Position numbers and translations under genes: made by a program | The notes under the pieces: model-generated | Database searches by the model: none | What the model saw: only the letters and a program-made list of their open reading frames with translations | What the model was told of the DNA's origin: nothing | From: Corallococcus sp. EGB | Lineage (GTDB): Bacteria; Myxococcota; Myxococcia; Myxococcales; Myxococcaceae | Direction: 5' to 3' | Length of the DNA stretch: 64,000 nt | Assembly: GCF_019968905.1 (NCBI RefSeq) | Contig: NZ_CP079946.1 | Span: 2,232,001-2,296,000, forward strand | Shown: positions 1 through 64,000 of the stretch, one piece after another | Numbering within the stretch: position 1 is the first letter of the stretch | Layout of the letters: each line of letters begins with the position of its first letter

Positions 1-84
1 GGTAAGGGAGCTGGATTGGTGTGGTGTTGACGTGTCTTGGTGGAAATGGCAATTCGATGGGAGACCTTGGCGAGGAGTCCCCGC

Positions 85-1593
85 ATGGCTGCGCCCATTC
101 GATACATTTTCGTCCTGATGATGGAGAATCGTTCGTTCGACCATATGTTGGGGTTCTCGGGTATCTCGGGCACTGACGCGGAGACCGGCCAGCAAACGCT
201 GCTCAACGGCCTGACCGGAAACGAGTTCAACACCTTCGATAAAGTCCGGTATCCGGTGAGCAGCCCCGCGGACTACGTGATGCCCGTGGGGCCCCATCAC
301 GACTTCCCGGACGTGTTCCTACAGCTCACGGGGCGTGACTTGACGCCGCAGGACGAGCCCGTCATGCATTATCCCGAAATCAAGATGTCGGGCTTCGTCG
401 AGAGCTATGTCGCCGCGGCGAGGGCGGCGAATTTCAAGGATGGGTCGTATGACCCGGGCGAGGTCATGAAGTGCTATGCCCCTGAGCAGCTTCCGGTGCT
501 CAACGCGCTCGCCCGGGAGTTCGCCGTCTGCGACCAGTGGTTCTCCTCCCTTCCAGGCCCCACCTGGCCCAACCGGTTCTTCGTGAACGCGGCGACGGCC
601 GGCGGACTCGACCACAGCCCCAACCTCGAGGAGACCCTTGAATGGGAAAAGCACCTGGATGGTGGCTTCAGGTTCGAGAACGGCTCGCTCCTCACCACTC
701 CGAACCTCGATTCGGTGATCTACACGGGGGACCCCCTGATTTGCATCGCGAAAGCCTGCGCCGGTGTTCGTACCTCGGAGGTCCGCCACTTTAAGGACCT
801 CAAGCCGGACCTCCATGCGCGTCGGGTCGCCCAATACACCTTCATCGAGCCGACGTATGGAAAAGTGTGGGATGACTCCTACGCGAATGGCAATTCGCAG
901 CATCCGCGAGACGACGTCCTGAATGGTGAGGCACTCATCAAGAAGGTCTACGAGTTCATTCGCCAATCGCCTGTTTGGGAGGAGAGCCTGCTCATCGTCA
1001 CCTGGGACGAGCATGGCGGCTTCTATGACCATGTGACGCCGCCATCGGCACCGAAGCCCGGTGACACGCGGCTGATGCCCTCGGCCGTCACCAGGTACGG
1101 GTTCCCCTTCAATCAATACGGTGTCCGGGTCCCCGCCGTCGTCATCTCGCCGTGGATCCCCAAGAATGTCATTGACCATCGACTGTACGACCACGCCTCG
1201 GTGCCGGCGACGGTCGCGGCCGCCTTTGGCCTGAAGCACATGACGCTGCGTGACACGAACGCGAACAACCTGCTGTCGCTCGCCACGTTGTCCGAGCCCA
1301 GGTCGGACTGCCCGGATGTCCTGCCGGATCCGAAGCGCCTCGCGCCCCCGCCTCGACAGGAGGCGAAGCCAGGCAAGCTCCTGGAGCCGACCGATGTGGT
1401 GACCGAAGGTCATCTGCCTGGCTTCTTGCACCTCGTGTTGCGCACCGACCTGGAACTGTCGCCACCTGCGCAGCGGCCGGAGATTCTCGCCCGGGTGCGA
1501 GCGATACGGACGCGCGCCGACGCGGAGCAATACATGCGAGAGGTCAGCGAGAAGCACGCCGCCGCCTCCTCGGGCGCTACGACGAAGTCATAG
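85..1593 (+). CDS. Phospholipase C / acid phosphatase-type phosphoesterase
   Basis: A 502-aa member of the phosphoesterase family that includes bacterial phospholipases C and acid phosphatases, which hydrolyse phosphodiester or phosphomonoester bonds. The N-terminus has the family hallmark IRYIFVLMMENRSFDHMLGF, in which the metal ligands E and N of MMENRSFDH are present. Further motifs are SGFVESY, SLPGPTWPNRFF and TWDEHGGFYDHV, the last carrying metal-binding D/E/H residues. I chose ATG 85 because GAGGAGT lies 7 nt upstream. In-frame starts at 37 (TTG) and 46 exist but lack a better ribosome site. There is no evident Sec or Tat signal peptide, unlike many secreted homologues, so location is open. 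The substrate cannot be told from sequence. Confidence 0.88.
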   Translation: MAAPIRYIFVLMMENRSFDHMLGFSGISGTDAETGQQTLLNGLTGNEFNTFDKVRYPVSSPADYVMPVGPHHDFPDVFLQLTGRDLTPQDEPVMHYPEIKMSGFVESYVAAARAANFKDGSYDPGEVMKCYAPEQLPVLNALAREFAVCDQWFSSLPGPTWPNRFFVNAATAGGLDHSPNLEETLEWEKHLDGGFRFENGSLLTTPNLDSVIYTGDPLICIAKACAGVRTSEVRHFKDLKPDLHARRVAQYTFIEPTYGKVWDDSYANGNSQHPRDDVLNGEALIKKVYEFIRQSPVWEESLLIVTWDEHGGFYDHVTPPSAPKPGDTRLMPSAVTRYGFPFNQYGVRVPAVVISPWIPKNVIDHRLYDHASVPATVAAAFGLKHMTLRDTNANNLLSLATLSEPRSDCPDVLPDPKRLAPPPRQEAKPGKLLEPTDVVTEGHLPGFLHLVLRTDLELSPPAQRPEILARVRAIRTRADAEQYMREVSEKHAAASSGATTKS

Positions 1594-1626
1594 CGGGGCG
1601 CGGCCAGACGATGACACCCGTGGACG

Positions 1627-1657
1627 AGGCACTTGGCGCGGTGTGCGCCAAGTGCCT
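1627..1657. terminator. Perfect hairpin downstream of the phosphoesterase gene
   Basis: AGGCACTTGGCGC and GCGCCAAGTGCCT form a perfect 13-bp stem with a 5-nt loop, 34 bp after the stop codon. No T-run follows, so it may act as an RNA-stabilising hairpin or a T-less terminator. Confidence 0.55.
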
Positions 1658-1704
1658 GTCCGCGAGGGGCACGACGGAGGCGGGCTGGTGGGCCCTGGGG
1701 GAAT

Positions 1705-1735
1705 TGACGCGTCAGCGTCCGCTATCGACGTGTCA
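1705..1735. promoter_or_regulatory. Two TGACGYGTCA-type palindromes spaced 21 bp
   Basis: TGACGCGTCA (1705-1714) and CGACGTGTCA (1726-1735) start exactly 21 bp apart. The same motif with the same period occurs three times upstream of the amidohydrolase gene (4862-4913). The regulator is unknown. This copy lies between convergent genes and next to an IS5 insertion, so it may belong to a displaced promoter. Confidence 0.45.
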
Positions 1736-1778
1736 ATGCGCCCTCCATATGTCCTCCTCAAGGGGGAAGGCACAGCTT

Positions 1779-2662
1779 GCGTGTGTCCGCAAACTAGAGC
1801 CAGAGGCGGATGGAGGCGATGAGGACCATCGCCAGGTGGTTGGCGGCGCGCTTCTCGTAGCGCGTCGCCACCCGCCGGTTCTGCTTCAAGCGATTGAAGA
1901 GGCACTCCACGCGGCAGCGCTTGCGGTAGGCCGCATGGCGGAAGGAGCGAAGGCGCGGCTGGTTGGCACGAGTGGGGATGACCGCCTGCACCCGGTGTTC
2001 ACGGCACCAGTCGCGCAGGCTGTTGTAGCTGTAGCCCCTATCTCCCACGAGGGCATCCGGCAGTCGGCGCGGCGCCCCCGGCGTACGCGCACGCGGGACG
2101 CATCCGCCCGCCATCAACGCCGGGAAGGCTTGCGTCTCATGCCGCTGGCCCGCCGTCAGTGCAAAGACGAGAGGGCGACCTTGGCCCTCGGCCCGGACGT
2201 GGAGCTTGGTCGAGAAGCCTCCCTGGCTGCGCCCGAGCGCTTCGGCCTCTCCCCTTTTCTCGGTGTCCCCCGAGCACCTGCCGCATGCTGGTGCGCTCGC
2301 ACCACGCTGGCGTCGACATAGTGCAGCGTCCAATCCAGCCGCCCGTCCTCATGCGCCTCGGCCTGCAACTGACGCAGGAATCGCGCCCAGATGCCCGCCT
2401 CCTGCCAACGATAGAAACGGCTGCTGAGCGTCTTCCATCGCCCGAAGCGCTCTCGTGGGACTTCTCGCCACGGCACGCCTGTGCGCAGCACCCAGCAGAT
2501 GCCGTCCAGTACCAGGCGATGGTCCTTATTGGGGCGTCCCCTGGCCGGCCGCTGTGGTGGCAGCAGGCCGGCCAGTCTCTTCCATTGCGCGTCGGTCAGC
2601 TCTCCCCGGCTCATGCCTGCTCAATGCCGGGCGTCCTCGACCTATTTTGCGGAAACGCTCTA
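1779..2662 (-). mobile_element. IS5-family insertion sequence (IS427-like)
   Basis: An element of about 0.88 kb with related ends. GTGTGTCCGCAAACTAG at 1781 matches, in inverted orientation, the right end that reads GCGTTTCCGCAAAATAG on the minus strand (about 2642-2658). It carries one transposase in two overlapping frames. Size, frame arrangement and end sequence fit the IS427 group. I could not define a convincing target duplication. Confidence 0.75.
1794..2614 (-). CDS. IS5-family transposase, two frames joined by a probable -1 frameshift
   Basis: DDE transposase of the IS5 family. Frame 1 (ATG at 2614, stop at 2156) begins MSRGELTDAQWKRLAGLLPP, the usual helix-turn-helix start (DUF4096-like), and carries the first catalytic Asp in HYVDASVVRAH. 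Frame 2 (through 1794) carries GGFSTKLHV, the second Asp in VGDRGYSYN and the Glu region CRVECLFNRLKQNRRVATRYEK. The frames overlap around 2255, where the coding strand reads AGA AAA GGG GAG. Moving one base back continues smoothly into EAEALGRSQGGF. This is the expected organisation for programmed -1 frameshifting, so the gene is likely functional rather than broken. Confidence 0.8.
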
Positions 2663-2779
2663 GTCAAAGCCCCCCGAGAGACCCCCTGCGAGGCATCTCC
2701 AGAGGGCTGAAACCGGTTGGTAAGCTGCTCGGGACCGTGGCTTCGGCCGGAGGTCAGTCCGGCCGGGGATGAGCTCGGC

Positions 2780-4717
2780 TCAGGACTTCGCCGCGTAAAC
2801 CTGCACGCCGCCCTTCCAGGTCGACAGCACCTTGATGGCGCGCATGCGCTGGTAGATGGCTTCCCGGAGGGGCGGCTGCTCTCCACCATTACCATGGCCT
2901 CGCCCACGCGACTGCTGCCCCATGGTCAGTGGGTCCTGCTGAAGGATGACGAAGTCTGCATGGTGGCCGGACTTCAGCGACCCGAACCATTTCTCGGCCC
3001 GGCAATGCCAGGCAGCATCATGGGTGATTGCTCGAAGGGCTTGCTCCGGCGTCAGGCATTCGTCCTCGTTCAGGGCATTCAGGGCCGGGTCTGCCTCCAT
3101 GATTCGAGTAATCGCCTGCTCCATCTCCCGCAGCGGTCCGAGCGGGGTGACGGCGTAATCGCAGTGCAGGCTGATGCGCATTCCCTTGTTCAGCGCCGAC
3201 TTGCACAGGGCGAGGGTCTGGGCTTTCTCCTGCCCGAGGATTGCCCTGTCGAAGACGAAGCCCCAGTACCCGACGTGGCCAATCAGGAAGCTGGGGGTGA
3301 CGCCCCATGTGGACATGGTGTTCAGCTGGTCAGGACTGAGCAACGCGCAATGCTCAATCCGGTCGCGGCGTTCCTTCCGTTGCTTCGGCGTCAGCGTCTT
3401 CAGCGCAGCGGCATAAGCCTGTGTCGTGAACTCCACGGCCTTGTCGCCGTTGGCGTGGATCATCATCGACCAGTTATTGCTGACTGCCGTCTGGACCACC
3501 TCAGCGAACTCAGAAGGGAGGATGTCCGGGTGCGATTTCCCCGGTATGGGGTAGTTGAAGTTGCCGCACTTGTCCACCGCTTCGCAGCAATAGGGTTTGC
3601 TCTGGTATCCGGTCAGGCCTTGGTTCGACCCGTCGGAAATCACCTTGAGGTGTCCGATATAGAGGTCCTCGTAGTGGTCCACCTCCTTGTATGGATCCAG
3701 CTTTTCGACATCGTCCTTCGTTTCGACCGCCAGTGCACCGCCAATTCGGACACCCGGTCGGCAGACCTTCAGGTAGGCCTTCAGGATTTCGAGCTGCTTG
3801 TCGGTCAGACCCGCATCATAGAGCATGGTCACACCGCGCTCCGCTGCAGCGTCGAACAGGTGAGTCAGGTTCGGTATTAGCTTCTCTTGGATGTCTTTAT
3901 GCTGATGAGTGGGAATGGCATTCAGCACTTCCTGCATCTCTGGGATTTCCTGAAGCAGGCCTTTGGTTTGATCCATGCATTTGCGGAACGTGCCGTATTC
4001 CTTCTGCAAGTGCGGACTGTGATCGTAGGTGAGTTTCAGGGCCGCCGTGTTCAGGTAGGCAGTGTGCAGCGACGCGCTCAGCAGCACGACCGGGATGTCG
4101 GAGACACAATTGTCGAGAGTTTTGGCATCGATTTGCGTCAGTTTGCTCAATTGGTCCGACGGTTTCTCTATGAACGGCATCATCGCCGGATCGACTTCGC
4201 GGCCCAGAACCCAGAAATCCCGATTGTGGCCGGTGCGGATGGCGTCTGCCTCCGCCTGGATTTTATCAGTCAGCCACTGCATGTTGTAGCCCGGCCTCAG
4301 GGACTGCCCATCGATAGCGCCCATGTCGGTGAACTCCGACATCATTGCCGAGGCGACAATGTGCACGTGCGGCTCAATCAGCCCTGGCAAGAGGGTGTCG
4401 GTGGGGTTCAGTTGGGCCCGGACAAACGAGACGCTGCGCGATTGCATCTGCTCTTCCACGTACGCTCGCGGGCCGGTGGCGACGACCTTACCTTCATGGA
4501 AGCCGATGGCCTCCACCTCCTCAGTCGAGCCGTCGATCATCGGGCGGATGATGCCCCCGTAAATCAACAGGCCTTTCGGAGGTAACTGCGGACCAGACTC
4601 CACGGGTACTTTGGTGACGGTGTCGAAGTGCTTGCTGGCCAGCAGTTCCTTGCTAAGCCGCTCCACCAAGGGACTGTTGCAACCACAATGCGTGCAGGAC
4701 AGACGGGGGTGATGCAT
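2780..4717 (-). CDS. YtcJ-like amidohydrolase family protein
   Basis: A 645-aa metal-dependent hydrolase of the amidohydrolase superfamily, closest in pattern to the YtcJ/N-substituted formamide deformylase group. Visible features are the N-terminal beta-sandwich segment (LLIYGGIIRPMIDG), the metal motif PGLIEPHVHI, a Lys-containing barrel strand (LKVISDGSNQGLTG), MIHANGDKAV, RIEHCALLSPDQ, and the C-terminal HADFVILQQDPL. It starts at ATG 4717 with AAGGAG 10 nt upstream. The first 30 residues include CTHCGCN, an unusual cysteine cluster before the normal domain start, so an internal start is conceivable. There is no signal peptide. The substrate is unknown. The promoter region holds three evenly spaced palindromes. 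Confidence 0.85.
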   Translation of the reverse strand: MHHPRLSCTHCGCNSPLVERLSKELLASKHFDTVTKVPVESGPQLPPKGLLIYGGIIRPMIDGSTEEVEAIGFHEGKVVATGPRAYVEEQMQSRSVSFVRAQLNPTDTLLPGLIEPHVHIVASAMMSEFTDMGAIDGQSLRPGYNMQWLTDKIQAEADAIRTGHNRDFWVLGREVDPAMMPFIEKPSDQLSKLTQIDAKTLDNCVSDIPVVLLSASLHTAYLNTAALKLTYDHSPHLQKEYGTFRKCMDQTKGLLQEIPEMQEVLNAIPTHQHKDIQEKLIPNLTHLFDAAAERGVTMLYDAGLTDKQLEILKAYLKVCRPGVRIGGALAVETKDDVEKLDPYKEVDHYEDLYIGHLKVISDGSNQGLTGYQSKPYCCEAVDKCGNFNYPIPGKSHPDILPSEFAEVVQTAVSNNWSMMIHANGDKAVEFTTQAYAAALKTLTPKQRKERRDRIEHCALLSPDQLNTMSTWGVTPSFLIGHVGYWGFVFDRAILGQEKAQTLALCKSALNKGMRISLHCDYAVTPLGPLREMEQAITRIMEADPALNALNEDECLTPEQALRAITHDAAWHCRAEKWFGSLKSGHHADFVILQQDPLTMGQQSRGRGHGNGGEQPPLREAIYQRMRAIKVLSTWKGGVQVYAAKS

Positions 4718-4861
4718 GGTGTACGTCTCCTTCCCGGGGCGAGATGTGCCGCGGTGTGTGGCGGCGCATGGGGCGAAGAAGGTTGCAGCGGGGATGCCAA
4801 TGTCCCGCCTGGAGGCATTGCGAGGGATTCAGAGATGAGAGGCAGTGCTTCGCGTCCTCCA

Positions 4862-4913
4862 TGACCTGTCAAATCGGAACGCTGACGTGTCAGCCCTTCC
4901 TCCTGACGCGTCA
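4862..4913. promoter_or_regulatory. Three TGACNYGTCA palindromes on a 21-bp period upstream of the amidohydrolase
   Basis: TGACCTGTCA (4862-4871), TGACGTGTCA (4883-4892) and TGACGCGTCA (4904-4913) begin exactly 21 bp apart, about two helical turns, 145-196 bp upstream of the amidohydrolase start. Regular phasing on one DNA face suggests cooperative binding of a dimeric regulator. Confidence 0.55.
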
Positions 4914-4976
4914 GTGCCTTCGCACGGGGTCTTGACGGCTGGATTCGCATGGCGCGATAGCGGTCCCACCGCACCC

Positions 4977-6242
4977 CTGAGTCATCCCCTCATATGAAGC
5001 CAAGCGCTTCTTTGAAGACAGGGCGGGAGTGGAGAAGTTCGGCGAAGCGCTCGATAAGAGGCCGCAGTCGTTCCTCGTTCATCCTGGGAATGTCCTGGTA
5101 ATACATGCAGCCCTGCCGGAAGAGCGAATAGGTGCGCGTCTTGACGGTGTTGGCCTTCAAGCCCTTTTCCATCCCGAGACTCTCCCCCTGCGGCGCCAAG
5201 CAGTGTCAGCAGGACTTGCGCCAGGGCGCTCACCAGCAGCAGTCGGTCCCGCTGCTCGGGACTTTTCACGCGCACCGCGGACCGCCCCATGCCGAATCTC
5301 AAATCCTTCACGTCCCGGAACGTCTCCTCGCACGAGAAGCGTCGGGCATAGAGGGCCACCCCCTGACGCGCGCTGGCCGCGGCCAGACTGGTGGCCAGGC
5401 ACCACGACTCCTTTATGCCCTGCTGGTGCACCAGCACCAACGCCGGCACCGGCGTGCGGTCCGCCGTCACGCGCACGCCCGTCAGCTTCTCCGCATGCCC
5501 GCTGTGGGCATCCATTCGGACGCCGGTTGCTGCGAGCCTCCAGCCGCTTCCACCCGCACGTCCTTGTGAAAGCGCACCACGTACTCAAAACCTGCCTGCG
5601 CTACCAGCGCGTACAACCGCTGGTCCGCGAAGCCCCGGTCCGCCAGCACCGTCACCTTCACCCCTTCGGGCACGCACTCCTTGAGCCGCAGCCGCACGGC
5701 GTCCTCCGCCTGGGCCCGGTTGCCCGCCAGAGCGCTCTTCTGCAGCGTCACCCACAGCAGGGGTGTCGTGCGTCCATGCGTGGTGACGAGGCTGGCCACC
5801 AGCGTCGTGTGGTCTTCGGCCTCATAATCCGTCCAGTCCAGCGCAACCAGGGCCTCGGTGCGCTCGGCCAGCACGTGCGGCACCCGCCGCGCCGCCAACT
5901 TCCAGACGTCCACCGCCTCGTTGGATAGCAACCAGTCCACCTGCTTGATTCCGTGCTTCTGCACTCCGCCTCGCGCCCACGCCAACGCTTGTCCGATGGC
6001 GTGCGCCGACAACGAGGCGGCGTGCACCACGCCCAACGTCGCGTACGCCAGCGACAGCACCCTCTTGGCGTGCAGGTCCTCCTCGAACAAGCCCTCCAAG
6101 AGCGCCCGTATCTGCTCTTCGTTGATGGCCACCTTGCGTCCCAGCATGGCCTCTCCTCCTGTACCGCACCACCACGCTTTGCACTCGACTGGCAGACAGG
6201 CGGCTGGCGATCAATCAGCTCAAATGAGGGGATCGCTCAGGT
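4977..6242 (-). mobile_element. IS4-family insertion sequence, degenerate
   Basis: The ends are inverted repeats matching at 16 of 18 positions: CCTGAGTCATCCCCTCAT at 4977-4994 and the complement of ATGAGGGGATCGCTCAGG at 6225-6242. The roughly 1.27-kb interior is one transposase gene broken in two places. No target duplication is obvious. Confidence 0.75.
4987..6147 (-). pseudogene. IS4-family transposase, broken by two frameshifts
   Basis: The protein runs through three frames: 6147 to 5482, then 5515 to about 5190, then about 5199 to the end of the element. It shows the IS4 catalytic set: Asp in ALDWTDYE, Asp in VTVLADRGFAD, and the YREK-type signature YARRFSCEETFRDVK. The last frame ends VFKEALGFI. 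Unlike the IS5 copy, the two joints (near 5490-5535 and 5180-5200) do not sit on an obvious slippery run, so the copy is probably inactive. Confidence 0.75.
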
Positions 6243-6524
6243 CTCGTACTCCTGGAACTCAGAGTCCCCCCAGCCCAGCATCAGGGAAGACGTCTTCTCT
6301 GCAGTCAGGCCGAGCTGACGCCCCTCGTGCACCTCGCTCACTCGAATTGACGCAATGCCTGAAGGGGCCTTGGCGCCCCCATGACGCAGCGACCGCATTT
6401 CGGGTAGGCAGGGGGCTCGGCGCCGCGAAAGCAGGGTTCTGTATTTCAAAGGCGCATCATGGCCAAAACGTCAGGGCGTCTCGGTATAGTCCTGGCCTCC
6501 AACTTGAGTAGGAGAAGAGCATCC

Positions 6525-8450
6525 ATGGATAGACGACAATATGCAATCTCGACGCGCCTGCGCGCGCTTGGGCAGGCGGCGCTGGTGGCGGTGGGTCTGG
6601 GGATGGGAGGTGCAGCGCTCGCGCTGCCCGACGCCTTCGGTCCCGCTGACGCGGAGATCGCCCGAGACGAGTTGGGCCAAAGGCTCTACACCGTGGACCT
6701 GCGGGCGGATGCTCAGAAAGACTTTTCTCAGGACTTCACCCCGAGCGAGCGCTTCGCGCCATACCTGTCCGGTCAGGCCGTGAACCTCGTGCAGTCCCTG
6801 GAGGCCCAGTACGGCTTCCAGTCGCGGCAGATGACCAGTGTCACGCGTCTGAGTTTCACCGCTCCACTGACGGAGGCGCAACTCAAGGCGCTCGCCATCG
6901 ACCCCCGCGTGGTGGCCGTCACCCCCGCCATCCTGATGTACCCGAGCACCCCACCCACGGACACCACCGCTGTCTGGCGCGACTCCGCGAACACCACTGC
7001 CGAGCCGCCCTACTCGCAATGGAAGCTGGTGCTTCCCTCTCTCCCGGCCATGCAAGCCTGGGGACAGCGAGCCGTGAACAGCGCCAGCCCGGCCGTCGTA
7101 CCCAATGGCCCCGTCGTGTACGTGCTCGATGTCGGCACCGGGCTGCACACCGGTCTCCCCAACGTAGTCGAGCGCGTCAACGGCGTGGTGCCCCTGGGCA
7201 ATGACTGCGGCTCGCGCCCTGGATTGTCAGCCTGCACCGCCGCGCAGCTCGCGAACGTGGTGGGTTGCTATAGCCACGCGACGATGGTTGCGGGGGTCGT
7301 CGGCGCGTCGAACGCGCAGGGCGGCACGCGCGGTGTTTACCCAGGAGTGAGCATCGTGTCGGTGTCGCTCTACCGGCCCCCCACCGGCGCCCACGGCTGC
7401 GTGTCGGGCCCGCTCACCAACTCGGCGGATGTCGCGCAGGCGCTGGACTGGATTGGCAACAACATTCTTGCCACCAACAACACTGGGCGCCCCAGTGTCG
7501 TGAACCTCTCCTTCAATTGGTCGTACAGCAGCCAGGTGCCCACCGGGTTGCTCGCGCAGATTCAGGCCGTCACGCACATGACGCCCGGCGCCCTCTTCGT
7601 GCAGTCCGCCGGTAACTTCTATCGGGACGCCTGCGCCAGTGCCTACACCCCGACGCAGGCCAATGACGGCGTGCTCGTGGTGGGCGCCATCAACGCCCAC
7701 GGCCAACCCGTGAAGCCCCTCAACGGCGTGCCAGGCTTCTGGAAGGACGTGGCGGGCCCCCTGCATCAGTCCGGTTCGAACTACGGCGCCTGCGTCGAGG
7801 CGTGGGCCCCGGGGGACGCAGTGCTCACCTCGGTCGGGGACGTCACCAACCAGCAGGGCACGACCACGTATTCGTCATACGCCTACGTCTCTGGGACCTC
7901 GCTGGCCGCGCCGCACGTGGTTGGGCTCGCTGCGGCGCTCATCGCGAGTGACGCGACGCTGACTACTCCGGCGAAGGTGGAGGCGAAGGTCCGCTCCACG
8001 CTTCGGAACCTGGGCTCACACGATGCCAATGGCCTGTCCATCTTCATGCCCTCGTTGAACGCCGCGGAGAAGAACAAGGTGTGGAACACGCCATACGCGG
8101 AACTGTGGGTGACGCAGCAATGCTACATCCCATACTTCGCGACCTACGTGTCGGGCTGCACCTTCCTTCTGGAGCCGGGGGAGCAGGATCGCCCCAATCT
8201 CTTTCGAGACCACGACACGCTCTACCGGCGCCCGAACATCGTGCCGCTCATGAGCCTCGATTCGAAGGGGGAGGGGGACTACACGTGCGACGTGAAGTTC
8301 ACGGACACCGGCTTCGAGTCGCACGTCGTGGCCACTGGCCAGAAGCAGTACTTCATCGGGCTAGACGTCACCGCGTTGGGCTCCTCTTTGCCGGGCACGC
8401 TGTCCTCGACGCTGTGTCCGTCCGCAACCGTGCGACTCGCCACGGACTGA
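6525..8450 (+). CDS. Secreted subtilisin-like serine protease (S8 family)
   Basis: A 641-aa exported peptidase. The start at ATG 6525 has GGAGAAGAG upstream at good spacing. An upstream in-frame ATG at 6459 would bury the signal peptide. The N-terminus has a positively charged segment and a hydrophobic stretch ending ALALPDAF. A prodomain-like part follows, with VNLVQSLEAQYG and TQAQ-type inhibitor I9 features. The catalytic triad is visible as Asp in VYVLDVGTGLH, His in CYSHATMVAGVVGA (SHAT replaces the usual HGTH), and Ser in SGTSLAAPHVVGLAA. The oxyanion Asn is in VQSAGNFYRDAC. Six or more cysteines suggest disulphides. The last roughly 130 residues are a separate C-terminal domain of unknown role. 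Confidence 0.9.
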   Translation: MDRRQYAISTRLRALGQAALVAVGLGMGGAALALPDAFGPADAEIARDELGQRLYTVDLRADAQKDFSQDFTPSERFAPYLSGQAVNLVQSLEAQYGFQSRQMTSVTRLSFTAPLTEAQLKALAIDPRVVAVTPAILMYPSTPPTDTTAVWRDSANTTAEPPYSQWKLVLPSLPAMQAWGQRAVNSASPAVVPNGPVVYVLDVGTGLHTGLPNVVERVNGVVPLGNDCGSRPGLSACTAAQLANVVGCYSHATMVAGVVGASNAQGGTRGVYPGVSIVSVSLYRPPTGAHGCVSGPLTNSADVAQALDWIGNNILATNNTGRPSVVNLSFNWSYSSQVPTGLLAQIQAVTHMTPGALFVQSAGNFYRDACASAYTPTQANDGVLVVGAINAHGQPVKPLNGVPGFWKDVAGPLHQSGSNYGACVEAWAPGDAVLTSVGDVTNQQGTTTYSSYAYVSGTSLAAPHVVGLAAALIASDATLTTPAKVEAKVRSTLRNLGSHDANGLSIFMPSLNAAEKNKVWNTPYAELWVTQQCYIPYFATYVSGCTFLLEPGEQDRPNLFRDHDTLYRRPNIVPLMSLDSKGEGDYTCDVKFTDTGFESHVVATGQKQYFIGLDVTALGSSLPGTLSSTLCPSATVRLATD

Positions 8451-8661
8451 CGCCCATTCTGCAATCCGCATCCACTCTGGCTTCTCCACCTGCTTCGCCA
8501 CGCCCGGAAGCGTTCGCTGCGCACCACTACGCCGGCAATCCCTCACGGCACGTCGTTGGCCGGACGGTTATGCAGACTGGGCGCAGCAAGCTCGCCTAGG
8601 TGAGGAATCCGTGATATCCTGACGATGCTGCATAAGGCAGCCAACCAACGTGGAGGTCCGC

Positions 8662-8934
8662 ATGCACAGAATCACCATCGGTGTGCTGATGGCAGTTGGC
8701 CTGGCGCTCGGCTGCGGAGGCGTCGGCGATGATGGACTCGCAGCAGACGCGGTGGACACACAAGAGAGTGCCTTGGCCCCAACCTGCCAGCCAGGAGAGA
8801 CCGCGCGTACCTTCTTGCTCTGCGGCGCCTGCGGTGCTTACAAGGGCAACTACAAGGAACTCAGATGCCGCAAGCCTGATGGCACTTGGTACCTCGCTGG
8901 AATCGTCGAGCAGGACTGCAATACCTGTCTCTAA
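8662..8934 (+). CDS. Small cysteine-rich lipoprotein of unknown function
   Basis: A 90-aa protein starting at ATG 8662, with GGAGG 5-10 nt upstream. The first 18 residues form a lipoprotein-type signal (ITIGVLMAVGLALGC) with Cys18 as the likely lipidated residue. The mature part has a spacer rich in G, D and A, then a compact segment with six cysteines (TCQ, LLCGACG, LRCRK, DCNTCL) that is probably disulphide-bonded. I do not recognise a family. Such small lipoproteins are common in myxobacteria. Confidence 0.65.
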   Translation: MHRITIGVLMAVGLALGCGGVGDDGLAADAVDTQESALAPTCQPGETARTFLLCGACGAYKGNYKELRCRKPDGTWYLAGIVEQDCNTCL

Positions 8935-9179
8935 GCAGGCTGCTAAGATTCCCAGCGTCGCCACTGCGGCCCGCCCCTGCCGTCTGGCGCGGGTCGCAGT
9001 GCGTTACCAGCAGGACATTCACTGTTCATCTGAGTTGGCTACCGCTCGTGAGGGTTCGCGGGATAGCAGTTGCATCATCGCCCTGGGCGGAAGGATGGCT
9101 CCTCGCTCACTCGCAGCGACGCGCTGCTGTTCGTGGACTTGACGCATGCATGGCGCACCGACTGAGTTTGGGGTAGGCA

Positions 9180-9307
9180 CGTCCTGGGCCTGAGCCCATC
9201 CTGTAGGCTGCTGACGCTTACCTCATTTGAGGGATTGCTCCCGCCAGTGCCTCCGACGCCTACTGCTGGCGGAGGAGTGCCCATGCGGATGGCGCTGACG
9301 CAGGGGG
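9180..9307 (+). repeat. Repeat copy A: leader and start codon region shared with 19.4 and 29.7 kb
   Basis: This segment shares CTGGGCCTG, a TGAC near the middle, TTGAGGGATTGC, ACGCCTACTGCTGGCGGAGG and ATGCGGATGGCGCTGACGCAGG with copies at 19385-19515 and 29693-29818. Here the start-codon region (ATG 9282) runs directly into a truncated beta-lactamase-fold gene. The stretch 8935-9180 before it holds nothing I can identify. Confidence 0.55.
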
Positions 9308-9985
9308 GACTTCACTGCGCATGCCACCCCGGCAAAGCTCAATGCCGCCTATGCGGACTACGGGCAGCCGCAGTTCTGGCAGGACCTGCACACCGTCAGC
9401 ATCAAGGGCCCGCTCGGCAAGGACTATGCTTACTCGAGCGCCGGCACCGAGTTGGTTGCGCACACCCTCGAGAAGATCCACGGGGCTCCCTACGAGTCGT
9501 TGCTCGCGGAGTTCCTGGCGCGGGAATCCGGTATGCACGACACGTGGCTGCGCCTGCGTGCCCAGGACGCCAACCGCCTGGCTCCTGGTTACCACAGCGA
9601 CAACCCCGTTGGCACCACGCAGATGGCACTCCTGCCCTGGGGCGCGGCGGGAGCCATGAAGGCGACGATGCCGGAGATGGTGAAGTACTTGCGCTTGCAG
9701 TTGAGCAACCATCCCGCGGTGACAGAGTCACACAAGCCGCTGGTGCGCTTCGCGGACGACTTCAGCATTGGCTATTTCTGGAACATCGGCCAGAGCAGCC
9801 AGTTGGGCACCCACTACGTGCATCACGGCGGCGTGCCTCGCGCGCAATGCTATCTCTACCTCGTGCCGAAGTATCAGTTGGGGGTGTTCATCATCACCAA
9901 CCAGAGCGGCGATGCGACCGCGAACGCCATGGAGCGCGCGCTGGCGCCCCTCTTTGACGGGGTCGAATCCATGCAGGGCCGCTAG
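9308..9985 (+). pseudogene. 5'-truncated serine hydrolase (beta-lactamase family, class C fold)
   Basis: Recognisable coding sequence starts at about 9308 (DFTAHATPAKLNAAYADYGQ) and continues to the stop at 9985. It contains the YxN-equivalent motif in YAYSSAGTELVAHTLEKIHG, a long middle segment (SGMHDTWLRL), and the C-terminal HHGGVPRAQCYLYLVPKY, matching the KTG-equivalent HGG block of esterase/beta-lactamase class C relatives. The N-terminal half with the catalytic SxxK motif is absent and is replaced by repeat copy A, so the gene is a recombination remnant. A shorter product from 9452 could be made but would lack the nucleophile. Confidence 0.75.
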
Positions 9986-10067
9986 CACGTCGAACAACAG
10001 GATGAAGTCGCGCCATCGTCCACGAACCAGGGTAGGTTCGCTCTCCCTGTTCGTTGGAGTTCCGTCG

Positions 10068-11972
10068 ATGCCACAAGCCACACCGCGCTCGTTACTTCTG
10101 GGAGCGCGTCCCAGCGTCTTCCTGCTCGCCGGAGCGTTCGTCACCGGCATGTTCCTCTTCGCCCAGGGCGGCTGCGGAGGTGACGAGTGCCAGGACGCCG
10201 CCGACTGCCGTGAAGACAAGGGACCGCCGGCTTCGAACACGGAGTGGGTCTGCGAGGACAAGCGCTGTGTGCAGCATTCCGTCCAGGTGCCGCCCCCGGA
10301 TTCCGGCACGGACGCGGGGACGCCCGACGCGGGGAGATCCGACGCGGGGACTCCCGACTCGGGGCCCACGACGGTGAGCGTGCAGGTGCTCGCGTTCAAT
10401 GACTTCCACGGGCAGCTCGAGGAGCCCGCGGGCCAGATTCTGGCGGGCGTGGCCCCCGACGGTGGACCGGTGCGGGTGAACGCGGGCGGCGTGACGTACT
10501 TCGCCCGGCACATCGCGGCCCTGCGGGCCGCCAATCCGAACACGGTGGTGGTAGCGGCGGGAGACCTCATCGGCGCCTCCCCGCTGCTGTCCGGGCTCTT
10601 CCACGACGAGCCCACCGTCGAGGCGATGAACCTGATTGGCCTGGACCTGGTCGCGGTGGGCAACCACGAGTTCGACGAGGGCAGCACGGAGCTGTTGCGC
10701 ATGCAGTCGGGCGGCTGCCACCCGGTGGATGGCTGCATCGACGGGGATGGCTTCCCGGGCGCGAAGTTCAAGTTCCTGGCGGCCAACGTGGCCACGGGCG
10801 TGGACCGCACGCTGTTCCCCCGCTACGACGTGCGCGAGTTCGAGGGCGTGAAGGTGGCCTTCATCGGCATGACGTTGGAGGCCACGCCGGAAAGCGTCAT
10901 ACCCACGGGCGTGGCGGGGCTCACCTTCAAGGACGAAGTGCAGACGGTGAACGCGCTGGTGCCGGAGCTGCGGCGGCAGGGCATCGAAGCCATCATCGTG
11001 GTGGTGCACCAGGGCGGAATTCCGACCTCGGGCTCGCTGGTGAACGACTGCAAGGGCGCGGGTGCGGACGGGCGCATCTCAGGTGCCATCGTGGGCATTG
11101 CCAAGGGCCTCGATGACGCGGTGGACGTCATCGTCAGCGGCCACACGCATCAGGCCTACAACTGCGTCATCGATGGCAAGGTCGTCACGAGCGCCTCGTC
11201 GATGGGGCAGCTCGTCACGGACATCGACCTGACGTTGAGCAAGGCGACGGGCGACGTCGTGGAGGCGCGCGCGAACAACGTCATCGTCACTCGCGACGTG
11301 CCGGAGGTCGGCGCAGTGAAGGAACTGGTGGCGAAGTACCAGGGGCTCGCCGCGCCGAGGGCCAACCGGGTCATCGGCTGGGTATCGCAGAGACTCAGGA
11401 CCCAGTCGGACGCCGCGGGTCAGTCCACCCTGGGCTCCGTCATCGCGGACTCGCAGCTGGAGGCGACGAAGCCCGCGAACCTGGGTGGGGCGCAGGTGGC
11501 CTTCATGAACCCGGGCGGCGTGCGCGCGGACATCGCCCAGGGCGAGGTCACCTACGGCGAGGCCTTCACCGCGCAGCCGTTCGGCAACAGCCTGGTCACC
11601 CTGACGCTGACGGGCGCGCAAATCGAGCAACTGCTGGAGTGGCAGTGGCGGCCGTCGGGAGCCACCCTCATGCTGATTCCGTCGGCGGGCTTCACCTATG
11701 CGTTCAGCGCGTCGGCGCCCGTCGGAAGCCGCGTCGACCCGGCGTCCATCCGGATCAACGGCGTGACGGTGGACCCGGCGGCGAACTACCGCGTCACCGC
11801 GAACAACTACCTCGCGAGTGGGGGTGATGGCTTTCAGGTGTTCGCCGAGGGGACGAACCGGCTGGGGGGCGCCGTGGACAGCGACGCGCTGGAGGCATAC
11901 CTGAAGGCGCACAGCAGCCAGGCGAGCCCCTTGCCCGCCCCCGCGCTCAATCGCATCACCATGCTGCCCTAG
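10068..11972 (+). CDS. 5'-nucleotidase / UshA-like metallophosphoesterase, exported
   Basis: A 634-aa protein with two domains. After an N-terminal signal-like stretch (SVFLLAGAFVTGMFLFAQGG, then CGGD, a possible lipid-anchor Cys) comes a short Cys-bearing linker and a D/G/T/P-rich spacer with repeated DAGTPD. The calcineurin-like domain follows: LAFNDFHGQLEEP, VVAAGDLIGASP, LVAVGNHEFDEGS, VVHQGG and VSGHTHQAYNC supply the two-metal site. The C-terminal nucleotidase domain has FMNPGGVRADI, GEAFTAQPFGNSLV and NNYLASGGDGFQVF. It likely dephosphorylates extracellular nucleotides to salvage phosphate and nucleosides. ATG 10068 is chosen because GGAG precedes it and the signal peptide follows directly. 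Confidence 0.9.
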   Translation: MPQATPRSLLLGARPSVFLLAGAFVTGMFLFAQGGCGGDECQDAADCREDKGPPASNTEWVCEDKRCVQHSVQVPPPDSGTDAGTPDAGRSDAGTPDSGPTTVSVQVLAFNDFHGQLEEPAGQILAGVAPDGGPVRVNAGGVTYFARHIAALRAANPNTVVVAAGDLIGASPLLSGLFHDEPTVEAMNLIGLDLVAVGNHEFDEGSTELLRMQSGGCHPVDGCIDGDGFPGAKFKFLAANVATGVDRTLFPRYDVREFEGVKVAFIGMTLEATPESVIPTGVAGLTFKDEVQTVNALVPELRRQGIEAIIVVVHQGGIPTSGSLVNDCKGAGADGRISGAIVGIAKGLDDAVDVIVSGHTHQAYNCVIDGKVVTSASSMGQLVTDIDLTLSKATGDVVEARANNVIVTRDVPEVGAVKELVAKYQGLAAPRANRVIGWVSQRLRTQSDAAGQSTLGSVIADSQLEATKPANLGGAQVAFMNPGGVRADIAQGEVTYGEAFTAQPFGNSLVTLTLTGAQIEQLLEWQWRPSGATLMLIPSAGFTYAFSASAPVGSRVDPASIRINGVTVDPAANYRVTANNYLASGGDGFQVFAEGTNRLGGAVDSDALEAYLKAHSSQASPLPAPALNRITMLP

Positions 11973-12154
11973 TCCTTTGGCCCGGTGGAAGAAGTGGGCC
12001 AACCGCTACCGAATCCGGATTCGCTGGCAATTCACCGTGCCGAAGGCCCGAGCGAAGTTCCATTAACAACCCACAAACTTCACCCGGTCATAGGACTGGA
12101 TAGATTGGCATGTCTCTGCCTGGCCGAAATCATGTGGTAACTGCAAACCGCCCC

Positions 12155-12179
12155 GTGCTCATTGACAGCTTATGAGCAC
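12155..12179. repeat. Inverted repeat GTGCTCAT / ATGAGCAC
   Basis: A perfect 8-bp inverted repeat with a 9-nt spacer, in the otherwise featureless 230-bp gap after the nucleotidase gene. It could be a weak terminator or an operator. Confidence 0.3.
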
Positions 12180-12205
12180 AATCTCGGAAGCCTTCGTGCT
12201 CCGCG

Positions 12206-12842
12206 TCATTGATGGTTCCACGGCGTTCCACGAACCGGCTCGTTGATGGGCACCTTCAGGAACCTCGCGAAACCCATGGAGTCCATCACGAGCGTGCGCG
12301 ACCGGGTGTCACCGCCGATGATGGGCACGTCTTGCGGCGATTCCCCTTGGGGAATCGCCGGTTGCAGCATGCGCCGGAGCACGAGGCGCCTCAAGGCTGC
12401 CCGGAGGGCACCGTCGTCAGGCGGCCGTAGGGCCATGAGCCGCCTCGGGATTCCGGCGTCCATCATCCAGCCGGCTCAATCGACCCTGCCCTCCTGCAGC
12501 GCGCGTCGCTTCGGTCGGCGAGGACTGCGTCGCGAGGCCCGCCTCGATGGCCGCGTCTCGGAGTTGGGTACGCTCGGTGGCGGTGGCGCCTGCTGCGGCG
12601 ACGACCTGTTCGAAGCGGCCAGCCGCGCTCGCGAGGGAGAAAGCGGCGCCCACCGTCGCGGCGCCCGTGGTGAGCACGGCGAGCCCCACGCCGAGCGGCT
12701 GGAAGGCGGCCTGGATGTTCTCCGTGCCGAGCCCGATGCGGCGGTCGAGGCTCATGAAGTTCCGCTCGAGGTTCTGGATGGCCCCGGACGCGAGGTCACG
12801 CACGGTGAAGACGAAGCCGAGGCCGAGGTTTTCGAGCGCCGT
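12206..12842 (-). pseudogene. Phage tail tape-measure gene, N-terminal fragment
   Basis: Reading leftward from about 12842 the sequence encodes ALENLGLGFVFTVRDLASG, IQNLERNFMSLDRR, then a membrane-like VGLAVLTTGAATVGAAFSLA and AAGRFEQVVAAAGATATER followed by LRDAAIEAGLATQSSPTEAT. This is the typical start of phage TP901-type tape-measure proteins. The normal ATG appears as ACG at the break point, 3-4 bp from the end of the adjacent monooxygenase gene. The frame decays after about 12480. An 86-codon frame (12206-12466) continues leftward but shows no recognisable domain. It is a displaced, non-functional fragment, far from the tail module at the right end of the window. Confidence 0.6.
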
Positions 12843-12845
12843 CGG

Positions 12846-14387
12846 TCAGTGGGTGGTGAAGGCTACCCGGTGGAAGACGTCACCCAGCTCGGCGCGCGCG
12901 TCCTTAGAGAGTTCCTTCGCACGCCAGGCAATGACGCCATCGGGCCGGACGAGTGTTGCACCGCTGTCGTTCAGACCGAACGCCGCGCGGATAGCGCGTG
13001 CGTCGTCGGTGGCAATTGACGGCGTGTCGATCGGGAGCCCCGCCGCAGCCGCAGCCCAGCGCGAGTCCGTGGCGATGAGCGTCCAGCGCTGACCGACGAG
13101 ATCGAGCGTCGAACGCTGCGATTGTCCAGCGAAGGGAACGTACGGCGCGCGCGTGCCGGGCTGTCCCTTCCACACGTCGGGCGCGGCCGCCGCAGGCAGG
13201 TCCTCGCCCGCGCCGACGATCGCCGCCGAACGATAGATTTGTCCGAACTCCATCGCGGCGTCGTCGAAGACTGTCACGTGCTCGAAGCCCTGGGCGTACT
13301 TTGCGTAGTCCGGGCGCGCGAACGTCTGCTCCATGCGCGTCCACGCTACCGGTCGCCGCTCGACCTGATAGGTGTCGAGGAGCGCCGGCGACGACTTCCC
13401 GCACAGAACGGCTTCGAGCTTCCACGCGAGGTTGTGGACGTCCGCGATGCCCGTGTTCGCGCCGAAACCACCGCGCGTGGGGGGCAGGGCGTGCGCGGCG
13501 TCGCCCGCGAGAAAGACACGGCCTTCCTGGAAGCGATCCGCGATGAGTGCGCCGAGCTCCCAACGCCCCGTGGTGATGATTTCGAAGGCGATGTCGGGCC
13601 GTCCGGTTGCCTTCACAAGCGCCTCGCGCTGCTCGTCCTCGGTGCGCTCCTTCTCGTCGAGGAACATGAGCACCCAGCGGCCGTTGCCGTAGGTCGTAAG
13701 GAACGCGCGCAGGTCCGGCTGCTCGATTTCAAATTGGTGGACCTTCTTCTCCAAGTACACATCCAGTTCGGGCGCCCGAAAGAGCACGCTGCGCACCGTC
13801 TGGAGGTGCCCAGGGCCCTGCCGACCGATGCCGAGCGCTTCACGCACAAGGCTCTTCCCGCCGTCGGCACCAATCATGTACGCGGACCGGAGCTCGTAGC
13901 TGCGTCCGTTCTTCACCTCGATGGTCGCGGTGACGCCGTCTGTGTCCTGGGTGAACTTCGTGAGCTTGCTGCCGAGGCGCAGGTCGGCACCTGACTCTCG
14001 CGCGCGTTCGCGGAGGGTCGGCTCGAGGATGTCCTGCGCGATGGCGGCGCCGGAGTGGGGAGAGTGCTCGATGACCGGCGCGGGAGGCCCTTCCTTCTTG
14101 GGCGGCGTCCACTCGGAGCCCTCGCGCCATCTGCCCGCGAGGCTCTCGACGACGGCGCGCTTGAGACGGAAGTCCTTCGGCGCTTCGGGGATCTTTCCTC
14201 CGAGGCCGACGGTCTGAAACAGCTCCATCGTGCGCTGCGTATACCCCACCGCGCGCGGGTGCGGGTGGCTCCCCACATGGGGCTCCACCAGCGTCACCTT
14301 CACCCCGCGATGGGCGAGAAACACCGCCGCTGAGAGCCCCACGAGGCTCCCTCCGACCACCAAGACTTCCGTGTCGTGCTTCGTCAT
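12846..14387 (-). CDS. FAD-dependent aromatic monooxygenase (PheA/TfdB type)
   Basis: A 513-aa class A flavoprotein hydroxylase, expected to use NAD(P)H and O2 to hydroxylate an aromatic or polyketide-like substrate. Motifs in order: the Rossmann fingerprint EVLVVGGSLVGLSAAVFLA (GxGxxG variant), HPRAVGYTQRTMELF, the DG-type motif YMIGADGGKSLVRE, and the GD motif GRVFLAGDAAHALPPTRGGF that binds FAD ribose. The C-terminal thioredoxin-like part includes LVRPDGVIAWRAKEL. The start at 14387 (MTKHD) has GGAG 7 nt upstream. A start at 14399 would overlap the operator. It is divergent from a TetR regulator that shares an 11-bp inverted repeat with it. This layout suggests substrate-induced detoxification or catabolism. 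Confidence 0.9.
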   Translation of the reverse strand: MTKHDTEVLVVGGSLVGLSAAVFLAHRGVKVTLVEPHVGSHPHPRAVGYTQRTMELFQTVGLGGKIPEAPKDFRLKRAVVESLAGRWREGSEWTPPKKEGPPAPVIEHSPHSGAAIAQDILEPTLRERARESGADLRLGSKLTKFTQDTDGVTATIEVKNGRSYELRSAYMIGADGGKSLVREALGIGRQGPGHLQTVRSVLFRAPELDVYLEKKVHQFEIEQPDLRAFLTTYGNGRWVLMFLDEKERTEDEQREALVKATGRPDIAFEIITTGRWELGALIADRFQEGRVFLAGDAAHALPPTRGGFGANTGIADVHNLAWKLEAVLCGKSSPALLDTYQVERRPVAWTRMEQTFARPDYAKYAQGFEHVTVFDDAAMEFGQIYRSAAIVGAGEDLPAAAAPDVWKGQPGTRAPYVPFAGQSQRSTLDLVGQRWTLIATDSRWAAAAAGLPIDTPSIATDDARAIRAAFGLNDSGATLVRPDGVIAWRAKELSKDARAELGDVFHRVAFTTH

Positions 14388-14399
14388 GGTTGACTCCAT

Positions 14400-14436
14400 T
14401 TGACGAACACTATGTGTAACGAACGGTGTTCGTCAA
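14400..14436. promoter_or_regulatory. Operator between the monooxygenase and TetR genes
   Basis: TTGACGAACAC (14400-14410) and GTGTTCGTCAA (14426-14436) form a perfect 11-bp inverted repeat with a 15-bp spacer in the divergent intergenic region. This fits a TetR-family operator controlling both genes. Confidence 0.7.
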
Positions 14437-14482
14437 GGGTGCCGATCTTGACGATTCGTGTTTCGTCGCGAGCATGGTGGGC

Positions 14483-15181
14483 ATGAGCGCGCGAAACCCG
14501 TTCGAGGCCCGCGACGTCAAGAGCCGTCGCGGCGGTAAGGTCAAGGAGCCGCTGAGCCGCGAGCGCATCATCGATGAGGCGCTGCGCCTGCTCGCTCGCG
14601 AGGGCGCTGAGGGAATGAGCCTCCGCAAGGTCGCAGCCGCGCTCGAAACGGGCCCCGCTTCGCTCTACGCTTACGTCGACGACCTCGACTCGCTCCGGGC
14701 CCTGGTGCTCGATCGCGCGCTCGCGGCCGTCGAGACCAGGCCCGCGACGCGCAAGGACTGGAAGGCGGCGCTCAAGTTCGTCCTCACTTCGTACACGCAG
14801 GTGCTCATGGGCACGCCGGGCCTCGCGGGGCTCGGGCTGACGAGCATCGCGGTGGGGCCGAACTCTCTTCGCATCATCGAGGCGATGCTCGACGCCCTCG
14901 CGAAGGGGGGCGTCGACAGAACCTCAGCCGCATGGGCCGTCGACCTGCTCCTCTTGTACGCGACGGCCATCAGCGCTCAGCACGGCGGACGGCCCGACGA
15001 GGTGGCGCGCACCCTTAATCCGGTCAAGAAGGCCGTGTTTGACGTCTCGCGCGAGGAGTTTCCTCGCATTCACGCCGCGCGCGCCGAGCTCTTGAGCGGT
15101 GAAGGCGGCCAGCGCTTCTCGTGGGCGCTCGACACGCTTCTGGCTGGCGTGCTGCGGAACGCGAAAGCAGACGAGCCGTAG
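14483..15181 (+). CDS. TetR-family transcriptional regulator
   Basis: A regulator of about 232 aa. The N-terminal helix-turn-helix is clear: SRERIIDEALRLLAREGAEG, then MSLRKVAAALETGPASLYAYV. The C-terminal ligand-binding region (TetR_C-like) includes LMGTPGLAGLGLTSIAVGPN. ATG 14483 (MSARNPF) has GGTGGG just upstream. ATG 14474 and GTG 14426 are alternatives, but a 14426 start would place codons inside the operator. It probably represses the divergent monooxygenase and itself, released by that enzyme's substrate. Confidence 0.85.
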   Translation: MSARNPFEARDVKSRRGGKVKEPLSRERIIDEALRLLAREGAEGMSLRKVAAALETGPASLYAYVDDLDSLRALVLDRALAAVETRPATRKDWKAALKFVLTSYTQVLMGTPGLAGLGLTSIAVGPNSLRIIEAMLDALAKGGVDRTSAAWAVDLLLLYATAISAQHGGRPDEVARTLNPVKKAVFDVSREEFPRIHAARAELLSGEGGQRFSWALDTLLAGVLRNAKADEP

Positions 15182-15359
15182 CCGCCGCCTATCGGATCAG
15201 GCTGAAGAAGTCGTGCGTGAGCGTCACCTGCTCAATGACGTTCGCCGGCGTTTGGAAGCCCGCTCAAGAGAGAAGTGGCTCATCGTCTGCCTCCGTTCTT
15301 CGACTTGGGCGTGCTCCGCTTCAGTGGACACCAACGAAGAGGCAAATACGGTGTCCGAC

Positions 15360-16117
15360 ATGGTGGAAGAGAAGAAGCCACGCCGACCGCGGCGCAGCGA
15401 TACGGACGAGTTCAAGGTCGGGGTTGTCCGGCTCGTGGTTGAGGAGAGGAAGCCCGTCTCCCAGGTGGCCCGGGACCTCGACTTGACGCTGTCGGCCCTG
15501 CGGACCCGGGTTGACCAGGCACAGGCGGGCGGGCAAGGGCAGGCCGGGGGCGCTGACGAGTGCGGAGCGGCAAGCGCTCACGAAGCTGCGCAAGCAGGTG
15601 CATGAACTGGAGATGGAGCGGACACTGCTAAAAATGGGTGGCCTACACCGCGAAGGAGAACGGGTGAAGTTCGAGGGCGTTGAGTGCGATGAACGACCGC
15701 CACCTGACGCTCAAGGCTCTGGACATGGCGCTTCGCGGACGGCGTCCCGAAGAAGGGCTTCTCCATCAATCGGACCAGGGCTGCACCGACGCCAGCGAGG
15801 ACTGCCAGCGTGTCCTGGAACAGCACGGCCTGCGTTGCAGCATGAGCCTTCGGGGCAACTGCTACGACAACGCGGCCATGGAGAGCTGGTTCGGCACGCT
15901 CAAGAACGAGCTGGGTGAGTCCTTCGGGCGCGCCAGCGACGCGAAGGTGAAGCTGTTCGACTACATCGAGGTCTTCTACAACCAGCAACGCAAGCACTCG
16001 GCAATCGGTTACGCTGCGCCTGCCGAGTTCGAACGGGCAGCGGCATCGTCGACCTGTCCACGAGAGCGGATCACGCCCAAGGCTCTCTTCATCGCCGCAA
16101 GCCAGAATCCCTTGTGA
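15360..16117 (+). pseudogene. IS3-family element remnant (orfA frameshifted, orfB internally deleted)
   Basis: orfA starts at ATG 15360 with a helix-turn-helix (FKVGVVRLVVEERKPVSQVA, then RDLDLTLSALRTRVDQAQ). It changes frame near 15520 and resumes as GALTSAERQALTKLRKQVHE ending in MERTLLKM. About 70 bp later only the second half of orfB is present, from MNDRHLTLKALDMALRGR: catalytic Asp in LHQSDQGCTDAS, LRCSMSLRGNCYDNAAMESW, and Glu in LKNELGE. The N-terminal half of orfB with the first Asp is deleted, so this copy cannot transpose. Confidence 0.8.
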
Positions 16118-16175
16118 TTCAGGGGCCCAAGCACGAAGGCCCCGCGACGTTCATCGCGAGGCCCTGGAAAAGCAA

Positions 16176-16212
16176 AAGGCCCTGCCGGGTTAGGGCAGGG
16201 CCTTCTTTTTTT
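16176..16212 (+). terminator. Strong intrinsic terminator
   Basis: AAGGCCCTGCC / GGCAGGGCCTT is an 11-bp perfect stem with a 7-nt loop, followed by C and seven T. A near-identical copy lies at 30797-30831, including the preceding GAAAAGCAAAA. Confidence 0.85.
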
Positions 16213-16216
16213 GCTC

Positions 16217-16260
16217 CCCGAATGAAGCCCTGAGCGAACTCGTTCTCGGCGTTTCTCTAG
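16217..16260. repeat. Repeat shared with 20692-20736
   Basis: The segment from CCCCGAATGAAGCCCTGAGC to CTCGGCGTTTCTCT matches 20692-20736 with only a few differences. A diverged version follows the terminator copy at 30832. In all three, the minus strand would read like RNAENEFAQGF, hinting at an old coding fragment. The rest of 16260-16402 shows nothing recognisable. Confidence 0.45.
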
Positions 16261-16402
16261 AGACCGCGACGGAAAACACGAGAAACATCGTGGGGTTGGG
16301 TGAAGTCAGGAAAGTTCGGGGTCCGAATGGGGATCGCGGATTGGGGGGCAGCGTCCCTCGGAAGGGGCCCCATGGCACTTGCGGCGGCGGGGTGTTTTCA
16401 CT

Positions 16403-17800
16403 TCAGCGGGCGCCAGGCGCGAGGCCGACGACGAATGCCACCCGACCTCCGAGGCGGTTCTCCGCCCGGATTCGTGAGCCGATCACATTGCAGAGCGAGC
16501 GCGTGAGTGCGAGGCCTACCCCGCTGTGCTCGGCGGTTCCGGTGCGCGAGACATCTGCGCGATAAAACCGCTCGAAGATGCGCTCCAGCGCGGGCTCCGG
16601 AATCGGCGGGCCGCTGTCCTCGACGTCGAGCAGCAGCCCTCGTGAGAGGTCGCTCGACACTTGGATGGAGCCGCCCCGCTCCGTGTACTCCACTGCGTTG
16701 CCGAGCAGGTTTCCCAGGATGAGGCGCAGCTTTTCGCGGTCCGAGGCCACGACGGCCGCCTCCGCCACGCGGTTCTCGAAGCGCAGGCTTCGCTCACTCG
16801 CGCGTGCGGCCACAGCCGCGAAGCACGTGTCGACGAGCTCCTTCAACGCGATGGGCTCGGTCTCCACCGGGACCTGCCTTGCCTCCAATCGCGCGAGCAG
16901 CAGCAACCGCTCCACCAGCCCGTGCATCTGCCCGACGACGCCCAACGCTTCGGCGAGCGCCACGCGGTACTCCGCCGCGGGACGCTCGCGCATCGCGGAA
17001 ACCTCCAAGATGGTCCTCAATCCCGAGAGAGGCGTTCGCAGTTCGTGGCTCACGTCCGCGCTGAACTGACGCTCCCGTTCGAAGGCGGCCTCCAGCCGCG
17101 CGAGCAGTCCATTCAGCCGGGACACCACCGGGCGCAATTCCTCGGGAACGCCCTCTTCCGGCAGCCGTAGGTCGAGCCGCGCGCCGTCAATCTCCTCCAC
17201 GCGAGACGCGAGGGCTCCGAGTGGACGCAGTCCCCGCCGGGTGGCCACGAGCCCCACCAATGTGGCCAGCACGAGCGTCGTCACGCCCGACAGCGCGAGC
17301 ACGCCCCAGAGCAGCGAGGAGACCTCATCCATGTCCTCGGTCTCCTTCGCCACGGCGACGGACACCCGCACGCTGTGCCCCTTTTCGCCTCCAACGGGGA
17401 CGAGCACCTCGAGCAGCCGTCCACGTTCCCCATTGGGAAGGAGGATCGTGCGGTTGCCCGGGCTGGTGTCTCGAGTCCCGCGAGGGAACACGCCGTCATC
17501 AAGTCCCGAAGAGCGCGTGATGAGCGAGCCGTCGGGCCCTCGGACCTCGAACCATGTGAGCCCGCGGCCCCGGGTCAACTGCGCTAGAGTCGACGCCTCG
17601 ACCTCCCAGCGCCCATCGTCCGAGAGCTCGATGAGGCCCGCGATTCCACGTGCCTCCGCCGCCAAGGTGTCGTCGAACTGTCGGGACAGCGCGCGAGTGA
17701 ATGCGGTGTGCAGCAACAGCGAGAAGGCGCACAGCGCAACGCCGAGGACTCCGGCCGTCGCCAGGGTGAGCCGACGTTGGAGGGAGGGCCGCCGAGTCAT
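16403..17800 (-). CDS. Membrane sensor histidine kinase
   Basis: A 465-aa kinase. TM1 lies at about residues 12-30, a periplasmic sensor at 31-160, TM2 at about 163-185, a HAMP-like linker at 187-240, then the phospho-acceptor H252 in FSADVSHELRTPLSG. The HATPase domain has the N-box LILGNLLGNAVEYTERGG, VEDSGPPIPEPALERIFERF and GVGLALTRSLCNVIG. It probably phosphorylates the regulator encoded immediately upstream, whose TGA overlaps this ATG (ATGA). With the divergent PepSY-like gene, the set resembles envelope-sensing two-component systems. The signal is unknown. Confidence 0.9.
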   Translation of the reverse strand: MTRRPSLQRRLTLATAGVLGVALCAFSLLLHTAFTRALSRQFDDTLAAEARGIAGLIELSDDGRWEVEASTLAQLTRGRGLTWFEVRGPDGSLITRSSGLDDGVFPRGTRDTSPGNRTILLPNGERGRLLEVLVPVGGEKGHSVRVSVAVAKETEDMDEVSSLLWGVLALSGVTTLVLATLVGLVATRRGLRPLGALASRVEEIDGARLDLRLPEEGVPEELRPVVSRLNGLLARLEAAFERERQFSADVSHELRTPLSGLRTILEVSAMRERPAAEYRVALAEALGVVGQMHGLVERLLLLARLEARQVPVETEPIALKELVDTCFAAVAARASERSLRFENRVAEAAVVASDREKLRLILGNLLGNAVEYTERGGSIQVSSDLSRGLLLDVEDSGPPIPEPALERIFERFYRADVSRTGTAEHSGVGLALTRSLCNVIGSRIRAENRLGGRVAFVVGLAPGAR

Positions 17801-18471
17801 TCGGGCGTTCCCAGGACGTAGCCCTGCCCCCGGCGCGTCTGGATGAGCTTCATCTCATGCTCGGCGTCGATCTTCTTGCGCAGGTACCCGATGTAGACGT
17901 CGATGACGTTGCTGGAGGGTTCAGTTGCGAAGTCGTAGACGTGGTCCCAGATTTCCGTGCGCGTCACCACATGGCCCTTGCGTGCGCAGAGGTACTCGAG
18001 CACCGCGTACTCGCGCGCCGAGAGCGGGATGGGACGCCCCGCGCGCTTCACCGTCCGCGAGACGGGGTTGACCTCCAAGTCCTCTATCTGAAGCACTCCG
18101 TCCCGCTGAGCGTAGCGCCGTCTCACCAGCGCCCGGACCCTCGCGAGCAACTCTTCGAAGGCGAAGGGCTTGACCAGATAGTCGTCCGCGCCGTGGTCGA
18201 GTCCCGTCACGCGGTCCATCACCGTGTCGCGGGCGGTCAGTAGGAGCACGCCGGCCGGGTGCTTCTGCTTGCGCAACTGCTGGAGCAGCGCCAGCCCGTC
18301 CAGCTTGGGCAACATGATGTCCAGGAGGATGACGTCGTAGGCGCAGGCCTGCGCGGACGCCAGTCCCTCCTCTCCATCCTGCGCGCGGTCCACGGCGTAG
18401 CCGGACTCCTTCAGTCCCTGCACGATGGCGCGCGCGAGCGGCGCGAAGTCTTCGATCACCAGGACACGCAT
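17797..18471 (-). CDS. OmpR/PhoB-family response regulator
   Basis: A 224-aa regulator. The receiver domain starts MRVLVIEDFAPLA, with phospho-acceptor Asp in DVILLDIMLPKLDGL, Thr/Ser in VLLLTARDTVMDR and Lys in DYLVKPFAFEELLARVRAL. The C-terminal winged helix has LSAREYAVLEYLCARKGHVV and VIDVYIGYLRKKID. The start at 18471 is preferred because MRVLVIEDF is the normal domain beginning. It is first in a two-gene operon with the kinase. Confidence 0.92.
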   Translation of the reverse strand: MRVLVIEDFAPLARAIVQGLKESGYAVDRAQDGEEGLASAQACAYDVILLDIMLPKLDGLALLQQLRKQKHPAGVLLLTARDTVMDRVTGLDHGADDYLVKPFAFEELLARVRALVRRRYAQRDGVLQIEDLEVNPVSRTVKRAGRPIPLSAREYAVLEYLCARKGHVVTRTEIWDHVYDFATEPSSNVIDVYIGYLRKKIDAEHEMKLIQTRRGQGYVLGTPE

Positions 18472-18656
18472 CGTTTGGATCAACACGCCGCGCGGGCTCA
18501 CCCTTCAATCTCTGGAAATGGAGCGGAAGGGCAACCGCCGCCCTGGCTGTCCGGCGGCTGGGTGCCGCGTTCTCACAGTCATCTCATGAACGCTCACTAT
18601 CTCCTTCATCGCGACACGGAGGTGGATGGTCCACCCCACGATAGGAGCACACATCC

Positions 18657-19211
18657 ATGAAGACCTGGAAAGCAGCGGTGATGGGCGCCCTCATGACGAT
18701 GGGCCTCGGCGGACCCGCAATGGCGAAGGACGCCGAGCTCCCGCATGCCCAGATTCCCGGGGCGGTGCGGGACGCCCTCGCCTCCAAGTACCCGCAAGCG
18801 AAGGCCCAGCGCTTCACGAAGGAGACGAAGCAGGGGAAGACGGTCTACGAGGTAGACCTGACCTCCAGCGCCGGCATGCTCGAGGTGAACCTGGCGGAGG
18901 ACGGCACCGTCCTCTCCGAGGAACAAACGCTTGACGCCCAGGCGCTCCCGGCAGCCGTGAGGGCCGGACTCGCGGCGTCGTCCTTCGGCTCCGCGCGCGT
19001 CAAGAAAGCGGAGAAGGAGAGGAAGAACGGCACCATCCGCTACGAGGTCATTGTCGAGCAGAACGGCGGGACGTCGGAACTCGTGTTCGATGAGCAGGGC
19101 AAGCTCCTCAAGAGCCACGCGGAGGAGGCCGACGAAGGGGTGGAGCACCACCGCGAAGGGAAGAACAACGGGCACGAGGAAGAGGTCGACTCGTTCCACT
19201 CCTCGAGATGA
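18657..19211 (+). CDS. Secreted PepSY-like domain protein
   Basis: A 184-aa exported protein starting at ATG 18657 with TAGGAGC upstream. The signal peptide (MKTWKAAVMGALMTMGLGGP) ends near AMAKD. Two consecutive PepSY-like (beta-lactamase-inhibitor-like) repeats follow: IPGAVRDALASKYPQAKAQR, with GKTVYEVDL, and LPAAVRAGLAAS, with GTIRYEVIVEQNG. The tail is rich in E, H and K. It is divergent from the two-component operon across 185 bp and is therefore a likely target or accessory sensor of that pair. Confidence 0.8.
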   Translation: MKTWKAAVMGALMTMGLGGPAMAKDAELPHAQIPGAVRDALASKYPQAKAQRFTKETKQGKTVYEVDLTSSAGMLEVNLAEDGTVLSEEQTLDAQALPAAVRAGLAASSFGSARVKKAEKERKNGTIRYEVIVEQNGGTSELVFDEQGKLLKSHAEEADEGVEHHREGKNNGHEEEVDSFHSSR

Positions 19212-19384
19212 GAGCGAGTCTCCCGCTCCCGCCCGGTGCTCGACAGCACGGGGCGGAGGCGGGGGCTCCCGGGGGCGGCTGGTAGATGAGTCGATGGGTC
19301 GCCACGTACCCGAGGAGTGAAGTTGCCCCCGCTTCGCAGGGCCATCGTTGCCGTGTCGTCCGCCGGAGGGGCAGGGGAGCCGTG

Positions 19385-19515
19385 GATGCCCTGGGCCTGT
19401 ATCCACCACGTTCACCGCTGACCCCTACCTCCCTTGAGTGATTGCCTTGCCCGCGCGCCGGACGCCTCCTACGCACGGAGAAGCCACATGCGGATGCGGC
19501 TGACGCGGGGGGTGG
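19385..19515 (+). repeat. Repeat copy B: the copy that retains its ORF
   Basis: The shared leader CTGGGCCTG, TCCACCACGTTCACCG, ACCTCCCTTGAGTGATTGCC and CGGACGCCTCCTACGCACGG leads into ATGCGGATGCGGCTGACGCG. Copies A (9180) and C (29693) match through this point and then diverge. Similarity to C extends upstream to about 19345. Confidence 0.55.
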
Positions 19516-19907
19516 AGCAGGAGGACGACGGCCAGCGGGAGCTGATGGTGGATGTCTTCGTCCACGAGCGACGCGGCGGCGTCGCTGAGCTCCATCCCGC
19601 GGGCGCTGAGTGGCGCGTGCGGTGGCTGCGTGGGACGTCGGACCTCAACCGTCAGGGCGGCGGCACGGCCATGGTGCGGGTGACAGCGCCGGGGCTGTAC
19701 CACGCGCGGAGCGTCGCGAGTGCCCGGGACGCCTACGTCGAGGTGTCGGAGGCGGAGGACGGCCTCGAACACGCAATCTCCTTCTCTGCGGAGAATGAAG
19801 GGCCTACACCAACCGAGTTGCGAATGTTTGGTGATATCTTCCGCGGAGTCTGGATTGCTGACGTGCTGCGTGCGCGACGACGTCTACTTCGGTCTCCCCC
19901 ATCTTGA
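19488..19907 (+). CDS. Hypothetical protein, member of a locally repeated family
   Basis: A 139-aa protein starting MRMRLTRGVEQEDDGQREL. No signal peptide, membrane span or domain is recognised. It is acidic, with predicted beta-rich stretches (VDVFVHERRGGVAELHP, MVRVTAPGLYHARSVAS). ATG 19488 is the start conserved with the two truncated relatives. The sequence just after its stop, GATGTTGCCTCGTCCTCCTT, recurs at 29820 right after the truncated start of copy C, so copy C looks like this gene with its body deleted. Confidence 0.5.
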   Translation: MRMRLTRGVEQEDDGQRELMVDVFVHERRGGVAELHPAGAEWRVRWLRGTSDLNRQGGGTAMVRVTAPGLYHARSVASARDAYVEVSEAEDGLEHAISFSAENEGPTPTELRMFGDIFRGVWIADVLRARRRLLRSPPS

Positions 19908-20051
19908 GATGTTGCCTCGTCCTCCTTGGAAGCAGGGGATGGATTGGCGGGTATCGAGTTTCTGCGCGCCGATACCCACCGGGGATGGGGCATTGCGTCG
20001 ATGGGAGCGGGCTGCTGCGCGCTGGGCGCGCTACTCGTAGAATCCCACGCC

Positions 20052-20606
20052 ATGGGCCTCCTCACCTTCGGTCTCAATGTGACTTTGGACGGGTGCATCG
20101 ATCACACCCAGGGAATCGTGGACAACGAGCTGCACGACTATTGGAGGCAGCTCATGGAGCAGAACGGGGCGATGCTCTTCGGGCGCAACACCTACGAGCT
20201 GATGGAGGGAGCCTGGCCCGCGGTGGCACGCGACGAAAAGGCGCCGCGCGCGATGCGCGAGTGGGCACAGAAGCTCGAAGCGAAGGCGAAGTACGTCGTG
20301 TCGGGCTCGCGGAGCGACTTTCCGTGGCAGAACACGATCAAGGTGGAGGGTGACCTTCGCGAGGCGATCTCAGCGCTGAAAGCGAAGACCGAGCGGGGTG
20401 TCCTCGTCGGAGCGCCCAAGCTCGCGGCTGCGCTCGAGGAGTTGGGGCTCATCGACGAGTACCGCATCGTCGTTCATCCCATCATCAGTGGCCGCGGGCC
20501 GACGTTGTTTCATGGCCTGTCGAGTGCGCGGCATCTCGAGCTCCTCTCGACGCAGCGGTTCAAGTCCGGCGTACAGGCGCTCCACTTCCGTCGCAAAGCG
20601 GAATGA
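20052..20606 (+). CDS. Dihydrofolate reductase-like (RibD C-terminal fold) protein
   Basis: A 184-aa protein of the RibD-C/DHFR-like superfamily, expected to be an NAD(P)H-dependent reductase. Motifs: LTFGLNVTLDGCIDH at the N-terminus, GAMLFGRNTYELMEGAW, KYVVSGSRSDFPWQNT, GVLVGAPKLAAALEELGLID, and EYRIVVHPIISGRGPTLF at the C-terminus, all typical of the YyaP/YwjB group. The substrate is unknown; it is not a true folate-pathway DHFR. It is followed by a strong hairpin, so it is probably monocistronic. Confidence 0.85.
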   Translation: MGLLTFGLNVTLDGCIDHTQGIVDNELHDYWRQLMEQNGAMLFGRNTYELMEGAWPAVARDEKAPRAMREWAQKLEAKAKYVVSGSRSDFPWQNTIKVEGDLREAISALKAKTERGVLVGAPKLAAALEELGLIDEYRIVVHPIISGRGPTLFHGLSSARHLELLSTQRFKSGVQALHFRRKAE

Positions 20607-20632
20607 GCGTGGAAGGACCCGAGCGCTTCACC

Positions 20633-20657
20633 GGAGGCTGCCTGTGCGGCAGCCTCC
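20633..20657 (+). terminator. Hairpin after the DHFR-like gene
   Basis: GGAGGCTGCC / GGCAGCCTCC is a perfect 10-bp stem with a 5-nt loop, 27 bp after the stop. It has no T-run. Confidence 0.6.
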
Positions 20658-20691
20658 GCATCGTCGCGTCGGGGCGGCCGTGCCGCGTCCC

Positions 20692-20736
20692 CGAGTGAAG
20701 CCCTGCGCGAACGCGTTCTCGGCGTTTCTCTGAGGG
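20692..20736. repeat. Second copy of the 16217-16260 repeat
   Basis: From CCCCGAGTGAAGCCCTGCGC to CTCGGCGTTTCTCT it matches the 16217 copy closely. The following 150 bp to 20888 holds no gene I can support. Confidence 0.45.
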
Positions 20737-20888
20737 CCGAACGCCGAGTGAGCTCCAACGGAGCGCCCGCGGAAGCGAGCGGCGATGGGGCGCGGCGCAC
20801 CCTGACGCAGGGGCATGGTCGCTGGACGGGCCACGCGAAGGTGCAGGGCCTCGCCGCGAGTGCAACCCTTGCATGGAGGGGCGGCAAC

Positions 20889-20911
20889 GCTTGCATGGAG
20901 GGAATGCAAGC
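20889..20911. promoter_or_regulatory. Inverted repeat GCTTGCAT / ATGCAAGC upstream of the secreted-protein pair
   Basis: A perfect 8-bp inverted repeat with a 7-nt spacer GGAGGGA. A second half-site, CTTGCATGGAGGG, lies 20 bp upstream. It sits about 120 bp before the start of the 21032 gene. It may be an operator. Confidence 0.4.
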
Positions 20912-21031
20912 ATTGCTGGCAGGCCCGGCGCCCCCTCCCTTGTGACGCGGGCCTCCGCGGGAGAGGGGACTGGCATGGGCCGTGCTAACCCGTGCGTCGA
21001 CGCATGCCGCGTCTTTCTCCAGGAGCCCCCG

Positions 21032-21370
21032 ATGAAACTCTCCCGCCTGTTGCCCTCCCTTGCCCTGGCGCTGTGCCTCTCCAGTGGAAGCGCGCTCGCG
21101 GACACCGCGGCGTGTACGCCGTCGCACGTGGCGGTGCTGTCCAACCGCATCCATGTCCGGTGCACGGCCTCGGTGGCCGGAGGCATCTGGTACTTCGCGC
21201 TGTCCACGGCCGACGCGGCGCATGCCAACCGGATGCTGTCGCTGCTCACCTCGGCGCTGGTGGGTGGGCGCTCGATGACCATCGACTACAACCCGTCCTC
21301 CACGGCGGGGACGGCCATCGGCTGCCTGTCGAGCGACTGCCGGCTCATCAACTACACGATGCTGTTCTGA
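21032..21370 (+). CDS. Small secreted protein of unknown function
   Basis: A 112-aa protein starting at ATG 21032 with AGGAG 6 nt upstream. It has a clear signal peptide (MKLSRLLPSLALALCLSSGS, then ALAD). The mature part has four cysteines in two spaced pairs (ACTP and VRCTAS; IGCLSSDCR), suggesting two disulphides. It lies 23 bp before the metalloprotease gene and is probably co-transcribed with it. No family is recognised. Confidence 0.7.
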   Translation: MKLSRLLPSLALALCLSSGSALADTAACTPSHVAVLSNRIHVRCTASVAGGIWYFALSTADAAHANRMLSLLTSALVGGRSMTIDYNPSSTAGTAIGCLSSDCRLINYTMLF

Positions 21371-21393
21371 CAGCGTCGGGTCGGAGGTCACAC

Positions 21394-22446
21394 ATGAAGA
21401 CACGACAAGGGCTGGTGCTGTTGGCCTCCGCGCTGGCGGCGCTCTCCGCTCGGGCGGCCACCTGGAACGAGGGCATCCGCGATGGCACGCCCACCGTCTG
21501 CTTCGTGGGGGACGCGCTCACCTCGCGTCCCGACCGCGTGCAGCAGGTGCTCGGCTACATCCAGGACTACGAGCGCGCGGCCAACATCCGCTTCACGTAC
21601 CTGGGGACGTGCCCCGCGCCCATCGTGCTCCCCGACGGGACGGAGTGGCACGACGGCGACATCCGGGTGCTCCTGAGGGGCACCGGTGTGCCCTTCCTCG
21701 GCAGGGTGCCCGGGGTGGGGTGCCCGATGTTCCTCGACGAAAACGGGCAGTACACGGGGGAGAACAACACCGGGAAGAGCTGGTCGAACGGCCCGAACTC
21801 GCTCGAGGAGAATCGGGGCTGCCGCTACAACATGAAGCTGGGGGATGACGCCGACGCCCAGGGAGTCCCCTGGAAGAACCACACCCTCCACGAGTTCGGC
21901 CATGCGATGGGCCTGACCCACGAGCACCGGCGCGACGACGCGGACGCCGCGGTGGCGTGCAGCGACCCGGACTTCGGCGGTGGCAACGGCAGCGGGCACC
22001 TGACGGTGTATGACCGCTACTCGGTGATGAACTACCAGTTCCCCGCGTGCGGCATCGACGGCAACTATGGCCACTCGGGGCTGTCCGAGCTGGACCGGCT
22101 GGGGCTGCACATCCTCTACCCGGAGCCGACGCCCGTCGCGGAGCTGTGGGGACGGACGGTCATCCGGACCACGGAGCCGCTGTTCCTCACGTCGGCGTGG
22201 GGCGCGCGCGGCGCGGACATCAGCTTCTCCGCGCCCTTCTTCCTCTGGACGCTGTCGAGCGTCAACGTCAGCACCACGAGCACCCTGTCGATGTCCCTGC
22301 TGGCGGGGACCTATCCGCTCCAGCTGTCGTATGTGGACTTCCGGGGCCGGTTGTACACGTACTCCGGGACGGTGAAGGTGCTCACGCCGACGGAGTACAC
22401 GCGACGGGTCGTCTCCCCGGTCGCCGCGCTGTCGCCGTTGATGTGA
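21394..22446 (+). CDS. Secreted metzincin-type zinc metalloprotease
   Basis: A 350-aa protein starting at ATG 21394 with GGAGG upstream. The signal peptide ends near LSARAATW. The zinc site HEFGHAMGLTH occupies residues 166-176, and the Met-turn YSVMNYQF lies around residues 209-216. Together these are the metzincin signature (astacin/M12-like by spacing). Cysteines at CFVGD, TCPAP, GCPMF, GCRYN, ACSDPDF and ACGID probably form disulphides. The last roughly 110 residues are a beta-rich extension. It is likely an extracellular protease used in predation or development; that role is inference. Confidence 0.85.
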   Translation: MKTRQGLVLLASALAALSARAATWNEGIRDGTPTVCFVGDALTSRPDRVQQVLGYIQDYERAANIRFTYLGTCPAPIVLPDGTEWHDGDIRVLLRGTGVPFLGRVPGVGCPMFLDENGQYTGENNTGKSWSNGPNSLEENRGCRYNMKLGDDADAQGVPWKNHTLHEFGHAMGLTHEHRRDDADAAVACSDPDFGGGNGSGHLTVYDRYSVMNYQFPACGIDGNYGHSGLSELDRLGLHILYPEPTPVAELWGRTVIRTTEPLFLTSAWGARGADISFSAPFFLWTLSSVNVSTTSTLSMSLLAGTYPLQLSYVDFRGRLYTYSGTVKVLTPTEYTRRVVSPVAALSPLM

Positions 22447-22489
22447 CTCGAGCGGTGACGCGGGAGTGCCTCGCTTTCCGTGCTGTACT

Positions 22490-22527
22490 GGAGGCAGGGG
22501 CGGGCTCCTCCTGGCCGCCCTGCCTCC
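22490..22527. terminator. Hairpin GGAGGCAGGG / CCCTGCCTCC
   Basis: A 10-bp stem with an 18-nt loop, 43 bp after the metalloprotease stop. Confidence 0.45.
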
Positions 22528-22551
22528 GCGGGCCCCGCGTCACGACCCCAT

Positions 22552-22581
22552 CTCACGAGGGGAAGGCTATCCCCTCGTGAG
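22552..22581. terminator. Bidirectional hairpin between convergent protease genes
   Basis: CTCACGAGGGG / CCCCTCGTGAG is a perfect 11-bp stem with an 8-nt loop, placed between two convergent genes. Confidence 0.6.
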
Positions 22582-22675
22582 GTGTCTCAGGAAATACTGG
22601 GGCGGAGGACGGCATGTCAAATGGGGCAAGCAGTGCCTCCCTTAGCCATATCAGGGCGCTGACGCCCCGGCACTC

Positions 22676-23668
22676 TCAGGGGACGAGTTCAAATACGGCC
22701 ACCGCCTGGGTGTAGTCGACCGTCACGCGGAAGAACCTCAGCGCATTGCCCCCCAGCGCGCCCTCGACGGGCTCGTCCATGAACTGCGACATGAACTCAC
22801 GGAAGTTCGGGTCAGGCCGAGTGGTGAACCAGACGGGGCCGACCTCATGGCCCGCGACCTCGATGTAGGGGACCTCGATGAGGGTCGAGCCCGGAACGTT
22901 GGTGTCACCATCCTCAATGACCCGCCAGTCCGGGTGACGCTGGTGCCAGCGCTCATAGGTGGAACGAGTGATGAAGCTCGTGGCGCGGATGGCCGGCCGC
23001 TCATCCGCGAGTGCCTTCTGGGCGGATTCCGTGAGCGATAGAGTCGCTCCAGTGTCGAAGAGCAGGTCGAGCGTTTCCCCATTCACCCGCACTTGGATGC
23101 GGGGATAGTTCGCCTGCCGCTTTCCTGCCGAATCGGATGGGAAGCCCAGTGTCACGCGGTGCGGAGGAGCCACCTTTGGAAGGTCACCCTCTGCACGCAG
23201 CCAGAGGTTTCTGCCCGGGTAATCGAACGTCCAAACTCGTCCTGCGAACCAAGCCTGACCGAGTATTCCATCCCCAGCCTCGAGCCCGCGGTTTGATCCT
23301 GGTGCTACTGGAATCCGCCCCTCGGTCCAGTCAAGCCCTGGCATCCATGCTTCGGTTCGGAACTTGGGAAGCAGCACCCATTCCTCGGGCTCACCGCTCT
23401 CTGCCTTCATGACAACCCGTTGCAGTCCCAATCGCATCGCGGCATCTCGTTGAATGAAGAGACTGCCTCCCGTGTCCGTGAAGAACGTTAGCGTCTGCCC
23501 GTCGCGAGTCACGGGTTGCACGAAGAAGCGGTCCTCACTGAACCGTATTGGTAGCGCGAGCGGGCGGCCGGGGCCCGGCACAGGGTTCCCGAGAGGGACG
23601 TTGGGTCCAGGCGAGGAGGCGCAAGACACCAATATTCCTGCGAGCATCAACAAGAGTCGCCGTTGCAT
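22676..23668 (-). CDS. Retropepsin/pepsin-like aspartic protease, lipoprotein
   Basis: A 330-aa predicted lipoprotein (lipobox in LAGILVSCASS, Cys16). It has two aspartic-protease half-sites: FFTDTGGSLFIQ in the first half and LLFDTGATLSLTES in the second, each followed by a hydrophobic-Gly segment (GDGILGQAWF; EGALGGNALRFFRV). This fits a single-chain, two-lobed bacterial aspartic protease. The N-terminal lobe has TDTGG where DTG(S/A) is usual. The product is probably anchored in the envelope. It is transcribed alone, convergent with the metalloprotease gene. Confidence 0.8.
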   Translation of the reverse strand: MQRRLLLMLAGILVSCASSPGPNVPLGNPVPGPGRPLALPIRFSEDRFFVQPVTRDGQTLTFFTDTGGSLFIQRDAAMRLGLQRVVMKAESGEPEEWVLLPKFRTEAWMPGLDWTEGRIPVAPGSNRGLEAGDGILGQAWFAGRVWTFDYPGRNLWLRAEGDLPKVAPPHRVTLGFPSDSAGKRQANYPRIQVRVNGETLDLLFDTGATLSLTESAQKALADERPAIRATSFITRSTYERWHQRHPDWRVIEDGDTNVPGSTLIEVPYIEVAGHEVGPVWFTTRPDPNFREFMSQFMDEPVEGALGGNALRFFRVTVDYTQAVAVFELVP

Positions 23669-23792
23669 GTGTGTGTTCCCTTCTCTGAACGGAGGAGTGA
23701 GAGTTTCTTCGTCTGCTTGGGTCTTTTCCAGTCTGGGCCGCTCCTCGTGGAACCGCGATGTATGTAGCGCTGGGCTTGTGGATTCCCATTGG

Positions 23793-25599
23793 TGAAGTTG
23801 CCCCGGTTTCGCGCCTCTCCCTCACTTTGCGTGACGCAGAGGCTCAGACGGCGAGCAGCACGCGACGGCGCAGAAGGTCAAAACTGGTGCGGCCATACAT
23901 CTGACGCTTCAGGAGTTTGAGCTTCGTGATTTGTCCCTCCGACTGGGCGTTGCTCCAGGGCGTGGTCAGCGCAGCCCGGACGGCTTCCCCGTCCTGCTTC
24001 AACCCCTCGGCGAAGGTCTCCACCGCGCGCACGCCGCAGTGGCGTGCCTCGCCCAGCCACACCTCGAAGGTTCTACAGGACTTGCGCGGCCTTGCCCCAT
24101 GCGTAACGCCCTGCGCGCGGACCACTTCGCAGAAGCGTTGGGTCAACTTCATGACACGCGCGGCTTCCTTGTCCTGCCGGATGCGCGCCAGGGTTGCTGC
24201 ATCATCAAGCGTGAGTTCGGACGGTGTCTTGACGCACAGCCAGGCCAATTGCTTCGGGGCGGCGAGCGGGTCTGAGCTCCTGCCCGTGGACCACCAGTCG
24301 CCGCCGGAATCCGCGCGCGGCCTCGTGTGCGCCGGAGCGGTGCGGCGCGTCTGGAGCCAGCGGTGGACCTGCCGTGACGTGCCACGAAACCCCTGGGCGC
24401 GAATCTCCCGCCAGAGCGCGCAGGCGTTCTCGCAGGCCGCCGCATGGCGCTCTGTGAGGTACCCCAGATAGGGGTCGAGGATGCTCGGACCGGGTACTCG
24501 CGCCGAGAGCTCCGGAAAGGCTTCGGCGGCGGCATACTTGCGCACCGTGCTCGGTGCCAGCCGCAAGGCGCGGTGAATTCTCGCCAGGGGCTCCCCGGCG
24601 AGGGAACGGCGCCGCACCTCCTCGTATGTGGCAACGTGCTTCGCTCGGCTCTCCTGACGGGCACGGACTTCGGCGTGAGTGCGTGGGAACGAGGTGCGTC
24701 GACACGCTGGCGAGACGCTCACGCGCGTGACGCCCGGCAGGGCGCGCAGGCGCGAGTGCGCCCCCTCCAGCCAGCGCTCCGCCATTTGCCGCCCGTTGAG
24801 GGGTAGATGCCAGCGGTCCGCCACTTGTTGAGCGTCGGGAGCACCGAGTGCCGCTGCACGTGCGTACTCGGTCGAGCGGTCTCTGGAGAGGACCTTGATG
24901 TCAGGGTGGCGACGCAGCCATGCGGTCAGCGTCGGCGTCGAACGGTCGGGCAATACATTGACGACGCAGTGCGCTTCGAGGCCGACGAGAATGGACCCGT
25001 AGGTGCGCCCCTTGCGCAGTGCCCAGTCGTCCACGCCCACCACCCGTGAGTTTCGAGGCGCTGGCAGCGGAACTCGACGTATCAGACGCAGGAGCGTGTC
25101 GGCACTGGTCGGCATGGCCAGGGGCTTGAGCAGCCTGGACCCAGCCTCCGCACCGGCTGCCAGGGCGACGGCGCACTGGGCGGTGGCAAGGCGTCGCGTC
25201 CGGCGGGCCTGAGGCGACAGCAACCGCGGCAGCCGCTCCGCGAACGTGCGGCGCGGGCATTGCGCATTTCGGCAGAAGAAGCGGCGCACCAGCACTGCCA
25301 GCTTCACGGCGCTCCCGGCGGAGGACAGGTCATCGGGGTGGCGGACGTAGCTGCTGTGCACGGAGTTGCTGGGTGTCTGGCAGGAGGGACATCGGGCACC
25401 AGTGCCCTCCGGATGCACCACAAGGACGACATCCTCCGAGCCGGCGCGAATCACCCGCTCCACTCGACATCCGGGAAGGGAGTACAGCGTTTCCATTCCC
25501 GGGATGTAGTCGCCTCACCGGCGGCCTGCCGCGTCTGCTTACTCCTCCGAGGAGCATCACACAAAGTGCGGGAGAGGCACGAAACCGGGGCAACTTCAG
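23793..25599 (-). mobile_element. ISL3-family insertion sequence, apparently complete
   Basis: The ends are long inverted repeats. GAAGTTGCCCCGGTTTCG followed by GCCTCTCCC at the left and the complementary sequence at the right match over about 35 bp with two or three differences. The single intact transposase fills the interior. I could not find a matching 8-bp target duplication (left CCCATTGG, right GATCATCT), so flanking rearrangement is possible. Confidence 0.8.
23844..25496 (-). CDS. ISL3-family transposase
   Basis: A 550-aa transposase. The N-terminal zinc finger has CPSC (residue ~37) and CRNAQCPRRTFAERLPRLL. The catalytic core includes VVGVDDWALRKGRTYGSIL, KVLSRDRSTEYARAA and QVADRWHLPLNGR. 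An inserted helical region, a second HTH-like stretch (SLAGEPLARIHRALRLAPST) and the C-terminal WSNAQSEGQITKLKLLKRQM with the last acidic residue follow. The frame is intact, so the element may be active. Confidence 0.88.
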   Translation of the reverse strand: METLYSLPGCRVERVIRAGSEDVVLVVHPEGTGARCPSCQTPSNSVHSSYVRHPDDLSSAGSAVKLAVLVRRFFCRNAQCPRRTFAERLPRLLSPQARRTRRLATAQCAVALAAGAEAGSRLLKPLAMPTSADTLLRLIRRVPLPAPRNSRVVGVDDWALRKGRTYGSILVGLEAHCVVNVLPDRSTPTLTAWLRRHPDIKVLSRDRSTEYARAAALGAPDAQQVADRWHLPLNGRQMAERWLEGAHSRLRALPGVTRVSVSPACRRTSFPRTHAEVRARQESRAKHVATYEEVRRRSLAGEPLARIHRALRLAPSTVRKYAAAEAFPELSARVPGPSILDPYLGYLTERHAAACENACALWREIRAQGFRGTSRQVHRWLQTRRTAPAHTRPRADSGGDWWSTGRSSDPLAAPKQLAWLCVKTPSELTLDDAATLARIRQDKEAARVMKLTQRFCEVVRAQGVTHGARPRKSCRTFEVWLGEARHCGVRAVETFAEGLKQDGEAVRAALTTPWSNAQSEGQITKLKLLKRQMYGRTSFDLLRRRVLLAV

Positions 25600-25611
25600 A
25601 TCATCTCGACT

Positions 25612-25664
<53 letters not shown>

Positions 25665-25877
25665 TCCCGTGCTAGGTAGCCGCTGCCGCCGCTCGCGCAG
25701 CGATATCACCCCTGTCGGATTCGAACCCGCTGATACTCACGCACATGAGTGGCGCGAGCCAGACAAGCTCGCGGCAATCCGGTGGGGGCTCTTGCGGCAC
25801 TGCGTAGGCCGAGATCCGCTTGTCGTCGCCCGCTTCATGTCTGAGCCGGAGTGGGACACTGGATGGGCGCTTCTCTT

Positions 25878-28800
25878 CTAGCCAGAGGGAGGCGGCTGTG
25901 GCGCCGTCTTGGCTCGAGCGTCTGGGAACAACCTCCGCACGCTGGAGACGACCTCTTGGTGGAAGGAGATGACGAGCCCGAGCAGGGCAGGGATTGCTCC
26001 CACTAAGGCGAGTAGTGCCTTCATGTACTCGGGGAGTTCGGCCATCCAATCCTTTCTGATGACGAGCGTCGCCACGCCCTTCTGCGCCACCTGAAGCTCC
26101 AACTCGAAGTGGTTTCGCCCAACATCCCCGAATGTCACCGGCAATTCCAGACGCCGCCAATCGACGGGGATGGATTCCGGCCGGCCCGGCCCCTGGAGAA
26201 TCATCAAGGTGTCGGCCTTACCCAGCCGGGCAAAGGTGCCCATGCTGGCCACGAGGTGCACAGGTTCGGTGTCGTCCGGTGTGGCGCACTCCCGGGAGAG
26301 GAACAGGGGCTCCTCCTGCCCGGGGATGGCTCGGCTCTGGTAGAAAATCTGGCCCTGACACTTCGAACTCTTCCACTTCACCTCACCCGGTTGTGATGAG
26401 AGGTAGTAGCCGCCAAAGAGCACAAGGCTCACGGTGGCCCCGAGCGAGATGATGCCAATCCTCCGGTTCAATCGTCTTTGGGCTTCCGGCGCGGTGGGCT
26501 CGAAGTTGTGGCGGACCCACATTGCGAGCAATGGGATGGTGAGCGCCAAGCGGCCATCCCGATAGTCGATGAGCCCCATGTGTCGCAGCCGGGCGAACGC
26601 TGCGTCGCACTGCTCGGGGGAATCCGAGAAGGAGTGTCGGAGCGCCGCGGGAGTCCTGGGGCGTTGGCTCGCCACCAGCTCCATCAGCTTGCGCTCAATC
26701 GGCCCGAGCCATGGCAGGAGGCTGCTGCGAAAGTCATCGCCCGTGTGGATAAGCTGTTGCGCCGCACGTTGTACGTCCGCGTACCCCACATGTACGGACT
26801 GGAGCATGTTCGCGGAGTCAGCCTGTCGCCGCGACCGCACGGCCGTGCCACACAGGCTACGGACGACGGAGACATTGCCGGCGGAGAGCCCCACGATGCG
26901 GGCGAGTGCCCAGGCGCTGAAGGTGACGTTGATCTGCCGTCCTAGCTCTGCACAGAGTTTGCGGATGTCGCCCGCTTCCAGCGGCCCTACACGCACCACT
27001 CGAGCCTGGTTGGCCAGGGGGTTGGCCCAACCGTCAATCACCGTGCTGGACAGCAGACTGCCAGCCAGACTCGTCACGACCACCGCGCAGTTCCCGGTGC
27101 GGGTTTGCTCGGCGAGCGACGCCCAGAACACTCGTGCATCCCTCCGTTCCTGTTCCGAGATCCCCGCCTCCGTGAAGGCTGCGATGCAGAAGTCTGCGTC
27201 ATCGAGGACCAGGACGAGCCGCTCCGCCTTGCGTTGTGCCCGCCTGACGGCGTGGAGGAAGGCTTGTGAGAGCCGCTGATGGAGGTCCGCACCGGCCGCG
27301 GGTTCCTCCCGGGCCCTATTGGTCAATGCCTTCATCACGGCACCGGCGACGGTTTCGACCTTCCTGTCCACCAACTCGATGCAGCGCACCCGGACGAACC
27401 GGGTGTTGCTTAGTCCGTCGCGCACCATCTCCAGGAGCGATGTTTTCCCGGCGCCAGGCAGCCCCGTGAGAAGCACGAAGGGGTTGCCATGCTGTAGCAG
27501 GCGAGTCAGCTCATTCACCTGGGCGCTCATGCCGAACATCCGCGTGCGATCGACCGTGCGCTCGGTCCGGGAGAAGACGTCCGGCGGCGTGTGGAAGTCC
27601 GTCAAGCGGTCCAGCAGGAAGTCGTAGGGCGTGCTGTCCCGGAGCGCATCGACCAGTTCCCCCACGTGGACTGGCAGGACGATGGCTCCGAAGTTCTTCT
27701 GCAAATCGAAGATCCGGCTTCTAACCCCGCCACCCAGTTCGGTCGCGTCCACGATGGCGATGACGACCTTGCGCGCGACGGACTGGAGTACTGTGAGATG
27801 ATGCTCGAGCGGGTCCACATAGCCGCTGAAGGCCTGCGTGGCGAGGCGGTGATCCTCTCCCGTCGCGAAGACCGCGAAGAAGGGCTGGGCGTCGCTCCGC
27901 GGGAAGTGTGCCCCTTCGAGCTTGATGACGTTGGGGGTCATCCACTGGAAGCCCGTGAACAACTTGTCGAAGAACAAGGCGATGGGCACCGCGTGTCCCG
28001 CTAGCTTCGGCGGAAGGCGCTCCGTCAGTCCGACCCATGGGCCCATCGCTGCCTCAATGGGCTGGGACTTCAGGAACGATTCCGTCCGCGGCGAGACGCT
28101 TTTCGTGTCCTTCGGTGCGAGCGCGACGAGGTTTGCCGAGTGGCCCTGTGGCTGGATCGATGGGGACGAAGCAGACGACAGCAGCGAGAGGGATTTCTCC
28201 AGGGGAAGGAACGCGTCACACAACTCGCGGGCGCTCTGGAATCGCTCATCGGGCTCGAATGCGAGCGCGCGTTGAAAGAACTCGAAGAGTTCCCGCGGCA
28301 GGGTAACGCCGATGAACCCCGCAGCCTGCGAGGCATCGTAAAGCTGCTTCAGGTAGTCCGAGGTGTTGTCCCCGAACGGTCTCCACCCCAGGCTCGCCTC
28401 GAAGAGGACGACGGCCAGCGACCAGATGTCGCTGCGGCGGTCTACTACCTCACCTCGAATCCGTTCGGGGGCCATGTACAGCGGCGTCCCGATGATCTCC
28501 TGCGTGATGGGAGCGGATTCCAAGGTGGCCTCATCATCACCCTGGACGAGTTTCGCCACCCCAAAGTCGAGCACCTTCACGGTCTCGATGGTGCCATTGG
28601 CCGCGAAGTAGATGTTCCCTGGCTTGATATCGCGGTGGATGACGCCTGTGTTGTGAAGTCGCTCAAGCGCGGACGCGATTCCCCTGGCCAGAGTGACGAC
28701 CTCTGAGGCCGCCAGTCTTCGCGTACGGGAGAGTCGGGAGGCGAGGTCTTCGCCCACGAGCAATTCCATTACGAGATAGGGGATACCCTCCATCCAGCCG

Positions 28801-29075
28801 AAGTCGAGGAATCGGACGATGTGGGGATGGCTGATGTCGGCGAGGAGTTGGGCCTCGCGCTGGAACCGCAGGGAGTGCTTGTCGCGCTCCATGAACGGGC
28901 GCGTCTGCATGAACTTGATGGCCACGCCGCGCTTGTTGGCTTCATCGTAGGCGGCCCAGATCTCGCCCATGCCCCCACTGCCAAGGATATTGAGGAGTCG
29001 GTATTGGTCGGCGATGGTCAGCCCTTGGCGAAGCGATAGCATGTTGCGTGTCCCCAATTGCGAGACCCGCATCAT
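25878..29075 (-). CDS. Ser/Thr protein kinase fused to a STAND-like ATPase, with C-terminal membrane segments
   Basis: About 1065 aa. The kinase domain has the Gly loop LGSGGMGEIW, VAIKF, HRDIKPGNIYF, LDFGVAKL and GTPLYMAPERI. A middle domain of about 150 aa (PIALFFDKLFTGFQWM to GELVDALRDS) is unrecognised. It is followed by an AAA/STAND P-loop domain: Walker A LLTGLPGAGKTSLLEM and Walker B LVLVLDDADF. A winged-helix-like part (ALRHSFSDSPEQCDAAFARL) precedes two hydrophobic segments (IGIISLGATVSLVLFGGYYL; ALLALVGAIPALLGLVIS). ATG 29075 has AAGGA 6 nt upstream and overlaps the TGA of a broken sigma-factor gene (ATGA). It is probably a membrane-tethered signalling switch. A conflict or immune role is possible but unproven. 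Confidence 0.85.
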   Translation of the reverse strand: MMRVSQLGTRNMLSLRQGLTIADQYRLLNILGSGGMGEIWAAYDEANKRGVAIKFMQTRPFMERDKHSLRFQREAQLLADISHPHIVRFLDFGWMEGIPYLVMELLVGEDLASRLSRTRRLAASEVVTLARGIASALERLHNTGVIHRDIKPGNIYFAANGTIETVKVLDFGVAKLVQGDDEATLESAPITQEIIGTPLYMAPERIRGEVVDRRSDIWSLAVVLFEASLGWRPFGDNTSDYLKQLYDASQAAGFIGVTLPRELFEFFQRALAFEPDERFQSARELCDAFLPLEKSLSLLSSASSPSIQPQGHSANLVALAPKDTKSVSPRTESFLKSQPIEAAMGPWVGLTERLPPKLAGHAVPIALFFDKLFTGFQWMTPNVIKLEGAHFPRSDAQPFFAVFATGEDHRLATQAFSGYVDPLEHHLTVLQSVARKVVIAIVDATELGGGVRSRIFDLQKNFGAIVLPVHVGELVDALRDSTPYDFLLDRLTDFHTPPDVFSRTERTVDRTRMFGMSAQVNELTRLLQHGNPFVLLTGLPGAGKTSLLEMVRDGLSNTRFVRVRCIELVDRKVETVAGAVMKALTNRAREEPAAGADLHQRLSQAFLHAVRRAQRKAERLVLVLDDADFCIAAFTEAGISEQERRDARVFWASLAEQTRTGNCAVVVTSLAGSLLSSTVIDGWANPLANQARVVRVGPLEAGDIRKLCAELGRQINVTFSAWALARIVGLSAGNVSVVRSLCGTAVRSRRQADSANMLQSVHVGYADVQRAAQQLIHTGDDFRSSLLPWLGPIERKLMELVASQRPRTPAALRHSFSDSPEQCDAAFARLRHMGLIDYRDGRLALTIPLLAMWVRHNFEPTAPEAQRRLNRRIGIISLGATVSLVLFGGYYLSSQPGEVKWKSSKCQGQIFYQSRAIPGQEEPLFLSRECATPDDTEPVHLVASMGTFARLGKADTLMILQGPGRPESIPVDWRRLELPVTFGDVGRNHFELELQVAQKGVATLVIRKDWMAELPEYMKALLALVGAIPALLGLVISFHQEVVSSVRRLFPDARAKTAPQPPPSG

Positions 29076-29640
29076 GGCATATCCTTGCTCTCCTGGCGAA
29101 GCAGCCCATCCTCCACTGACACGCATGGCGCCAGCACCGTTCGCAACCTCTGACGGGCGCGGACAGGGCGCGTGCCAACGGTGGGTCGCGCGATTTGGAG
29201 TTGATAGGGGATCTCCTCGTGGGGCAGTCCCTCCAACTCATGCAGTTCGTACGCGCGGCGGTGGAATCCCCCCTTTCAGCCCACCGAGCGCCCTGTGGAA
29301 CTGGGCGCGGGTGATGGACGCCCAGGTCGGCTCGAGGCCGGGCTCGGCAGCCATGCAGGACTTCTCGACCTGGGACTCAACCGGCTCCTCGCGCCGTGCC
29401 TGGACCCGCAGGCGTGATAGCGGTCCACGAACAGATTCTTGAGGATGGAAGGGAGCCAGACGCGGCAGTGCTCCTCGGTAGGGTGGGGCCACGGCCGTGC
29501 TGCGCAGGGCACGCTCGAAGGAGTCCTGGACCAGGTCCGCCTCGGCTCGCGGTTAAACGCTGCCGGGCTCTCTTCGGTAGGTCAAAGAGGGCTTCGGCCT
29601 GGAGGCTACGTGCCCGGGAGTCCAGTTGACCCTGTTGCAC
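29072..29640 (-). pseudogene. ECF-type RNA polymerase sigma factor, frame-broken
   Basis: Reading leftward, pieces of one sigma-70 ECF protein appear in different frames: region 2 (EADLVQDSFERALRSTA, near 29500-29550), region 2.4-like EEHCRVWLPSILKNLFVDRY (29400-29475), the linker PTWASITRAQFHRALGGL (29280-29340), and region 4 AYELHELEGLPHEEIPYQLQ then IARPTVGTRPVRARQRLRT (29130-29262). Region 4 ends ESKDMP and its TGA overlaps the kinase start. Three or more frame changes are needed, so either this copy is dead or the assembly has indels. The start is not identifiable. Confidence 0.6.
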
Positions 29641-29692
29641 AAAGCAACCTTCGCGACATCGTCCGCTGGAGGTGCAGAGGACTTGTGGTCGC

Positions 29693-29838
29693 TCTGGGCC
29701 TGCGTCCACCACCACGTTCACGGTTGACGCCGACCCTCCTTGTGGGATTGTCACCGGCCGCGCTCTCGATGCCTACTGCTGACGGAGGATCACTGCATGC
29801 GGATACGGCCGACGCAGGATGATGTTGCCTCGTACTCC
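29693..29838 (+). repeat. Repeat copy C: leader and start retained, ORF body missing
   Basis: It shares CTGGGCCTG, TCCACCACCACGTTCACGG, GATTG, ATGCCTACTGCTGACGGAGG and ATGCGGATACGGCCGACGCA with copies A and B. It then jumps straight to GATGTTGCCTCGTACTCCTT, which in copy B lies just after the stop codon. Confidence 0.55.
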
Positions 29839-29870
29839 TTCGTTACTCTGGTCCTGATAATTGGTTGGGG

Positions 29871-30629
29871 CTATTTGTCTGCCGGCCGCGACGCACGAAG
29901 TTGGTGGAGATGAGCGCTCCAGAAATCGAGGAAGTAGACCCGGTCGAAGCTTGACTCTACTTCCAGGGCTGCAACGTCTTCGTGGTCGACAAATCCCGAG
30001 ATTCCTTCGCCATCAGCAACCAACAGAAGCCATACCTGTGGGCAACTGCGGCGATACTCTGGAAGCTTCAGGGTCTTCTGTGCAACTACGCCATTGACGA
30101 CATCAGCCCGTGCATCGAACCATCCTCCCTCGGAAGATGCCCACATCAAGGGAACATTGGGGAATCGGATGATGCGAATCGAATGAACCAAACGGCTGAG
30201 GTCTGCTGAACGCAGTTCGAGCCACGTCAGTTCAATGGATTCAACGTTGCCTGTGTCCGGTGGAATGTGTGCTTCAACGAGGTTGGCGAAGCGCAGTCCT
30301 AACGGCCTGCACTCAGCCCCCTTGTTGGGAGAGTTGAGCCAAAGAAAATGCACTTCAACGTTGGGCCGCCCTCGCCGCATATACTCAAGGCGGCCAGCCT
30401 CAACTGCCATCTCCCTCAGGACTTCCTGTTCGCGAAGTGGACCGTCGATAATCCGAGCAAGCTCAATTCCGAGAGCTCCCTGAGGGGTATCCACTCGGAA
30501 GTCAGCAGCAGGCGGAGGCACCTTCTGCACTTGTCCCATTGGGAAGTCAGCTAGCTTCTGCCGGAACATCTCGAAGTGCTTCCACTCAGTCTCGTCTTTG
30601 GCTGATGCATCTCGCTTGCGTGAGCTCAA
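29871..30629 (-). CDS. Hypothetical protein, possibly with a restriction-fold-like N-terminus
   Basis: A 252-aa protein with no signal peptide or membrane span. The N-terminal third contains a D-x(8)-GIE-type pattern (ADFRVDTPQGALGIELARI) followed by helical REQEVLREMAVEAGRLEYMR, which loosely resembles PD-(D/E)XK cores, but no clear E-x-K is present. The rest includes VEVHFLWLN and VPLMWASSEGGWFDARADV. Base composition is visibly less GC-rich than the neighbours, suggesting recent transfer. Function unknown. Confidence 0.6.
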   Translation of the reverse strand: MSSRKRDASAKDETEWKHFEMFRQKLADFPMGQVQKVPPPAADFRVDTPQGALGIELARIIDGPLREQEVLREMAVEAGRLEYMRRGRPNVEVHFLWLNSPNKGAECRPLGLRFANLVEAHIPPDTGNVESIELTWLELRSADLSRLVHSIRIIRFPNVPLMWASSEGGWFDARADVVNGVVAQKTLKLPEYRRSCPQVWLLLVADGEGISGFVDHEDVAALEVESSFDRVYFLDFWSAHLHQLRASRPADK

Positions 30630-30796
30630 TTGAAGGAGCCTCCAATTGGGTGTTGCAGTCGGTGAGCTTGCTGCTAACTGGCCATGAGATGCGTCGTGAT
30701 TCGCTGCGGATGGGTGCGGGATGCCTCAGGCGGATCCGCTTCCCGGCACGGGATGCGAGGGCGCCGCTGGTTTTCGCAAGGCCCGCGAAAAGCAAA

Positions 30797-30831
30797 AAGG
30801 CCCTGCCGGGTTAAGGCAGGGCCTTCTTTAT
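30797..30831. terminator. Second copy of the AAGGCCCTGCC terminator
   Basis: The stem AAGGCCCTGCC / GGCAGGGCCTT and a CTTTATT tail match the 16176 copy, including flanking GAAAAGCAAAAA and GCTCC. The following 30836-31019 holds no recognised gene. Confidence 0.75.
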
Positions 30832-31019
30832 TGCTCCGCATTCGTCGCTGTTCGCCAACCCGTTCGCGGCGCTCTCGGCGGGACGGGTTCGCTCCGCTCG
30901 CACCGTCCCGGAAATGCGAACGCCTGCGAATCTAGGTGGTTCGGCGACGCGAGCCGGGACCCTCTCGCCGATTCGCACTGTCCCGCGAGGAACGCGGGGT
31001 CCGTGCGTCGCGGCCCCGG

Positions 31020-31634
31020 TCACCGTGCCTCCCGTTCGAGGGGGAAGCCGTGCTTGGCGGCGCCGCCCTCAACGACGCGAGCGTCCTCCGGCCGGAGGAC
31101 GACGAAGACGAGCTTTGCGAGGGCGTCGCGCTGCTCCGGCGACCTGGCCCGAAGGTGCTCGTGGACGGCGCCCATCATGGCGTCCACCGAAGCAACCGGC
31201 CCCAGGCCACCGGCGCCGGCTCCGAGGAGCGGCGTCGCCAGGATGAACTGCCCCGAGAGGTCGTTCTCGGTGGCGAGCGATGCGGCCGCATCGAGGAATG
31301 CGCGCACGCAGGAACCAATGCGGCGCGGGCCCGAGAGGACTCCGGTCTCCGGGTCTCGCTTCCGATAGTCGACTGCCGGCACATGCAGCACCCAGCGGAA
31401 GGCGGTGCTGGTGCCCGCTGACGTAACCAGGCAGTCGTCCGGCTCGAGCTCCGCGTCGAAGTCCTCCTCGAGCCGCTCGCGAAGCTCCTGCTGGAAGGCG
31501 GCACCGCCGCAGGCCTCGCGGAGCGCGCCCGAGACGCCGATTCCGAGGGCGACGCTCGGGTTGGAGGCGTTGACGACGGCATGCGCACCGATGGCTGGGT
31601 CGACGAGCGAGCCGGTGTAGACGCCGAGCTTCAT
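31020..31634 (-). CDS. Macro-domain protein
   Basis: A 204-aa protein with a macro-domain fold signature: HAVVNASNPSVALGIGVSGA matches the conserved VNAAN...GGGVAGAI loop that binds ADP-ribose. A second phosphate-loop-like region, ATPLLGAGAGGLGPVASVDA, corresponds to the catalytic GxGxxG loop. Macro domains read or remove ADP-ribose from proteins or nucleic acids. This is the last gene of a leftward five-gene set that shares its control region with the helicase/PLD/CARF operon. The start at 31634 lacks a strong ribosome site. It may counteract or sense ADP-ribosylation in a conflict setting (inference). Confidence 0.75.
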   Translation of the reverse strand: MKLGVYTGSLVDPAIGAHAVVNASNPSVALGIGVSGALREACGGAAFQQELRERLEEDFDAELEPDDCLVTSAGTSTAFRWVLHVPAVDYRKRDPETGVLSGPRRIGSCVRAFLDAAASLATENDLSGQFILATPLLGAGAGGLGPVASVDAMMGAVHEHLRARSPEQRDALAKLVFVVLRPEDARVVEGGAAKHGFPLEREAR

Positions 31635-31646
31635 TCGCCAACCCTA

Positions 31647-31847
31647 CTACGCCCTTCCGCGCAGCATCGAAGTCGCGGCCTTCCCGACGACGACCAGGGT
31701 CCCGCCGCTCGCGACGATGAGACCCTCGGTTGCGATGGCGCAGGCCAACGCACCTCCGGTCGCGACGACCGCGATGCCGCCAGCGATGCCCAGGGCAAGC
31801 TTCTCGCCATCGGACCGCCGGTCCCACCAGCGCGCGAGGCTGCTCAT
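31647..31847 (-). CDS. Small membrane protein (66 aa)
   Basis: It starts MSSLARWWDRRSDGEKLALG, then a glycine-rich hydrophobic hairpin (IAGGIAVVATGGALACAIAT and LIVASGGTLVVVGKAATS). The start codon overlaps the end of the preceding gene by 4 nt (ATGA), showing translational coupling. It has no known family. It is one of four consecutive small hydrophobic proteins. Confidence 0.6.
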   Translation of the reverse strand: MSSLARWWDRRSDGEKLALGIAGGIAVVATGGALACAIATEGLIVASGGTLVVVGKAATSMLRGRA

Positions 31848-32062
31848 CGCGCGCCTCCCTTCCCGGACTTCTCGCCAACGGCGCCCTCGACGGCGCCCCC
31901 GATAGACGCTCCGACCGCCGCACCGATGGGACCACCGAGGACCGAATCCACCACGCCCCCGATGGTGGCGCCGACGCCCGCCGAGATTCCGCGACGACGG
32001 TGCTCCTCGGGTACATGCTGCAGCGCCTCTTCCGCGTGCTTCGTCAGCTCGTTCTTCTGCAT
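31844..32062 (-). CDS. Small glycine-rich protein with glycine-zipper segments (72 aa)
   Basis: ATG 32062 (MQKNELTKHAEEALQHVPEE) has AAGGAG 9 nt upstream. An earlier ATG at 32080 overlaps the previous stop but has no ribosome site. The C-terminal half is a glycine zipper (ISAGVGATIGGVVDSVLGGP, IGAAVGASIGGAVEG). Such segments insert into membranes and oligomerise. Function unknown. Confidence 0.6.
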   Translation of the reverse strand: MQKNELTKHAEEALQHVPEEHRRRGISAGVGATIGGVVDSVLGGPIGAAVGASIGGAVEGAVGEKSGKGGAR

Positions 32063-32076
32063 GTGCTCGTTCTCCT

Positions 32077-32346
32077 TCATCCGAAGATCGACCTGGCGAC
32101 TCGGTACGCGCCGTACCCGACGCCGGCAGTGACGGCCGCGCCTGCCACGACCGGACCGCCGACGGCGGCGATGCCCACCGACAGCGCAGGCCCGCCGAGG
32201 CCGACCGAGCCCGCGAGCATCTGCGCCACCGCGTAGCCCCCGAGGTTCGCGGCGGGGCCCGACAGCGCCGCCGTCGCGCCAACGAGGCTCGCGCCCGTTC
32301 CGCCGCCCGCAACCAAACCCGCGATCTTTGCCTTGTGCTTGCTCAT
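32077..32346 (-). CDS. Gly/Ala-rich membrane protein (89 aa)
   Basis: MSKHKAKIAGLVAGGGTGAS is followed by three hydrophobic Gly/Ala segments (SLVGATAALSGPAANLGGYA; VGLGGPALSVGIAAVGG; VVAGAAVTAGVGYGAYRV). It has a basic N-terminus and a short C-terminal RSIFG. It lies 12 bp after the preceding gene. No family is recognised. Possible membrane-pore or zipper role by composition only. Confidence 0.6.
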   Translation of the reverse strand: MSKHKAKIAGLVAGGGTGASLVGATAALSGPAANLGGYAVAQMLAGSVGLGGPALSVGIAAVGGPVVAGAAVTAGVGYGAYRVARSIFG

Positions 32347-32358
32347 GGTGTCCTCCCC

Positions 32359-32742
32359 TCAGGCCGCAGCCCGTTCCTCGCCGAAGTACGCGTCCGCCGC
32401 CCAGCCGACCGCCTCCGTCAGCGCAGCAGCCGTCGATGCGTTGATCGCGTTGCCCCAGCCCGGCACCCATCCGACGAGCCACTGGCTGATGCCGCGCCCG
32501 ACGTGCGTCGCGGTGAACGTCAGCAGAAGGTCGGCGGCGGCGGCCTTGGTGATCGCCGCACCATGCTCGTGGGCGATGGCGATGATCATCGTCGTCTGGA
32601 GGCCCGCGAGGACCGGCGCATCCGAGCCGGGGATCTGCGCGAGGCCCGCACCGACGGCGGCGGCGGCGGTAGCGGCGGTGTGAACGATGCCGTGGACCTT
32701 CTGGTTCGTCGTCAAAGCGGTGGTCTTGCTGTTCGTCGGCAT
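32359..32742 (-). CDS. YcjF/DUF697-like membrane-associated protein (127 aa)
   Basis: First gene of the leftward arm, with GAGGAGT 8 nt before ATG 32742. The protein has VHGIVHTAATAAAAVGAGLA, IPGSDAPVLAGLQTTMIIAI, and GWVPGWGNAINASTAAALTE ending in AVGWAADAYFGEE. This pattern resembles the C-terminal DUF697 domain of YcjF and of GTPase-associated membrane proteins, with the conserved IPxxD, GxxN and TEAxGW features. It probably associates with membranes. There is no GTPase domain here, so a partner would be needed. Confidence 0.6.
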   Translation of the reverse strand: MPTNSKTTALTTNQKVHGIVHTAATAAAAVGAGLAQIPGSDAPVLAGLQTTMIIAIAHEHGAAITKAAAADLLLTFTATHVGRGISQWLVGWVPGWGNAINASTAAALTEAVGWAADAYFGEERAAA

Positions 32743-32792
32743 GGCGGGTGACTCCTCTCGGGGGACTGCTCCATCGCAGCCGACGAGCCACT

Positions 32793-32809
32793 TCGCATGC
32801 TCCGTGCCG
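32793..32809 (-). promoter_or_regulatory. Sigma-54-type promoter for the leftward arm
   Basis: On the minus strand the sequence reads CGGCACGGAGCATGCGA, against consensus TGGCACG-N4-TTGC. The invariant GG (32808-32807) and GC (32796-32795) are exactly 10 bp apart. The predicted start near 32783 would leave a 40-nt leader before ATG 32742. Confidence 0.55.
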
Positions 32810-33011
32810 AGCGCCTGGTGTGCTGCAACCTGTTGATATTGCTGGCGGAACGCGAACGACTGCGGCTGCGATGCGCCGGTTTGTGCTGGTGCATCAGCAA
32901 TTCTCCGCCTGGTTGCTCAATCGGCATGTTTTTGCCCACATATCAGCAGTAAAATGCCGACGTGACCTTCGCGAGCGCGCCAAGTGGCGGAATTTCGGCG
33001 ATTTCGCTGGC

Positions 33012-33027
33012 TGGCACCGTCCTTGAG
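33012..33027 (+). promoter_or_regulatory. Sigma-54-type promoter for the rightward operon
   Basis: TGGCACCGTCCTTGAG keeps the -24 block TGGCAC and the correct 10-bp gap to the -12 block, where GA replaces the ideal GC. The predicted start near 33038 is just ahead of the GGAGG at 33040. The 200 bp between the two promoters contains TGGCGGAA twice as direct repeats (about 32843 and 32984), candidate activator sites. Confidence 0.5.
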
Positions 33028-33050
33028 ATGGGCGGCTGCGGAGGTTCGCC

Positions 33051-33377
33051 ATGCTCGCCTACGAAACCGATCGTCGACCGACGCAGCACTACAAGGCCCG
33101 CGCTGCCGAACGCGCACTTCGCTCAGACGTCGAGGAGTTCCTGATGACGTGGGGGACCGAGATACGCGCCGCCGGCGCGACGCACATCACGCTGGTCCGG
33201 CGCGACCTGCCCGTCGACCTGCAGGACAGCGAGGAAGCGGTTCGAGCCGAAGGCTGGATCGTCGTCGCTGGCGACGACGGCTCCCTGGTCACCTGCTATC
33301 GGAGAAACGACGCGTGGCGGTTCGTTCGCCGCAAGAGCCATATGCGCCCGCGTCGGCGTTCCAGGAGGGCCGCCTGA
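33051..33377 (+). CDS. 108-aa protein, first gene of the helicase/PLD/CARF operon
   Basis: ATG 33051 has GGAGG 6 nt upstream. The protein is basic, with a predicted alpha/beta core: TQHYKARAAERALRSDVEEF, THITLVRRDLP, WIVVAGDDGSLVTCYRRND and AWRFVRRK. The last block (a beta-strand followed by TCYRRND and RFVRR) resembles the C-terminus of small RelE/BrnT-like toxins, but similarity is too weak to assign. The C-terminal tail is Arg-rich. The next gene starts 1 nt after the stop, so they are coupled. It could be a small nucleic-acid-binding adaptor or toxin. Confidence 0.65.
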   Translation: MLAYETDRRPTQHYKARAAERALRSDVEEFLMTWGTEIRAAGATHITLVRRDLPVDLQDSEEAVRAEGWIVVAGDDGSLVTCYRRNDAWRFVRRKSHMRPRRRSRRAA

Positions 33378-33378
33378 C

Positions 33379-36180
33379 ATGCTCGTCCAACGCATCGCCC
33401 TGCTCGCCGAGCGCCTCGGCATCCCGTTGCCTCGCATCGCAGGCCAGACGCGCCTCGGGCTGTCCGGGACCATCCGGGTCACCCGACCGGTGCCGCTGAT
33501 CTTCACGCAACGCGCGGATGAGCAGATCGCGGAGGTCGACCCTGGCCTCGCGCGCGCCGGTCTCATCGACGCCATGAGCGCCTCCCACGTCTGGACGTGG
33601 CTCGAGGTTCGCGGTGCCGAGGGGCGATGGCGTTGGCCGGAGCTGGGTGACGAGCCCGACGTGCTCGCTCGCTGCAGCGAGGGCGACCTCCCCTCGCAGG
33701 GCTTCTCGGTCCTCCTCTCGACGGCTCGCTGGTCGCTGCGCTGCGTACCGGCCCGCGACGGGAGCGGCCTCCTCGTTCTGGGCGTGCTCAAGCCTCGCCG
33801 TGCACCGTGCGCCAGGCTGTTGGTCGCGTCCTTCGGCGACGGCGCCGACGCCAGTTTCGACACGAAGGGCATGTGCACATTGGTCGCGTCCCAGACGCGG
33901 GTGCGCGTACGCGTCGATCAGCGAGAGGTCGAGCGTCAGGCGAACGACGACCGCGACTTCATCACCGGCGTGCGTCGATACCTCGAGGCGCTCCGAAACC
34001 ATGCCGTCTCCTCGACGCCGCGTGCGAAGTACAAGCTCGTCGAACGCGCTCCGGTTCGACTCCGCACGCTCGACGCTGATGCGTGGCCCCGAGCGTTCAC
34101 GCGGCCCGGGACGCTGCTTCAGATCCTCACGGGACCCGACCAGGTTCGCACGCTGCCGATCCTCGACGTCTCCGACGACGGCGACGTCCTCACGATGGAC
34201 GGTGACGACGAGCGCGGCGAGCTGCTCGAGCAGGGAGAGCTGAAGGTTCGGCCCGGTGATGACTCCCTCCGGCGCATGCGCGAGGCACTCGACATGATCG
34301 CGATGGGTACCGACGAGGCGCATGGGCGTCTTCTCGCTGCTCTGACCCACCCCGAGTCGCTGCAAGACCTGCCTCGCTCCGAGAACGCGCCCGCCGACGA
34401 ACAGACTGCTCGTCAGCAGCAGGCGAAGGACCTGGCTCTGAACACGCCGGAGATCGCGCTCATCCACGGCCCGCCCGGCACGGGGAAGACGACCGTCATC
34501 TGCGGCATCGTCGAGGAACTCGTGAAGCGTGGCCAGCGCGTTCTCCTTGTCGCGCCGACGCACGTCGCGCTCGACAACGTTCTCGAGCGCGTTGGAGATC
34601 GATCCGGCGTCACGGCGATTCGCCTTGGCTCACCGGACAACGTCGAGGAGCAGGCCCATCGGTTCCTCCTCCAGCACCGGAGCCGAGATCTGACCCGCCA
34701 TCTCGCGAAGGACCTCCGTGCGGCCACCACTGAGGCGCCGTCGGATGATCCTGTCGTGGCCGTTCAACGTGAGTGGGCTGGGCGCATCGCCAATGACGAG
34801 GAGGCCGGCACGCTGCTCCTCCTCAACGCGAACCTCGTGTGCGCGACGCCCATCGGCATCGCGATGGCGCGCGAGTTCCGTGAGGTCGAGGTCGTCTTCG
34901 ACGTGATGATTCTGGATGAGGCCAGCAAGGCGACCATCACCGACTTCCTCGTGCCCGCCGCGCGCGCGCGGAAGTGGATCTTGGTCGGGGACCATCGGCA
35001 GCTCGCGCCGTACGTCGACCTTGGCGAGTTGGAGGCGGTCGTCTCGGAGCGGGTAAAGCGCGCCGGTGTCGAGGAGCCTGATGCGAGTTGGGTGCGCGAA
35101 CTCAGCACGCGGCTCCGGCAGCACTTCGACAACCGCATGCACCCAGAACCGAAGCGGGTCGCGGACGCATGGCGTGACCTCGTCGACGAGCTGACCCACC
35201 GGTTCGAGATCGACGACCCGACGTTCGACGAGCTCGTGGCGCTAGGAGCCGACCCCGACAAGTGGCGCGAGGCCTCTCGCGCGGCATCCCGCTCCAGCGG
35301 CGATGCGGGGGCGACGAAACGAGCGATGGTACTTCGTCTCGGCGCCGAGCTCCTCGAACTGCAGGCGCTCGCGCTCCCGAGCGTGTTCGAGCACCTCACG
35401 CGCCTCCCTGAGAGCCGGGCCGTGCGCTTGAACTTCCAGCACCGAATGGCGCCGGCCCTGGCATCGTTCTCGTCGGAGCTGGTGTACGGCGGCGACTATC
35501 CTTCGGCGCCGGAGACCGCGAAGCTCGGTCTCGACATCCCGAGCCTCGAAGCTCCAGCCATCTGGATCGACACTGCGTATGCGCCCGCCGCGCGCCGCTA
35601 CGAGCACCCTCGAGACCGAGACTGGTCGGGCGGCGACTACATCAACCCCCTCGAGGTCGACGTCGCAGAGGAGCTTGTGGAGGCCTGCGCGACGTGGGCC
35701 GTCCAGAGCTGGCGCGGCGATCCTCGCGAGCGCGGTCGCGGCGCCGACGCACCGTTCGAGATCGGCGTTACGTCCTTCTATCTGAAGCAGGCGCTCCAAC
35801 TGCGCGATGCCATCTTTCGTAGGCTCGCGAGCGGCACCGACCCGTGGCGCCGGCGATGGAAGAGCCCTGCTGCGAACGGCGCCCCCATCGACATCCACGT
35901 GAGCATCGTCGACAGGTTCCAGGGGCGAGAGAAGGATCTCATCATCCTCTGCACGACGCGCAGCAACCCGAAGGGCCGTCGGGGGCACGTTGACAATCTC
36001 AACCGCCTGAACGTCGCGGTCACTCGCGCTCGGCACAAGCGCATCGTCATCGGCGACTCGACGACGCTCGCAGGGCAAGGCGACGGTCGCCGCAGGCGGC
36101 CCGGGGACCTGCTGGTCCGGCTGTACGAGACCAGCGAGCAAAAGAAGAAGTGGGGACGCGCGCTGGGAGGTCGATCGTGA
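33379..36180 (+). CDS. Upf1-like SF1 helicase/nuclease-associated ATPase
   Basis: A 933-aa protein. An N-terminal domain of about 340 aa has no recognised match. SF1 motifs follow: Walker A IHGPPGTGKTTVICGI (G364-T371), Ia VLLVAPTHVALDNV, motif II VMILDEASKA (D513-S516), motif III ILVGDHRQLAPY, motif IV VRLNFQHRMAPALASF, motif V SIVDRFQGREKDLIIL (D845 on) and motif VI LNVAVTRARHKRIVI (N878 on). DEAS and the VDRFQG block place it with the Upf1/IGHMBP2 (COG1112) helicases that translocate on RNA or ssDNA. Pairing with a PLD-family gene recalls the Mokosh and DISARM defence systems. A large insertion sits between motifs III and IV. Confidence 0.88.
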   Translation: MLVQRIALLAERLGIPLPRIAGQTRLGLSGTIRVTRPVPLIFTQRADEQIAEVDPGLARAGLIDAMSASHVWTWLEVRGAEGRWRWPELGDEPDVLARCSEGDLPSQGFSVLLSTARWSLRCVPARDGSGLLVLGVLKPRRAPCARLLVASFGDGADASFDTKGMCTLVASQTRVRVRVDQREVERQANDDRDFITGVRRYLEALRNHAVSSTPRAKYKLVERAPVRLRTLDADAWPRAFTRPGTLLQILTGPDQVRTLPILDVSDDGDVLTMDGDDERGELLEQGELKVRPGDDSLRRMREALDMIAMGTDEAHGRLLAALTHPESLQDLPRSENAPADEQTARQQQAKDLALNTPEIALIHGPPGTGKTTVICGIVEELVKRGQRVLLVAPTHVALDNVLERVGDRSGVTAIRLGSPDNVEEQAHRFLLQHRSRDLTRHLAKDLRAATTEAPSDDPVVAVQREWAGRIANDEEAGTLLLLNANLVCATPIGIAMAREFREVEVVFDVMILDEASKATITDFLVPAARARKWILVGDHRQLAPYVDLGELEAVVSERVKRAGVEEPDASWVRELSTRLRQHFDNRMHPEPKRVADAWRDLVDELTHRFEIDDPTFDELVALGADPDKWREASRAASRSSGDAGATKRAMVLRLGAELLELQALALPSVFEHLTRLPESRAVRLNFQHRMAPALASFSSELVYGGDYPSAPETAKLGLDIPSLEAPAIWIDTAYAPAARRYEHPRDRDWSGGDYINPLEVDVAEELVEACATWAVQSWRGDPRERGRGADAPFEIGVTSFYLKQALQLRDAIFRRLASGTDPWRRRWKSPAANGAPIDIHVSIVDRFQGREKDLIILCTTRSNPKGRRGHVDNLNRLNVAVTRARHKRIVIGDSTTLAGQGDGRRRRPGDLLVRLYETSEQKKKWGRALGGRS

Positions 36181-37604
36181 AGGCGCCCGAGCTGAAGACC
36201 ATCGCCGCCTCGCTCGGGGACGCAGGTGCGCCGGGACTGCCGACCGTCGTGCTCACGCGTGAGGTGCCGCTCTTCGAGGTCGAGTTCGCGGCGCTTGAGT
36301 TCGCTGAGGAAGCGAAGCTTCCGTCGAGCAACTGGGCTGCGCTCGCGTTGGCCCGCGCCCTCGGCGAGCTGTCGCCGGCTGATGTAGATGCGTACCTCGG
36401 GCTCGGCGAGGCTGTGTCCGAGGGGCTCGTGCGCCGCCTGCTCGACGAAGGGCTGATCGAAGAACGCGCCGACGAGCACGTACAGGCGGCGAAGCCCGCG
36501 GAGGACTCCGGCATCGGTGGCTTCTTCCGTCGCCTCTTCGGCGGTTCGACGGCGCATCCCGTCGAAGCCGTCGCGCCGCCAAGCCGCGTGCAAACGGCTG
36601 CGCGCAAGCTACGCGAGTCTCGCGCATCCAGTACCCCGGTGTGCCGACTCAGCACCGGTGGCGCGCAGGCGCTTGAGCGAGGCGCAGTTGCACAGCGTCG
36701 CGTGCGGCCCGCACGCCTGCTCTTCCTGGCCGAGCCGCTCCTCTTCCTGGGCGTGGTCGATGAGAAGCGCCAGCGACACACGCAGCATCGGCGGCCGAAC
36801 GCGCTCGAGCCCGAGCGCGTTCCCGGCGCGTTCCAGGTGCTCGACGCGACGTTCGCGCTGCCCCCGAGCGAGCGGCTCGGAGCCTGCGGCATCGAGGCGA
36901 ACATACGCGGGTTCTCGGGTCAGTTCGTCGGCATCGTGCCCGGCGCTCAGTGGGAGGTCCGGCAGATGGAGCGCCGGAGCAACAAGGGGCGCGAGGCGCA
37001 GATGGCGCTGTTGGTCCTTGCTGCGTTCCCCTCGTCCGACGCGGACGGGCTCACTTGGCGTGCGTACTTGCGCCAGCAGGATCAAACGCAGGACTGCCCG
37101 CACATCGACGCCGCCTGCTTCCTTCACGAGGACCTGCGCTCGCTCACGTCGCTCCTGAGCGTCATCGAGGGCGATGGAGCGCTTCCGACTCAAGCAGGGC
37201 TTCGTGGCGACGGCGCCTTCGATCTCCGCTGCGATGAGACTCTCTTGCCGAGCCTGCTCGGCGAAGCGGACCGCCCCGCCGACACGTTCCTTCCGGCGCT
37301 GGCCCCAGGCTGGTGGGTCGGCGTTCGCGCGCACGCATCGCCCACCGACATCCATGCGGGGCGCGCAGCCTTCTACGACTTCCTTCGTCGACGCGACGCC
37401 AACCTCCGACGCGACTTCGATGGCACCTGCGCGGAGGTCGCGACGAACCTGATCTCGTACTGGGGCGAGAACCCCGGACTTCCCTCGGCCGACGAGGCCG
37501 CGATCAACCTGTGGGTGAGAGCCGAGCTCCGCGCTGCTCTCTGCATGCGTCGACGCCATCGCGACCTTGTTGCCCCGTATGAGCCCATGGAGCCTGCCCG
37601 ATGA
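36177..37604 (+). CDS. Unknown 475-aa protein between the helicase and PLD genes
   Basis: GTG 36177 overlaps the helicase stop (GTGA), indicating tight coupling. The first roughly 90 residues look like a winged-helix or tandem helical region (WAALALARALGELSPADVDA, EGLVRRLLDEGLIEERADEH). A linker containing GIGGFFRRLFGG follows, then a conserved-looking C-terminal domain: RLLFLAEPLLFLGVVDEKRQ, IRGFSGQFVGIVPGAQWEV and FYDFLRRRDANLRRDFDGTC. No catalytic motif is recognised. By position it is likely an adaptor or substrate-recognition partner of the helicase and nuclease. Confidence 0.75.
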   Translation: MKAPELKTIAASLGDAGAPGLPTVVLTREVPLFEVEFAALEFAEEAKLPSSNWAALALARALGELSPADVDAYLGLGEAVSEGLVRRLLDEGLIEERADEHVQAAKPAEDSGIGGFFRRLFGGSTAHPVEAVAPPSRVQTAARKLRESRASSTPVCRLSTGGAQALERGAVAQRRVRPARLLFLAEPLLFLGVVDEKRQRHTQHRRPNALEPERVPGAFQVLDATFALPPSERLGACGIEANIRGFSGQFVGIVPGAQWEVRQMERRSNKGREAQMALLVLAAFPSSDADGLTWRAYLRQQDQTQDCPHIDAACFLHEDLRSLTSLLSVIEGDGALPTQAGLRGDGAFDLRCDETLLPSLLGEADRPADTFLPALAPGWWVGVRAHASPTDIHAGRAAFYDFLRRRDANLRRDFDGTCAEVATNLISYWGENPGLPSADEAAINLWVRAELRAALCMRRRHRDLVAPYEPMEPAR

Positions 37605-39205
37605 ACGACGAGATGACGGCCCAGCGGGAGACGCCCGCGAGCGCGAGCGACGCGACGAGGGTTTACCTCGGCGAGCAGCGTGTGAAGGGCGTGGTCTTCG
37701 TTCCTGCGCCCGCTGCGCAACCGGCTCCGCATCGCCTCCACGACACGCGGCGTCGAGACGTCCTCCACGTTTCGACCGACGACCTGACCCGAACGGCGCA
37801 CATCCGGCGAGCGCTGGTGGAGCAGATCGCCGAGGCGAAGCAGAAGGTCCTGTTCTGCAGCTTCCTCTTTGTCGACGAGGAGATCGTGCGCGCGCTTTGC
37901 GAGGCTGCGGAGCGCCTTCACGGCGGTGTCTACGTTCTCACCGCGCTCGGGAAGCACCTGCGCGCAGAGGTGCTCGAGCCGAACTCCGACGTCGATGCCA
38001 ACACAGCCAAACTCCAAGACCGCGCGAAGCGTCACGAGGACCATCTGCAGCGCCTCGCACACGCGGGCGTGTGGCTGCGGAGCGCCGAGGACTGCCATGC
38101 GAAGTTCTGCGTGGTCGACGATGCATGCGCGATCGTCACCTCTGCCAACGCGACGCAGGAGGCCTACGAGTCGAACCCCGAGGACGGACTTATAGTCCTC
38201 GATTCACAGGCCGCTCGGGAACTCGGGCGCCTCTTCGCGCACGTCTGGCAGTACCTCTCGACGCTCGAATCAACGCCCGGCGCTAGGCTCGACGTTCGCT
38301 CGCTCACCAGCGCGCGCGCACTCGAGTGGCGGGCGCTGGCAGGCGCCGACGCACTACGACCGGTAACGACCCTCCGCAGCCAGGAGGCGTCGCTTCGCGA
38401 TGCGGCCATCGAGGTCATCGATCGCGCCAAGGATCATCTCGCCATCGCGACGTACAGCTTCATGGGAGTGGAGGAGCATCCAATTGGGGCTGCTCTGGCG
38501 CGAGCACTGGCGAGGAATGTTCGGCTCGACCTGCTCGTCCAGCCTCGGAACCACATCGATGCGCAGAGAGCGTCCCTGGCGTGGCTGGTCGGGCTCGCAC
38601 CGGAGCGGGTGCGGCTCTACGGGCATCGCCGCACGCACACCAAATCGATCGTCGCGGACGGCCAGGCTGCGCTCTTGTGGACGGGAAATCTCGAGGCCCG
38701 GCACGGTTGGGACAACGGCATCGAGGTCGGCGTACTCGTCGAGGACGCCGGCGTCGCGTCGGCGGTGGTGGGCTGGACGGGAGACGTCATGCGGCGGGCG
38801 ACGCACTTCGCCTTGAACACGCCCACGGTGCGCGAGCTCGTGGACGCAGGCCAGCCGCCTGCCCTGGCCGGCGAGTGGACCGTGAAGCTGCCCGCCGGTG
38901 CGCAGAAAGCCGCTGCCGCGCAGGTGCTCTCCCGGAACCCTGTCGAACTGCTCGAAGTGCAGGGCGCCCTCGTACTGAGGTGCGGAGACGAGATGCTCTT
39001 CGACATCCGCGTCGACGAGGCGAGCCGACGGATCGACGTTGTGCGGACCCGGCGCGTCGAGGGGCTCATGGGGAGCCGGAGCAAGGGATGGCTCGCGACC
39101 ACCGTGCTTCACGTGGTCGCTGCGCCGCCACCACCGCCCTCGCAAGGCCGACCGCCACAGCAACAACCGCAACAACGTAGAAGATCGAAAGGACGGCGCC
39201 GATGA
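37601..39205 (+). CDS. Phospholipase D-family protein with two HKD motifs (putative nuclease)
   Basis: A 534-aa protein whose ATG overlaps the previous stop (ATGA). The N-terminal HKD half has VLFCSFLFVDEEIVRALCEA and H166-A-K168...D173 in CHAKFCVVDDACAIVTSANA. The second has LAIATYSFMGVEEHP, H346-T-K348...D353 in THTKSIVADGQAALLWTGN and the acidic partner in WDNGIEVGVL. Both HxK(x4)D motifs are intact, so one active site can form within a single chain. In bacterial conflict operons, such PLD proteins paired with helicases are usually nucleases. A phospholipase role cannot be excluded. The C-terminus is a P/Q-rich then Arg/Lys-rich tail, suited to nucleic-acid contact. Confidence 0.85.
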   Translation: MNDEMTAQRETPASASDATRVYLGEQRVKGVVFVPAPAAQPAPHRLHDTRRRDVLHVSTDDLTRTAHIRRALVEQIAEAKQKVLFCSFLFVDEEIVRALCEAAERLHGGVYVLTALGKHLRAEVLEPNSDVDANTAKLQDRAKRHEDHLQRLAHAGVWLRSAEDCHAKFCVVDDACAIVTSANATQEAYESNPEDGLIVLDSQAARELGRLFAHVWQYLSTLESTPGARLDVRSLTSARALEWRALAGADALRPVTTLRSQEASLRDAAIEVIDRAKDHLAIATYSFMGVEEHPIGAALARALARNVRLDLLVQPRNHIDAQRASLAWLVGLAPERVRLYGHRRTHTKSIVADGQAALLWTGNLEARHGWDNGIEVGVLVEDAGVASAVVGWTGDVMRRATHFALNTPTVRELVDAGQPPALAGEWTVKLPAGAQKAAAAQVLSRNPVELLEVQGALVLRCGDEMLFDIRVDEASRRIDVVRTRRVEGLMGSRSKGWLATTVLHVVAAPPPPPSQGRPPQQQPQQRRRSKGRRR

Positions 39206-40995
39206 CGACGATCGGTGTGTCGTGGGTGTCGTTCAACAACGACCCCTACGAGCGAGAGAAGGACGGCAGGTACCGCGAGCGGGACGGCGAGAAGACCCGG
39301 GGCCCGACGCTCGAGTTCCTCTTCAACGCCGCATCGCCTGTCGCCGGCCGCGTCAAGAAGCACTACCTGCTCGTGCGTCGTCCTCGGAGTCCCGAGCCAG
39401 GCGAACGGCGTGTGGATCCTCGGGAGTCCGACGTCGTCGAGGCGTTGGTCACCGAGCTCGAGCAGCAGAAGGGGGCACCGGAGGTGAGCATCGTGTGGTG
39501 GGACACGGACGCTCCACCCACCGACCATCGAGAGCTGTTCGTGTTCACCGCAAGGGCCCTCGCCGACATCCGGCGAGAGAACCCGCGAGCGGACCTGGTC
39601 GTGAACCTGAGCCCTGGCACGCCGGCTGCGCAGACGGTGATGCTCCTCGCCCTGCAGGCGCGGCTCGCTGGTGACAACGTGCGGGCCTTCCAAGGAACCC
39701 CTCGTGACAAGCGTCGCGACCCAAACGATGTAGTCCGCGAGGTCCCATGGAACCTGCTCGCCGAACTGGCGGCGACGCCCACGGAGATCAACGACGCGAG
39801 CACGCGACCCGCTGCGTGGAGTCTCGAGCACGCGCGTTCACCTCGCCTCCGCGAGGTAGCTGCGCTCGTGAGCCAGTACGGAGGCGTCCCCTTCCCGGTG
39901 CTCATCATCGGCGCGCGAGGGACCGGCAAGACCGAGGTCGCCGAGCGGCTTCGCAGGGGGTTCCGCGAGTCGCTCGTGCAGTCTCCATCCGAGTCCGAGT
40001 GGCACTTCAAGCTCAACTGCGCGGAGTTCCGCGGTGACGCGAACATGCTGAGGAGCGCGCTGTTCGGGCACGTGAAGGGCGTCCACAGTCAGGCGTTCAA
40101 GGATGAAGCTGGCCTCTTCGAGAAGGCGGCCGATGACTGTGTGTTTCTCGACGAGATCCACTGGATGGACCCGCAGGCGCAGGGACTGCTCCTCGTCGCG
40201 CTCCAGCGCAACGGGAGTTTCCGTCGACTCGGCGGCGAAGAGCCGATCCCGGCGAAGTTCCGGTTGGTCGCCGCGACAAACCAACCGCGCAACGTCCTGC
40301 GCGAAAAGCTGACCCCCGACTTCCTCGATCGCATCTCGGACCTGGTGATCGAGTTGCCGGAGCTTCGCGACTGCCGCGAGGACCTCGGGGACATCTGGAA
40401 GTCCGTGGTGCGGCGCGCGTGTGAGGAACTTGTGCAGCGCGACCCAGCGCGCGCGATCGGCCGAGGGACTGGCGCAGCGCGCGTCGACGATCTCGTCGCG
40501 GAGTTCCAGCCCCACCACGCTCGCATCGAGCGGGCCATCAGCGCCATGCGGCTCGCAGGCAACTTCCGCGATCTCGAGAAGCTTGCTCGGCGTCTGCTCG
40601 TCGGCGGGCTCGCGCGAGGCCGCTTCCTCTCGTTGAAGGAGGAACTCGTGCGCACTGAGCTCGAGCGCCTCCGCAAGGACGAGCGCGCGGACGCGGAGCA
40701 GGGGGCCGGCCCTGCGACCACGCTCGTCGACGAACTGCCCACGGTCGCCCGCTGCGAGGACTATCTCCGCGAGGTGCGCGACGCCGGAACAGTTCTCCCT
40801 GGACCGGCGGCCGTCGATGAGTGGGAGCGACGGCTGCTTGTGGCGGCTCACGCGGTCGGCGGCAGCGGCGCCAAGGCAGCCGCGCTGCTTGGCATGAACG
40901 CCCGCACCTACAACGCGAAGATGGAGAAGTGGGCCGTTGCTTCGACGCACGTGAACGGCGGGAAGCGCCGTCGCTCGGCCTCGGACTTCGAATAG
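39202..40995 (+). CDS. CARF-like sensor fused to a sigma-54-activator-type AAA+ and Fis HTH (RtcR-like)
   Basis: A 597-aa protein whose ATG overlaps the PLD stop. Residues 1 to about 195 are a Rossmann-like CARF domain: TIGVSWVSFNNDPYER, EFLFNAASPV, VSIVWWDTD, and the signature strand-loop DLVVNLSPGTPAAQTVMLLA (residues 132-151). The AAA+ domain has Walker A GARGTGKT (237-244), NCAEFRGDANMLRSALFGHV, Walker B VFLDEIHW (D317-E318) and the R-containing RLVAATNQPRNV. The GAFTGA loop of sigma-54 activators is GVHSQA (293-298) here. The C-terminus has a Fis-type HTH (GGSGAKAAALLGMNARTYNA). RtcR has the same order. It likely senses a nucleotide or RNA-end ligand and activates the two sigma-54-type promoters at 32.8-33.0 kb. 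The stop codon lies in a hairpin. Confidence 0.85.
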   Translation: MTTIGVSWVSFNNDPYEREKDGRYRERDGEKTRGPTLEFLFNAASPVAGRVKKHYLLVRRPRSPEPGERRVDPRESDVVEALVTELEQQKGAPEVSIVWWDTDAPPTDHRELFVFTARALADIRRENPRADLVVNLSPGTPAAQTVMLLALQARLAGDNVRAFQGTPRDKRRDPNDVVREVPWNLLAELAATPTEINDASTRPAAWSLEHARSPRLREVAALVSQYGGVPFPVLIIGARGTGKTEVAERLRRGFRESLVQSPSESEWHFKLNCAEFRGDANMLRSALFGHVKGVHSQAFKDEAGLFEKAADDCVFLDEIHWMDPQAQGLLLVALQRNGSFRRLGGEEPIPAKFRLVAATNQPRNVLREKLTPDFLDRISDLVIELPELRDCREDLGDIWKSVVRRACEELVQRDPARAIGRGTGAARVDDLVAEFQPHHARIERAISAMRLAGNFRDLEKLARRLLVGGLARGRFLSLKEELVRTELERLRKDERADAEQGAGPATTLVDELPTVARCEDYLREVRDAGTVLPGPAAVDEWERRLLVAAHAVGGSGAKAAALLGMNARTYNAKMEKWAVASTHVNGGKRRRSASDFE

Positions 40996-41020
40996 CTGCT
41001 TTGACGCAAAAGCGGCTATT
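40991..41020 (+). terminator. Hairpin overlapping the CARF regulator stop codon
   Basis: AATAGCTGCTTT / AAAGCGGCTATT is a 12-bp stem (one G-T pair) with loop GACGCA. The TAG stop of the regulator is inside the stem. A near-identical hairpin occurs at 47764-47793. It also terminates the convergent phage gene. Confidence 0.6.
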
Positions 41021-41032
41021 CGCAGCAGCGCG

Positions 41033-41923
41033 TCACATGCGGCCGGCGCGGTCCCGGGCGGCGATCATCTCGCGCGGGAGCTGCAGCGCCGAGCGCGGCT
41101 TCCTGGTCGGCGCGCACCGCGCCAGGATCGCCTTCCAGCCGTTCCGCACGCTCGCCGCCTCCGCGATGATGCTCGCCACCTCGGCCGGGTCCACGCGCTC
41201 CTCCGAGATCCGCCGCTTCGAGCCGTACTCGGCCGCCAGCGCCCGGCGCTCGGCGGGGCTCTTCGCGCGCGCCGAGATGCGGGCGTAGGCCTCGCACGAG
41301 TAGGCGAACGTCTCGCGCTGCCCGAACTCGATGTCGAGCAGCCACTCCTTCCTGCGCGTCTCGCGGAGCCCGATCGTCCGTCGCTTGCAGTTGTGGAAGA
41401 TGTGCGCGGCCTCGTGGACGATGAAGTCGGCGAACGGATCGTCCTCGGCGAAGTACTCCGGCGAGACGTAGCAGGTCGTCTCCTCGCTCATCCCGACGAT
41501 GCGCGCGGCCTTCTTGCCGAGCAGCTTCGCGCCGACACTGAGGAGGAACAGGTTCGCGAGGTCCCACGCGGAGCGCTCCCACCTGTGATTCAGGATGATC
41601 GGCTCGATGGTGTCGCTCGTGACATAGACGACGGACTTCTCGAACGTCGCGAGCACGATGTCCTGCTCGGCGCGCGCGAAGAGCCCGCGCACCATCGGTT
41701 CGACCTTGGCGCGCGTGAACTCGACGCCGACGTTTGCGGGCACCGGCTCGTGGGAGCGCCCCTTCGCGAGCCGACGGACCTCCTCGACAAGCGCGCCACG
41801 AAGGTCGGCGTGCTGGCGGCGGCCGCGTTCCATGAAGTCACCGGGCCATGCCCAGGCGTCCATGTCGGCGTCGCCGGTGCGAACGTAGCGCTCGATTTCG
41901 TCGGCGATGGTCGGCGTCGACAT
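41033..41923 (-). CDS. HExxH zinc-metallopeptidase-like phage protein
   Basis: A 296-aa protein, the most distal gene of the leftward prophage block. The central DFIVHEAAHIFHNCKRR carries HEAAH, a zinc HExxH motif, with a downstream acidic segment (EWLLDIEFGQRETFAYSCEA) that could supply the third ligand. This arrangement is like ImmA/IrrE-type or SprT-like peptidases. The N-terminal part (ERYVRTGDADMDAWAWPGDF) and the basic C-terminus have no recognised domain. It may cleave a repressor or a host factor (inference from fold only). The start at 41923 is the first Met. Confidence 0.65.
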   Translation of the reverse strand: MSTPTIADEIERYVRTGDADMDAWAWPGDFMERGRRQHADLRGALVEEVRRLAKGRSHEPVPANVGVEFTRAKVEPMVRGLFARAEQDIVLATFEKSVVYVTSDTIEPIILNHRWERSAWDLANLFLLSVGAKLLGKKAARIVGMSEETTCYVSPEYFAEDDPFADFIVHEAAHIFHNCKRRTIGLRETRRKEWLLDIEFGQRETFAYSCEAYARISARAKSPAERRALAAEYGSKRRISEERVDPAEVASIIAEAASVRNGWKAILARCAPTRKPRSALQLPREMIAARDRAGRM

Positions 41924-41981
41924 CAGCGCATCCTACCGCACGCGTTGGTCAACCGGGGCGTTCGATTGGGTCCCGCGAGCT

Positions 41982-42248
41982 TCAGCCCACCAGTTTCTTG
42001 AGGAGCGCCATCCCGCGTTCGGCCTCGGCCGGCGTCGCGTCGGAGAGCTCGAGGTACACGCGGCCGCGGGCGTCGTAGAAGCTCTCGGTCTGCACCACCC
42101 ACCGCTCGCGCTCGGGCGTGGCCAGTTCGACGTCGGCGGCGAGCTTGTGGAGCGCGGCGCTCACGAGGCGATGGCTGGTCCCCTTCGGGAGGCGGATCTT
42201 GATCTGCGGCTCGAGGCTACCGTAGCGGCTCTCGCCCTGGCTCACCGT
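41982..42248 (-). pseudogene. Truncated duplicate of the 47818-48120 phage gene
   Basis: It encodes SRYGSLEPQIKIRLPKGTSH through MALLKKLVG, about 95 percent identical in DNA to 47818-48084. The match stops at GGCTCACCGT (42248), where the 5' end and ribosome site are lost and unrelated sequence of the toxin-like cassette begins. Confidence 0.8.
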
Positions 42249-42487
42249 TGCCCGGTGGGCCTTTGTCGCACCAGAGGAAGTGGGTACGCTGGGTGGAGCA
42301 CTCCCATGCCCTCGGGCCCCATGACAGAGAGGAAGCCTACGCTGGCGAGTCACGGCGGTTGCACGAGGTGTCGGGTCGCCCCACCGCCGAGAGGAGTGTA
42401 CGTGCTCTCGAGAGTCCATGAGGCCGTGGCGAGACAGGGAAGGGCTGATTCTTCGGAGGGTACGCACCAGAAGGCGAGGTACACCCC
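42249..42487 (+). promoter_or_regulatory. Upstream region of the SitBAI-like cassette
   Basis: A 239-bp non-coding stretch between the truncated duplicate and the cassette start. GAGG sits 8 nt before ATG 42488. I see no clear -35/-10 or sigma-54 element. Confidence 0.3.
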
Positions 42488-43858
42488 ATGACATCCGTGT
42501 GGGGAATGGTGCTTCTGCTGGTGACACAAGCCCCAGGAGTGGACGGGCCGGTCGAAGGGGCGGAGCCCCTGGCCACTCCGGCCGAAGCCGAGCTGGGAGT
42601 GGAAACACCGCCCGCAGCAACGCGCGAGGGAAGAGGGTGGGAGTACCTCATCCGCCTGGAGACGAGCACGCTGGTGCTGCAGGCACGAGGAGGCGCGGGA
42701 GAGCAGGTGGGCTATGCGCAGCTGAGCCCGATGCTGCTGGTGGACGGAGGCGAGGAGTTTGGAGTCAACGTGGGCGCTCCCGTGAGGTTGCGGCTGTGGG
42801 GCGGCGAGGCGAGCGCAGGGTGGGTGCGCGAGGAGGACTGGGACAGTCTGTCGGACTGGGGGCAGCTGGTGCACGCCCTGAAGCTGGGCTCGGACAAGTC
42901 CCCGGTGGGGCTGTGGGTGGGAGCGCTGGACAGCTACAGCCTTGCTTCAGGGCACCTGGTGCGGCGCTACTCCAACCGGGCCAACCCGGACTACCACCCG
43001 GCGGGAGCCTCCCTCACGGGTGCCGTGGGCCCCTTGTATGTGGAGGCCTTCGCCTCGGACGTACTGGGCGCGCGCCTCATGGGGGCGCAAGCCGAGTTGG
43101 ATGTGGCGCACGTCTTCACCGGCCCGCCGAGGCAGCGGGGGCGCTACACCCTGGCACTGTCGGCGGTGCATGAGTGGGGCAGGGCCGGGGGTAAGTCACC
43201 GCCGGTGACGCTGGCGCACCTGGACGGGACAGCGGTGGTGGTGGTGCGCCGGGGCTTTGAGGCGCACCTGCTGGCCGGCTGGGGCGGGCGGCCGGGAGTG
43301 GGCGGCGCGTGGGGCCTGGTGGCGGGAGTGGGAGCGGACGCGGTGACGAGTACGCTGGACACGAAGTTGCGGCTGGAGGTGCGCCGGCAGCACGGCGGCT
43401 TCCGACAAGGCTTCTTCGGCCCAGACTACGAGCTGGCACGCTTCCGGGCCGCGGGCCCCGAGGGCGTGCCTCTGGCCGAGGCGTCCTTTCCGGACAGCTT
43501 CTCTGTCTACGGCGAGGCGGTGGTTGGCTGGGATGCCGTGCACTACGGCGGGCTGCAACGGCACTTGCAGCTGTCGCTGGGCGCGGAGGCCTTCACCTGG
43601 GGCCGCTTGGACGTGGACGGGCGCGTGGCGGTGCAGGTGTGGGGCCGCAACGTGGAGGTGGCCGTGAAGGGGCTGGCGGTGGGCCTGGGACAGCCTGGGG
43701 TGCGCTACCTTGCAGCGGCGGAGATGCGGTGGCGCTTTCTCGGGGGGCGCCTGTACGCGCTGGGCACGGGAGGGACGCAGCTGTTTCCAGAGGAGGTAGG
43801 GACACTCCGGCCGGGGGCCTACGCCTCGGTGGGGCTGGGGGTAGACAATGCGCGCTGA
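42488..43858 (+). CDS. Exported outer-membrane beta-barrel-like protein (SitB position)
   Basis: A 456-aa protein with an N-terminal signal peptide (MTSVWGMVLLLVTQAPGVDG). From residue 50 onward it shows alternating hydrophobic strands with Gly and aromatic residues typical of transmembrane beta-strands: EYLIRLETSTLVLQA, PVRLRLWGGEASAGW, RYTLALSAVHEWGRA, FEAHLLAGWGG, HLQLSLGAEAFTWGRLDVDG, ending in YASVGLGVDNAR. No lipobox. It overlaps the next gene by 11 bp. By position it corresponds to SitB, the accessory gene of SitBAI loci. I assign by arrangement, not by sequence match. Confidence 0.65.
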   Translation: MTSVWGMVLLLVTQAPGVDGPVEGAEPLATPAEAELGVETPPAATREGRGWEYLIRLETSTLVLQARGGAGEQVGYAQLSPMLLVDGGEEFGVNVGAPVRLRLWGGEASAGWVREEDWDSLSDWGQLVHALKLGSDKSPVGLWVGALDSYSLASGHLVRRYSNRANPDYHPAGASLTGAVGPLYVEAFASDVLGARLMGAQAELDVAHVFTGPPRQRGRYTLALSAVHEWGRAGGKSPPVTLAHLDGTAVVVVRRGFEAHLLAGWGGRPGVGGAWGLVAGVGADAVTSTLDTKLRLEVRRQHGGFRQGFFGPDYELARFRAAGPEGVPLAEASFPDSFSVYGEAVVGWDAVHYGGLQRHLQLSLGAEAFTWGRLDVDGRVAVQVWGRNVEVAVKGLAVGLGQPGVRYLAAAEMRWRFLGGRLYALGTGGTQLFPEEVGTLRPGAYASVGLGVDNAR

Positions 43859-46217
43859 GCCTCTGGTGTACAGGTGGGCGGTGCTGCTGCTGGTGGGGGT
43901 GGCCGTGCTCACCAGCGGCTGCGTCACGCTGGTGTCGCCGCAAGTGGGGAGCGGTGCCCAAGGCCCGCGCGCCATGTCGGCCTTGCGAGCGACAGCTGCC
44001 GGGAGTGCCCAACTCGAGACGCCTTCGGCTTTCGCCTCCACGGAGCCGGGAGAGCAGGAGCGGAGCGCTTCCAGCGCGCCGGACGAGGAGGAGAGGCTGC
44101 ACCGGCGCCGAGGTGCCCGTGGGCTGGGCCCTGAGGTGGCCAAGGGGAGCGCGGATGAGGCGAGCCCGAGCGAGGTGGCCAGAGGGGGGACAGCCCCACA
44201 AGGCCCGCCCACATGCGGGGGGCAGGCCGTGCCGGAGGGCTGGCCGGACTACTCCACCTGGTGGGATGGGGAACTGCTCGAGCCCTTCCTCATGTGCACC
44301 TCGCCCGCGGAATTCCTCACCTTGCAGGACAGGGTGGACATGCCCCGGCTGGTGGATGCGTTGGAGGACTGGTCCGCCGTGAGGCTCGGCGCGCTGGGGC
44401 CCATGGAGGCTCCGGCCGCGCAGGTGCTCCAGCGCAAGCGCTTCTCATTCCTCGTCTCCGCCACCCAGAGGTACGGGGCCTACGCCCAGGTGCTCACCCT
44501 CTTCCTGTTCGACACGGCCTTTGATGACGAGGTGCGCGAGCTGTTGGTGCTGCTGTCCAAGGACAAGCAACTGGAACAGACGCTGGGGCACATGGAGGCG
44601 GTGCGCGAGGCGTTGGAGAGGCGGGGCTTCCAGCTCTCGGACTACCCGGACCGGGAGGAGCAACTCAGCGACGTGGTGCGGGGCCTGGGCCGCGCTGTCG
44701 ACGACGTGGGCGCCACGATTCCCGGTGCGGATGGAGCCAACGGTACCAGAGTGTTCGGCGCGCGAGCCGACCTGCCACCGCCCTACCAGGAGGCCTTCGA
44801 CGAGACGTTCCAGGCTCTCACCCGAGAGCACTTCTCTCCGGGCCACGTGGCGCTGGGCACCTTTGACTCCATGACGTTCGGCGTGCCGCTGGGCTTCTAC
44901 TACCTGGCGGCGGGGACGGGGCATGGAGTGTCTTCGCTGTACCACGGCCGCTACGAGCAGGCCTCGAGGGAGCTGGCGCCCGCGGCGCTGATGGTAGGCC
45001 TGTACGCGGGCGGCAAGGGGGTGCGCGCTCTCTCCGAGGGCCGAGGTGTACCGGGTGTGGGCGTGCCACGGCTCCGAGGGCTGATGGGGGTAGAGGTGCG
45101 GTTGCAAGCCCTCAAGGCAGTGGTGCGCGAGTTGGAGTTGCTGCTGGGGGTGGATGGGCTGAGGCAGCTCGTCAGCTACATTCGGGCCAGCCGGGAGGCG
45201 GGCCGCTTCGTGGCCGTGGGGGGAGTGGACGCGGCCCTTGCCCTGTACGAGGCCCGGGGAAACGTGGCCAAGGCGAGGCCGATGCTGTCCCAGGCCAGGC
45301 CCGACAGAGCGCGTGCCCCTACTGCGAGCGGTGGGACGGCGAAGAGCTCCAACAAAGCGGCCGCCGTGGCGGACGAAGCCACACGTCCTGCCTCCAACAA
45401 GGCCCGCCGGGCAGGTGCCGACAAGGCTTCCGGGGGCATGGCCTCCCTGGTGGATGAGCAGTCGGGCCTCTCCCACGAGGTGGTGGAAGCCAAGCTGGCG
45501 GCAGCGGAACTGGAGTCCACGGGCCTGCGCCTGCCTGCGGACCCGGCGGTGCTGGAGAAGCACCGTCCCACCAGCGACGCTCCGCAACCCGGAGCCGAAG
45601 GCAATCCACGCTGGGGTGAGTACGTCAGCTACTTCGAGAACCGCCTCGCGGAAATAGAGAAGGGCCAGACGAAAAAGGGACCGCTGCCCTGGAAGGCGTA
45701 TGAGCAACTGCGGGCGTGGTTCGCTCGGGGGCTGGCCTTCGAGCGCATCATGGTGGAGTTGCTGGAGGCAGACGCGGCCCTGCCTCGGGCTCAGCGCCGC
45801 TTTCTCGGGGACTTCATCAAGCCCCGTATCGAGAAGTACGTGGGCGTGTCGAAGCCGGGTACCGGCCTGCGCTTCGCGGATGTGCTCATCATCGAAGAGG
45901 GCGAGCTTGGTGGACGGCCACCGCGCGTCGAGACGCTCAGCTTCAAGAGCCGCGACCTCTCGGGGCTGAAGCCCGGTGCACTGGCGGCCCAGATGATTGC
46001 GGACGCGACGGAGGCCCTGTCGAAATACGGCGAGACGCTGGACATCCGCCGTCCCTCCCTCCAGCCCCTCTTAGGCGAGGGCAGCAAGGTGCCGGTTTCA
46101 AGGGTCCGACTCGTCTATGAGGGCGGTAAGCTCAAGCCTACGGACGTAGTCGACTTGAAGGCAGCAGTGGACGCAACCAAGGAGGCAGTTCCGGGAGTGG
46201 AGGTGTTGTTCCAATGA
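43848..46217 (+). CDS. Large lipoprotein with C-terminal putative nuclease domain (SitA-like toxin)
   Basis: A 789-aa protein with a lipoprotein signal (WAVLLLVGVAVLTSGC, Cys25). A low-complexity spacer follows, then a helical delivery region (TLQDRVDMPRLVDALEDWSA; FVSATQ-type and LFLFDTAFDDEVRELLVLLS) with hydrophobic FYYLAAGTGHGVSSLYHG. A basic A/K/S/R linker (residues ~480-540) precedes a C-terminal domain of about 200 aa. That domain has KAYEQLRAWFARGLAFERIM and RFADVLIIEEGELGG, D678, followed by VETLSFKSRDLSGLK, E695 and K700. D...E...K resembles restriction-fold nuclease toxins. Lipid anchoring, N-terminal constant region and variable C-terminal domain match SitA toxins transferred by outer-membrane exchange. 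Confidence 0.65.
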   Translation: MRAEPLVYRWAVLLLVGVAVLTSGCVTLVSPQVGSGAQGPRAMSALRATAAGSAQLETPSAFASTEPGEQERSASSAPDEEERLHRRRGARGLGPEVAKGSADEASPSEVARGGTAPQGPPTCGGQAVPEGWPDYSTWWDGELLEPFLMCTSPAEFLTLQDRVDMPRLVDALEDWSAVRLGALGPMEAPAAQVLQRKRFSFLVSATQRYGAYAQVLTLFLFDTAFDDEVRELLVLLSKDKQLEQTLGHMEAVREALERRGFQLSDYPDREEQLSDVVRGLGRAVDDVGATIPGADGANGTRVFGARADLPPPYQEAFDETFQALTREHFSPGHVALGTFDSMTFGVPLGFYYLAAGTGHGVSSLYHGRYEQASRELAPAALMVGLYAGGKGVRALSEGRGVPGVGVPRLRGLMGVEVRLQALKAVVRELELLLGVDGLRQLVSYIRASREAGRFVAVGGVDAALALYEARGNVAKARPMLSQARPDRARAPTASGGTAKSSNKAAAVADEATRPASNKARRAGADKASGGMASLVDEQSGLSHEVVEAKLAAAELESTGLRLPADPAVLEKHRPTSDAPQPGAEGNPRWGEYVSYFENRLAEIEKGQTKKGPLPWKAYEQLRAWFARGLAFERIMVELLEADAALPRAQRRFLGDFIKPRIEKYVGVSKPGTGLRFADVLIIEEGELGGRPPRVETLSFKSRDLSGLKPGALAAQMIADATEALSKYGETLDIRRPSLQPLLGEGSKVPVSRVRLVYEGGKLKPTDVVDLKAAVDATKEAVPGVEVLFQ

Positions 46218-47554
46218 AGGTGTTGCAGGTTCACGACATGAAGGCGGAAGACAGCCTTCTGCTCACTTTCCAAGGTGCCTTCGAGCCGCAGGCGGCACTA
46301 GATGGTGAGCTGAAAACCCTCCTCCAGGCACTCGAGGAGTATGCAGGCGGGTGGATGCCGGACGTCGTTGAAGGCAAGCGACGACGGAAGTACTCCCGCG
46401 CTTCCTTTCTGAAAGCACTGGAGGAGAAGCGCGGCGAAAGGACCGCGTCCATTGAACTCGGTCGAACGAAGTGGCCCGCGTTGTACATGTGGCCCAGGCT
46501 CAATTTCCCCCCGCTTCCTCCTGAGTTGCGCATCTGGCTCGAGGTTAAGCCGCTCTCTTTCTTTGCGGAGGAGGAGCGCTGTCGGAACTTCGTGGAGATG
46601 GTGCGCGCCTGGGCCTCACGCTATCCAGTCACTCATGCAGCGGCCCACAGCAAGGCTGACGACCAGTTGTCTGGCGCTCCCGACTTCGGCCGCGACGACG
46701 AGACTCGACGCAGAGACGGCTTCGACAAGGTCTACGAGGTGTCTTGGCTCAACGTCTTCGGCCCGAAGCTGGTGGAAACAGTAGGCCGCGAGCGCATGCT
46801 GTCCACACCGGCCCACCGGGTGGAGGAGTTGCCCAACGGCTCGGTCCTCCTGGTGACGCGGCCCACCGCGGCGGACTTCGCCAGCGAGGAGGCGCGCCGT
46901 GCCCAGGCCCGTGCCCACGTCCACCTGCGGGCCGACCTCGACTATGACACCGTGCTGCGCACCCTGCGCGAGCGCAGCGCCACGCTTGCCCCCGTGGAGC
47001 CTCGCTTCCATCCGGACGTGGCACCGCTCCTCGCGCGCGTGGTGGACAGCGTCGCCATTCACGAGCGCCAGCGGAAGATTGCCGAATTCAACGAGTACCG
47101 GCCGCCCGAGCCCGAGGAGTGGCGCCCCGCCGACTCCGCCCTGCCTGCGGACGTGGAGGACTCGGAGCGCGCTCTCCAGCACTACAGCTACCTCGCCGAG
47201 CACCTCGTGGCGCTGATGCACACGAAGGTGCCCTCCGTCTTCAAGGAGACGCCCGAGTCACTTACGGACGTGGACTACCAATTCTGGCATGAGGACTTCC
47301 CGAGAGTCTTCGAGCGGGAGAAAATCGACGCGCATGCGGTGCCCGCCATTGGTGCCTACCTGGGGGAGGTGCTGGTGAGAAACCTGGGTGGCAAGTGGGT
47401 ACCGCGCAAGAAGCTGGAGGAAGCGCAGGTGCTCGTGGGCAATCGCGTCTGGTTGCCCTTCGTCAGGGCCCACCGGTACATGCGCTCCTGCCAGTCACTG
47501 CTGGACTACTCCCTCACCCAACTGTACCGCGTGGCCGAGCGGCACAGGGGCTGA
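46214..47554 (+). CDS. Probable cognate immunity protein (SitI position, DUF3396-like part)
   Basis: A 446-aa cytoplasmic protein whose ATG overlaps the toxin-like stop (ATGA). The middle (LRIWLEVKPLSFFAEEERCR, YEVSWLNVFGPKLVETVGRE, VEELPNGSVLLVTRPTAADF) resembles the DUF3396/Imm52-type immunity fold found beside polymorphic toxins. The C-terminal 150 aa (ALQHYSYLAEHLVALMHTKV; LVGNRVWLPFVRAHRYMRSC) is an additional helical part. It lacks a signal peptide, as expected for protection against a cytoplasmic nuclease. Position directly after the toxin-like gene is the main argument. Confidence 0.6.
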   Translation: MKVLQVHDMKAEDSLLLTFQGAFEPQAALDGELKTLLQALEEYAGGWMPDVVEGKRRRKYSRASFLKALEEKRGERTASIELGRTKWPALYMWPRLNFPPLPPELRIWLEVKPLSFFAEEERCRNFVEMVRAWASRYPVTHAAAHSKADDQLSGAPDFGRDDETRRRDGFDKVYEVSWLNVFGPKLVETVGRERMLSTPAHRVEELPNGSVLLVTRPTAADFASEEARRAQARAHVHLRADLDYDTVLRTLRERSATLAPVEPRFHPDVAPLLARVVDSVAIHERQRKIAEFNEYRPPEPEEWRPADSALPADVEDSERALQHYSYLAEHLVALMHTKVPSVFKETPESLTDVDYQFWHEDFPRVFEREKIDAHAVPAIGAYLGEVLVRNLGGKWVPRKKLEEAQVLVGNRVWLPFVRAHRYMRSCQSLLDYSLTQLYRVAERHRG

Positions 47555-47763
47555 GGGAGAGACTGGTTCAGCGGGGAGCCTTCATGGCGGTGCCAGGGAC
47601 AGGCTCATGCATGCGCTCAAGCTCGCTGCGGGGGCAAGGCCAGGAACCCTGCGACGAGGTTGTTCCGGCATGCATCACCTGCTTTGCTGTCGCGTCCCCG
47701 GAAGATGCGACAGCTGCATCGCTGAACAGCCGTGGGGATACGCTCACCGCCGCGTAGGGCTCA

Positions 47764-47793
47764 AATAGCCGCTTTTCGGCTAAAGCGGCTATT
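47764..47793. terminator. Hairpin between the cassette and the phage genes
   Basis: AATAGCCGCTTT / AAAGCGGCTATT is a perfect 12-bp stem with loop TCGGCT. It is the counterpart of the hairpin at 40991 and serves convergent transcription. The preceding 47555-47763 shows no supported gene. Confidence 0.65.
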
Positions 47794-47817
47794 CGCCGGG
47801 GCGGCGTCGTCCGGCGG

Positions 47818-48120
47818 TCACCCCAGCAGCTTCTTGAGGAGCGCCATCCCGCGCTCGGCCTCGGCCGGCGTCGCGTCGGAGAGCTCGAGGTACACGCGGC
47901 CGCGGGCGTCGTAGAAGCTCTCGGTCTGCACCACCCACCGCTCGCGCTCGGGCGTGGCCAGCTCGACCTTGGCGGCGAGCTTGTGGAGCGCGGCGCTCAC
48001 GAAGCGGTGGCTCGTCCCCTTCGGGAGCCGGATCTCGATCTGCGGCTCGGGGCTACCGTAGCGGCTCTCGCCCTGGCTCACCGTCTTCGTCGCCTGCGTG
48101 TTCTTCGTCGTCGTGCTCAT
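47818..48120 (-). CDS. Small phage protein (100 aa), intact copy
   Basis: MSTTTKNTQATKTVSQGESR, then PQIEIRLPKGTSHRFVSAAL, HKLAAKVELATPERERWVVQ, TESFYDARGRVYLELSDATP and a helical end MALLKKLLG. Alpha/beta composition; no known domain. A truncated duplicate lies at 41982. The repeated phage leader element is 47 nt upstream. It may be a small DNA-binding or regulatory protein, but this is not shown. Confidence 0.65.
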   Translation of the reverse strand: MSTTTKNTQATKTVSQGESRYGSPEPQIEIRLPKGTSHRFVSAALHKLAAKVELATPERERWVVQTESFYDARGRVYLELSDATPAEAERGMALLKKLLG

Positions 48121-48166
48121 CGTCGTCCTCGCGCTCTGCGCGGGGCTCCGTGCCCGTCGCGAGGGA

Positions 48167-48201
48167 CATACAGGCTTCGGTTCGCGCCCCTAGCAAGGTC
48201 G
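48167..48201 (-). promoter_or_regulatory. Phage leader element, copy 1 of 3
   Basis: On the plus strand it reads CATACAGGCTTCGGTTCGCG then CCCCTAGCAAGGTCG. The same block lies upstream of the genes starting at 49529 (49557-49591) and 49908 (49961-49994). It probably marks promoters or leaders of three small transcription units. Confidence 0.5.
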
Positions 48202-48316
48202 AACACGTCGATTTCTCGTGTGTTTTCAGGCGGTTGGAATAGCCGCGAGATTCCGCGGACATGGGGCGTCGGAGGCGGTTGTAGGCCTGCCGACGCCCCT
48301 CCGATTCCGCCCGCGT

Positions 48317-48964
<648 letters not shown>

Positions 48965-49071
48965 GACTGCTCTCCTCGTCGGGCGCTGGGTACACGTCGC
49001 CCTTCACGCGCGCGCCCGCGCTCACGTGTCGGGTGGGCGCTCCGGGACGGAGCGCGAGTCCGGTCAGGTCG

Positions 49072-49332
49072 TCAGCGCCGCAGGTGCGCGAAGCACTCGA
49101 GGTCGACTGCGCGCGGATCGCTCGTCACGAAGCTGAAGCGGCTCTCCGCTTCGAGCCAGGGCTGCACCTCGATGCGGTCGTCTGCGGTCACGCCGCCTAC
49201 GCGCGCGAGCTCGTCGTGGTCCTTCACGTAGCTCCCGTCCGCCTTGAGCACCGCGACGATGCGGACGCGGTAGCCGCGCAGGTAGCCGTGCTCGCTGCCG
49301 ACGTAGGTCGTCGTGGTGCCGAGGATGCTCAT
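49072..49332 (-). CDS. Hypothetical phage protein (86 aa)
   Basis: [20 protein letters not shown], then [20 protein letters not shown], an SH3-like beta-rich pattern, ending LECFAHLRR. Its ATG overlaps the stop of the upstream gene (ATGA). Function unknown. Confidence 0.55.
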
Positions 49333-49529
49333 CGGCGGGCCCCCTTCGCCGCGGCGAGCCCCGCGCGGTACGCGGCCTCGAGCGCGTCCTTCACCGACCA
49401 GACCGCGACGTCTCGGAAGTCGAGCGAGTCGCTGTGGCGCGTGTCGAGCGTCTCGAAGCCGAGCTTCTCGCGCGCGATGGCGGCGAGGACGTCGCCCGGC
49501 GTCTGGGGTTGCTTGTTCGTCGTAGTCAT
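49329..49529 (-). CDS. DUF6900-like small protein (66 aa)
   Basis: It contains [20 protein letters not shown] and [20 protein letters not shown], close to the pattern of the DUF6900 family (SDSLDFxDVAVW core), often found in mobile elements. It starts at ATG 49529, with leader element copy 2 ending 28 nt upstream, and is translationally coupled to the following gene. Confidence 0.7.
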
Positions 49530-49556
49530 CGGCCGCCTCCGCGTGGATCGCTTCGC

Positions 49557-49591
49557 CATACAGGCTTCCGTTCGCGCCCCGAGCAAGGTCG
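49557..49591 (-). promoter_or_regulatory. Phage leader element, copy 2 of 3
   Basis: CATACAGGCTTCCGTTCGCG then CCCCGAGCAAGGTCG, 32 of 35 positions or more as in copy 1. A further GAATCGACC-like block follows. Confidence 0.5.
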
Positions 49592-49632
49592 TTCCGTGAA
49601 GAATCGACCTCTCTCGGGACCGCCTCCGCGCA

Positions 49633-49908
49633 TCAGCGCACCGCCACCTGCCACGCGGTCTTCGACCCGTAGCGGAGCTGCTCGCCCTCGACGAGGAACA
49701 CGTCGTTCGGCGCGGTGCCGCGCTCGTAGCGAGGCTCCTCCGCGTCGTCGTCATCGCCGTCCTCGTCGCGATCGGCGCGGAGCATCTCCTCGCGCACCGC
49801 GACGCCGGCGACGGCGTTCTCGAACGGCCAGTTCTGCTGGCTCATGATGAGGACCTCAGCGTCCGGGTCCTGCTCCTCCAGGAGCTCGATCAGCTCGCTC
49901 ACCTTCAT
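49633..49908 (-). CDS. Small acidic phage protein (91 aa)
   Basis: MKVSELIELLEEQDPDAEVL, then IMSQQNWPFENAVAGVAVRE. A central Asp/Glu run (DRDEDGDDDDAEE) and a C-terminal strand pair (NDVFLVEGEQLRYGSKTAWQ) follow. This N-terminal sequence type is widespread among small phage and plasmid proteins of unknown role. Leader element copy 3 lies 53 nt upstream. Confidence 0.65.
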   Translation of the reverse strand: MKVSELIELLEEQDPDAEVLIMSQQNWPFENAVAGVAVREEMLRADRDEDGDDDDAEEPRYERGTAPNDVFLVEGEQLRYGSKTAWQVAVR

Positions 49909-49960
49909 GTCGTCGCTCTCCGTCGCGGGGGGGGCGTGCGGTGCGCCCCGTTCGCGACGA

Positions 49961-49994
49961 CATACAGGCTTCCTTTCGGCGACCTTCCAAGGCG
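49961..49994 (-). promoter_or_regulatory. Phage leader element, copy 3 of 3 (diverged)
   Basis: It starts CATACAGGCTTCC like the others and is followed by GGCGACCTTCCAAGGCG and AGAAATCGACC. It shares the outer blocks but not the centre. Confidence 0.4.
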
Positions 49995-50061
49995 AAGAAG
50001 CGAGAAATCGACCGGCGCTCGGAAGCCCGCGTTACCTCACGAGAACTCCGCGCGTGGTCCG

Positions 50062-50298
50062 TCACGCCGCCTTGTCGTGCATGTCCTCAGTGGCGTCCTT
50101 GAGCGCCAGGAGCGCGGCTTCGACCTTCGTCACGGCCTCGGTCTGCACGCGACCCATCTCGTCCACCCTGTCGAACAGCTCGCGGAGCTGCGCGTCCTTC
50201 TTCTCGTTCACGCGCCAGAACGCCCAGCCGAGCACGGCCACGAGCCCGTAGGGGCCCGTCGCCTGAAGCCACGTCGCAACGCTGGTGAAGGTGTCCAT
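50062..50298 (-). CDS. Holin-like single-span membrane protein (78 aa)
   Basis: ATG 50298 has AGGAGAG upstream. One membrane span (GPYGLVAVLGWAFW) is followed by a charged coiled coil (KKDAQLRELFDRVDEMGRVQ, EAVTKVEAALLALKDATE). The layout of a short N-terminus, one span and a coiled C-terminal tail is common for holins and spanin-like lysis proteins encoded next to the endolysin. It begins 17 bp after the amidase gene. Confidence 0.6.
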   Translation of the reverse strand: MDTFTSVATWLQATGPYGLVAVLGWAFWRVNEKKDAQLRELFDRVDEMGRVQTEAVTKVEAALLALKDATEDMHDKAA

Positions 50299-50314
50299 CC
50301 GTCTCTCCTCTTCG

Positions 50315-51046
50315 TCAGGCCGCGGCGGGCGTGGGTAGCAGATCTCGAACATCGGCGCGGCACACGCCCGTCGTGCGCTTCACCGCCTCCTCAAACGCGA
50401 CGTCTGGCGTGAGCCCGGCCTCGATGCGCAGCCACGCGTAGAGGACGAGCCACGCGCCGTCGGCGTGTCCGAAGTAGTGGTGGGCGAGCACGCCGGGCAG
50501 CGGCTTCTGCGCCTCGGCGACCGGCCCGAACTGGAAGCTGCCGGCGCGGAGCCCCGGCCAGCGGCGCGGCACCTCGATGCCCGGCGCGGGCGCGCTCGTC
50601 GCCCAGCGCACGAGCGCCGCGACCGCCTCGGCCTGCGCCGGGGTCGGCAGCACGTACTGCCCCTCGTGCGCCCAGGGCGCCTTGATGGTGCGCTCCCACG
50701 GCAGGCCCTTCCGGAGCAGCCGCGGGTAGTACGGGTTCACGACCTCGACGCCGAACGAAGGTTCGTTGTGCACCGGGCCCGCGCGCCAGAGCACGTCGCT
50801 CGTGAGGTCGCCGTGCTGCGTGAACTGGCCATCGGGGCCGAGGACGAGGTGGACGCTGAGGCCGCACTTCCTGAGCACGCTGAGGGTCGACTCGACGCTG
50901 CGCGTGACCGTCTCGTGGATGACGAGCTCCGTCACACGAGTGCGCCTGCCCTTCGAGGCAAACCGCACCTCGCCGTCCGCGAAGGTGCGCACGGCGAGGT
51001 CGGCGACCTCGGGCGCCGGACCCCCGCGAACGATGAAGCCGCTCAC
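50315..51046 (-). CDS. Phage endolysin, N-acetylmuramoyl-L-alanine amidase (Amidase_2-like)
   Basis: A 243-aa protein. TELVIHETVTRSVESTLSVL has the first zinc His (VIHE), SVHLVLGPDGQFTQH the second part of the site, and LAHHYFGHADG a C-terminal His cluster. Substrate-loop-like FGVEVVNPYYPRL is also present. It would cut the MurNAc-L-Ala amide bond in host peptidoglycan at lysis. It overlaps the upstream gene by 4 nt (ATGA). No signal peptide, so export depends on the neighbouring holin-like protein. Confidence 0.8.
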   Translation of the reverse strand: MSGFIVRGGPAPEVADLAVRTFADGEVRFASKGRRTRVTELVIHETVTRSVESTLSVLRKCGLSVHLVLGPDGQFTQHGDLTSDVLWRAGPVHNEPSFGVEVVNPYYPRLLRKGLPWERTIKAPWAHEGQYVLPTPAQAEAVAALVRWATSAPAPGIEVPRRWPGLRAGSFQFGPVAEAQKPLPGVLAHHYFGHADGAWLVLYAWLRIEAGLTPDVAFEEAVKRTTGVCRADVRDLLPTPAAA

Positions 51047-51477
51047 TGGCCGGGCTCCTTCGCGCGTACGGCCTCTGCGACCCGAGGCTCGATCTTCAAC
51101 CCTCGCGGGAACCAGCGGGCGAGCTCCTCGGCGGCGACGGGCTTCGCGAGCTTCGGGTCGACGCGCCCCTGCTTGTCCTTGAGCAGCGGGATGACCTTCT
51201 TCCGCTTCACCAGCGCGGCGTGAACCTCATCGACGAGGAGCCGGTGGAGGTGACCGAAGCTACCCGGTGCGGGATGCGGCGGCTCGTCCTCCGGCGAGCG
51301 AAGGAGGAACTCCGTCGAGCGGCACGTCGGACACGCCGGCAACGGGACGACGCTCGCGTCGGTTTGATCGTCGCGAGCCACGCCCACTTCGAGCGCGTCG
51401 ATCTGGACTCGCGTGCTTGCGCCGCAGTGGCCGCACTGCTGCACAACGTCCGTGTCAGTGACCTCGCGAATACTCAT
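51043..51477 (-). CDS. Zinc-ribbon phage protein (144 aa)
   Basis: ATG 51477 (MSIREV) has GAGG 7 nt upstream. A start at 51489 would overlap the fibre gene and lacks a site. Two CxxC pairs, QQCGHCG and PACPTCR, form a zinc ribbon, followed by a helical C-terminus (HLHRLLVDEVHAALVKRKKV). It lies between the fibre and the endolysin. It may be a fibre chaperone or a small regulator. Confidence 0.6.
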   Translation of the reverse strand: MSIREVTDTDVVQQCGHCGASTRVQIDALEVGVARDDQTDASVVPLPACPTCRSTEFLLRSPEDEPPHPAPGSFGHLHRLLVDEVHAALVKRKKVIPLLKDKQGRVDPKLAKPVAAEELARWFPRGLKIEPRVAEAVRAKEPGQ

Positions 51478-51485
51478 GCTGTACC

Positions 51486-53390
51486 TCACGCGACGGCCGT
51501 GTATCTGCCGAACCAGTACATGTTCTGCAGTCCGGTCATCGATTGAAAGCTGAAGAACCCGAAGCCATCCCTATCGACGGAGAACGTCGACGGATTGCCA
51601 CTGAAGCCGCCCCCGACTGAACTCGGTGTCAGCGTGATCGACGATGGCGCAGCCGGGAACCGATTCCGAAACGTCACCGCTCCACCCAGCGCGAGCGTGT
51701 GGAGCGCAGTGTCGGCGTTGGTCCACTCGAGCCCCAGTCGTCCGGTCTCCTGCACCGAGCCCGTCAGCTCGAACGCGGAGTTGACGGTGCTGCTCATCGG
51801 AAGCACCCACCTCCGGGTCCACGTCGTGAACGTCGCCGCGAAGCTGTCTTCATGCATGAACTCGAAGTCGAGGCGGGAGAAGCGGAAGCCTCCGGCGAAG
51901 TAGCTGGTGCTGTCGCGAGCCCACGCGCTCCCGTTCCACGAAGCGTTGAGCGTGAACCAGATGTTGTCGGAGTCGGCGTAGACGCGAAGCCGTGCACCGA
52001 TGCCGCCGTTACCTTGCGCGTCCCAGAGCAACGCCTTTGTCCCGCCGAGGTTGGGCTGGCGAATCGTGCGGTGCTGGCCCGGATTCGCCTCATTGCCGCG
52101 GAAGTGGTCGCCCTCGTACGCGTCGAGCACCTCGGCGAGCGCGGTCTCGACGTTCGCCGCGTTGAGGTTATTGCCGGCATCGGCGACCGAGATGGCGCTC
52201 GCGGCGTGCGCTCCGGCTGCCTGGTTCACGTGGCCGTTGAGGCTGCCGAGCAGCGTCACGAGCGCTGCGCGCAGCGTGCCCGCGGCGATGGCAGTGGGAG
52301 CGCCCGCGATCGCGTCGACGCCGACGAGCCCCGCTCCGGGGGCAGCCGCGCTCGTGGCGACGAGGTCCGTGACGATCTCCTGGAGCTGCGACTGCACGTT
52401 CGTGGCGGAGACGTTGTTGTGAGGCGTCGCCGCGATGGCGGCGGCGTTGTGCGCGCCGGTCGGCGCGCTCACGTGCGTGTTCAGGAAGCCGAGGAGCTGC
52501 GCGAGCTGACTCTTCACGCTTCCCGCAGGGAGCGCGTTCGGCGCGCCCGCCGCCGCGTCGACGCCGACGCGCGTGGCGCCGGAGCTTCCGACCGCGCCGG
52601 TGGCCAGGTCGTCGATGAGCTCGTCGACGGCGGCCTGCACGTTGCCGGCGCCGACGAAGCCGTGGGGCGTGTAGTCGATGGCGCTGGCTGCGTGGCGCCG
52701 GGCGACGGCCGTGAAGTGGTCGCGCAGCTCGGCGTCGGTCTCGTCGAACGCCGCCTGCACCGTCGCGGCGAGCGGCTGGAGGATGCTCCAGGTCCCGGTG
52801 GTTACGGCCACCGAGGTGCCTTGCGCGAAGATGAAGGCCTGCCGGCGCGAGGTGTCAATGTCCGCGACGAGGATCTGCGTCTGCCCCGGGCGGCGGCGCA
52901 CATCGCAGACGAGCAGCTCGTCGGCCTGCAGCGCCGGCTTCGGCGCGACGCCGATGGCGCCCTCGGGCGCCTGACGCACCACGAGCTCGAACGACTCGTC
53001 GCGCCGGAAGAACACCTGCTGCGAGTTGCCGTCCGTGCGTGGGTCGGCGAGCTGGCGCTTGAAGCGCAGGAAGATGCCGAGCCAGCGCTCGTTGCCAACC
53101 GTGGCCACGTCGGTCGGGATGCCCACCAGGTCGACCGCGCAGTCCACCGTCTGCCCGGTGCCGAAGAACATGCGCTGGCCGAGGTTGTCGTAGGCGCGCC
53201 CGGGCGCGGTGAGGTCCACCGTCAGGTCGGGCACCGGCGAGTGCGGCGCGGGGACGGCGCCCGCGACGATGCCGTAGATGTTCAGGTCGGCGGCGAGGTC
53301 CCGGTCGGCCTTCTCGAGCAAGGCGAACGCGAGGTCGAGTTCGGCCTCGGTGACACGCTGGCGGAAGTAGAAATCGACGCGATCGGCCAT
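51486..53390 (-). CDS. Tail fibre protein with tandem repeats
   Basis: A 634-aa protein. The N-terminal 200 aa (FYFRQRVTEAELDLAFALLE; DLNIYGIVAGAVPAPHS) resembles baseplate-attachment parts of long tail fibres. Residues ~240-430 hold repeats alternating GVDA-AGAPxAxxAGxxxxxLxxLLG with GAHxAxAI and NVxxAxxEL segments (GVDAAAGAPNALPAGSVKSQ; GVDAIAGAPTAIAAGTLRAA), probably a trimeric stalk. The C-terminal part, rich in aromatic residues and Gly, is the likely receptor-binding tip. It would determine host range. Confidence 0.75.
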   Translation of the reverse strand: MADRVDFYFRQRVTEAELDLAFALLEKADRDLAADLNIYGIVAGAVPAPHSPVPDLTVDLTAPGRAYDNLGQRMFFGTGQTVDCAVDLVGIPTDVATVGNERWLGIFLRFKRQLADPRTDGNSQQVFFRRDESFELVVRQAPEGAIGVAPKPALQADELLVCDVRRRPGQTQILVADIDTSRRQAFIFAQGTSVAVTTGTWSILQPLAATVQAAFDETDAELRDHFTAVARRHAASAIDYTPHGFVGAGNVQAAVDELIDDLATGAVGSSGATRVGVDAAAGAPNALPAGSVKSQLAQLLGFLNTHVSAPTGAHNAAAIAATPHNNVSATNVQSQLQEIVTDLVATSAAAPGAGLVGVDAIAGAPTAIAAGTLRAALVTLLGSLNGHVNQAAGAHAASAISVADAGNNLNAANVETALAEVLDAYEGDHFRGNEANPGQHRTIRQPNLGGTKALLWDAQGNGGIGARLRVYADSDNIWFTLNASWNGSAWARDSTSYFAGGFRFSRLDFEFMHEDSFAATFTTWTRRWVLPMSSTVNSAFELTGSVQETGRLGLEWTNADTALHTLALGGAVTFRNRFPAAPSSITLTPSSVGGGFSGNPSTFSVDRDGFGFFSFQSMTGLQNMYWFGRYTAVA

Positions 53391-53415
53391 GTCCTTGCCT
53401 CGGAGCGCACGGGGC

Positions 53416-53433
53416 CCTCCGGGGAGGCAAAGC
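53416..53433 (-). promoter_or_regulatory. CCTCCCCGGAGG palindrome with GCTTTG, copy 1
   Basis: The 18-bp string CCTCCGGGGAGGCAAAGC occurs here and at 58809-58826, each upstream of a leftward structural gene. Here it is about 26 nt before ATG 53390. Confidence 0.45.
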
Positions 53434-53494
53434 CGGCCGACACGGCGGTCGGGGACAGCGGCTCGAGCCAGTCAGAGAGCCGCGTAGAGTCCCT

Positions 53495-54259
53495 TCACCG
53501 TCCCGACTCGATGCGACGCATGGCACTGATGAATCGTTCCAGGCTCGCGGCCCGGAGTTCGTTCTGCTGCGTTCCCGCCCCGACAAGGACGCCGACGATG
53601 GCGCCGGACCGATCGGCGATCGGGGCCCCACTGGCACCGCGGTAGTATCCGTGCCCCTGGTGCTTGCGCGCGAGCGCGAGCACCACCTCGGAGGCTTGAA
53701 GCGCTGAGAGCGTCATGTACGCCTCCCACGACACCTCTCGGAGCATCGCCTTCGCGTCGACGTGGTGCTCGTCACGATTCACGGCTGCGAACGCGTAGAC
53801 CTCGCCCGTCTTCGGAGTCGCGTCGAGGGGGCCCGTGTAGATCGGCAAGGAAGCAAACCGAGCTTCGGGATCGTTCGCGAGGGCGTCGCGGTCCACGTCG
53901 AGGTTGGCCCACGCGATGTCGTCGCCCACGGCGTCAAGCGATCGTGGGTCCACCTGAATGCGCAGGAGTAGCGTCCTCCTCTTGGCAGGCGGCACGTTCC
54001 ACAGCTCGCCTTCCGTCAGCGGGGGCGCATCGCTTCCACGTGCCGGATCGCCGGCTTCAACCGCCCAGTGGCCCTTCTCAATCACATGGCGGGCAGTGAC
54101 GATTCGGATGCCGCCTTCCCACGGGATGACAAAGCCGCTACCTCGGACGCCTTCTCCCTCCGGCGCCTCGTCCGTTCGGATCAGGACCACGGTGTGCTGT
54201 AGGAGAAGCGTCATGAGCCCTTGGAGGGCCGCTCGTTCCTGCTCGTCGCTCTTGTTCAT
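53495..54259 (-). CDS. Trypsin-like serine protease, probable moron
   Basis: A 254-aa protein starting MNKSDEQERAALQGLMTLLL (ATG 54259; another Met at 54274). The chymotrypsin-fold triad is visible: His in RIVTARHVIEKG, Asp in DDIAWANLDVDRD, Ser in YYRGASGAPIADRSGAIVG. No signal peptide, so it acts in the cytoplasm. It sits between the tail genes but is not a tail protein by sequence. Cytoplasmic trypsin-like proteases are frequent in phage-defence and signalling modules. Its role here is open. Confidence 0.75.
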   Translation of the reverse strand: MNKSDEQERAALQGLMTLLLQHTVVLIRTDEAPEGEGVRGSGFVIPWEGGIRIVTARHVIEKGHWAVEAGDPARGSDAPPLTEGELWNVPPAKRRTLLLRIQVDPRSLDAVGDDIAWANLDVDRDALANDPEARFASLPIYTGPLDATPKTGEVYAFAAVNRDEHHVDAKAMLREVSWEAYMTLSALQASEVVLALARKHQGHGYYRGASGAPIADRSGAIVGVLVGAGTQQNELRAASLERFISAMRRIESGR

Positions 54260-54282
54260 CGCAGCGTCGCGCAAGCATACCG

Positions 54283-55620
54283 TCAGTGGAGATCGGTCGT
54301 CTCGCCCAGGTCGCTGAGGCCCAGCTCCCAGTGGTTCGGCAGGACTGGCGGCAGGGGCTCGACGAGGTCCACGAAGTGCGTGTGCGCGGGCTTCAGGTAC
54401 TCGACGATGGCGCGGAACTGGCGGCGCTCGCGGTCGGTGAGGGTACGCGCGACCTCGATGTTGAAGGCGTACCGTGCAAAGCGGTCGGAGGGGCCGAGCA
54501 CCCAGTCGACGCCGAGCTCCGACTCGCCGAGGAAGAGCGTGTCGGCGTTGAACGGCGTGATGGCCGAGATGTCGATGCCGAGGAAGAAGCGGATGGCGTT
54601 CTGGATGCCCTTCGCCGTGCCCTTCTGCCGGTACATCTCGACGAGGACCGACGCGAGCCGGCGCTTGCCCATCGTGTCGAACTCGAACGGGAACGGGTTG
54701 CCGAGGTCACGCAGGATCAGCTCGACGAAGGCCTCCGGCGCGCGCTCGAGGTCGAAGATGTCGGGCCAGCGGTCGACGTCGGCGAGGAGGAGGTCGGTCA
54801 CCTCCTGCAGGCACGCGATGAAGCGGAAGAGGTCGCCGGTCTGGTCGTCGCGGCGGTTGTGCTTCGGCAGCATCCGCCAGAGGTCGAAGCGGCGTCGCTC
54901 CGGGCGCGCGGGACGGAAGCCGGTGAAGATTGCGCGATCGTACGGGCCGAGCACGGCGTTGCCGAAGAGGTCCGTCACACCGCTCGCGACGACCTCGTGC
55001 GTCACGTCCGGCGTCATCTCCGTGTCGAGCGTGAGGAGGACGATGCTGCCGTCCACCAGGGCTGCGACCGCGACGAGCGGCACGGCGGGTGCTCCGAGCG
55101 CTGTGAGCGCGAACGTGGCGCCGGGCGGGACGAGCACCGGCTCGTCGAAGGCGACACGCACGGTCCGCTGTGCGAGCGCTTGCGCTCCGACGACACGCGG
55201 CGCGGTCCGATCCTCGACGACGAACGAGTACACCTCGTCAAGCGAGGCCGCGCCGCCCACGGTCTGCGCGAGCACACGCACGTGGACCGTCGCCAGGCTC
55301 GCGAGCGGGACGACGGGATGGAGCACGACGCGCAGCGTGTCGGGGGGCTGGACGACGGCGGCGAGCGGCCCCGCGTAGGCCGGAGCGATCTCCGTCGGCG
55401 CGCCTCCCTCGAACGCGAGGACACCGTCAATCCACACGCGCGCGCTCGCCCGATGGACGCCATCGGGGCCGGTTTCGACGAGCTCGAGCGCGAGCGCGGC
55501 GTCGACGGGAACGCCGGTCTCGCCGGGGCTCGGGTCGCGGTTCACGAGGACGAGCCGCGGCGTGCTCACCAGGAGCGCGACGCTGTCGACGTAGAGCGCG
55601 GGGAGCTCGACGCTGCTCAC
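54283..55620 (-). CDS. Phage tail protein I-like (baseplate wedge) with Ig-like domains
   Basis: A 445-aa protein. The first roughly 230 aa are two Ig-like beta domains ([40 protein letters not shown]). The C-terminal half carries the tail protein I pattern: [78 protein letters not shown] and [15 protein letters not shown]. It belongs to the contractile-tail baseplate. The order after the gpJ-like gene agrees with P2-like modules. Confidence 0.8.
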
Positions 55621-55630
55621 GGCGCGCTCC

Positions 55631-56020
55631 TCATGCGCTCACCAGCTCGAGCCGCACACCGACCGTGTGCGTGCCCGAGAGCTTCGAGACGTTCGCCGCG
55701 AGGTCCGTGACGAGCCGCTCGCGCCCCAGTCTCGAGCGCATGCTGGCGAGCTTGGCGCCGTCGACCGTGATGCTCGCCTCCCACGCGAGCCCGGTCGGAG
55801 TGCTCGCCGGCACCGAGAGGCGCAGGAACGCCCGCACGAGCATGACCCCGGTGAGGTCGGTGCTCTGGGTGACCTCGGCGTGGTCGCCCGGCGCGAGCTC
55901 GAAGAAGCGCCCCGGCTCCGCATCGCCGAGCACGAAGGCGTAGTCGCCGCCCGTCGCCTTCGGCGTCAGGAGGCGCCCCTGGCCCCGCCCAAGGCGGCTC
56001 GTGAACGCGGTCAGCGCCAT
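55631..56020 (-). CDS. Hypothetical tail-module protein (129 aa)
   Basis: A compact beta-rich protein: [37 protein letters not shown] and [10 protein letters not shown]. It is tightly packed between the LamG-like and gpI-like genes. It may be a baseplate or adhesion component. No family recognised. Confidence 0.6.
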
Positions 56021-56024
56021 CGGC

Positions 56025-56720
56025 TCACACCTGCCGGAACAGCTCGAGGTGGTCGAAGAACGCGCGCCGGGTCACGTCCTTCACGGAGAAGCCGAAGCCG
56101 CCGCGCCCCGAGGTGAGCGGCTGGCTGCCGGAGTTGATCCCGAGGTGATCGTCGATGAACTCGACCATCCCGGAGACGGGCTGCCAGTCGGGCGGCGTGC
56201 CGAGCGGATGCAGCGCGAGGTCGCTCTGGAAGACCTTGAGCACGACGTCGCCGTTCGTGTTCACGATGACGTCGAGCCGCAGGTGCAGCCATGTCGCCTG
56301 CGCGAACGACGCCGCGGACTTCAGCAACACCCCGGGCCCGTCCGCCGTCGGCAGGCCCACGGTGACCGCGCCCTTGCGGAGCACGATGCGGTGCGGGTCG
56401 TCGTCGGAGAGGCCGAGCAGGTACGCGCTGTCGTTGACCGAGCTGCCCTGGCAGCAGAGGAACAGGAATGGCGAGAAGCCGGTGGGACCGCCGCCCGGGC
56501 CACGCTGCACGACGCCGCGGATCGAGCCGCCCTTCGCCATGGGCGCGAAGCTCGCGAGGTTCGCGAAGAGCGCCACCGCGCCGTTCACGGCGGCGAGCGA
56601 GTTGAAGGCGTAGAGGAAGCTGCCGCCGCCTGGCGGGCGCGCGATGCCAGCCGTCACGCCGCGGTCGACGGTCGCGATGTCGAGCCCGTCGTTCAAGTAG
56701 GTCCAGTCTGCTTCGGCCAT
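56025..56720 (-). CDS. Jelly-roll/LamG-like phage structural protein (231 aa)
   Basis: It shows a concanavalin-like sandwich pattern: [76 protein letters not shown], and a C-terminal [20 protein letters not shown]. Such domains bind glycans or form tail decorations. The start at 56720 overlaps nothing; the next gene begins 4 bp away. Confidence 0.6.
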
Positions 56721-56730
56721 CGGTCGCTCC

Positions 56731-57279
56731 TCACAGGGTGGTCATGGTCGTCCAGCCGTTGTTGAAGTCCTCGACGGCCTGCACGCCCGCGTCGAACAGC
56801 GCGGCGCTGGCGGTGACCGCGGCCCACGTCCACGCGTACGACTGGTTGCTGCGCCACTGGTCCTCGAAGTCCTCGCGCGGCTCTCCGTCGAATACGCCCG
56901 TCGCCGTGGTGACGAGCGCCCAGTCGCGGAGGTACGGCACGCTGCTCCAGCCGCCCTCGCAGTCCTCCACCGCGCCGCCGCCGAACGCGCAGGTGACGAG
57001 CTGCGCGGGCGGCAGCTCGTAGAGGTAGACGACGTTCGCCCAGCCGCTCTCGAACTCCTCGTAGCCCTTGAGCGCGCTGTCGAAGAAGGCGAGGACCACG
57101 ACCACGTCGTCGAGCGAGTCGAGCAGCGCGTACCAGCGCTCGAAGTCCTCCCACGCATCCTCCGGCGCGGCGCCGAAGCCGGCGAGCACCTCGAGGCTCG
57201 TGGCCGCCGTCAGCGTCCAGTGCTCGGCTTCCCCCGGCAGCGCGCCCGCGTCTTCGAAGCTCGGGTTCTGGAGCGCCAT
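56731..57279 (-). CDS. Five-repeat E-D-F-W structural protein (182 aa)
   Basis: After an N-terminal segment ([20 protein letters not shown]) it contains five copies of a short unit with a conserved E/D-F and Trp: [52 protein letters not shown] and [13 protein letters not shown], spaced about 27-41 residues. The ATG overlaps the gpJ-like stop (TGATG). The repeats suggest a modular fibre or collar element. Confidence 0.6.
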
Positions 57280-58799
57280 CAGAGCAGCTCCCCCGTGTCG
57301 CCGTTGCGGAGGGTCACGACCCCGAGGACCGGGAACTCGCGCACGTTGAGGCGCACGTCGGCGGGCAGGCCGTTGAGCGTCAGGTCGAGGCGCGCGTCGC
57401 CCATCTTCCGCACGCCCGGCGTGTCGCGGATGACGTTGAAGAGGTCGCTCCAGGCGATCTCGCCGACGGCGTTGCCCTCGGCGTCCTTGATGTTGAAGCC
57501 GAAGTCGACGAGCGGGTTTGGCGTGCCGTCCGGCTCGCTCACGCGGAAGTACGCGGCGAGGTTCGCGCGGACGCGGTCGCGCACGTCGTTTCCGGCGAAG
57601 CCTTGCTTCAGGAAGATGCGCGCCGTGACGTCGATGGTCCTGTAGACCGGGTCCTGCACGTTGACCTGGAACGTGAGCGTGCACGGGTAGACCTCGGTCA
57701 CCTGCCGCAGCACGAGGTTCTTCAGCGCAGGCGTGGGCATCGCGCCGGGCGCCTGGGACTGCGGGATGACGTAGAGGATGCCGGTGTTCTCCGCGATGGT
57801 CGGGTCCTCGTTCGAGGTGAGCATCAGCGCGCGGGCGACGCCGGAGAGGCGCCGCGCGTTGATCTCGAAGTCCTCGCGGGCGACGGTCCTCGTCAGCGCG
57901 CGCAGGCTCTCGGGCGCGAGCAGCTTCGCCGAGGCCACGGTCTGCCGATCGGCGCCGCCCAAGGCGGGCGCGGGGTTCTTCAGGGAGACCTGCACCGCGT
58001 TGCCGTAGGCGTCCTTGAAGGCGCCCTCGATGACGGCGATGCGCTCGGCGTCGACGTTGCCCGCGCTGCCGCCTCCCGTCTTGTACGTGACCGAGACGGT
58101 GCCGCTCGGCGGCATGCCGCTCACCCCGTTGCCGAAGCGCAGCGTCGCGCGGTCGTTTTGGTCGACGGCGACGACGAAGTGACGGTCGTTGGGGCGCGAG
58201 TCGAGGAAGCTGTCCACCTCGACGAAGGCTCCCTGCGGCGTCGTCACGCTCGCGGAGCCGTCGAGGTACGGCGTGTAGTCGAGGTGAAGCTCCAGGTCCG
58301 CGAGCCCGCGCGCGTCGAAGAGCTGCGTATGGGTCTTCGAGTTCTCGACGACTGCCAGGATGCGCGGCGGATCCGCAGCGGCCGGGATGACGGCCGGCGC
58401 GAGGAGCTGGAATCGCACCGGCTCGGTGACCTCCTGCGTGCGCAGGACGGTGCCCGCGGGGATCGTGACGCTGGCGACAGGTACGCGCGCGAGCGAGAGC
58501 CACACCTCGGCGGTCGCCGCCTGCGCGCCTTGCAGGCGGTAGCCGAGCATCTTGGCGAGGGCCATCACGTTCTTGCGCTGCGTGGCCGTCACGAGGCGCG
58601 ACTCGCGGGCGAGGTTGTCCTGGTAGAACGTCAGCACGTCGCCGACGAAGGCGTACAGCTCGACGAGGAGGTTGCCGAAGCTCGCGACGTCGAAGTCGGT
58701 CCAGTCCGGAAAGACGCTCTTGATGAGCGCGATGAGGCGCGCCCGAAGGGCGTCGAAATCCTTGTCGGTGTAGTCGACGGACTCCGGCAGCGTGGCCAC
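57279..58799 (-). CDS. Baseplate J-like protein
   Basis: About 506 aa of baseplate wedge protein (P2 gpJ/T4 gp6-like). Recognisable parts: [60 protein letters not shown] and [29 protein letters not shown], and [21 protein letters not shown] chose GTG 58799 (VATLPES) because GGAGG lies 9 nt upstream. A TTG start at 58823 would place the ribosome site inside the gene. That GGAGG is half of a CCTCCCCGGAGG palindrome. Confidence 0.85.
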
Positions 58800-58808
58800 G
58801 GCGGTAAG

Positions 58809-58826
58809 CCTCCGGGGAGGCAAAGC
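58809..58826 (-). promoter_or_regulatory. CCTCCCCGGAGG palindrome covering the gpJ-like ribosome site, copy 2
   Basis: CCTCC can pair with the GGAGG Shine-Dalgarno sequence of the baseplate J gene through a 2-nt loop. It is the same 18-bp string as at 53416. Confidence 0.45.
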
Positions 58827-58937
58827 AGGGCCTGAAGCGCTCGTGGGGACACCTTTTCAGAAAGGCCGTGCGGTCCGATCCGCGCCGACGGTTGCCGAGG
58901 GTGACTCTGGGCTGGTGGGCAGCTACACTACTGCGCC

Positions 58938-60479
58938 ATGGGCGCACAGTTCCGGCTCGAGCACGCGAACATAATGGCCTATGTAACGTCGTGGTCCAGT
59001 GCGCCGCCGCGCCTGCTGCGCGATGACCTACGCGAGTTCCTGTCCATGCTCGCGTATAACCCGCGCGAGTACCTAATTCCGGAGCGTCACTTCGATCGCT
59101 GGCCCGAGGAGATCTCGGCCGTGGCGCAGCGCGCGCTCGAGCAACTTGGCGATCAGCGGGAAGAAACCGTGGCGCCCGCGAGCGTCGAGCGCGTCTTGAC
59201 GGCCTTGCGTACCGAGTTCGCGGATTACCCGCTGTATGCCCTCGCCGTTGGAGCGGGGGAACGGCTGCGCCGACAAGCTCACCGGCTGGCGGAGCTACCG
59301 CTTTACGGCCAGATGCTTGTACTGATTCCGCTTCCGCCTCAAGAGGGCTCTCGGCGAAACTTCGAAGTGCTCGACCCCGTGCCGGTCTTCTCGCACGCGC
59401 TGCACTCGCTACGGCAGTGGCCAGGGTTCCTCTTCTGGACAACGAGTGGCGTCAGCACGTTTGCTCCATCCGATGGCGTCGATGAACTCGTGGAGGAACT
59501 CCGAAGGGTGCCTGAGGAACCACGCGCGCGGCGCCGACCGTGGCCGGAGTTCGGATTCATTGGGCGCTTTGACGACGTGATAAGACGCCACGCCGCTGCG
59601 GCGCGTGAGCCGTCTCGTCGCTTGCTACACATCAGCGATCTCCACTTCGGGACGAACCATGCGCTCGAGAACCAGTCACTGCTGGAAGCCGAGCTCCGAG
59701 AGGTGGTGAAGACGGTCGACCGTGTCGTCATCACGGGCGACCTCATTGACAGTCCGAAGCCCGAGTTCGCAACGATGTTCACGACCTTCAAGAACAACCT
59801 GACGCATGTCGCGCGAGGACGGGAGCCAATCGTGGTGCCCGGGAACCATGACCAACGCGTACTTGGGAACGTCGGGCGTGACTTCGAGCAGGTGGCCGGG
59901 ATGGGCTCCCGAAGGGTGGTCGTGGATGACGACTCCGAGATGATATTCGTCGGGTTCAACTCGTCCGAACGCGGCAGCTTCGCGCGGGGAAAGATTCCAG
60001 TCTCTCAGTTTAGGTCGCTTGGCGGCGAGTACCGAACCCAGCTAGCCGCGAGGCCGGAACTGAAGCGGTACTTGCCGCTGGTTCTTGTTCACCACCATCC
60101 GTTTTCCTTCGATGTTGCGCCGGAGACGTGGGTCCAGAAGGCCTTGCGGATGTTCGGGCTGCGCGAGGAGAGCTTCCTAGAGATGGTGAACGCGAGCGAC
60201 CTTCACACGTGGTGCGCCGATTGGGATATCCGGACGATCCTTCATGGTCACAAGCACAAGGCGCGATATGTGGAGCGCAGCGTCCGGCGCAGCGACCAGA
60301 CCGAGGTCAACCTCACCGCTATCGGATGTGGAAGTTCGTTGGGAGCTGAGGGTTCGCCGGTTTCTTACAACGTCCTTGACTGGGAACCCTCGATTCAACG
60401 CTGGGTGGCGTCGATCTACGAGAGCGTGAACGGAGGAGCCTTCCGCGAACGCCTCGCAACCGTGTCGCCCGATCCGTGA
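58938..60479 (+). CDS. Calcineurin-like metallophosphoesterase on the opposite strand, probable moron
   Basis: A 513-aa protein. Residues 1-210 are an unrecognised N-terminal domain (LREFLSMLAYNPREYLIPER; YGQMLVLIPLPPQ). The phosphoesterase motifs are LLHISDLHFGTNH, VVITGDLIDSP, VPGNHDQRV, LVHHHPFSF and ILHGHKHKARY, a full two-metal set as in SbcD/Mre11-like or cyclic-nucleotide phosphodiesterases. It is the only rightward gene inside the leftward tail operon, with its own upstream gap (58827-58937) and visibly lower GC. It is probably expressed from the prophage independently of the late genes. Confidence 0.8.
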   Translation: MGAQFRLEHANIMAYVTSWSSAPPRLLRDDLREFLSMLAYNPREYLIPERHFDRWPEEISAVAQRALEQLGDQREETVAPASVERVLTALRTEFADYPLYALAVGAGERLRRQAHRLAELPLYGQMLVLIPLPPQEGSRRNFEVLDPVPVFSHALHSLRQWPGFLFWTTSGVSTFAPSDGVDELVEELRRVPEEPRARRRPWPEFGFIGRFDDVIRRHAAAAREPSRRLLHISDLHFGTNHALENQSLLEAELREVVKTVDRVVITGDLIDSPKPEFATMFTTFKNNLTHVARGREPIVVPGNHDQRVLGNVGRDFEQVAGMGSRRVVVDDDSEMIFVGFNSSERGSFARGKIPVSQFRSLGGEYRTQLAARPELKRYLPLVLVHHHPFSFDVAPETWVQKALRMFGLREESFLEMVNASDLHTWCADWDIRTILHGHKHKARYVERSVRRSDQTEVNLTAIGCGSSLGAEGSPVSYNVLDWEPSIQRWVASIYESVNGGAFRERLATVSPDP

Positions 60480-60519
60480 CACCGCGACGTTGGCTGGCTG
60501 GCAGGGACGCGCGCAGGAT

Positions 60520-60903
60520 TCAGGCTCGGTCCAATGTGAGGTTCACGGATGCCGTGGTCTCCCGCTCACGAACACGCACCCGCAGCGTCAGCGCCGGCCC
60601 GTCCTGGTCCACTGCAAGGGCCAGGAGCTGGGCGCCCGGGACCCAGCGCTTGAGGGCGTCGCGCACGTAGACGCGCGCCAGCTCCTTGAGCGCCGCGTCG
60701 TTGCGCTGGTGGCGCAGCAGGGCGAGCCCCGCGCCGAAGTTCGTGCGCCAGGGCAGCTCCCCCGACGAGCGCGCGGTGGCGCCCTCCGTGAGCAGCGCTT
60801 GGCGCACCTTCGAGCCCAGCAGCGCTTCGCCGCTGCCTACGGCGAAGTCATGCTTCTTGTCGCGACGGAACGGGATGAGGAGGTTCTGCGCTTCTCGGCT
60901 CAT
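60520..60903 (-). CDS. gp25/GPW-like baseplate protein (127 aa)
   Basis: It has the gpW/gp25 lysozyme-like wedge pattern: [57 protein letters not shown] and the beta pair [11 protein letters not shown]. It normally precedes gpJ in contractile-tail operons. Here the metallophosphoesterase gene intervenes. Confidence 0.75.
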
Positions 60904-60913
60904 GGTCTGGTCC

Positions 60914-61588
60914 TCACGGCACCGGGACCGCGCTGCGCACGGTCTGCAGCGACTCGATGATGGCGTCGATGGGCGGCAGGACGTCGTCCAGGGGACGGCC
61001 GGCCAGGTTCGAGAGGTCGGGCACCTCGGGCGCGCCGACGATGCCGAGGAAGATGTTGAGGATGCCGATCAGCTTGCCGAGGCTCGCGAGCGACTTGCCG
61101 ACGTTCGCAGCCTCCTGCGCCACGTTCGCCTGCGCGCAGCTCGTGATGGCCATCAGCCCCGCGTCCTCGAGCTCCGTCGCGCGGTCGATGGCGCCGAGGA
61201 TCTGCACCATCTGCTGTTGCAGGTGCACGAGCTGGCTGCGCGCCTGCCGGAGCGTGTCGATGACGAGGTCGATGATGCCGATGATGGTGTACGGCAGCGA
61301 GAGCTGCGGGATGAGCCGCAGGAGCTTCGCCACCTTTTCGGCGAGCTCCGGTATGCACGCCGCGAGCGCGGTCGGGTCTGGCGGCGGCCCCAGCGAGTCC
61401 GGGATGGCCTTCACGCAATTGAAGACCGCGACGACGGTGTCGATGATGTCGAAGAGCGGCATCAGCGGCGTCAGCGCGGGCTGAATCGCCTCCATCAGGT
61501 TGTACTGCTGGATGCTCACGCCTCCGGGCAGCGTGATGAGCGGCGGATCGCCGAGCTCGGGGATCTCGAGGCAGATGGGCAGCGCCAC
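60914..61588 (-). CDS. Hypothetical helical tail-module protein (224 aa)
   Basis: GTG 61588 with GAGGAGG 5 nt upstream. The protein starts [16 protein letters not shown] and is mostly alpha-helical, with a long predicted coil ([39 protein letters not shown]). It sits between gpV-like and gp25-like genes. It may be a hub or spike accessory. No family recognised. Confidence 0.6.
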
Positions 61589-61599
61589 GGCGGTCCTCC

Positions 61600-62178
61600 T
61601 CAGATGGGGTCTGCGATGGGGCGGACCACCCGCCCTGCGATGGTGACCTGCGTGGCCTCGAGCGCGATGGCGCCGACCGCGCGCAGCGTGAGCGCCGTCG
61701 TCGCCTCGAGCGTCACGGTGTTCTCCTCGGCGTCGAAGACGAGGTGGTCGCCGGTCTTCTTGTTGGTGAGCTTCAGCTTCCGGCTGTCCTTCGACTCGTC
61801 GAGCTCGATGCGGAACGTCTTCGTGGAGAACACGCGGTTGTCGGGCGGGGTCTTCCGCGCCTCCTCGGGGACCTCGCTCTCGCCGTTCGGCTTCCCCCAG
61901 TGCGCAGAGAGGTAGTACGGAGCGTCGACGTTGCCCTGGTTGAAGAAGACCGCGACCTCGGCGCCCTCCTCGGGCACCGCGAAGAAGCCTCGATCCTTCG
62001 AGCCGCCGCCGCTCGTCCCGAGCGGCCAGGCCCAAGCGCTCTCGGGCTCGAGCACGCCGGGGATGCAGACGCGTACGCGCCCGAGCTGCTCCTCGTCGTC
62101 GCGCTTGGTGACGTAGCCCACGTACATGCCGAGGAGCCGGCTGTCGTGCGTGTGGATGTCGTCGTCGAAGGTGCTCAT
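61600..62178 (-). CDS. Baseplate assembly protein V / gp5-type spike
   Basis: A 192-aa protein. The OB-fold start is seen in [40 protein letters not shown], and the phage-base-V block [20 protein letters not shown] followed by [13 protein letters not shown]-terminal beta-helix-like stretch ([20 protein letters not shown]) follows. It forms the needle hub of a contractile tail. VgrG relatives share the same fold. Confidence 0.85.
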
Positions 62179-62189
62179 CGTGGGCCTCC

Positions 62190-63470
62190 TCAGCGCATGA
62201 CGCTCACGCCGGCCTCAGGGTCCTCAACGCTGATGACCTGGCCGTCGCGCCGGTACTCCACGACCGAACTTCCGGTCTCGGGGTCGATGCGCTCGAGCTC
62301 GGTCAGCGCGCCGCCCGAGGCCGGGGTGGTTCGATTCGGTTCGCCCCCCTGCGCCTGCCCACGGGCGCCCGGGCCAGCACCGCGACGTGCGCCGGTGCCG
62401 TCGCGCGTGAGCTTCAGGTCGACGACGTACCCGGACGACGAGATGACGTGCTTCGCCTCGGTGACGTAGTACTTGCCGGAGAGCAGGCTCGAGATACCGC
62501 GCACCTCGACGACTTGCTTCGCGCGCAGGGTCGGGTCGCCCACGACCTGCAACGCGAGCTTCACCGTCTCGCGCTCCGCGCGGCGGTAGCGCGCGGCTGA
62601 CTCGCGCTTGGCAGCGGCAGGCGTCGGCGCCGAGGTCGGATGCACGCTGGTCGTGGCGTTGCGTTCCTGGAGCGAGGTTGCGCCGGTCTCACGGTCGACG
62701 ACCTCGAGGACGTCGCTCAGCGTCGCGCGCTCGACAGTGGCGCTCGACGCCCGCGACTCGATGGTCGTCTTCGCGAGCGGATCGCGCCCGCGCACCTCGA
62801 CACGGCCGGTGCGCCGCGAGAGGTCGCTCTCGACGTTGACGGAGATGATGTCGCCGCGCCCCGGGTCCGAGAACCAGGTGAGCACATGCGTCGGCGCGCT
62901 CGCCTGGTCGCGCGAGCGCCAGTGCAGCCCCGCGTCGTCGACGAAGTACTCGAACTCCTCGCGGGCGGCGAGGCGCCGGAGGAGGCGAGCGTCGGTCTCG
63001 GCGCTCTGGTTGATGGTGTCGAGCACCTGGCCCGAGTCCTCGACGTCGAGGAACTCGCCCTCGTAGCCGTACTCCGCGGCGACCTCCTTCACGACGTCGC
63101 TGCGCGACTTGTTCGCCCACGAGCGCGTCTTCGCCTCGCGGTTCATGAGCACGCTGGTGGCCTGGCCCTCGATGGTCAGCGTCTGGAAGCCCTTGAGCTT
63201 CTTCACGACCACCCGGCGCGGCGGCGCCATGTTGCCCGGGTATCCCCAGGACACCTCGAGCGTCGCGCCGCCCACCAGCTCTGCGCGCTCGAACAGCGCG
63301 AGGTCGAAGTTGTCGAGCTGGAGCGAGACCTGGTCGGCCTTCTTCTCGGCGTCCTCGTACGTGAAGCCGAGGATTCGCCCGGCGAGGTCGAGGGGCTCGC
63401 CGCTCGGCGCGCGCTCGTTCTCGAGCAGCGTGATGCGCACGCCGGGGCCGCTGCGGTCCACCACGGTCAC
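62190..63470 (-). CDS. Phage late control gene D-like hub protein
   Basis: A 426-aa protein. GPD pattern: [20 protein letters not shown] with [60 protein letters not shown], and [20 protein letters not shown]. The C-terminus has [20 protein letters not shown] then a disordered G/A/R-rich linker. It forms the trimeric hub that holds the gpV-like spike. It overlaps the LysM gene by 4 nt. Confidence 0.82.
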
Positions 63471-63805
63471 TCGAACCTCCGACGCTGCTCACTCAGGATG
63501 ACGTCGGTCAGCACGCGCAGGCTCGGCACGAAGAGGCGTCGGCCGGCCTCGAGCTCGAGCGTGGGGTCGATGATCGGGTCGGGCTGGAAATCGCCGAGCA
63601 CCCACCAGAAGCCGCATGCGCGCGGGAGCGGCGCGTAGTACCGGCCGGCGAGGCCTTCGAGGGTGTCGCCCTGCGCGACGACGTGGACCCGGGTGTCGGT
63701 GTGGTCCTTGAAGCGGTACGGCTCGCGCTCGGTGAGCAAGCGCCTCCCGAGCTCGTCGGGGACGCCGAGCGCGAAGGAGTGCCGGGAGCCGGTGCGCGGA
63801 GCCAT
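63467..63805 (-). CDS. LysM-domain tail protein (gpX/Afp7-like)
   Basis: A 112-aa protein with a C-terminal LysM: HVVAQGDTLEGLAGRYYAPL, then ACGFWWVLGDFQPDPIIDPT and LELEAGRRLFVPSLRVLTD. In contractile tails and eCIS this small LysM protein links tube and baseplate hub and precedes the gpD-like gene. Start at ATG 63805. Confidence 0.8.
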   Translation of the reverse strand: MAPRTGSRHSFALGVPDELGRRLLTEREPYRFKDHTDTRVHVVAQGDTLEGLAGRYYAPLPRACGFWWVLGDFQPDPIIDPTLELEAGRRLFVPSLRVLTDVILSEQRRRFE

Positions 63806-63847
63806 GCTCCGGCAAAGCTCCTCGAGACGGTCCCTCGGGGACGTGGC

Positions 63848-64000
63848 CTACAGCTCGGCCTCGCGCAGCTGCTCGCTCGTGATGCGCGTGTCGAGGATCT
63901 CCTCGAACGTGACGTTCGCCGCGTAGACGAGCACCGTGCCGTCGACGGCGAGCTGCTTGTAGGTGAACTCGACGCTCGCCACGACGCACTCGACGGTCAC
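63848..64000 (-). CDS. Partial phage tail-module gene, C-terminal 50 aa
   Basis: It enters from the right edge in frame: [20 protein letters not shown], then [20 protein letters not shown] ending QLREAEL. The 5' part is outside the window. No family can be assigned from 50 residues. By order it should be a tail tube or tape-measure neighbour. Confidence 0.5.

Follow-up and report, generated by a model that had tools for sequence, protein, structure and literature searches.

A probable bidirectional sigma-54-type control region between divergent gene groups in Corallococcus sp. EGB

What controls transcription out of a 308-bp gap (positions 32743–33050) that divides a minus-strand gene group from a plus-strand operon in Corallococcus sp. 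EGB? A preliminary description of the surrounding 64-kb stretch of DNA (hereafter, the window) proposed that the gap is a bidirectional control region of the sigma-54 type, operated by the regulator that is encoded last in the plus-strand operon. The open reading frame list and profile scans place the following genes on either side of the gap.

31020–31634, minus strand: macro-domain protein (Pfam-type domain scan)
31647–31847, minus strand: 66-aa small protein (open reading frame)
31844–32062, minus strand: glycine-zipper-like protein of ~72 aa (start inferred; taken from a longer open reading frame)
32077–32346, minus strand: 89-aa glycine-rich, membrane-like small protein (open reading frame list)
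32359–32742, minus strand: 127-aa protein at the head of the minus group, with a Minicystis homologue at the same place
33040–33044, plus strand: GGAGG, ribosome-binding-site-like (direct reading of the sequence)
33051–33377, plus strand: p108, a small protein that heads the plus operon and occurs in all five myxobacterial-type loci
33379–36180, plus strand: SF1 helicase, MkoA-like, 933 aa (profile matches)
36150–37604, plus strand: 484-aa protein (p484) of no family, with a marginal MkoB match only
37601–39205, plus strand: PLD-family protein, DrmC-like (profile matches)
39202–40995, plus strand: CARF-AAA+-HTH regulator (RtcR_PspF1 family), last gene of the plus operon, with GVHSQA replacing GAFTGA

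The host genome contains one rpoN match and an IHF-family gene that scores above its cut-off; in M. xanthus, rpoN is reportedly essential (PMC12316311). Homologues of p108 also occur in Massilia and in genome G083. The AlphaFold2 model of p108 has a pLDDT of 72 and gave no match at E ≤ 0.001 in a PDB structure search, and one p108 homologue (L052) matches BrnT/DUF4258 at E = 3.4e-4, below the cut-off; we therefore treat a BrnT/DUF4258 identity as a lead only. Just downstream of the operon, open reading frames at 41982–42620 and 47818–48120 (minus strand), ~6 kb apart, have near-identical ends (SQGESRYGS...GMALLKKL), probably a duplication.

Relatives of the locus were collected in several ways. 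A scan of genome contigs returned five loci: L002 (Minicystis rosea), L003 (Corallococcus sp. AS-1-6), L004 (uncultured delta), L005 (Massilia phyllostachyos), and L006 (a Methylococcales MAG). Among 195 genomes of the phylum, six matched at E ≤ 1e-40: the window's own, the close orthologues G096 and G088 (the latter treated as the same as L003), and the distant G094, G083, and G064. Searches by PADLOC family at E ≤ 1e-90 added G360 (2 of 369 matched) and G755 (2 of 349), the other match in each case being Massilia's own genome. No relatives were found on plasmids and viral contigs, nor at E ≤ 1e-70 in the 311 genomes of the order of the Methylococcales MAG, where the query also missed the known broken copy. 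Counts omit L009 (on the contig of L003), L007 (the window itself), the Minicystis paralogue loci L055–L058, and L006, whose contig starts inside the helicase, offers no upstream DNA, and carries a broken regulator. This last locus (L006:3655–4726) retains the order helicase–p484–PLD–regulator, but the regulator is divided between two frames and is missing most of its AAA+ domain.

Two outward-facing promoter-like elements

The preliminary description located one -24/-12 element on each side of the gap, and both are present where it placed them.

32793–32809, minus strand: -24/-12 element CGGCACGGAGCATGCGA, with GG and GC present and a predicted start at ~32783
33012–33027, plus strand: -24/-12-like element TGGCACCGTCCTTGAG, with GG present, GA replacing GC, and a predicted start at ~33038

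The exact 10-bp GG-to-GC spacing that had been ascribed to both holds for the minus element; the plus element has GA and thus no GC. Similarity to a consensus says little here: TGGCACNNNNNTTGCW with two or fewer mismatches occurs at 20 sites in the window versus 24.2 expected (i.e., no excess), and TGGCACNNNNYTTGM has six matches in the host's own genome versus seven for the reversed pattern, again no excess. Under a promoter score in which GG and GC were, by choice, given double weight, 45 sites in the window reach 12 or more, three of them within the gap (0.45 expected; 5 of 500 shuffles). Because consensus matching in a GC-rich window gives no evidence, the case for sigma-54 rests on conservation in relatives.

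We compared the DNA upstream of p108 in five loci (the window, L002, L003, L004, and G096), which are few and whose regulators are 79 to 92% identical to each other. Pairwise identity over the whole gap is 56 to 75%. In the alignment, the GG and GC of the minus element are kept in all five loci, and the plus element reads TGGCAC[CT][GC]TCCTTGAG throughout, keeping GG and always carrying GA at -12; in both elements, GG at -24 and the correct spacing are found in all five. The proposal of a two-way sigma-54-type region thus withstands the check suggested earlier, conservation in homologous loci. The distance between the two elements is 202 to 204 bp, and that from the plus element to the p108 start 39 to 41 bp, in 5/5 loci. 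Mean scores over the alignment are 13.0 of 15 for the minus element (matched by 0 of 1,000 column shuffles) and 12.0 for the plus element (1 of 1,000). Invariant columns make up 14 of 16 positions of the plus element, against 102 of 318 overall (hypergeometric, 4e-6), the strongest of the stretches tested; for the minus element the count is 9 of 17, a borderline result (P = 0.055) that weighs against a sigma-54 reading.

A second minus-strand candidate, TGGCTCGTCGGCTGCG at 32790, scores as high as the minus element and was rejected, its GG/GC being lost in the other loci. Likewise, TTGAGA was set aside as a sigma-70 -35 element, having no partner element.

That both elements are chance matches in GC-rich DNA, with conservation that has another cause, would agree with the lack of any consensus excess in window or genome; the column shuffles, together with the IHF-like site and the Massilia layout described below, make this very improbable.

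According to the accessible text of PMC4551910, 96% of sigma-54 promoters keep the C of the -12 GC, a base that restrains basal transcription; measured against that figure, the GA of the plus element counts against sigma-54 use. Because of this restraining role, leakage from the plus promoter can reasonably be guessed at, though it is no result, and it would not be a general rule, since both G755 and G360 have a canonical -12 in front of an operon that ends with the regulator gene. A search of the host's own genome found a near-copy of the plus element, TGGCACGGTCCTTGAT, 94 bp upstream of the rpoN match. In aligned upstream regions of 10 Myxococcaceae, TGGCACnnTCCTTGA lies before rpoN without mismatch in seven, and TTGGCACGGTC[CT]TTGA in nine (seven with TCC, two with TCT), the tenth reading TTGGCACGAATTTTGT. 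Upstream of the host's own rpoN (L001:1390–1440) this appears as a TTGGCACGGTCCTTGA-type element, shared by 9/10 aligned Myxococcaceae; it is possibly a sigma-54 autoregulatory site with a variant -12. Exact TGGCACNNTCCTTGAGAT was found in 3 of the 195 phylum genomes (the window's, G088, and G096), the same three that have the regulator or a close orthologue, and with up to one mismatch in 24 of 195, the extra sites falling mostly inside long open frames. A genome-wide regulon sharing the plus element was considered and dropped, as own-genome matches beyond this locus and rpoN also lie mostly inside long open frames.

These observations bear on an unlikely, though not far-fetched, alternative: that only the minus promoter is productive, the plus GA element being a holding site for sigma-54 (a roadblock or autoregulatory site, maybe as before rpoN) and the plus operon being read from an unrecognised promoter. 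GA in 5/5 plus elements and TTGA before rpoN in 9/10 genomes would fit such a site; so would the IHF-like sites of the window's gap, none of which falls on its plus side. The plus element also lies 24 bp from the p108 ATG, leaving an inferred leader of 13 nt, a short one that speaks against a working sigma-54 promoter. Against this alternative stand the fixed distance to the p108 start and the conservation of the plus element, the strongest of those tested, and no sigma-70-like site was found in 32650–33150.

Candidate activator sites between the elements

Paired TGGCGGAA repeats had been put forward as activator sites. They are present at 32843 and 32985, but the exact octamer is absent at the equivalent positions of the four other loci, and, judged by the alignment, three 16-bp dyads are better enhancer candidates.

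32826–32838, minus strand: IHF-consensus site TATCAACAGGTTG, with no second exact match anywhere in the 64 kb (0.09 expected)
32884–32899, no strand: candidate enhancer dyad 1, TGCTG-N6-CAGCA (alignment and dyad counts)
32922–32937, no strand: candidate enhancer dyad 2, CGGCA-N6-TGCCC, whose distance to dyad 3 is 22 bp and whose register is the same in five loci
32944–32959, no strand: candidate enhancer dyad 3, CAGCA-N6-TGCCG, with two relatives reading CGGCA-N6-TGCCG

In the five-locus alignment, the three best-conserved dyads with a gap of 6 start at 32944, 32884, and 32922 (the last tied with one at 32873); dyad 3 has 21 of 25 arm pairs, a count that none of 1,000 column shuffles reached. 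Gaps of 8 and 11 also score high in this alignment (20/25), both overlapping the same sites. Tests for dyads and IHF sites were extended to nine loci: the window, L002, L003, L004, G096 (L008/L050), L005, L090, L049, and L051 (L052 and L053 were scanned for -24/-12 elements and lie outside these counts). Here, perfect 5-6-5 dyads number 9 versus 2.4 expected (0 of 200 shuffles), the gap of 6 having been picked after viewing examples; across gaps of 3 to 13, only a gap of 4 gives a further hint (5 versus 2.4; 13 of 200), to which nested copies of these sites contribute in part. At least one perfect 5-6-5 dyad occurs in 7/9 loci; none was found in Corallococcus sp. AS-1-6 or the delta locus, which counts against the dyads. 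The arms track the type of HTH: G360 and G755, with similar C-termini, have CGGGT arms, and the window group and Massilia, again with similar C-termini, have arms that are mostly of the GGCA type.

The IHF-like site sits between the minus promoter and the dyads. The consensus is exact in three of the nine loci (0.09 expected) and has no more than one mismatch in six (1.3 expected), with 0 of 300 shuffles as high; it is exact in Minicystis and differs by one mismatch in the delta locus. Neither an exact nor a one-mismatch site was found in Corallococcus sp. AS-1-6, G096, or G360, which counts against the use of IHF.

In Massilia, a symmetric two-way region (L005:9472–9703) lies between p92, a p108 homologue on the minus strand, and the regulator gene on the plus strand, whose product is 60% identical to that of the window. 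Its order is as follows: outward minus element TGGCACGCTTTTCTCT, exact IHF-type site, exact dyad TGCCAGATAATTGGCA, exact IHF-type site, outward plus element TGGCATAGAGATTGCG. As far as sequence goes, this matches the symmetric arrangement that we envisage for the window. The plus element is ~300 bp from the regulator start, implying a long leader, and at -12 the element in front of p92 carries TC in place of GC, which counts against a sigma-54 promoter there. Taking GA in five loci together with TC in Massilia, the element on the p108/p92 side has a variant -12, and the other element GC, in 6/6 two-way loci.

Thus, the best explanation for the gap is probably a bidirectional, enhancer-dependent sigma-54 control region. 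The general proposal of the preliminary description stands with respect to conserved elements at a fixed spacing and gives way on three counts: the plus GC, the repeats as activator sites, and a straightforward fit of the regulator. In the mechanism that we envisage, sigma-54 RNA polymerase would wait at a pair of outward promoters: a canonical promoter, with GC at -12, would serve the macro/membrane group, and a variant promoter, with GA in that place, would serve p108–helicase–p484–PLD–regulator. The regulator, made from the last plus gene, would bind the 16-bp dyads (32884–32959); upon sensing its ligand it would form a ring and remodel the polymerase at each promoter, and IHF would bend the DNA at 32826–32838 towards the minus promoter. 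As one of the two controlled operons contains the regulator gene, the arrangement would act as a positive feedback switch, and the GA at -12 may leak, supplying the sensor before induction.

A regulator without the GAFTGA loop

The claim that promoter and regulator fit each other is only partly true. The regulator matches the PADLOC RtcR_PspF1 profile over its full length (515 bits; residues 3–576; profile positions 4–467 of 468) and has a sigma-54 interaction AAA+ domain (PF00158, 1.3e-30). In an alignment of 11 regulators, its Walker A and Walker B motifs seem intact, as do the sensor and arginine regions, and its C-terminus is HTH-like. What is missing is GAFTGA, the sigma-54 contact motif. 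The L1 loop reads GVHSQA in the window; GAHSQA in Minicystis, Corallococcus sp. AS-1-6, the delta locus, and G096; and GSHSTA in Massilia, so that GAFTGA is absent, and G[VAS]HS[QT]A present, in 6/6 (the window and the five close relatives in which the AAA+ domain can be read). Distant relatives carry the motif: G360 and G755 (whose regulators are 27 to 28% identical to that of the window), G094, and G083 have GAFTGA. The G064 regulator (L053:7384–9069) has GAFTDA instead, and the C-termini of G083 and G064 are divergent.

The L1 loop touches sigma-54 and the -12/-11 DNA (accessible parts of PMC7175178 and PMC7057263), and in PspF only Tyr can replace the Phe of GAFTGA (PMC2941729, as far as its accessible text goes). 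The available portion of PMC3162934 excludes proteins lacking GAFTGA from the sigma-54 activators, naming TyrR, DhaR, and HupR as sigma-70 dependent; by this rule, the window regulator would not be a sigma-54 activator. It may therefore have left sigma-54 as TyrR and DhaR did, acting at the dyads as a sigma-70 activator or a repressor, with the -24/-12 elements being remnants or belonging to another activator. Such published cases of GAFTGA loss, along with a motif replaced in 6/6 while the ATPase motifs are retained, lend this reading some weight. Yet the dyads persist in the group that lost GAFTGA, and so do the -24/-12 elements at their spacing, where remnants ought to decay; moreover, the same source, in the part available, writes position 4 of the motif as Thr/Ser, and so the change from T to S may be tolerated. 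We consider departure from sigma-54 distinctly unlikely, and favour, without claiming proof, G[VAS]HS[QT]A as a working variant loop over promoters that are served in another way.

Among the relatives that bear GAFTGA, -24/-12 elements are good in G755 (TGGCATCTCTCTTGCT) and G360 (TGGCATGTATATCGCT). The element of G094 is weak (AG, not GG), and neither in G083 nor in G064 was a convincing element found ahead of the regulator gene; both results count against the sigma-54 reading.

Across loci, p108 and the regulator accompany the gap, and other genes vary. The plus operon of Minicystis is like that of the window (helicase 87%, p484 80%, and PLD 77% identical). In L003, L004, and G096 (L050), the regulator directly follows p108, and the minus side holds a PP2C–kinase–helicase series headed by a VWA gene (Pfam domains from L003). 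Since the window regulator is equally close to those of G096 (84%) and Minicystis (83%) despite their differing gene sets, this suggests that gene cargo is exchanged around a fixed control module.

Relation to known systems and implications

This kind of control has been anticipated. Such CARF proteins were proposed in 2014 to be sigma-54 activators of adjacent restriction genes (PMC4012209), a proposal later extended to CoCoNuT systems with small BrnT-like genes nearby (PMC11090510), and for E. coli rtcBA an enhancer and a -24/-12 element are known, together with an IHF site (PMC9650030), all as given in the accessible portions of these sources; the kind is, therefore, already known. The window shares with E. 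coli rtcR/rtcBA its CARF-AAA+-HTH regulator and has candidates for these three DNA features, and differs in having a -24/-12-like element on both sides, other target genes, and one variant -12. Its regulator also differs from E. coli RtcR in lacking GAFTGA and in scoring 138 bits against the NCBIfam RtcR equivalog, whose cut-off is 650, and neither RtcA nor RtcB was found among the 10 window proteins scanned.

With the RtcR-like CARF regulators of restriction and CoCoNuT systems (PMC4012209 and PMC11090510, in their available parts) the window has in common the type of regulator and a small head gene, and its relatives share with them TerY-P and helicase neighbours. Those parts give no promoter, enhancer, or IHF sequence and no variant L1 loop, and the cargo of the window is instead helicase–p484–PLD. 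TyrR, DhaR, and HupR are, like the window regulator, bEBP-like and without GAFTGA (PMC3162934, accessible text), whereas the conserved alternative loop of the window adjoins conserved -24/-12 elements. As to Mokosh, the helicase matches MkoA (320 bits) and the PLD protein matches MkoB weakly (34 bits); the helicase match is partial (about half of the profile), and the window has extra genes, a regulator, and a divergent arm. An McrB-type GTPase and a coiled-coil nuclease, taken here to define CoCoNuT membership (in part after PMC11090510), were both absent from the 10 window proteins scanned. In the literature searched, with few subscription papers within reach, we found no description of this control DNA, of the two-way layout, or of the variant loop.

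A broader proposal is more tentative, and we regard it as possible but doubtful: a clade of CARF activators would drive sigma-54 polymerase through a re-built loop, at two-way promoters with a leaky variant -12, in a module swapped among defence-type gene sets across Myxococcota and Massilia.

Control of defence by CARF/RtcR-type proteins via sigma-54 has been predicted since 2014, and here the candidate target DNA is laid out: two promoters, dyads, and an IHF-like site. A loop without GAFTGA beside conserved -24/-12 elements calls into question the sorting of sigma-54 activators by motif alone, and the L1 loop, which reportedly contacts the -12 region, is found together with a -12 variant at one of the two promoters. 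The control module would also provide a handle on the inducing signal of such systems.

Follow-up and report, generated by a model that had tools for sequence, protein, structure and literature searches.

What is a UPF1-like helicase doing in one operon with a PLD-family protein and an RtcR-type CARF regulator, and is this combination a system in its own right? The operon lies in a window of 64,000 nucleotides from Corallococcus sp. EGB (the whole stretch that was analysed, whose numbering we use throughout). It consists of five ORFs at 33051-40995, all on the + strand, with one 1-nt gap followed by three 4-nt overlaps. The original prediction had described these five packed genes and their domains, and the ORF listing, Pfam and PADLOC agree with it. 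We argue that this is an inducible anti-phage (conflict) operon in which a helicase-nuclease machine stands under a CARF regulator. Comparison of sequences makes this reading fairly probable, and the operon is most likely a variant of recently described defence systems. Both the defence function and the ligand discussed below are things we infer.

The second gene (33379-36180, 933 aa) encodes HEL, the UPF1-like SF1 helicase. It has the AAA_11 (1.8e-35) and AAA_12 (2.7e-33) domains of Pfam, as had been predicted, and human UPF1 is the best PDB match of its family profile (5e-56). The fourth gene (37601-39205, 534 aa) encodes the PLD-family protein, a putative nuclease effector. PLDc_2 matches it twice, in two stretches (2.9e-31), and both HKD motifs are intact, so the predicted two-HKD protein is there. 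It is DrmC-like, with 103 bits that fall under the NF038319 cut-off of 133. Between them is protein X (36177-37604, 475 aa, or 484 aa from an upstream GTG start). Its residues ~55-102 have weak matches to MarR_2 (0.08, Pfam) and MkoB (0.007, PADLOC). Residues 19-193 are weakly similar to seven X proteins of other loci (hhalign P 0.0039; score 30.4, where the best of 60 shuffles reached 23.2). X probably belongs, as a distant member, to a family of helicase partners with a wHTH-like N-terminal part. Kinship with the N-terminus of MkoB was rejected, the profile comparison not being significant, and none was found with the CnuE-like protein of two other myxobacterial loci, L042 and L043. An AlphaFold model of X built from the window and Minicystis sequences only has a pLDDT of 31.6 and is unusable.

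The last gene (39202-40995, 597 aa) encodes P0005. The claim of a CARF/AAA+/HTH regulator is borne out by PADLOC, which assigns it to RtcR_PspF1--CARF_AAA_HTH (4.1e-155, 515 bits), and P0005 matches PDLC01994 over its full length (residues 3-576, model 4-467 of 468). Pfam adds Sigma54_activat (1.3e-30) and a weak Csm6-type CARF match (0.005). Against the RtcR equivalog it scores 138 bits, where the cut-off is 650. The first gene (33051-33377) encodes P0001, a small protein of 108 aa without a Pfam match of its own; DUF4258 (PF14076) stays below threshold. A clade HMM of the small protein matches an RtcR-linked DUF4258-like ORF of locus L046 (1.6e-5) and, weakly, that of L045 (0.0064). The RtcR-linked L045 homologue is itself above the curated Pfam cut-off for DUF4258. 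These profile matches make P0001 a probable divergent member of DUF4258 (BrnT/RelE-like); its structure model is poor (pLDDT 54).

The gene order is not due to chance. As judged from the genomes compared, all five genes recur in the same order in Minicystis rosea with 72-87% identity, and the last four recur in diverged loci. A diverged HEL-X-PLD-RtcR operon is found in two other myxobacteria (L044 and L047), and marine plasmids carry it in Vibrio rumoiensis, V. aerogenes and Pontibrevibacter. On the V. aerogenes plasmid, cas1, cas2 and a RAMP gene are close by. A Klebsiella plasmid carries a broken remnant. Each of the four plasmid records that have X or this RtcR subfamily shows the HEL-X-PLD-RtcR context. 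Occurrence is patchy. X occurs in 1 of 195 Myxococcota genomes. Within the genus, none of the 15 remaining genomes matches X, and HEL has a single distant match there (G076). Most of the flank, 26-33 kb, fails to align in these genomes as well, so we regard the operon as an accessory locus. Neither X nor the regulator has relatives in the viral contigs searched, and a DNA-level search of E. coli genomes gave nothing related to the Klebsiella PLD-RtcR pair. An association with divergent macro-domain and kinase genes was dropped, as these have no match beside the Minicystis operon. One can imagine a single assembly at the origin of all HEL-X-PLD-RtcR operons, but the helicase tree does not support it. 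The other HEL-X-PLD-RtcR helicases form a clade that excludes the window helicase. Since X is only weakly similar as well, the two forms may be independent assemblies.

Part of the operon also occurs by itself. In L042 and L043 the small gene and the regulator gene are adjacent, 81-87% identical to those of the window, and lack HEL-X-PLD. L042 aligns to 33041-33368 and resumes from 39186, with 17 bp in between. The 5.8-kb helicase-X-PLD cargo (33369..39185, + strand) therefore sits exactly between the small gene and RtcR, at a junction that is empty in L042/L043. This implies that promoter, small gene and RtcR act as a regulatory cassette with various cargos. The trees point the same way for the regulator: the window RtcR groups with the CoCoNuT-linked RtcR of L042/L043, while the helicase tree groups differently. 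By sequence, different machines appear to share the regulator. We tentatively propose, as a reading about as likely as not, a portable sensor cassette made of regulatory DNA, a DUF4258-like gene and a CARF-AAA+-HTH activator, with a cargo slot that takes various helicase-nuclease defence modules. One lineage of it would drive a sigma54-like promoter through a non-canonical loop, GAHSQA.

The original prediction called this a candidate new conflict system, with no described system known to add a CARF-domain sigma-54-type activator as the last gene. A conserved, mobile operon of helicase, X, PLD and CARF regulator is indeed there. The statement that nothing like it had been described was too strong. 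Makarova et al. 2014 proposed RtcR-like CARF-AAA+-HTH proteins as sigma54 activators of restriction systems that sense phage-specific nucleotides or RNA ending in 2',3'-cyclic phosphate (PMC4012209). The CoCoNuT paper (eLife 2024) reports RtcR homologues alongside UPF1-like helicases and wHTH-nuclease partners, the nuclease being HEPN or PLD, as well as BrnT-like toxins (PMC11090510), and PADLOC-DB already contains a model of P0005's regulator family. RtcR-associated Type II and III-A CoCoNuTs share with the operon an RtcR-like CARF-AAA+-HTH protein, a UPF1-like helicase, a nuclease partner (putative here) and, probably, a BrnT/DUF4258-like small protein (PMC11090510). They differ in that the operon lacks McrB/McrC (CnuB/CnuC; no match among its five genes in Pfam or PADLOC), TerY-P and HEPN, has a separate double-HKD PLD effector, places RtcR last and has a degenerate GAFTGA motif.

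Could the operon then be a Mokosh-like or CnuH-CnuE-like system that acquired an RtcR-type regulator, with a published mechanism and no identity of its own? We consider this unlikely, though there is something to be said for it. HEL scores 320 bits against the MkoA model in PADLOC, and Mokosh type I also pairs a COG1112-type helicase with a PLD protein (MkoA/MkoB). CoCoNuTs are accompanied by RtcR and BrnT-like genes, their UPF1-like helicases usually precede the wHTH-effector gene, and Type III-C has two PLD domains (PMC11090510). The helicase and the paired PLD domains of its CnuH-CnuE are paralleled here, and perhaps the wHTH-type partner, as the wHTH of X is weakly supported. However, the MkoA match covers the helicase half only (model 531-1083 of 1112), and HEL has no counterpart of the kinase-like N-terminal half. 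MkoA forms a separate clade in the helicase tree, and HEL is outside the CnuH pair too. MkoB fuses PLD to a long N-terminal part and CnuE joins wHTH and PLD in one protein, whereas X and PLD are separate genes here, and the PLD protein reaches 34 bits against the MkoB model in PADLOC. No CARF regulator was seen beside the MkoB loci examined. Type III-C is a McrBC-type system outside the types reported as frequently RtcR-linked (PMC11090510), and the operon has no McrB or McrC homologue. HEL-X-PLD-RtcR moreover recurs on plasmids as a unit. DISARM shares a DrmC-like PLD, but the operon has no DrmA or DrmB.

A housekeeping operon for RNA repair or RNA decay, regulated like rtcBA, would explain an RtcR-type regulator beside a UPF1-like helicase; the regulator architecture, and possibly the type of ligand, are those of RtcR-RtcBA. 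It is very improbable nonetheless. The operon has no ligase or cyclase, and the genome encodes RtcA and RtcB elsewhere (3.13 Mb), next to another RtcR-like gene, so the operon is not the housekeeping repair locus. Its patchy occurrence and plasmid-borne relatives also speak against this. On another reading, small gene and RtcR work above all as a stress module of toxin and regulator, with the helicase genes carried along as passengers. The pair does stand alone in L042/L043 and the small protein has DUF4258-like/BrnT-like kin. Yet the pair adjoins defence-type cargo in every locus examined, and the diverged plasmid operons retain RtcR without the small gene, which makes this quite unlikely.

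For the anti-phage reading we suggest the following route. P0005 at low level would sense an infection-linked ligand through its CARF domain. Candidates are a nucleotide second messenger or broken RNA that ends in a 2',3'-cyclic phosphate. The latter would follow RtcR, whose CARF binds tRNA halves bearing cyclic phosphate (PMC7790460). Ligand-bound P0005 would assemble into a ring upstream of the promoter to turn on its own operon. The helicase and the adaptor-like X may then load on invader-derived RNA or single-stranded DNA, travel along it and recruit the PLD protein, the putative nuclease, for cutting. The small protein could be a toxin-like RNase or a feedback partner, and in related genomes the same regulator-small gene cassette would be joined to other cargos, the CoCoNuT-like operons. 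RtcR-linked defence often sits in very large islands. This operon avoids them, and as a compact system of four to five genes it lets CARF regulator, UPF1-like helicase and PLD protein be tested jointly. The shared cassette makes testable the ligand of defence-locus RtcR-like CARF proteins and the re-use of one sensor across effectors.

Whether P0005 is a sigma-54-type activator, as predicted, is a matter on which promoter and protein disagree. A sigma54-like element, CTGGCACCGTCCTTGAG (33011..33027, + strand), lies 40 bp 5' of the first start codon. This TGGCAC-N5-TTGAG at -40 is conserved in the window, Minicystis (L004), L042 and L043, with GA, not GC, at -12. Its block is the best-conserved 20-mer of the 341-column upstream alignment of these four loci, with 18 of 20 positions invariant against an upstream average of 40%. 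By score alone the element in the window has p ~0.14. Conserved sigma54-like sites also lie upstream of HEL in L044, L057 and L059 (p <= 0.01) and of the DUF4258-like gene in the RtcR-linked CoCoNuT-like loci L045 and L046, and the host encodes RpoN. In P0005, however, the sigma54-contact motif GAFTGA is degenerate. It reads GVHSQA in the window and GAHSQA in three relatives, one or the other in all four clade members; the regulators of L044, L046 and L047 have GAFTGA. In PspF, Tyr is the only replacement of the GAFTGA Phe that retains activation (PMC2941729), so sigma54 contact by P0005 is doubtful. P0005 might instead work without sigma54, either with a sigma70 promoter or as a repressor or ATPase switch gated by CARF (compare NtrC of Rhodobacter/Caulobacter, and VspR). 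This concerns the regulatory step only and is compatible with the defence reading. bEBPs without GAFTGA at sigma70 promoters are known (PMC10274813). The Pontibrevibacter regulator has likewise lost GAFTGA, and no clear sigma54 site lies upstream. Against it, Walker A/B are intact in P0005, NorR was active with Gln at the second Gly of GAFTGA (PMC2941729), and the best-conserved upstream block of the clade is the sigma54-like element in a fixed place. On balance we think sigma54-independence somewhat unlikely. With its altered loop and conserved sigma54-like promoter, the operon offers a clean way to ask how far this contact may change. No inverted repeat is individually significant as a candidate regulator-binding dyad upstream, including TCGGCA-N6-TGCCGA at -108 in Minicystis. 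The 308-bp regulatory intergenic region (32743..33050) aligns in all four small-RtcR loci, and the gene to its left differs: a 127-aa hydrophobic ORF in the window, a remnant in Minicystis, and in L042/L043 TerY, which belongs to a CoCoNuT-like operon divergent from the small gene.

The five ORFs predicted at 33051-40995 (plus strand) are confirmed at their positions, with a 1-nt gap followed by three 4-nt overlaps. The surrounding genome is a single contig of 9.43 Mb. The domain assignments of the original prediction stand as well. The helicase (HEL) is an SF1 enzyme with AAA_11/AAA_12 domains in Pfam, and a profile of its family has UPF1, SMUBP-2 and SEN1 as its top solved relatives. Both HKD motifs are present in the PLD protein. 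The RtcR-like CARF regulator gives a full-length match to RtcR_PspF1--CARF_AAA_HTH in PADLOC (515 bits). It is not an RtcR equivalog: its score of 138 bits falls short of the cut-off, 650. Protein X and the small protein have no clear family match on their own.

It is worth considering the operon as a regulatory cassette with exchangeable cargo. In two other loci of the small-RtcR clade (L042 in genome G096 and L043 in genome G088) the small gene and RtcR are adjacent and are 81-87% identical to those of the window. The DNA alignment to these loci extends across the small gene as far as window position 33368, breaks, and restarts at 39186, which is 16 bp ahead of the RtcR start; L042 has 17 bp in the gap. 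Therefore HEL-X-PLD is exactly the segment that was inserted (or lost). A 308-bp intergenic region is common to the loci, but the gene on its other, divergent side differs. L042 and L043 have TerY, a kinase, a UPF1-like helicase, a CnuE-like protein and a coiled-coil McrB-type protein on that side. The window has a hydrophobic 127-aa ORF, of which Minicystis rosea keeps a remnant. G064 and G083 each have, all in one orientation, genes for an RtcR-like and a DUF4258-like protein together with TerY and CnuH-CnuE-CnuB in series. The names CnuH, CnuE and CnuB are drawn from gene order, domain matches, sequence motifs and the published description rather than from a curated model.

The window RtcR clusters with CoCoNuT-linked RtcR at 100% in the regulator tree. 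In the helicase tree HEL clusters with other HEL-X helicases (88/91), apart from the CnuH pair, and inside this cluster it does not join the helicases of the other HEL-X-PLD-RtcR operons. This suggests that the regulator and its cargo have different evolutionary histories, a reading that calls for caution because the branches are long.

The gene order is not unique to the window. Minicystis rosea, from another myxobacterial family, has all five genes in the same order, with identities of 72% (small protein), 87% (HEL), 80% (X), 77% (PLD) and 83% (RtcR). Among 195 Myxococcota genomes the window X was found in the window genome only. Two of the 195 (L044 and L047) have HEL-X'-PLD-RtcR, locally about 30-43% identical to the genes of the window; X' was assigned there from its position and a weak similarity. 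When plasmids were searched, the four genes HEL-X-PLD-RtcR turned up in this order in Vibrio rumoiensis, Vibrio aerogenes and Pontibrevibacter nitratireducens. A Klebsiella plasmid has a remnant with a split X and adjoining transposase genes. The plasmid-borne X protein and RtcR subfamily each occur only in this operon context (4/4 records). The Klebsiella plasmid is conjugative; its Vibrio-type remnant (L060, 3571-10239) has IS21-type genes between the two pieces of X, and the PLD and RtcR reading frames are still open. At 9418-16092 of L059, the V. aerogenes plasmid has cas2, a RAMP gene and a cas1 that is unusually long (3012 bp), a few kb downstream of the operon.

The original prediction knew of no described system of this kind. 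That claim is too strong, as this kind of regulation was put forward by Makarova et al. 2014 (PMC4012209), and a combination of RtcR, helicase, nuclease and BrnT-like gene is proposed in the CoCoNuT paper (PMC11090510). Neither the stand-alone HEL-X-PLD-RtcR operon nor the cargo slot is described in the literature examined, the 2020 CARF classification and Mokosh papers lying outside that set. Hence this is a variant of known systems.

The small protein has no match in Pfam. Its closest relatives outside the clade are the RtcR-adjoining genes of two CoCoNuT-like loci: a profile HMM built from the clade's four close members finds the L046 ORF at 1.6e-5 and the L045 ORF at 0.0064 (3951 ORFs searched). 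The L045 gene exceeds the DUF4258 cut-off (28.6 vs 25), and DUF4258/BrnT-like proteins are RelE-like. A structure model of the small protein is weak and gives no confirmation of the fold. BrnT-like genes are reported to lie directly upstream of RtcR-linked CoCoNuTs (PMC11090510).

The X proteins of the other loci are one family, and a UPF1-like helicase adjoins the X gene in the members examined. An hhalign comparison of the window X with this family gives an alignment of 118 columns in the family's N-terminal part (P 0.0039, score 30.4); the best of 60 column shuffles scored 23.2 and other controls at most 17.7. The same comparison by HMMER gives E 0.23. Weak wHTH and MkoB matches to X both fall at residues ~55-102. 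We infer that X is a diverged wHTH-type adaptor of the kind placed after UPF1-like helicases in the CoCoNuT paper (PMC11090510). An X-family protein also occurs in three operons without RtcR (L071, L072 and L074), together with an AAA+ ATPase (IetA-like in L074), a 1108-1124-aa UPF1-like helicase and a 655-747-aa coiled-coil protein. The X of L072 is longer, with an additional C-terminal part. These operons are possibly a further undescribed helicase system.

The promoter and the regulator disagree about sigma54. Across the four small-RtcR loci, the most conserved 20-bp block ahead of the start codon, GCTGGCACcgTCCTTGAGAT, has 18 of 20 positions invariant against an average of 40%. It forms a sigma54-like -24/-12 element that lies 40 bp in front of the first ATG. 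Scored with our own approximation of the published consensus, strong sigma54-like sites also lie upstream of HEL in L044, L057 and L059 (p <= 0.01), and upstream of the L045 and L046 DUF4258-like genes (19.7 and 18.9 of 22.1). The genome has one match for a sigma54 gene. Set against this conserved promoter, the sigma54-contact loop reads GVHSQA in the window and GAHSQA in three relatives, which counts against sigma54 use. GAFTGA is retained in L044, L046, L047 and the Vibrio proteins. In NorR a Gln at the second Gly of GAFTGA is still active, and in PspF the Phe is replaceable by Tyr only (PMC2941729). Some GAFTGA-less enhancer-binding proteins function at sigma70 promoters (PMC10274813). The RtcR-like protein of Pontibrevibacter (L058, 8812-10233) also lacks GAFTGA (AATNDK), and there is no clear sigma54 site before its operon.

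Operon structure, conservation, cargo exchange, a promoter element and intact ATPase and HKD motifs can all be read at the level of sequence. We propose that infection would generate a CARF ligand, the ligand-bound regulator would turn on its own operon, and the helicase and X would steer the PLD protein onto invader nucleic acid; the outcome may be either clearance or dormancy of the cell. Broken RNA seems the better guess for the ligand, because RtcR binds tRNA halves that carry a 2',3'-cyclic phosphate (PMC7790460) and oligoadenylates gave no response from E. coli RtcR (PMC9650030). RtcA, the enzyme that makes 2',3'-cyclic phosphate ends, is encoded in the host genome.

Several neighbours deserve mention. 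An ISL3-type transposase element at 23793-25598 (gene 23844-25496, minus strand) has ~44-bp inverted ends and many partial copies in congeners (15 further species compared). A 1082-aa fusion of a Ser/Thr kinase with an AAA NTPase (25878-29126, minus) strongly matches PD-T4-6 kinase models; it could serve in defence or be one of the ordinary kinases of myxobacteria. A Macro-domain protein (31020-31634, minus; Pfam Macro 1.5e-10) is among the genome-specific genes left of the operon. The 456-, 789- and 446-aa proteins at 42488-47554 have no Pfam matches, and each of the 16 genomes of the genus has relatives of them in multiple copies; this set may resemble the SitBAI exchange toxins of Myxococcus.
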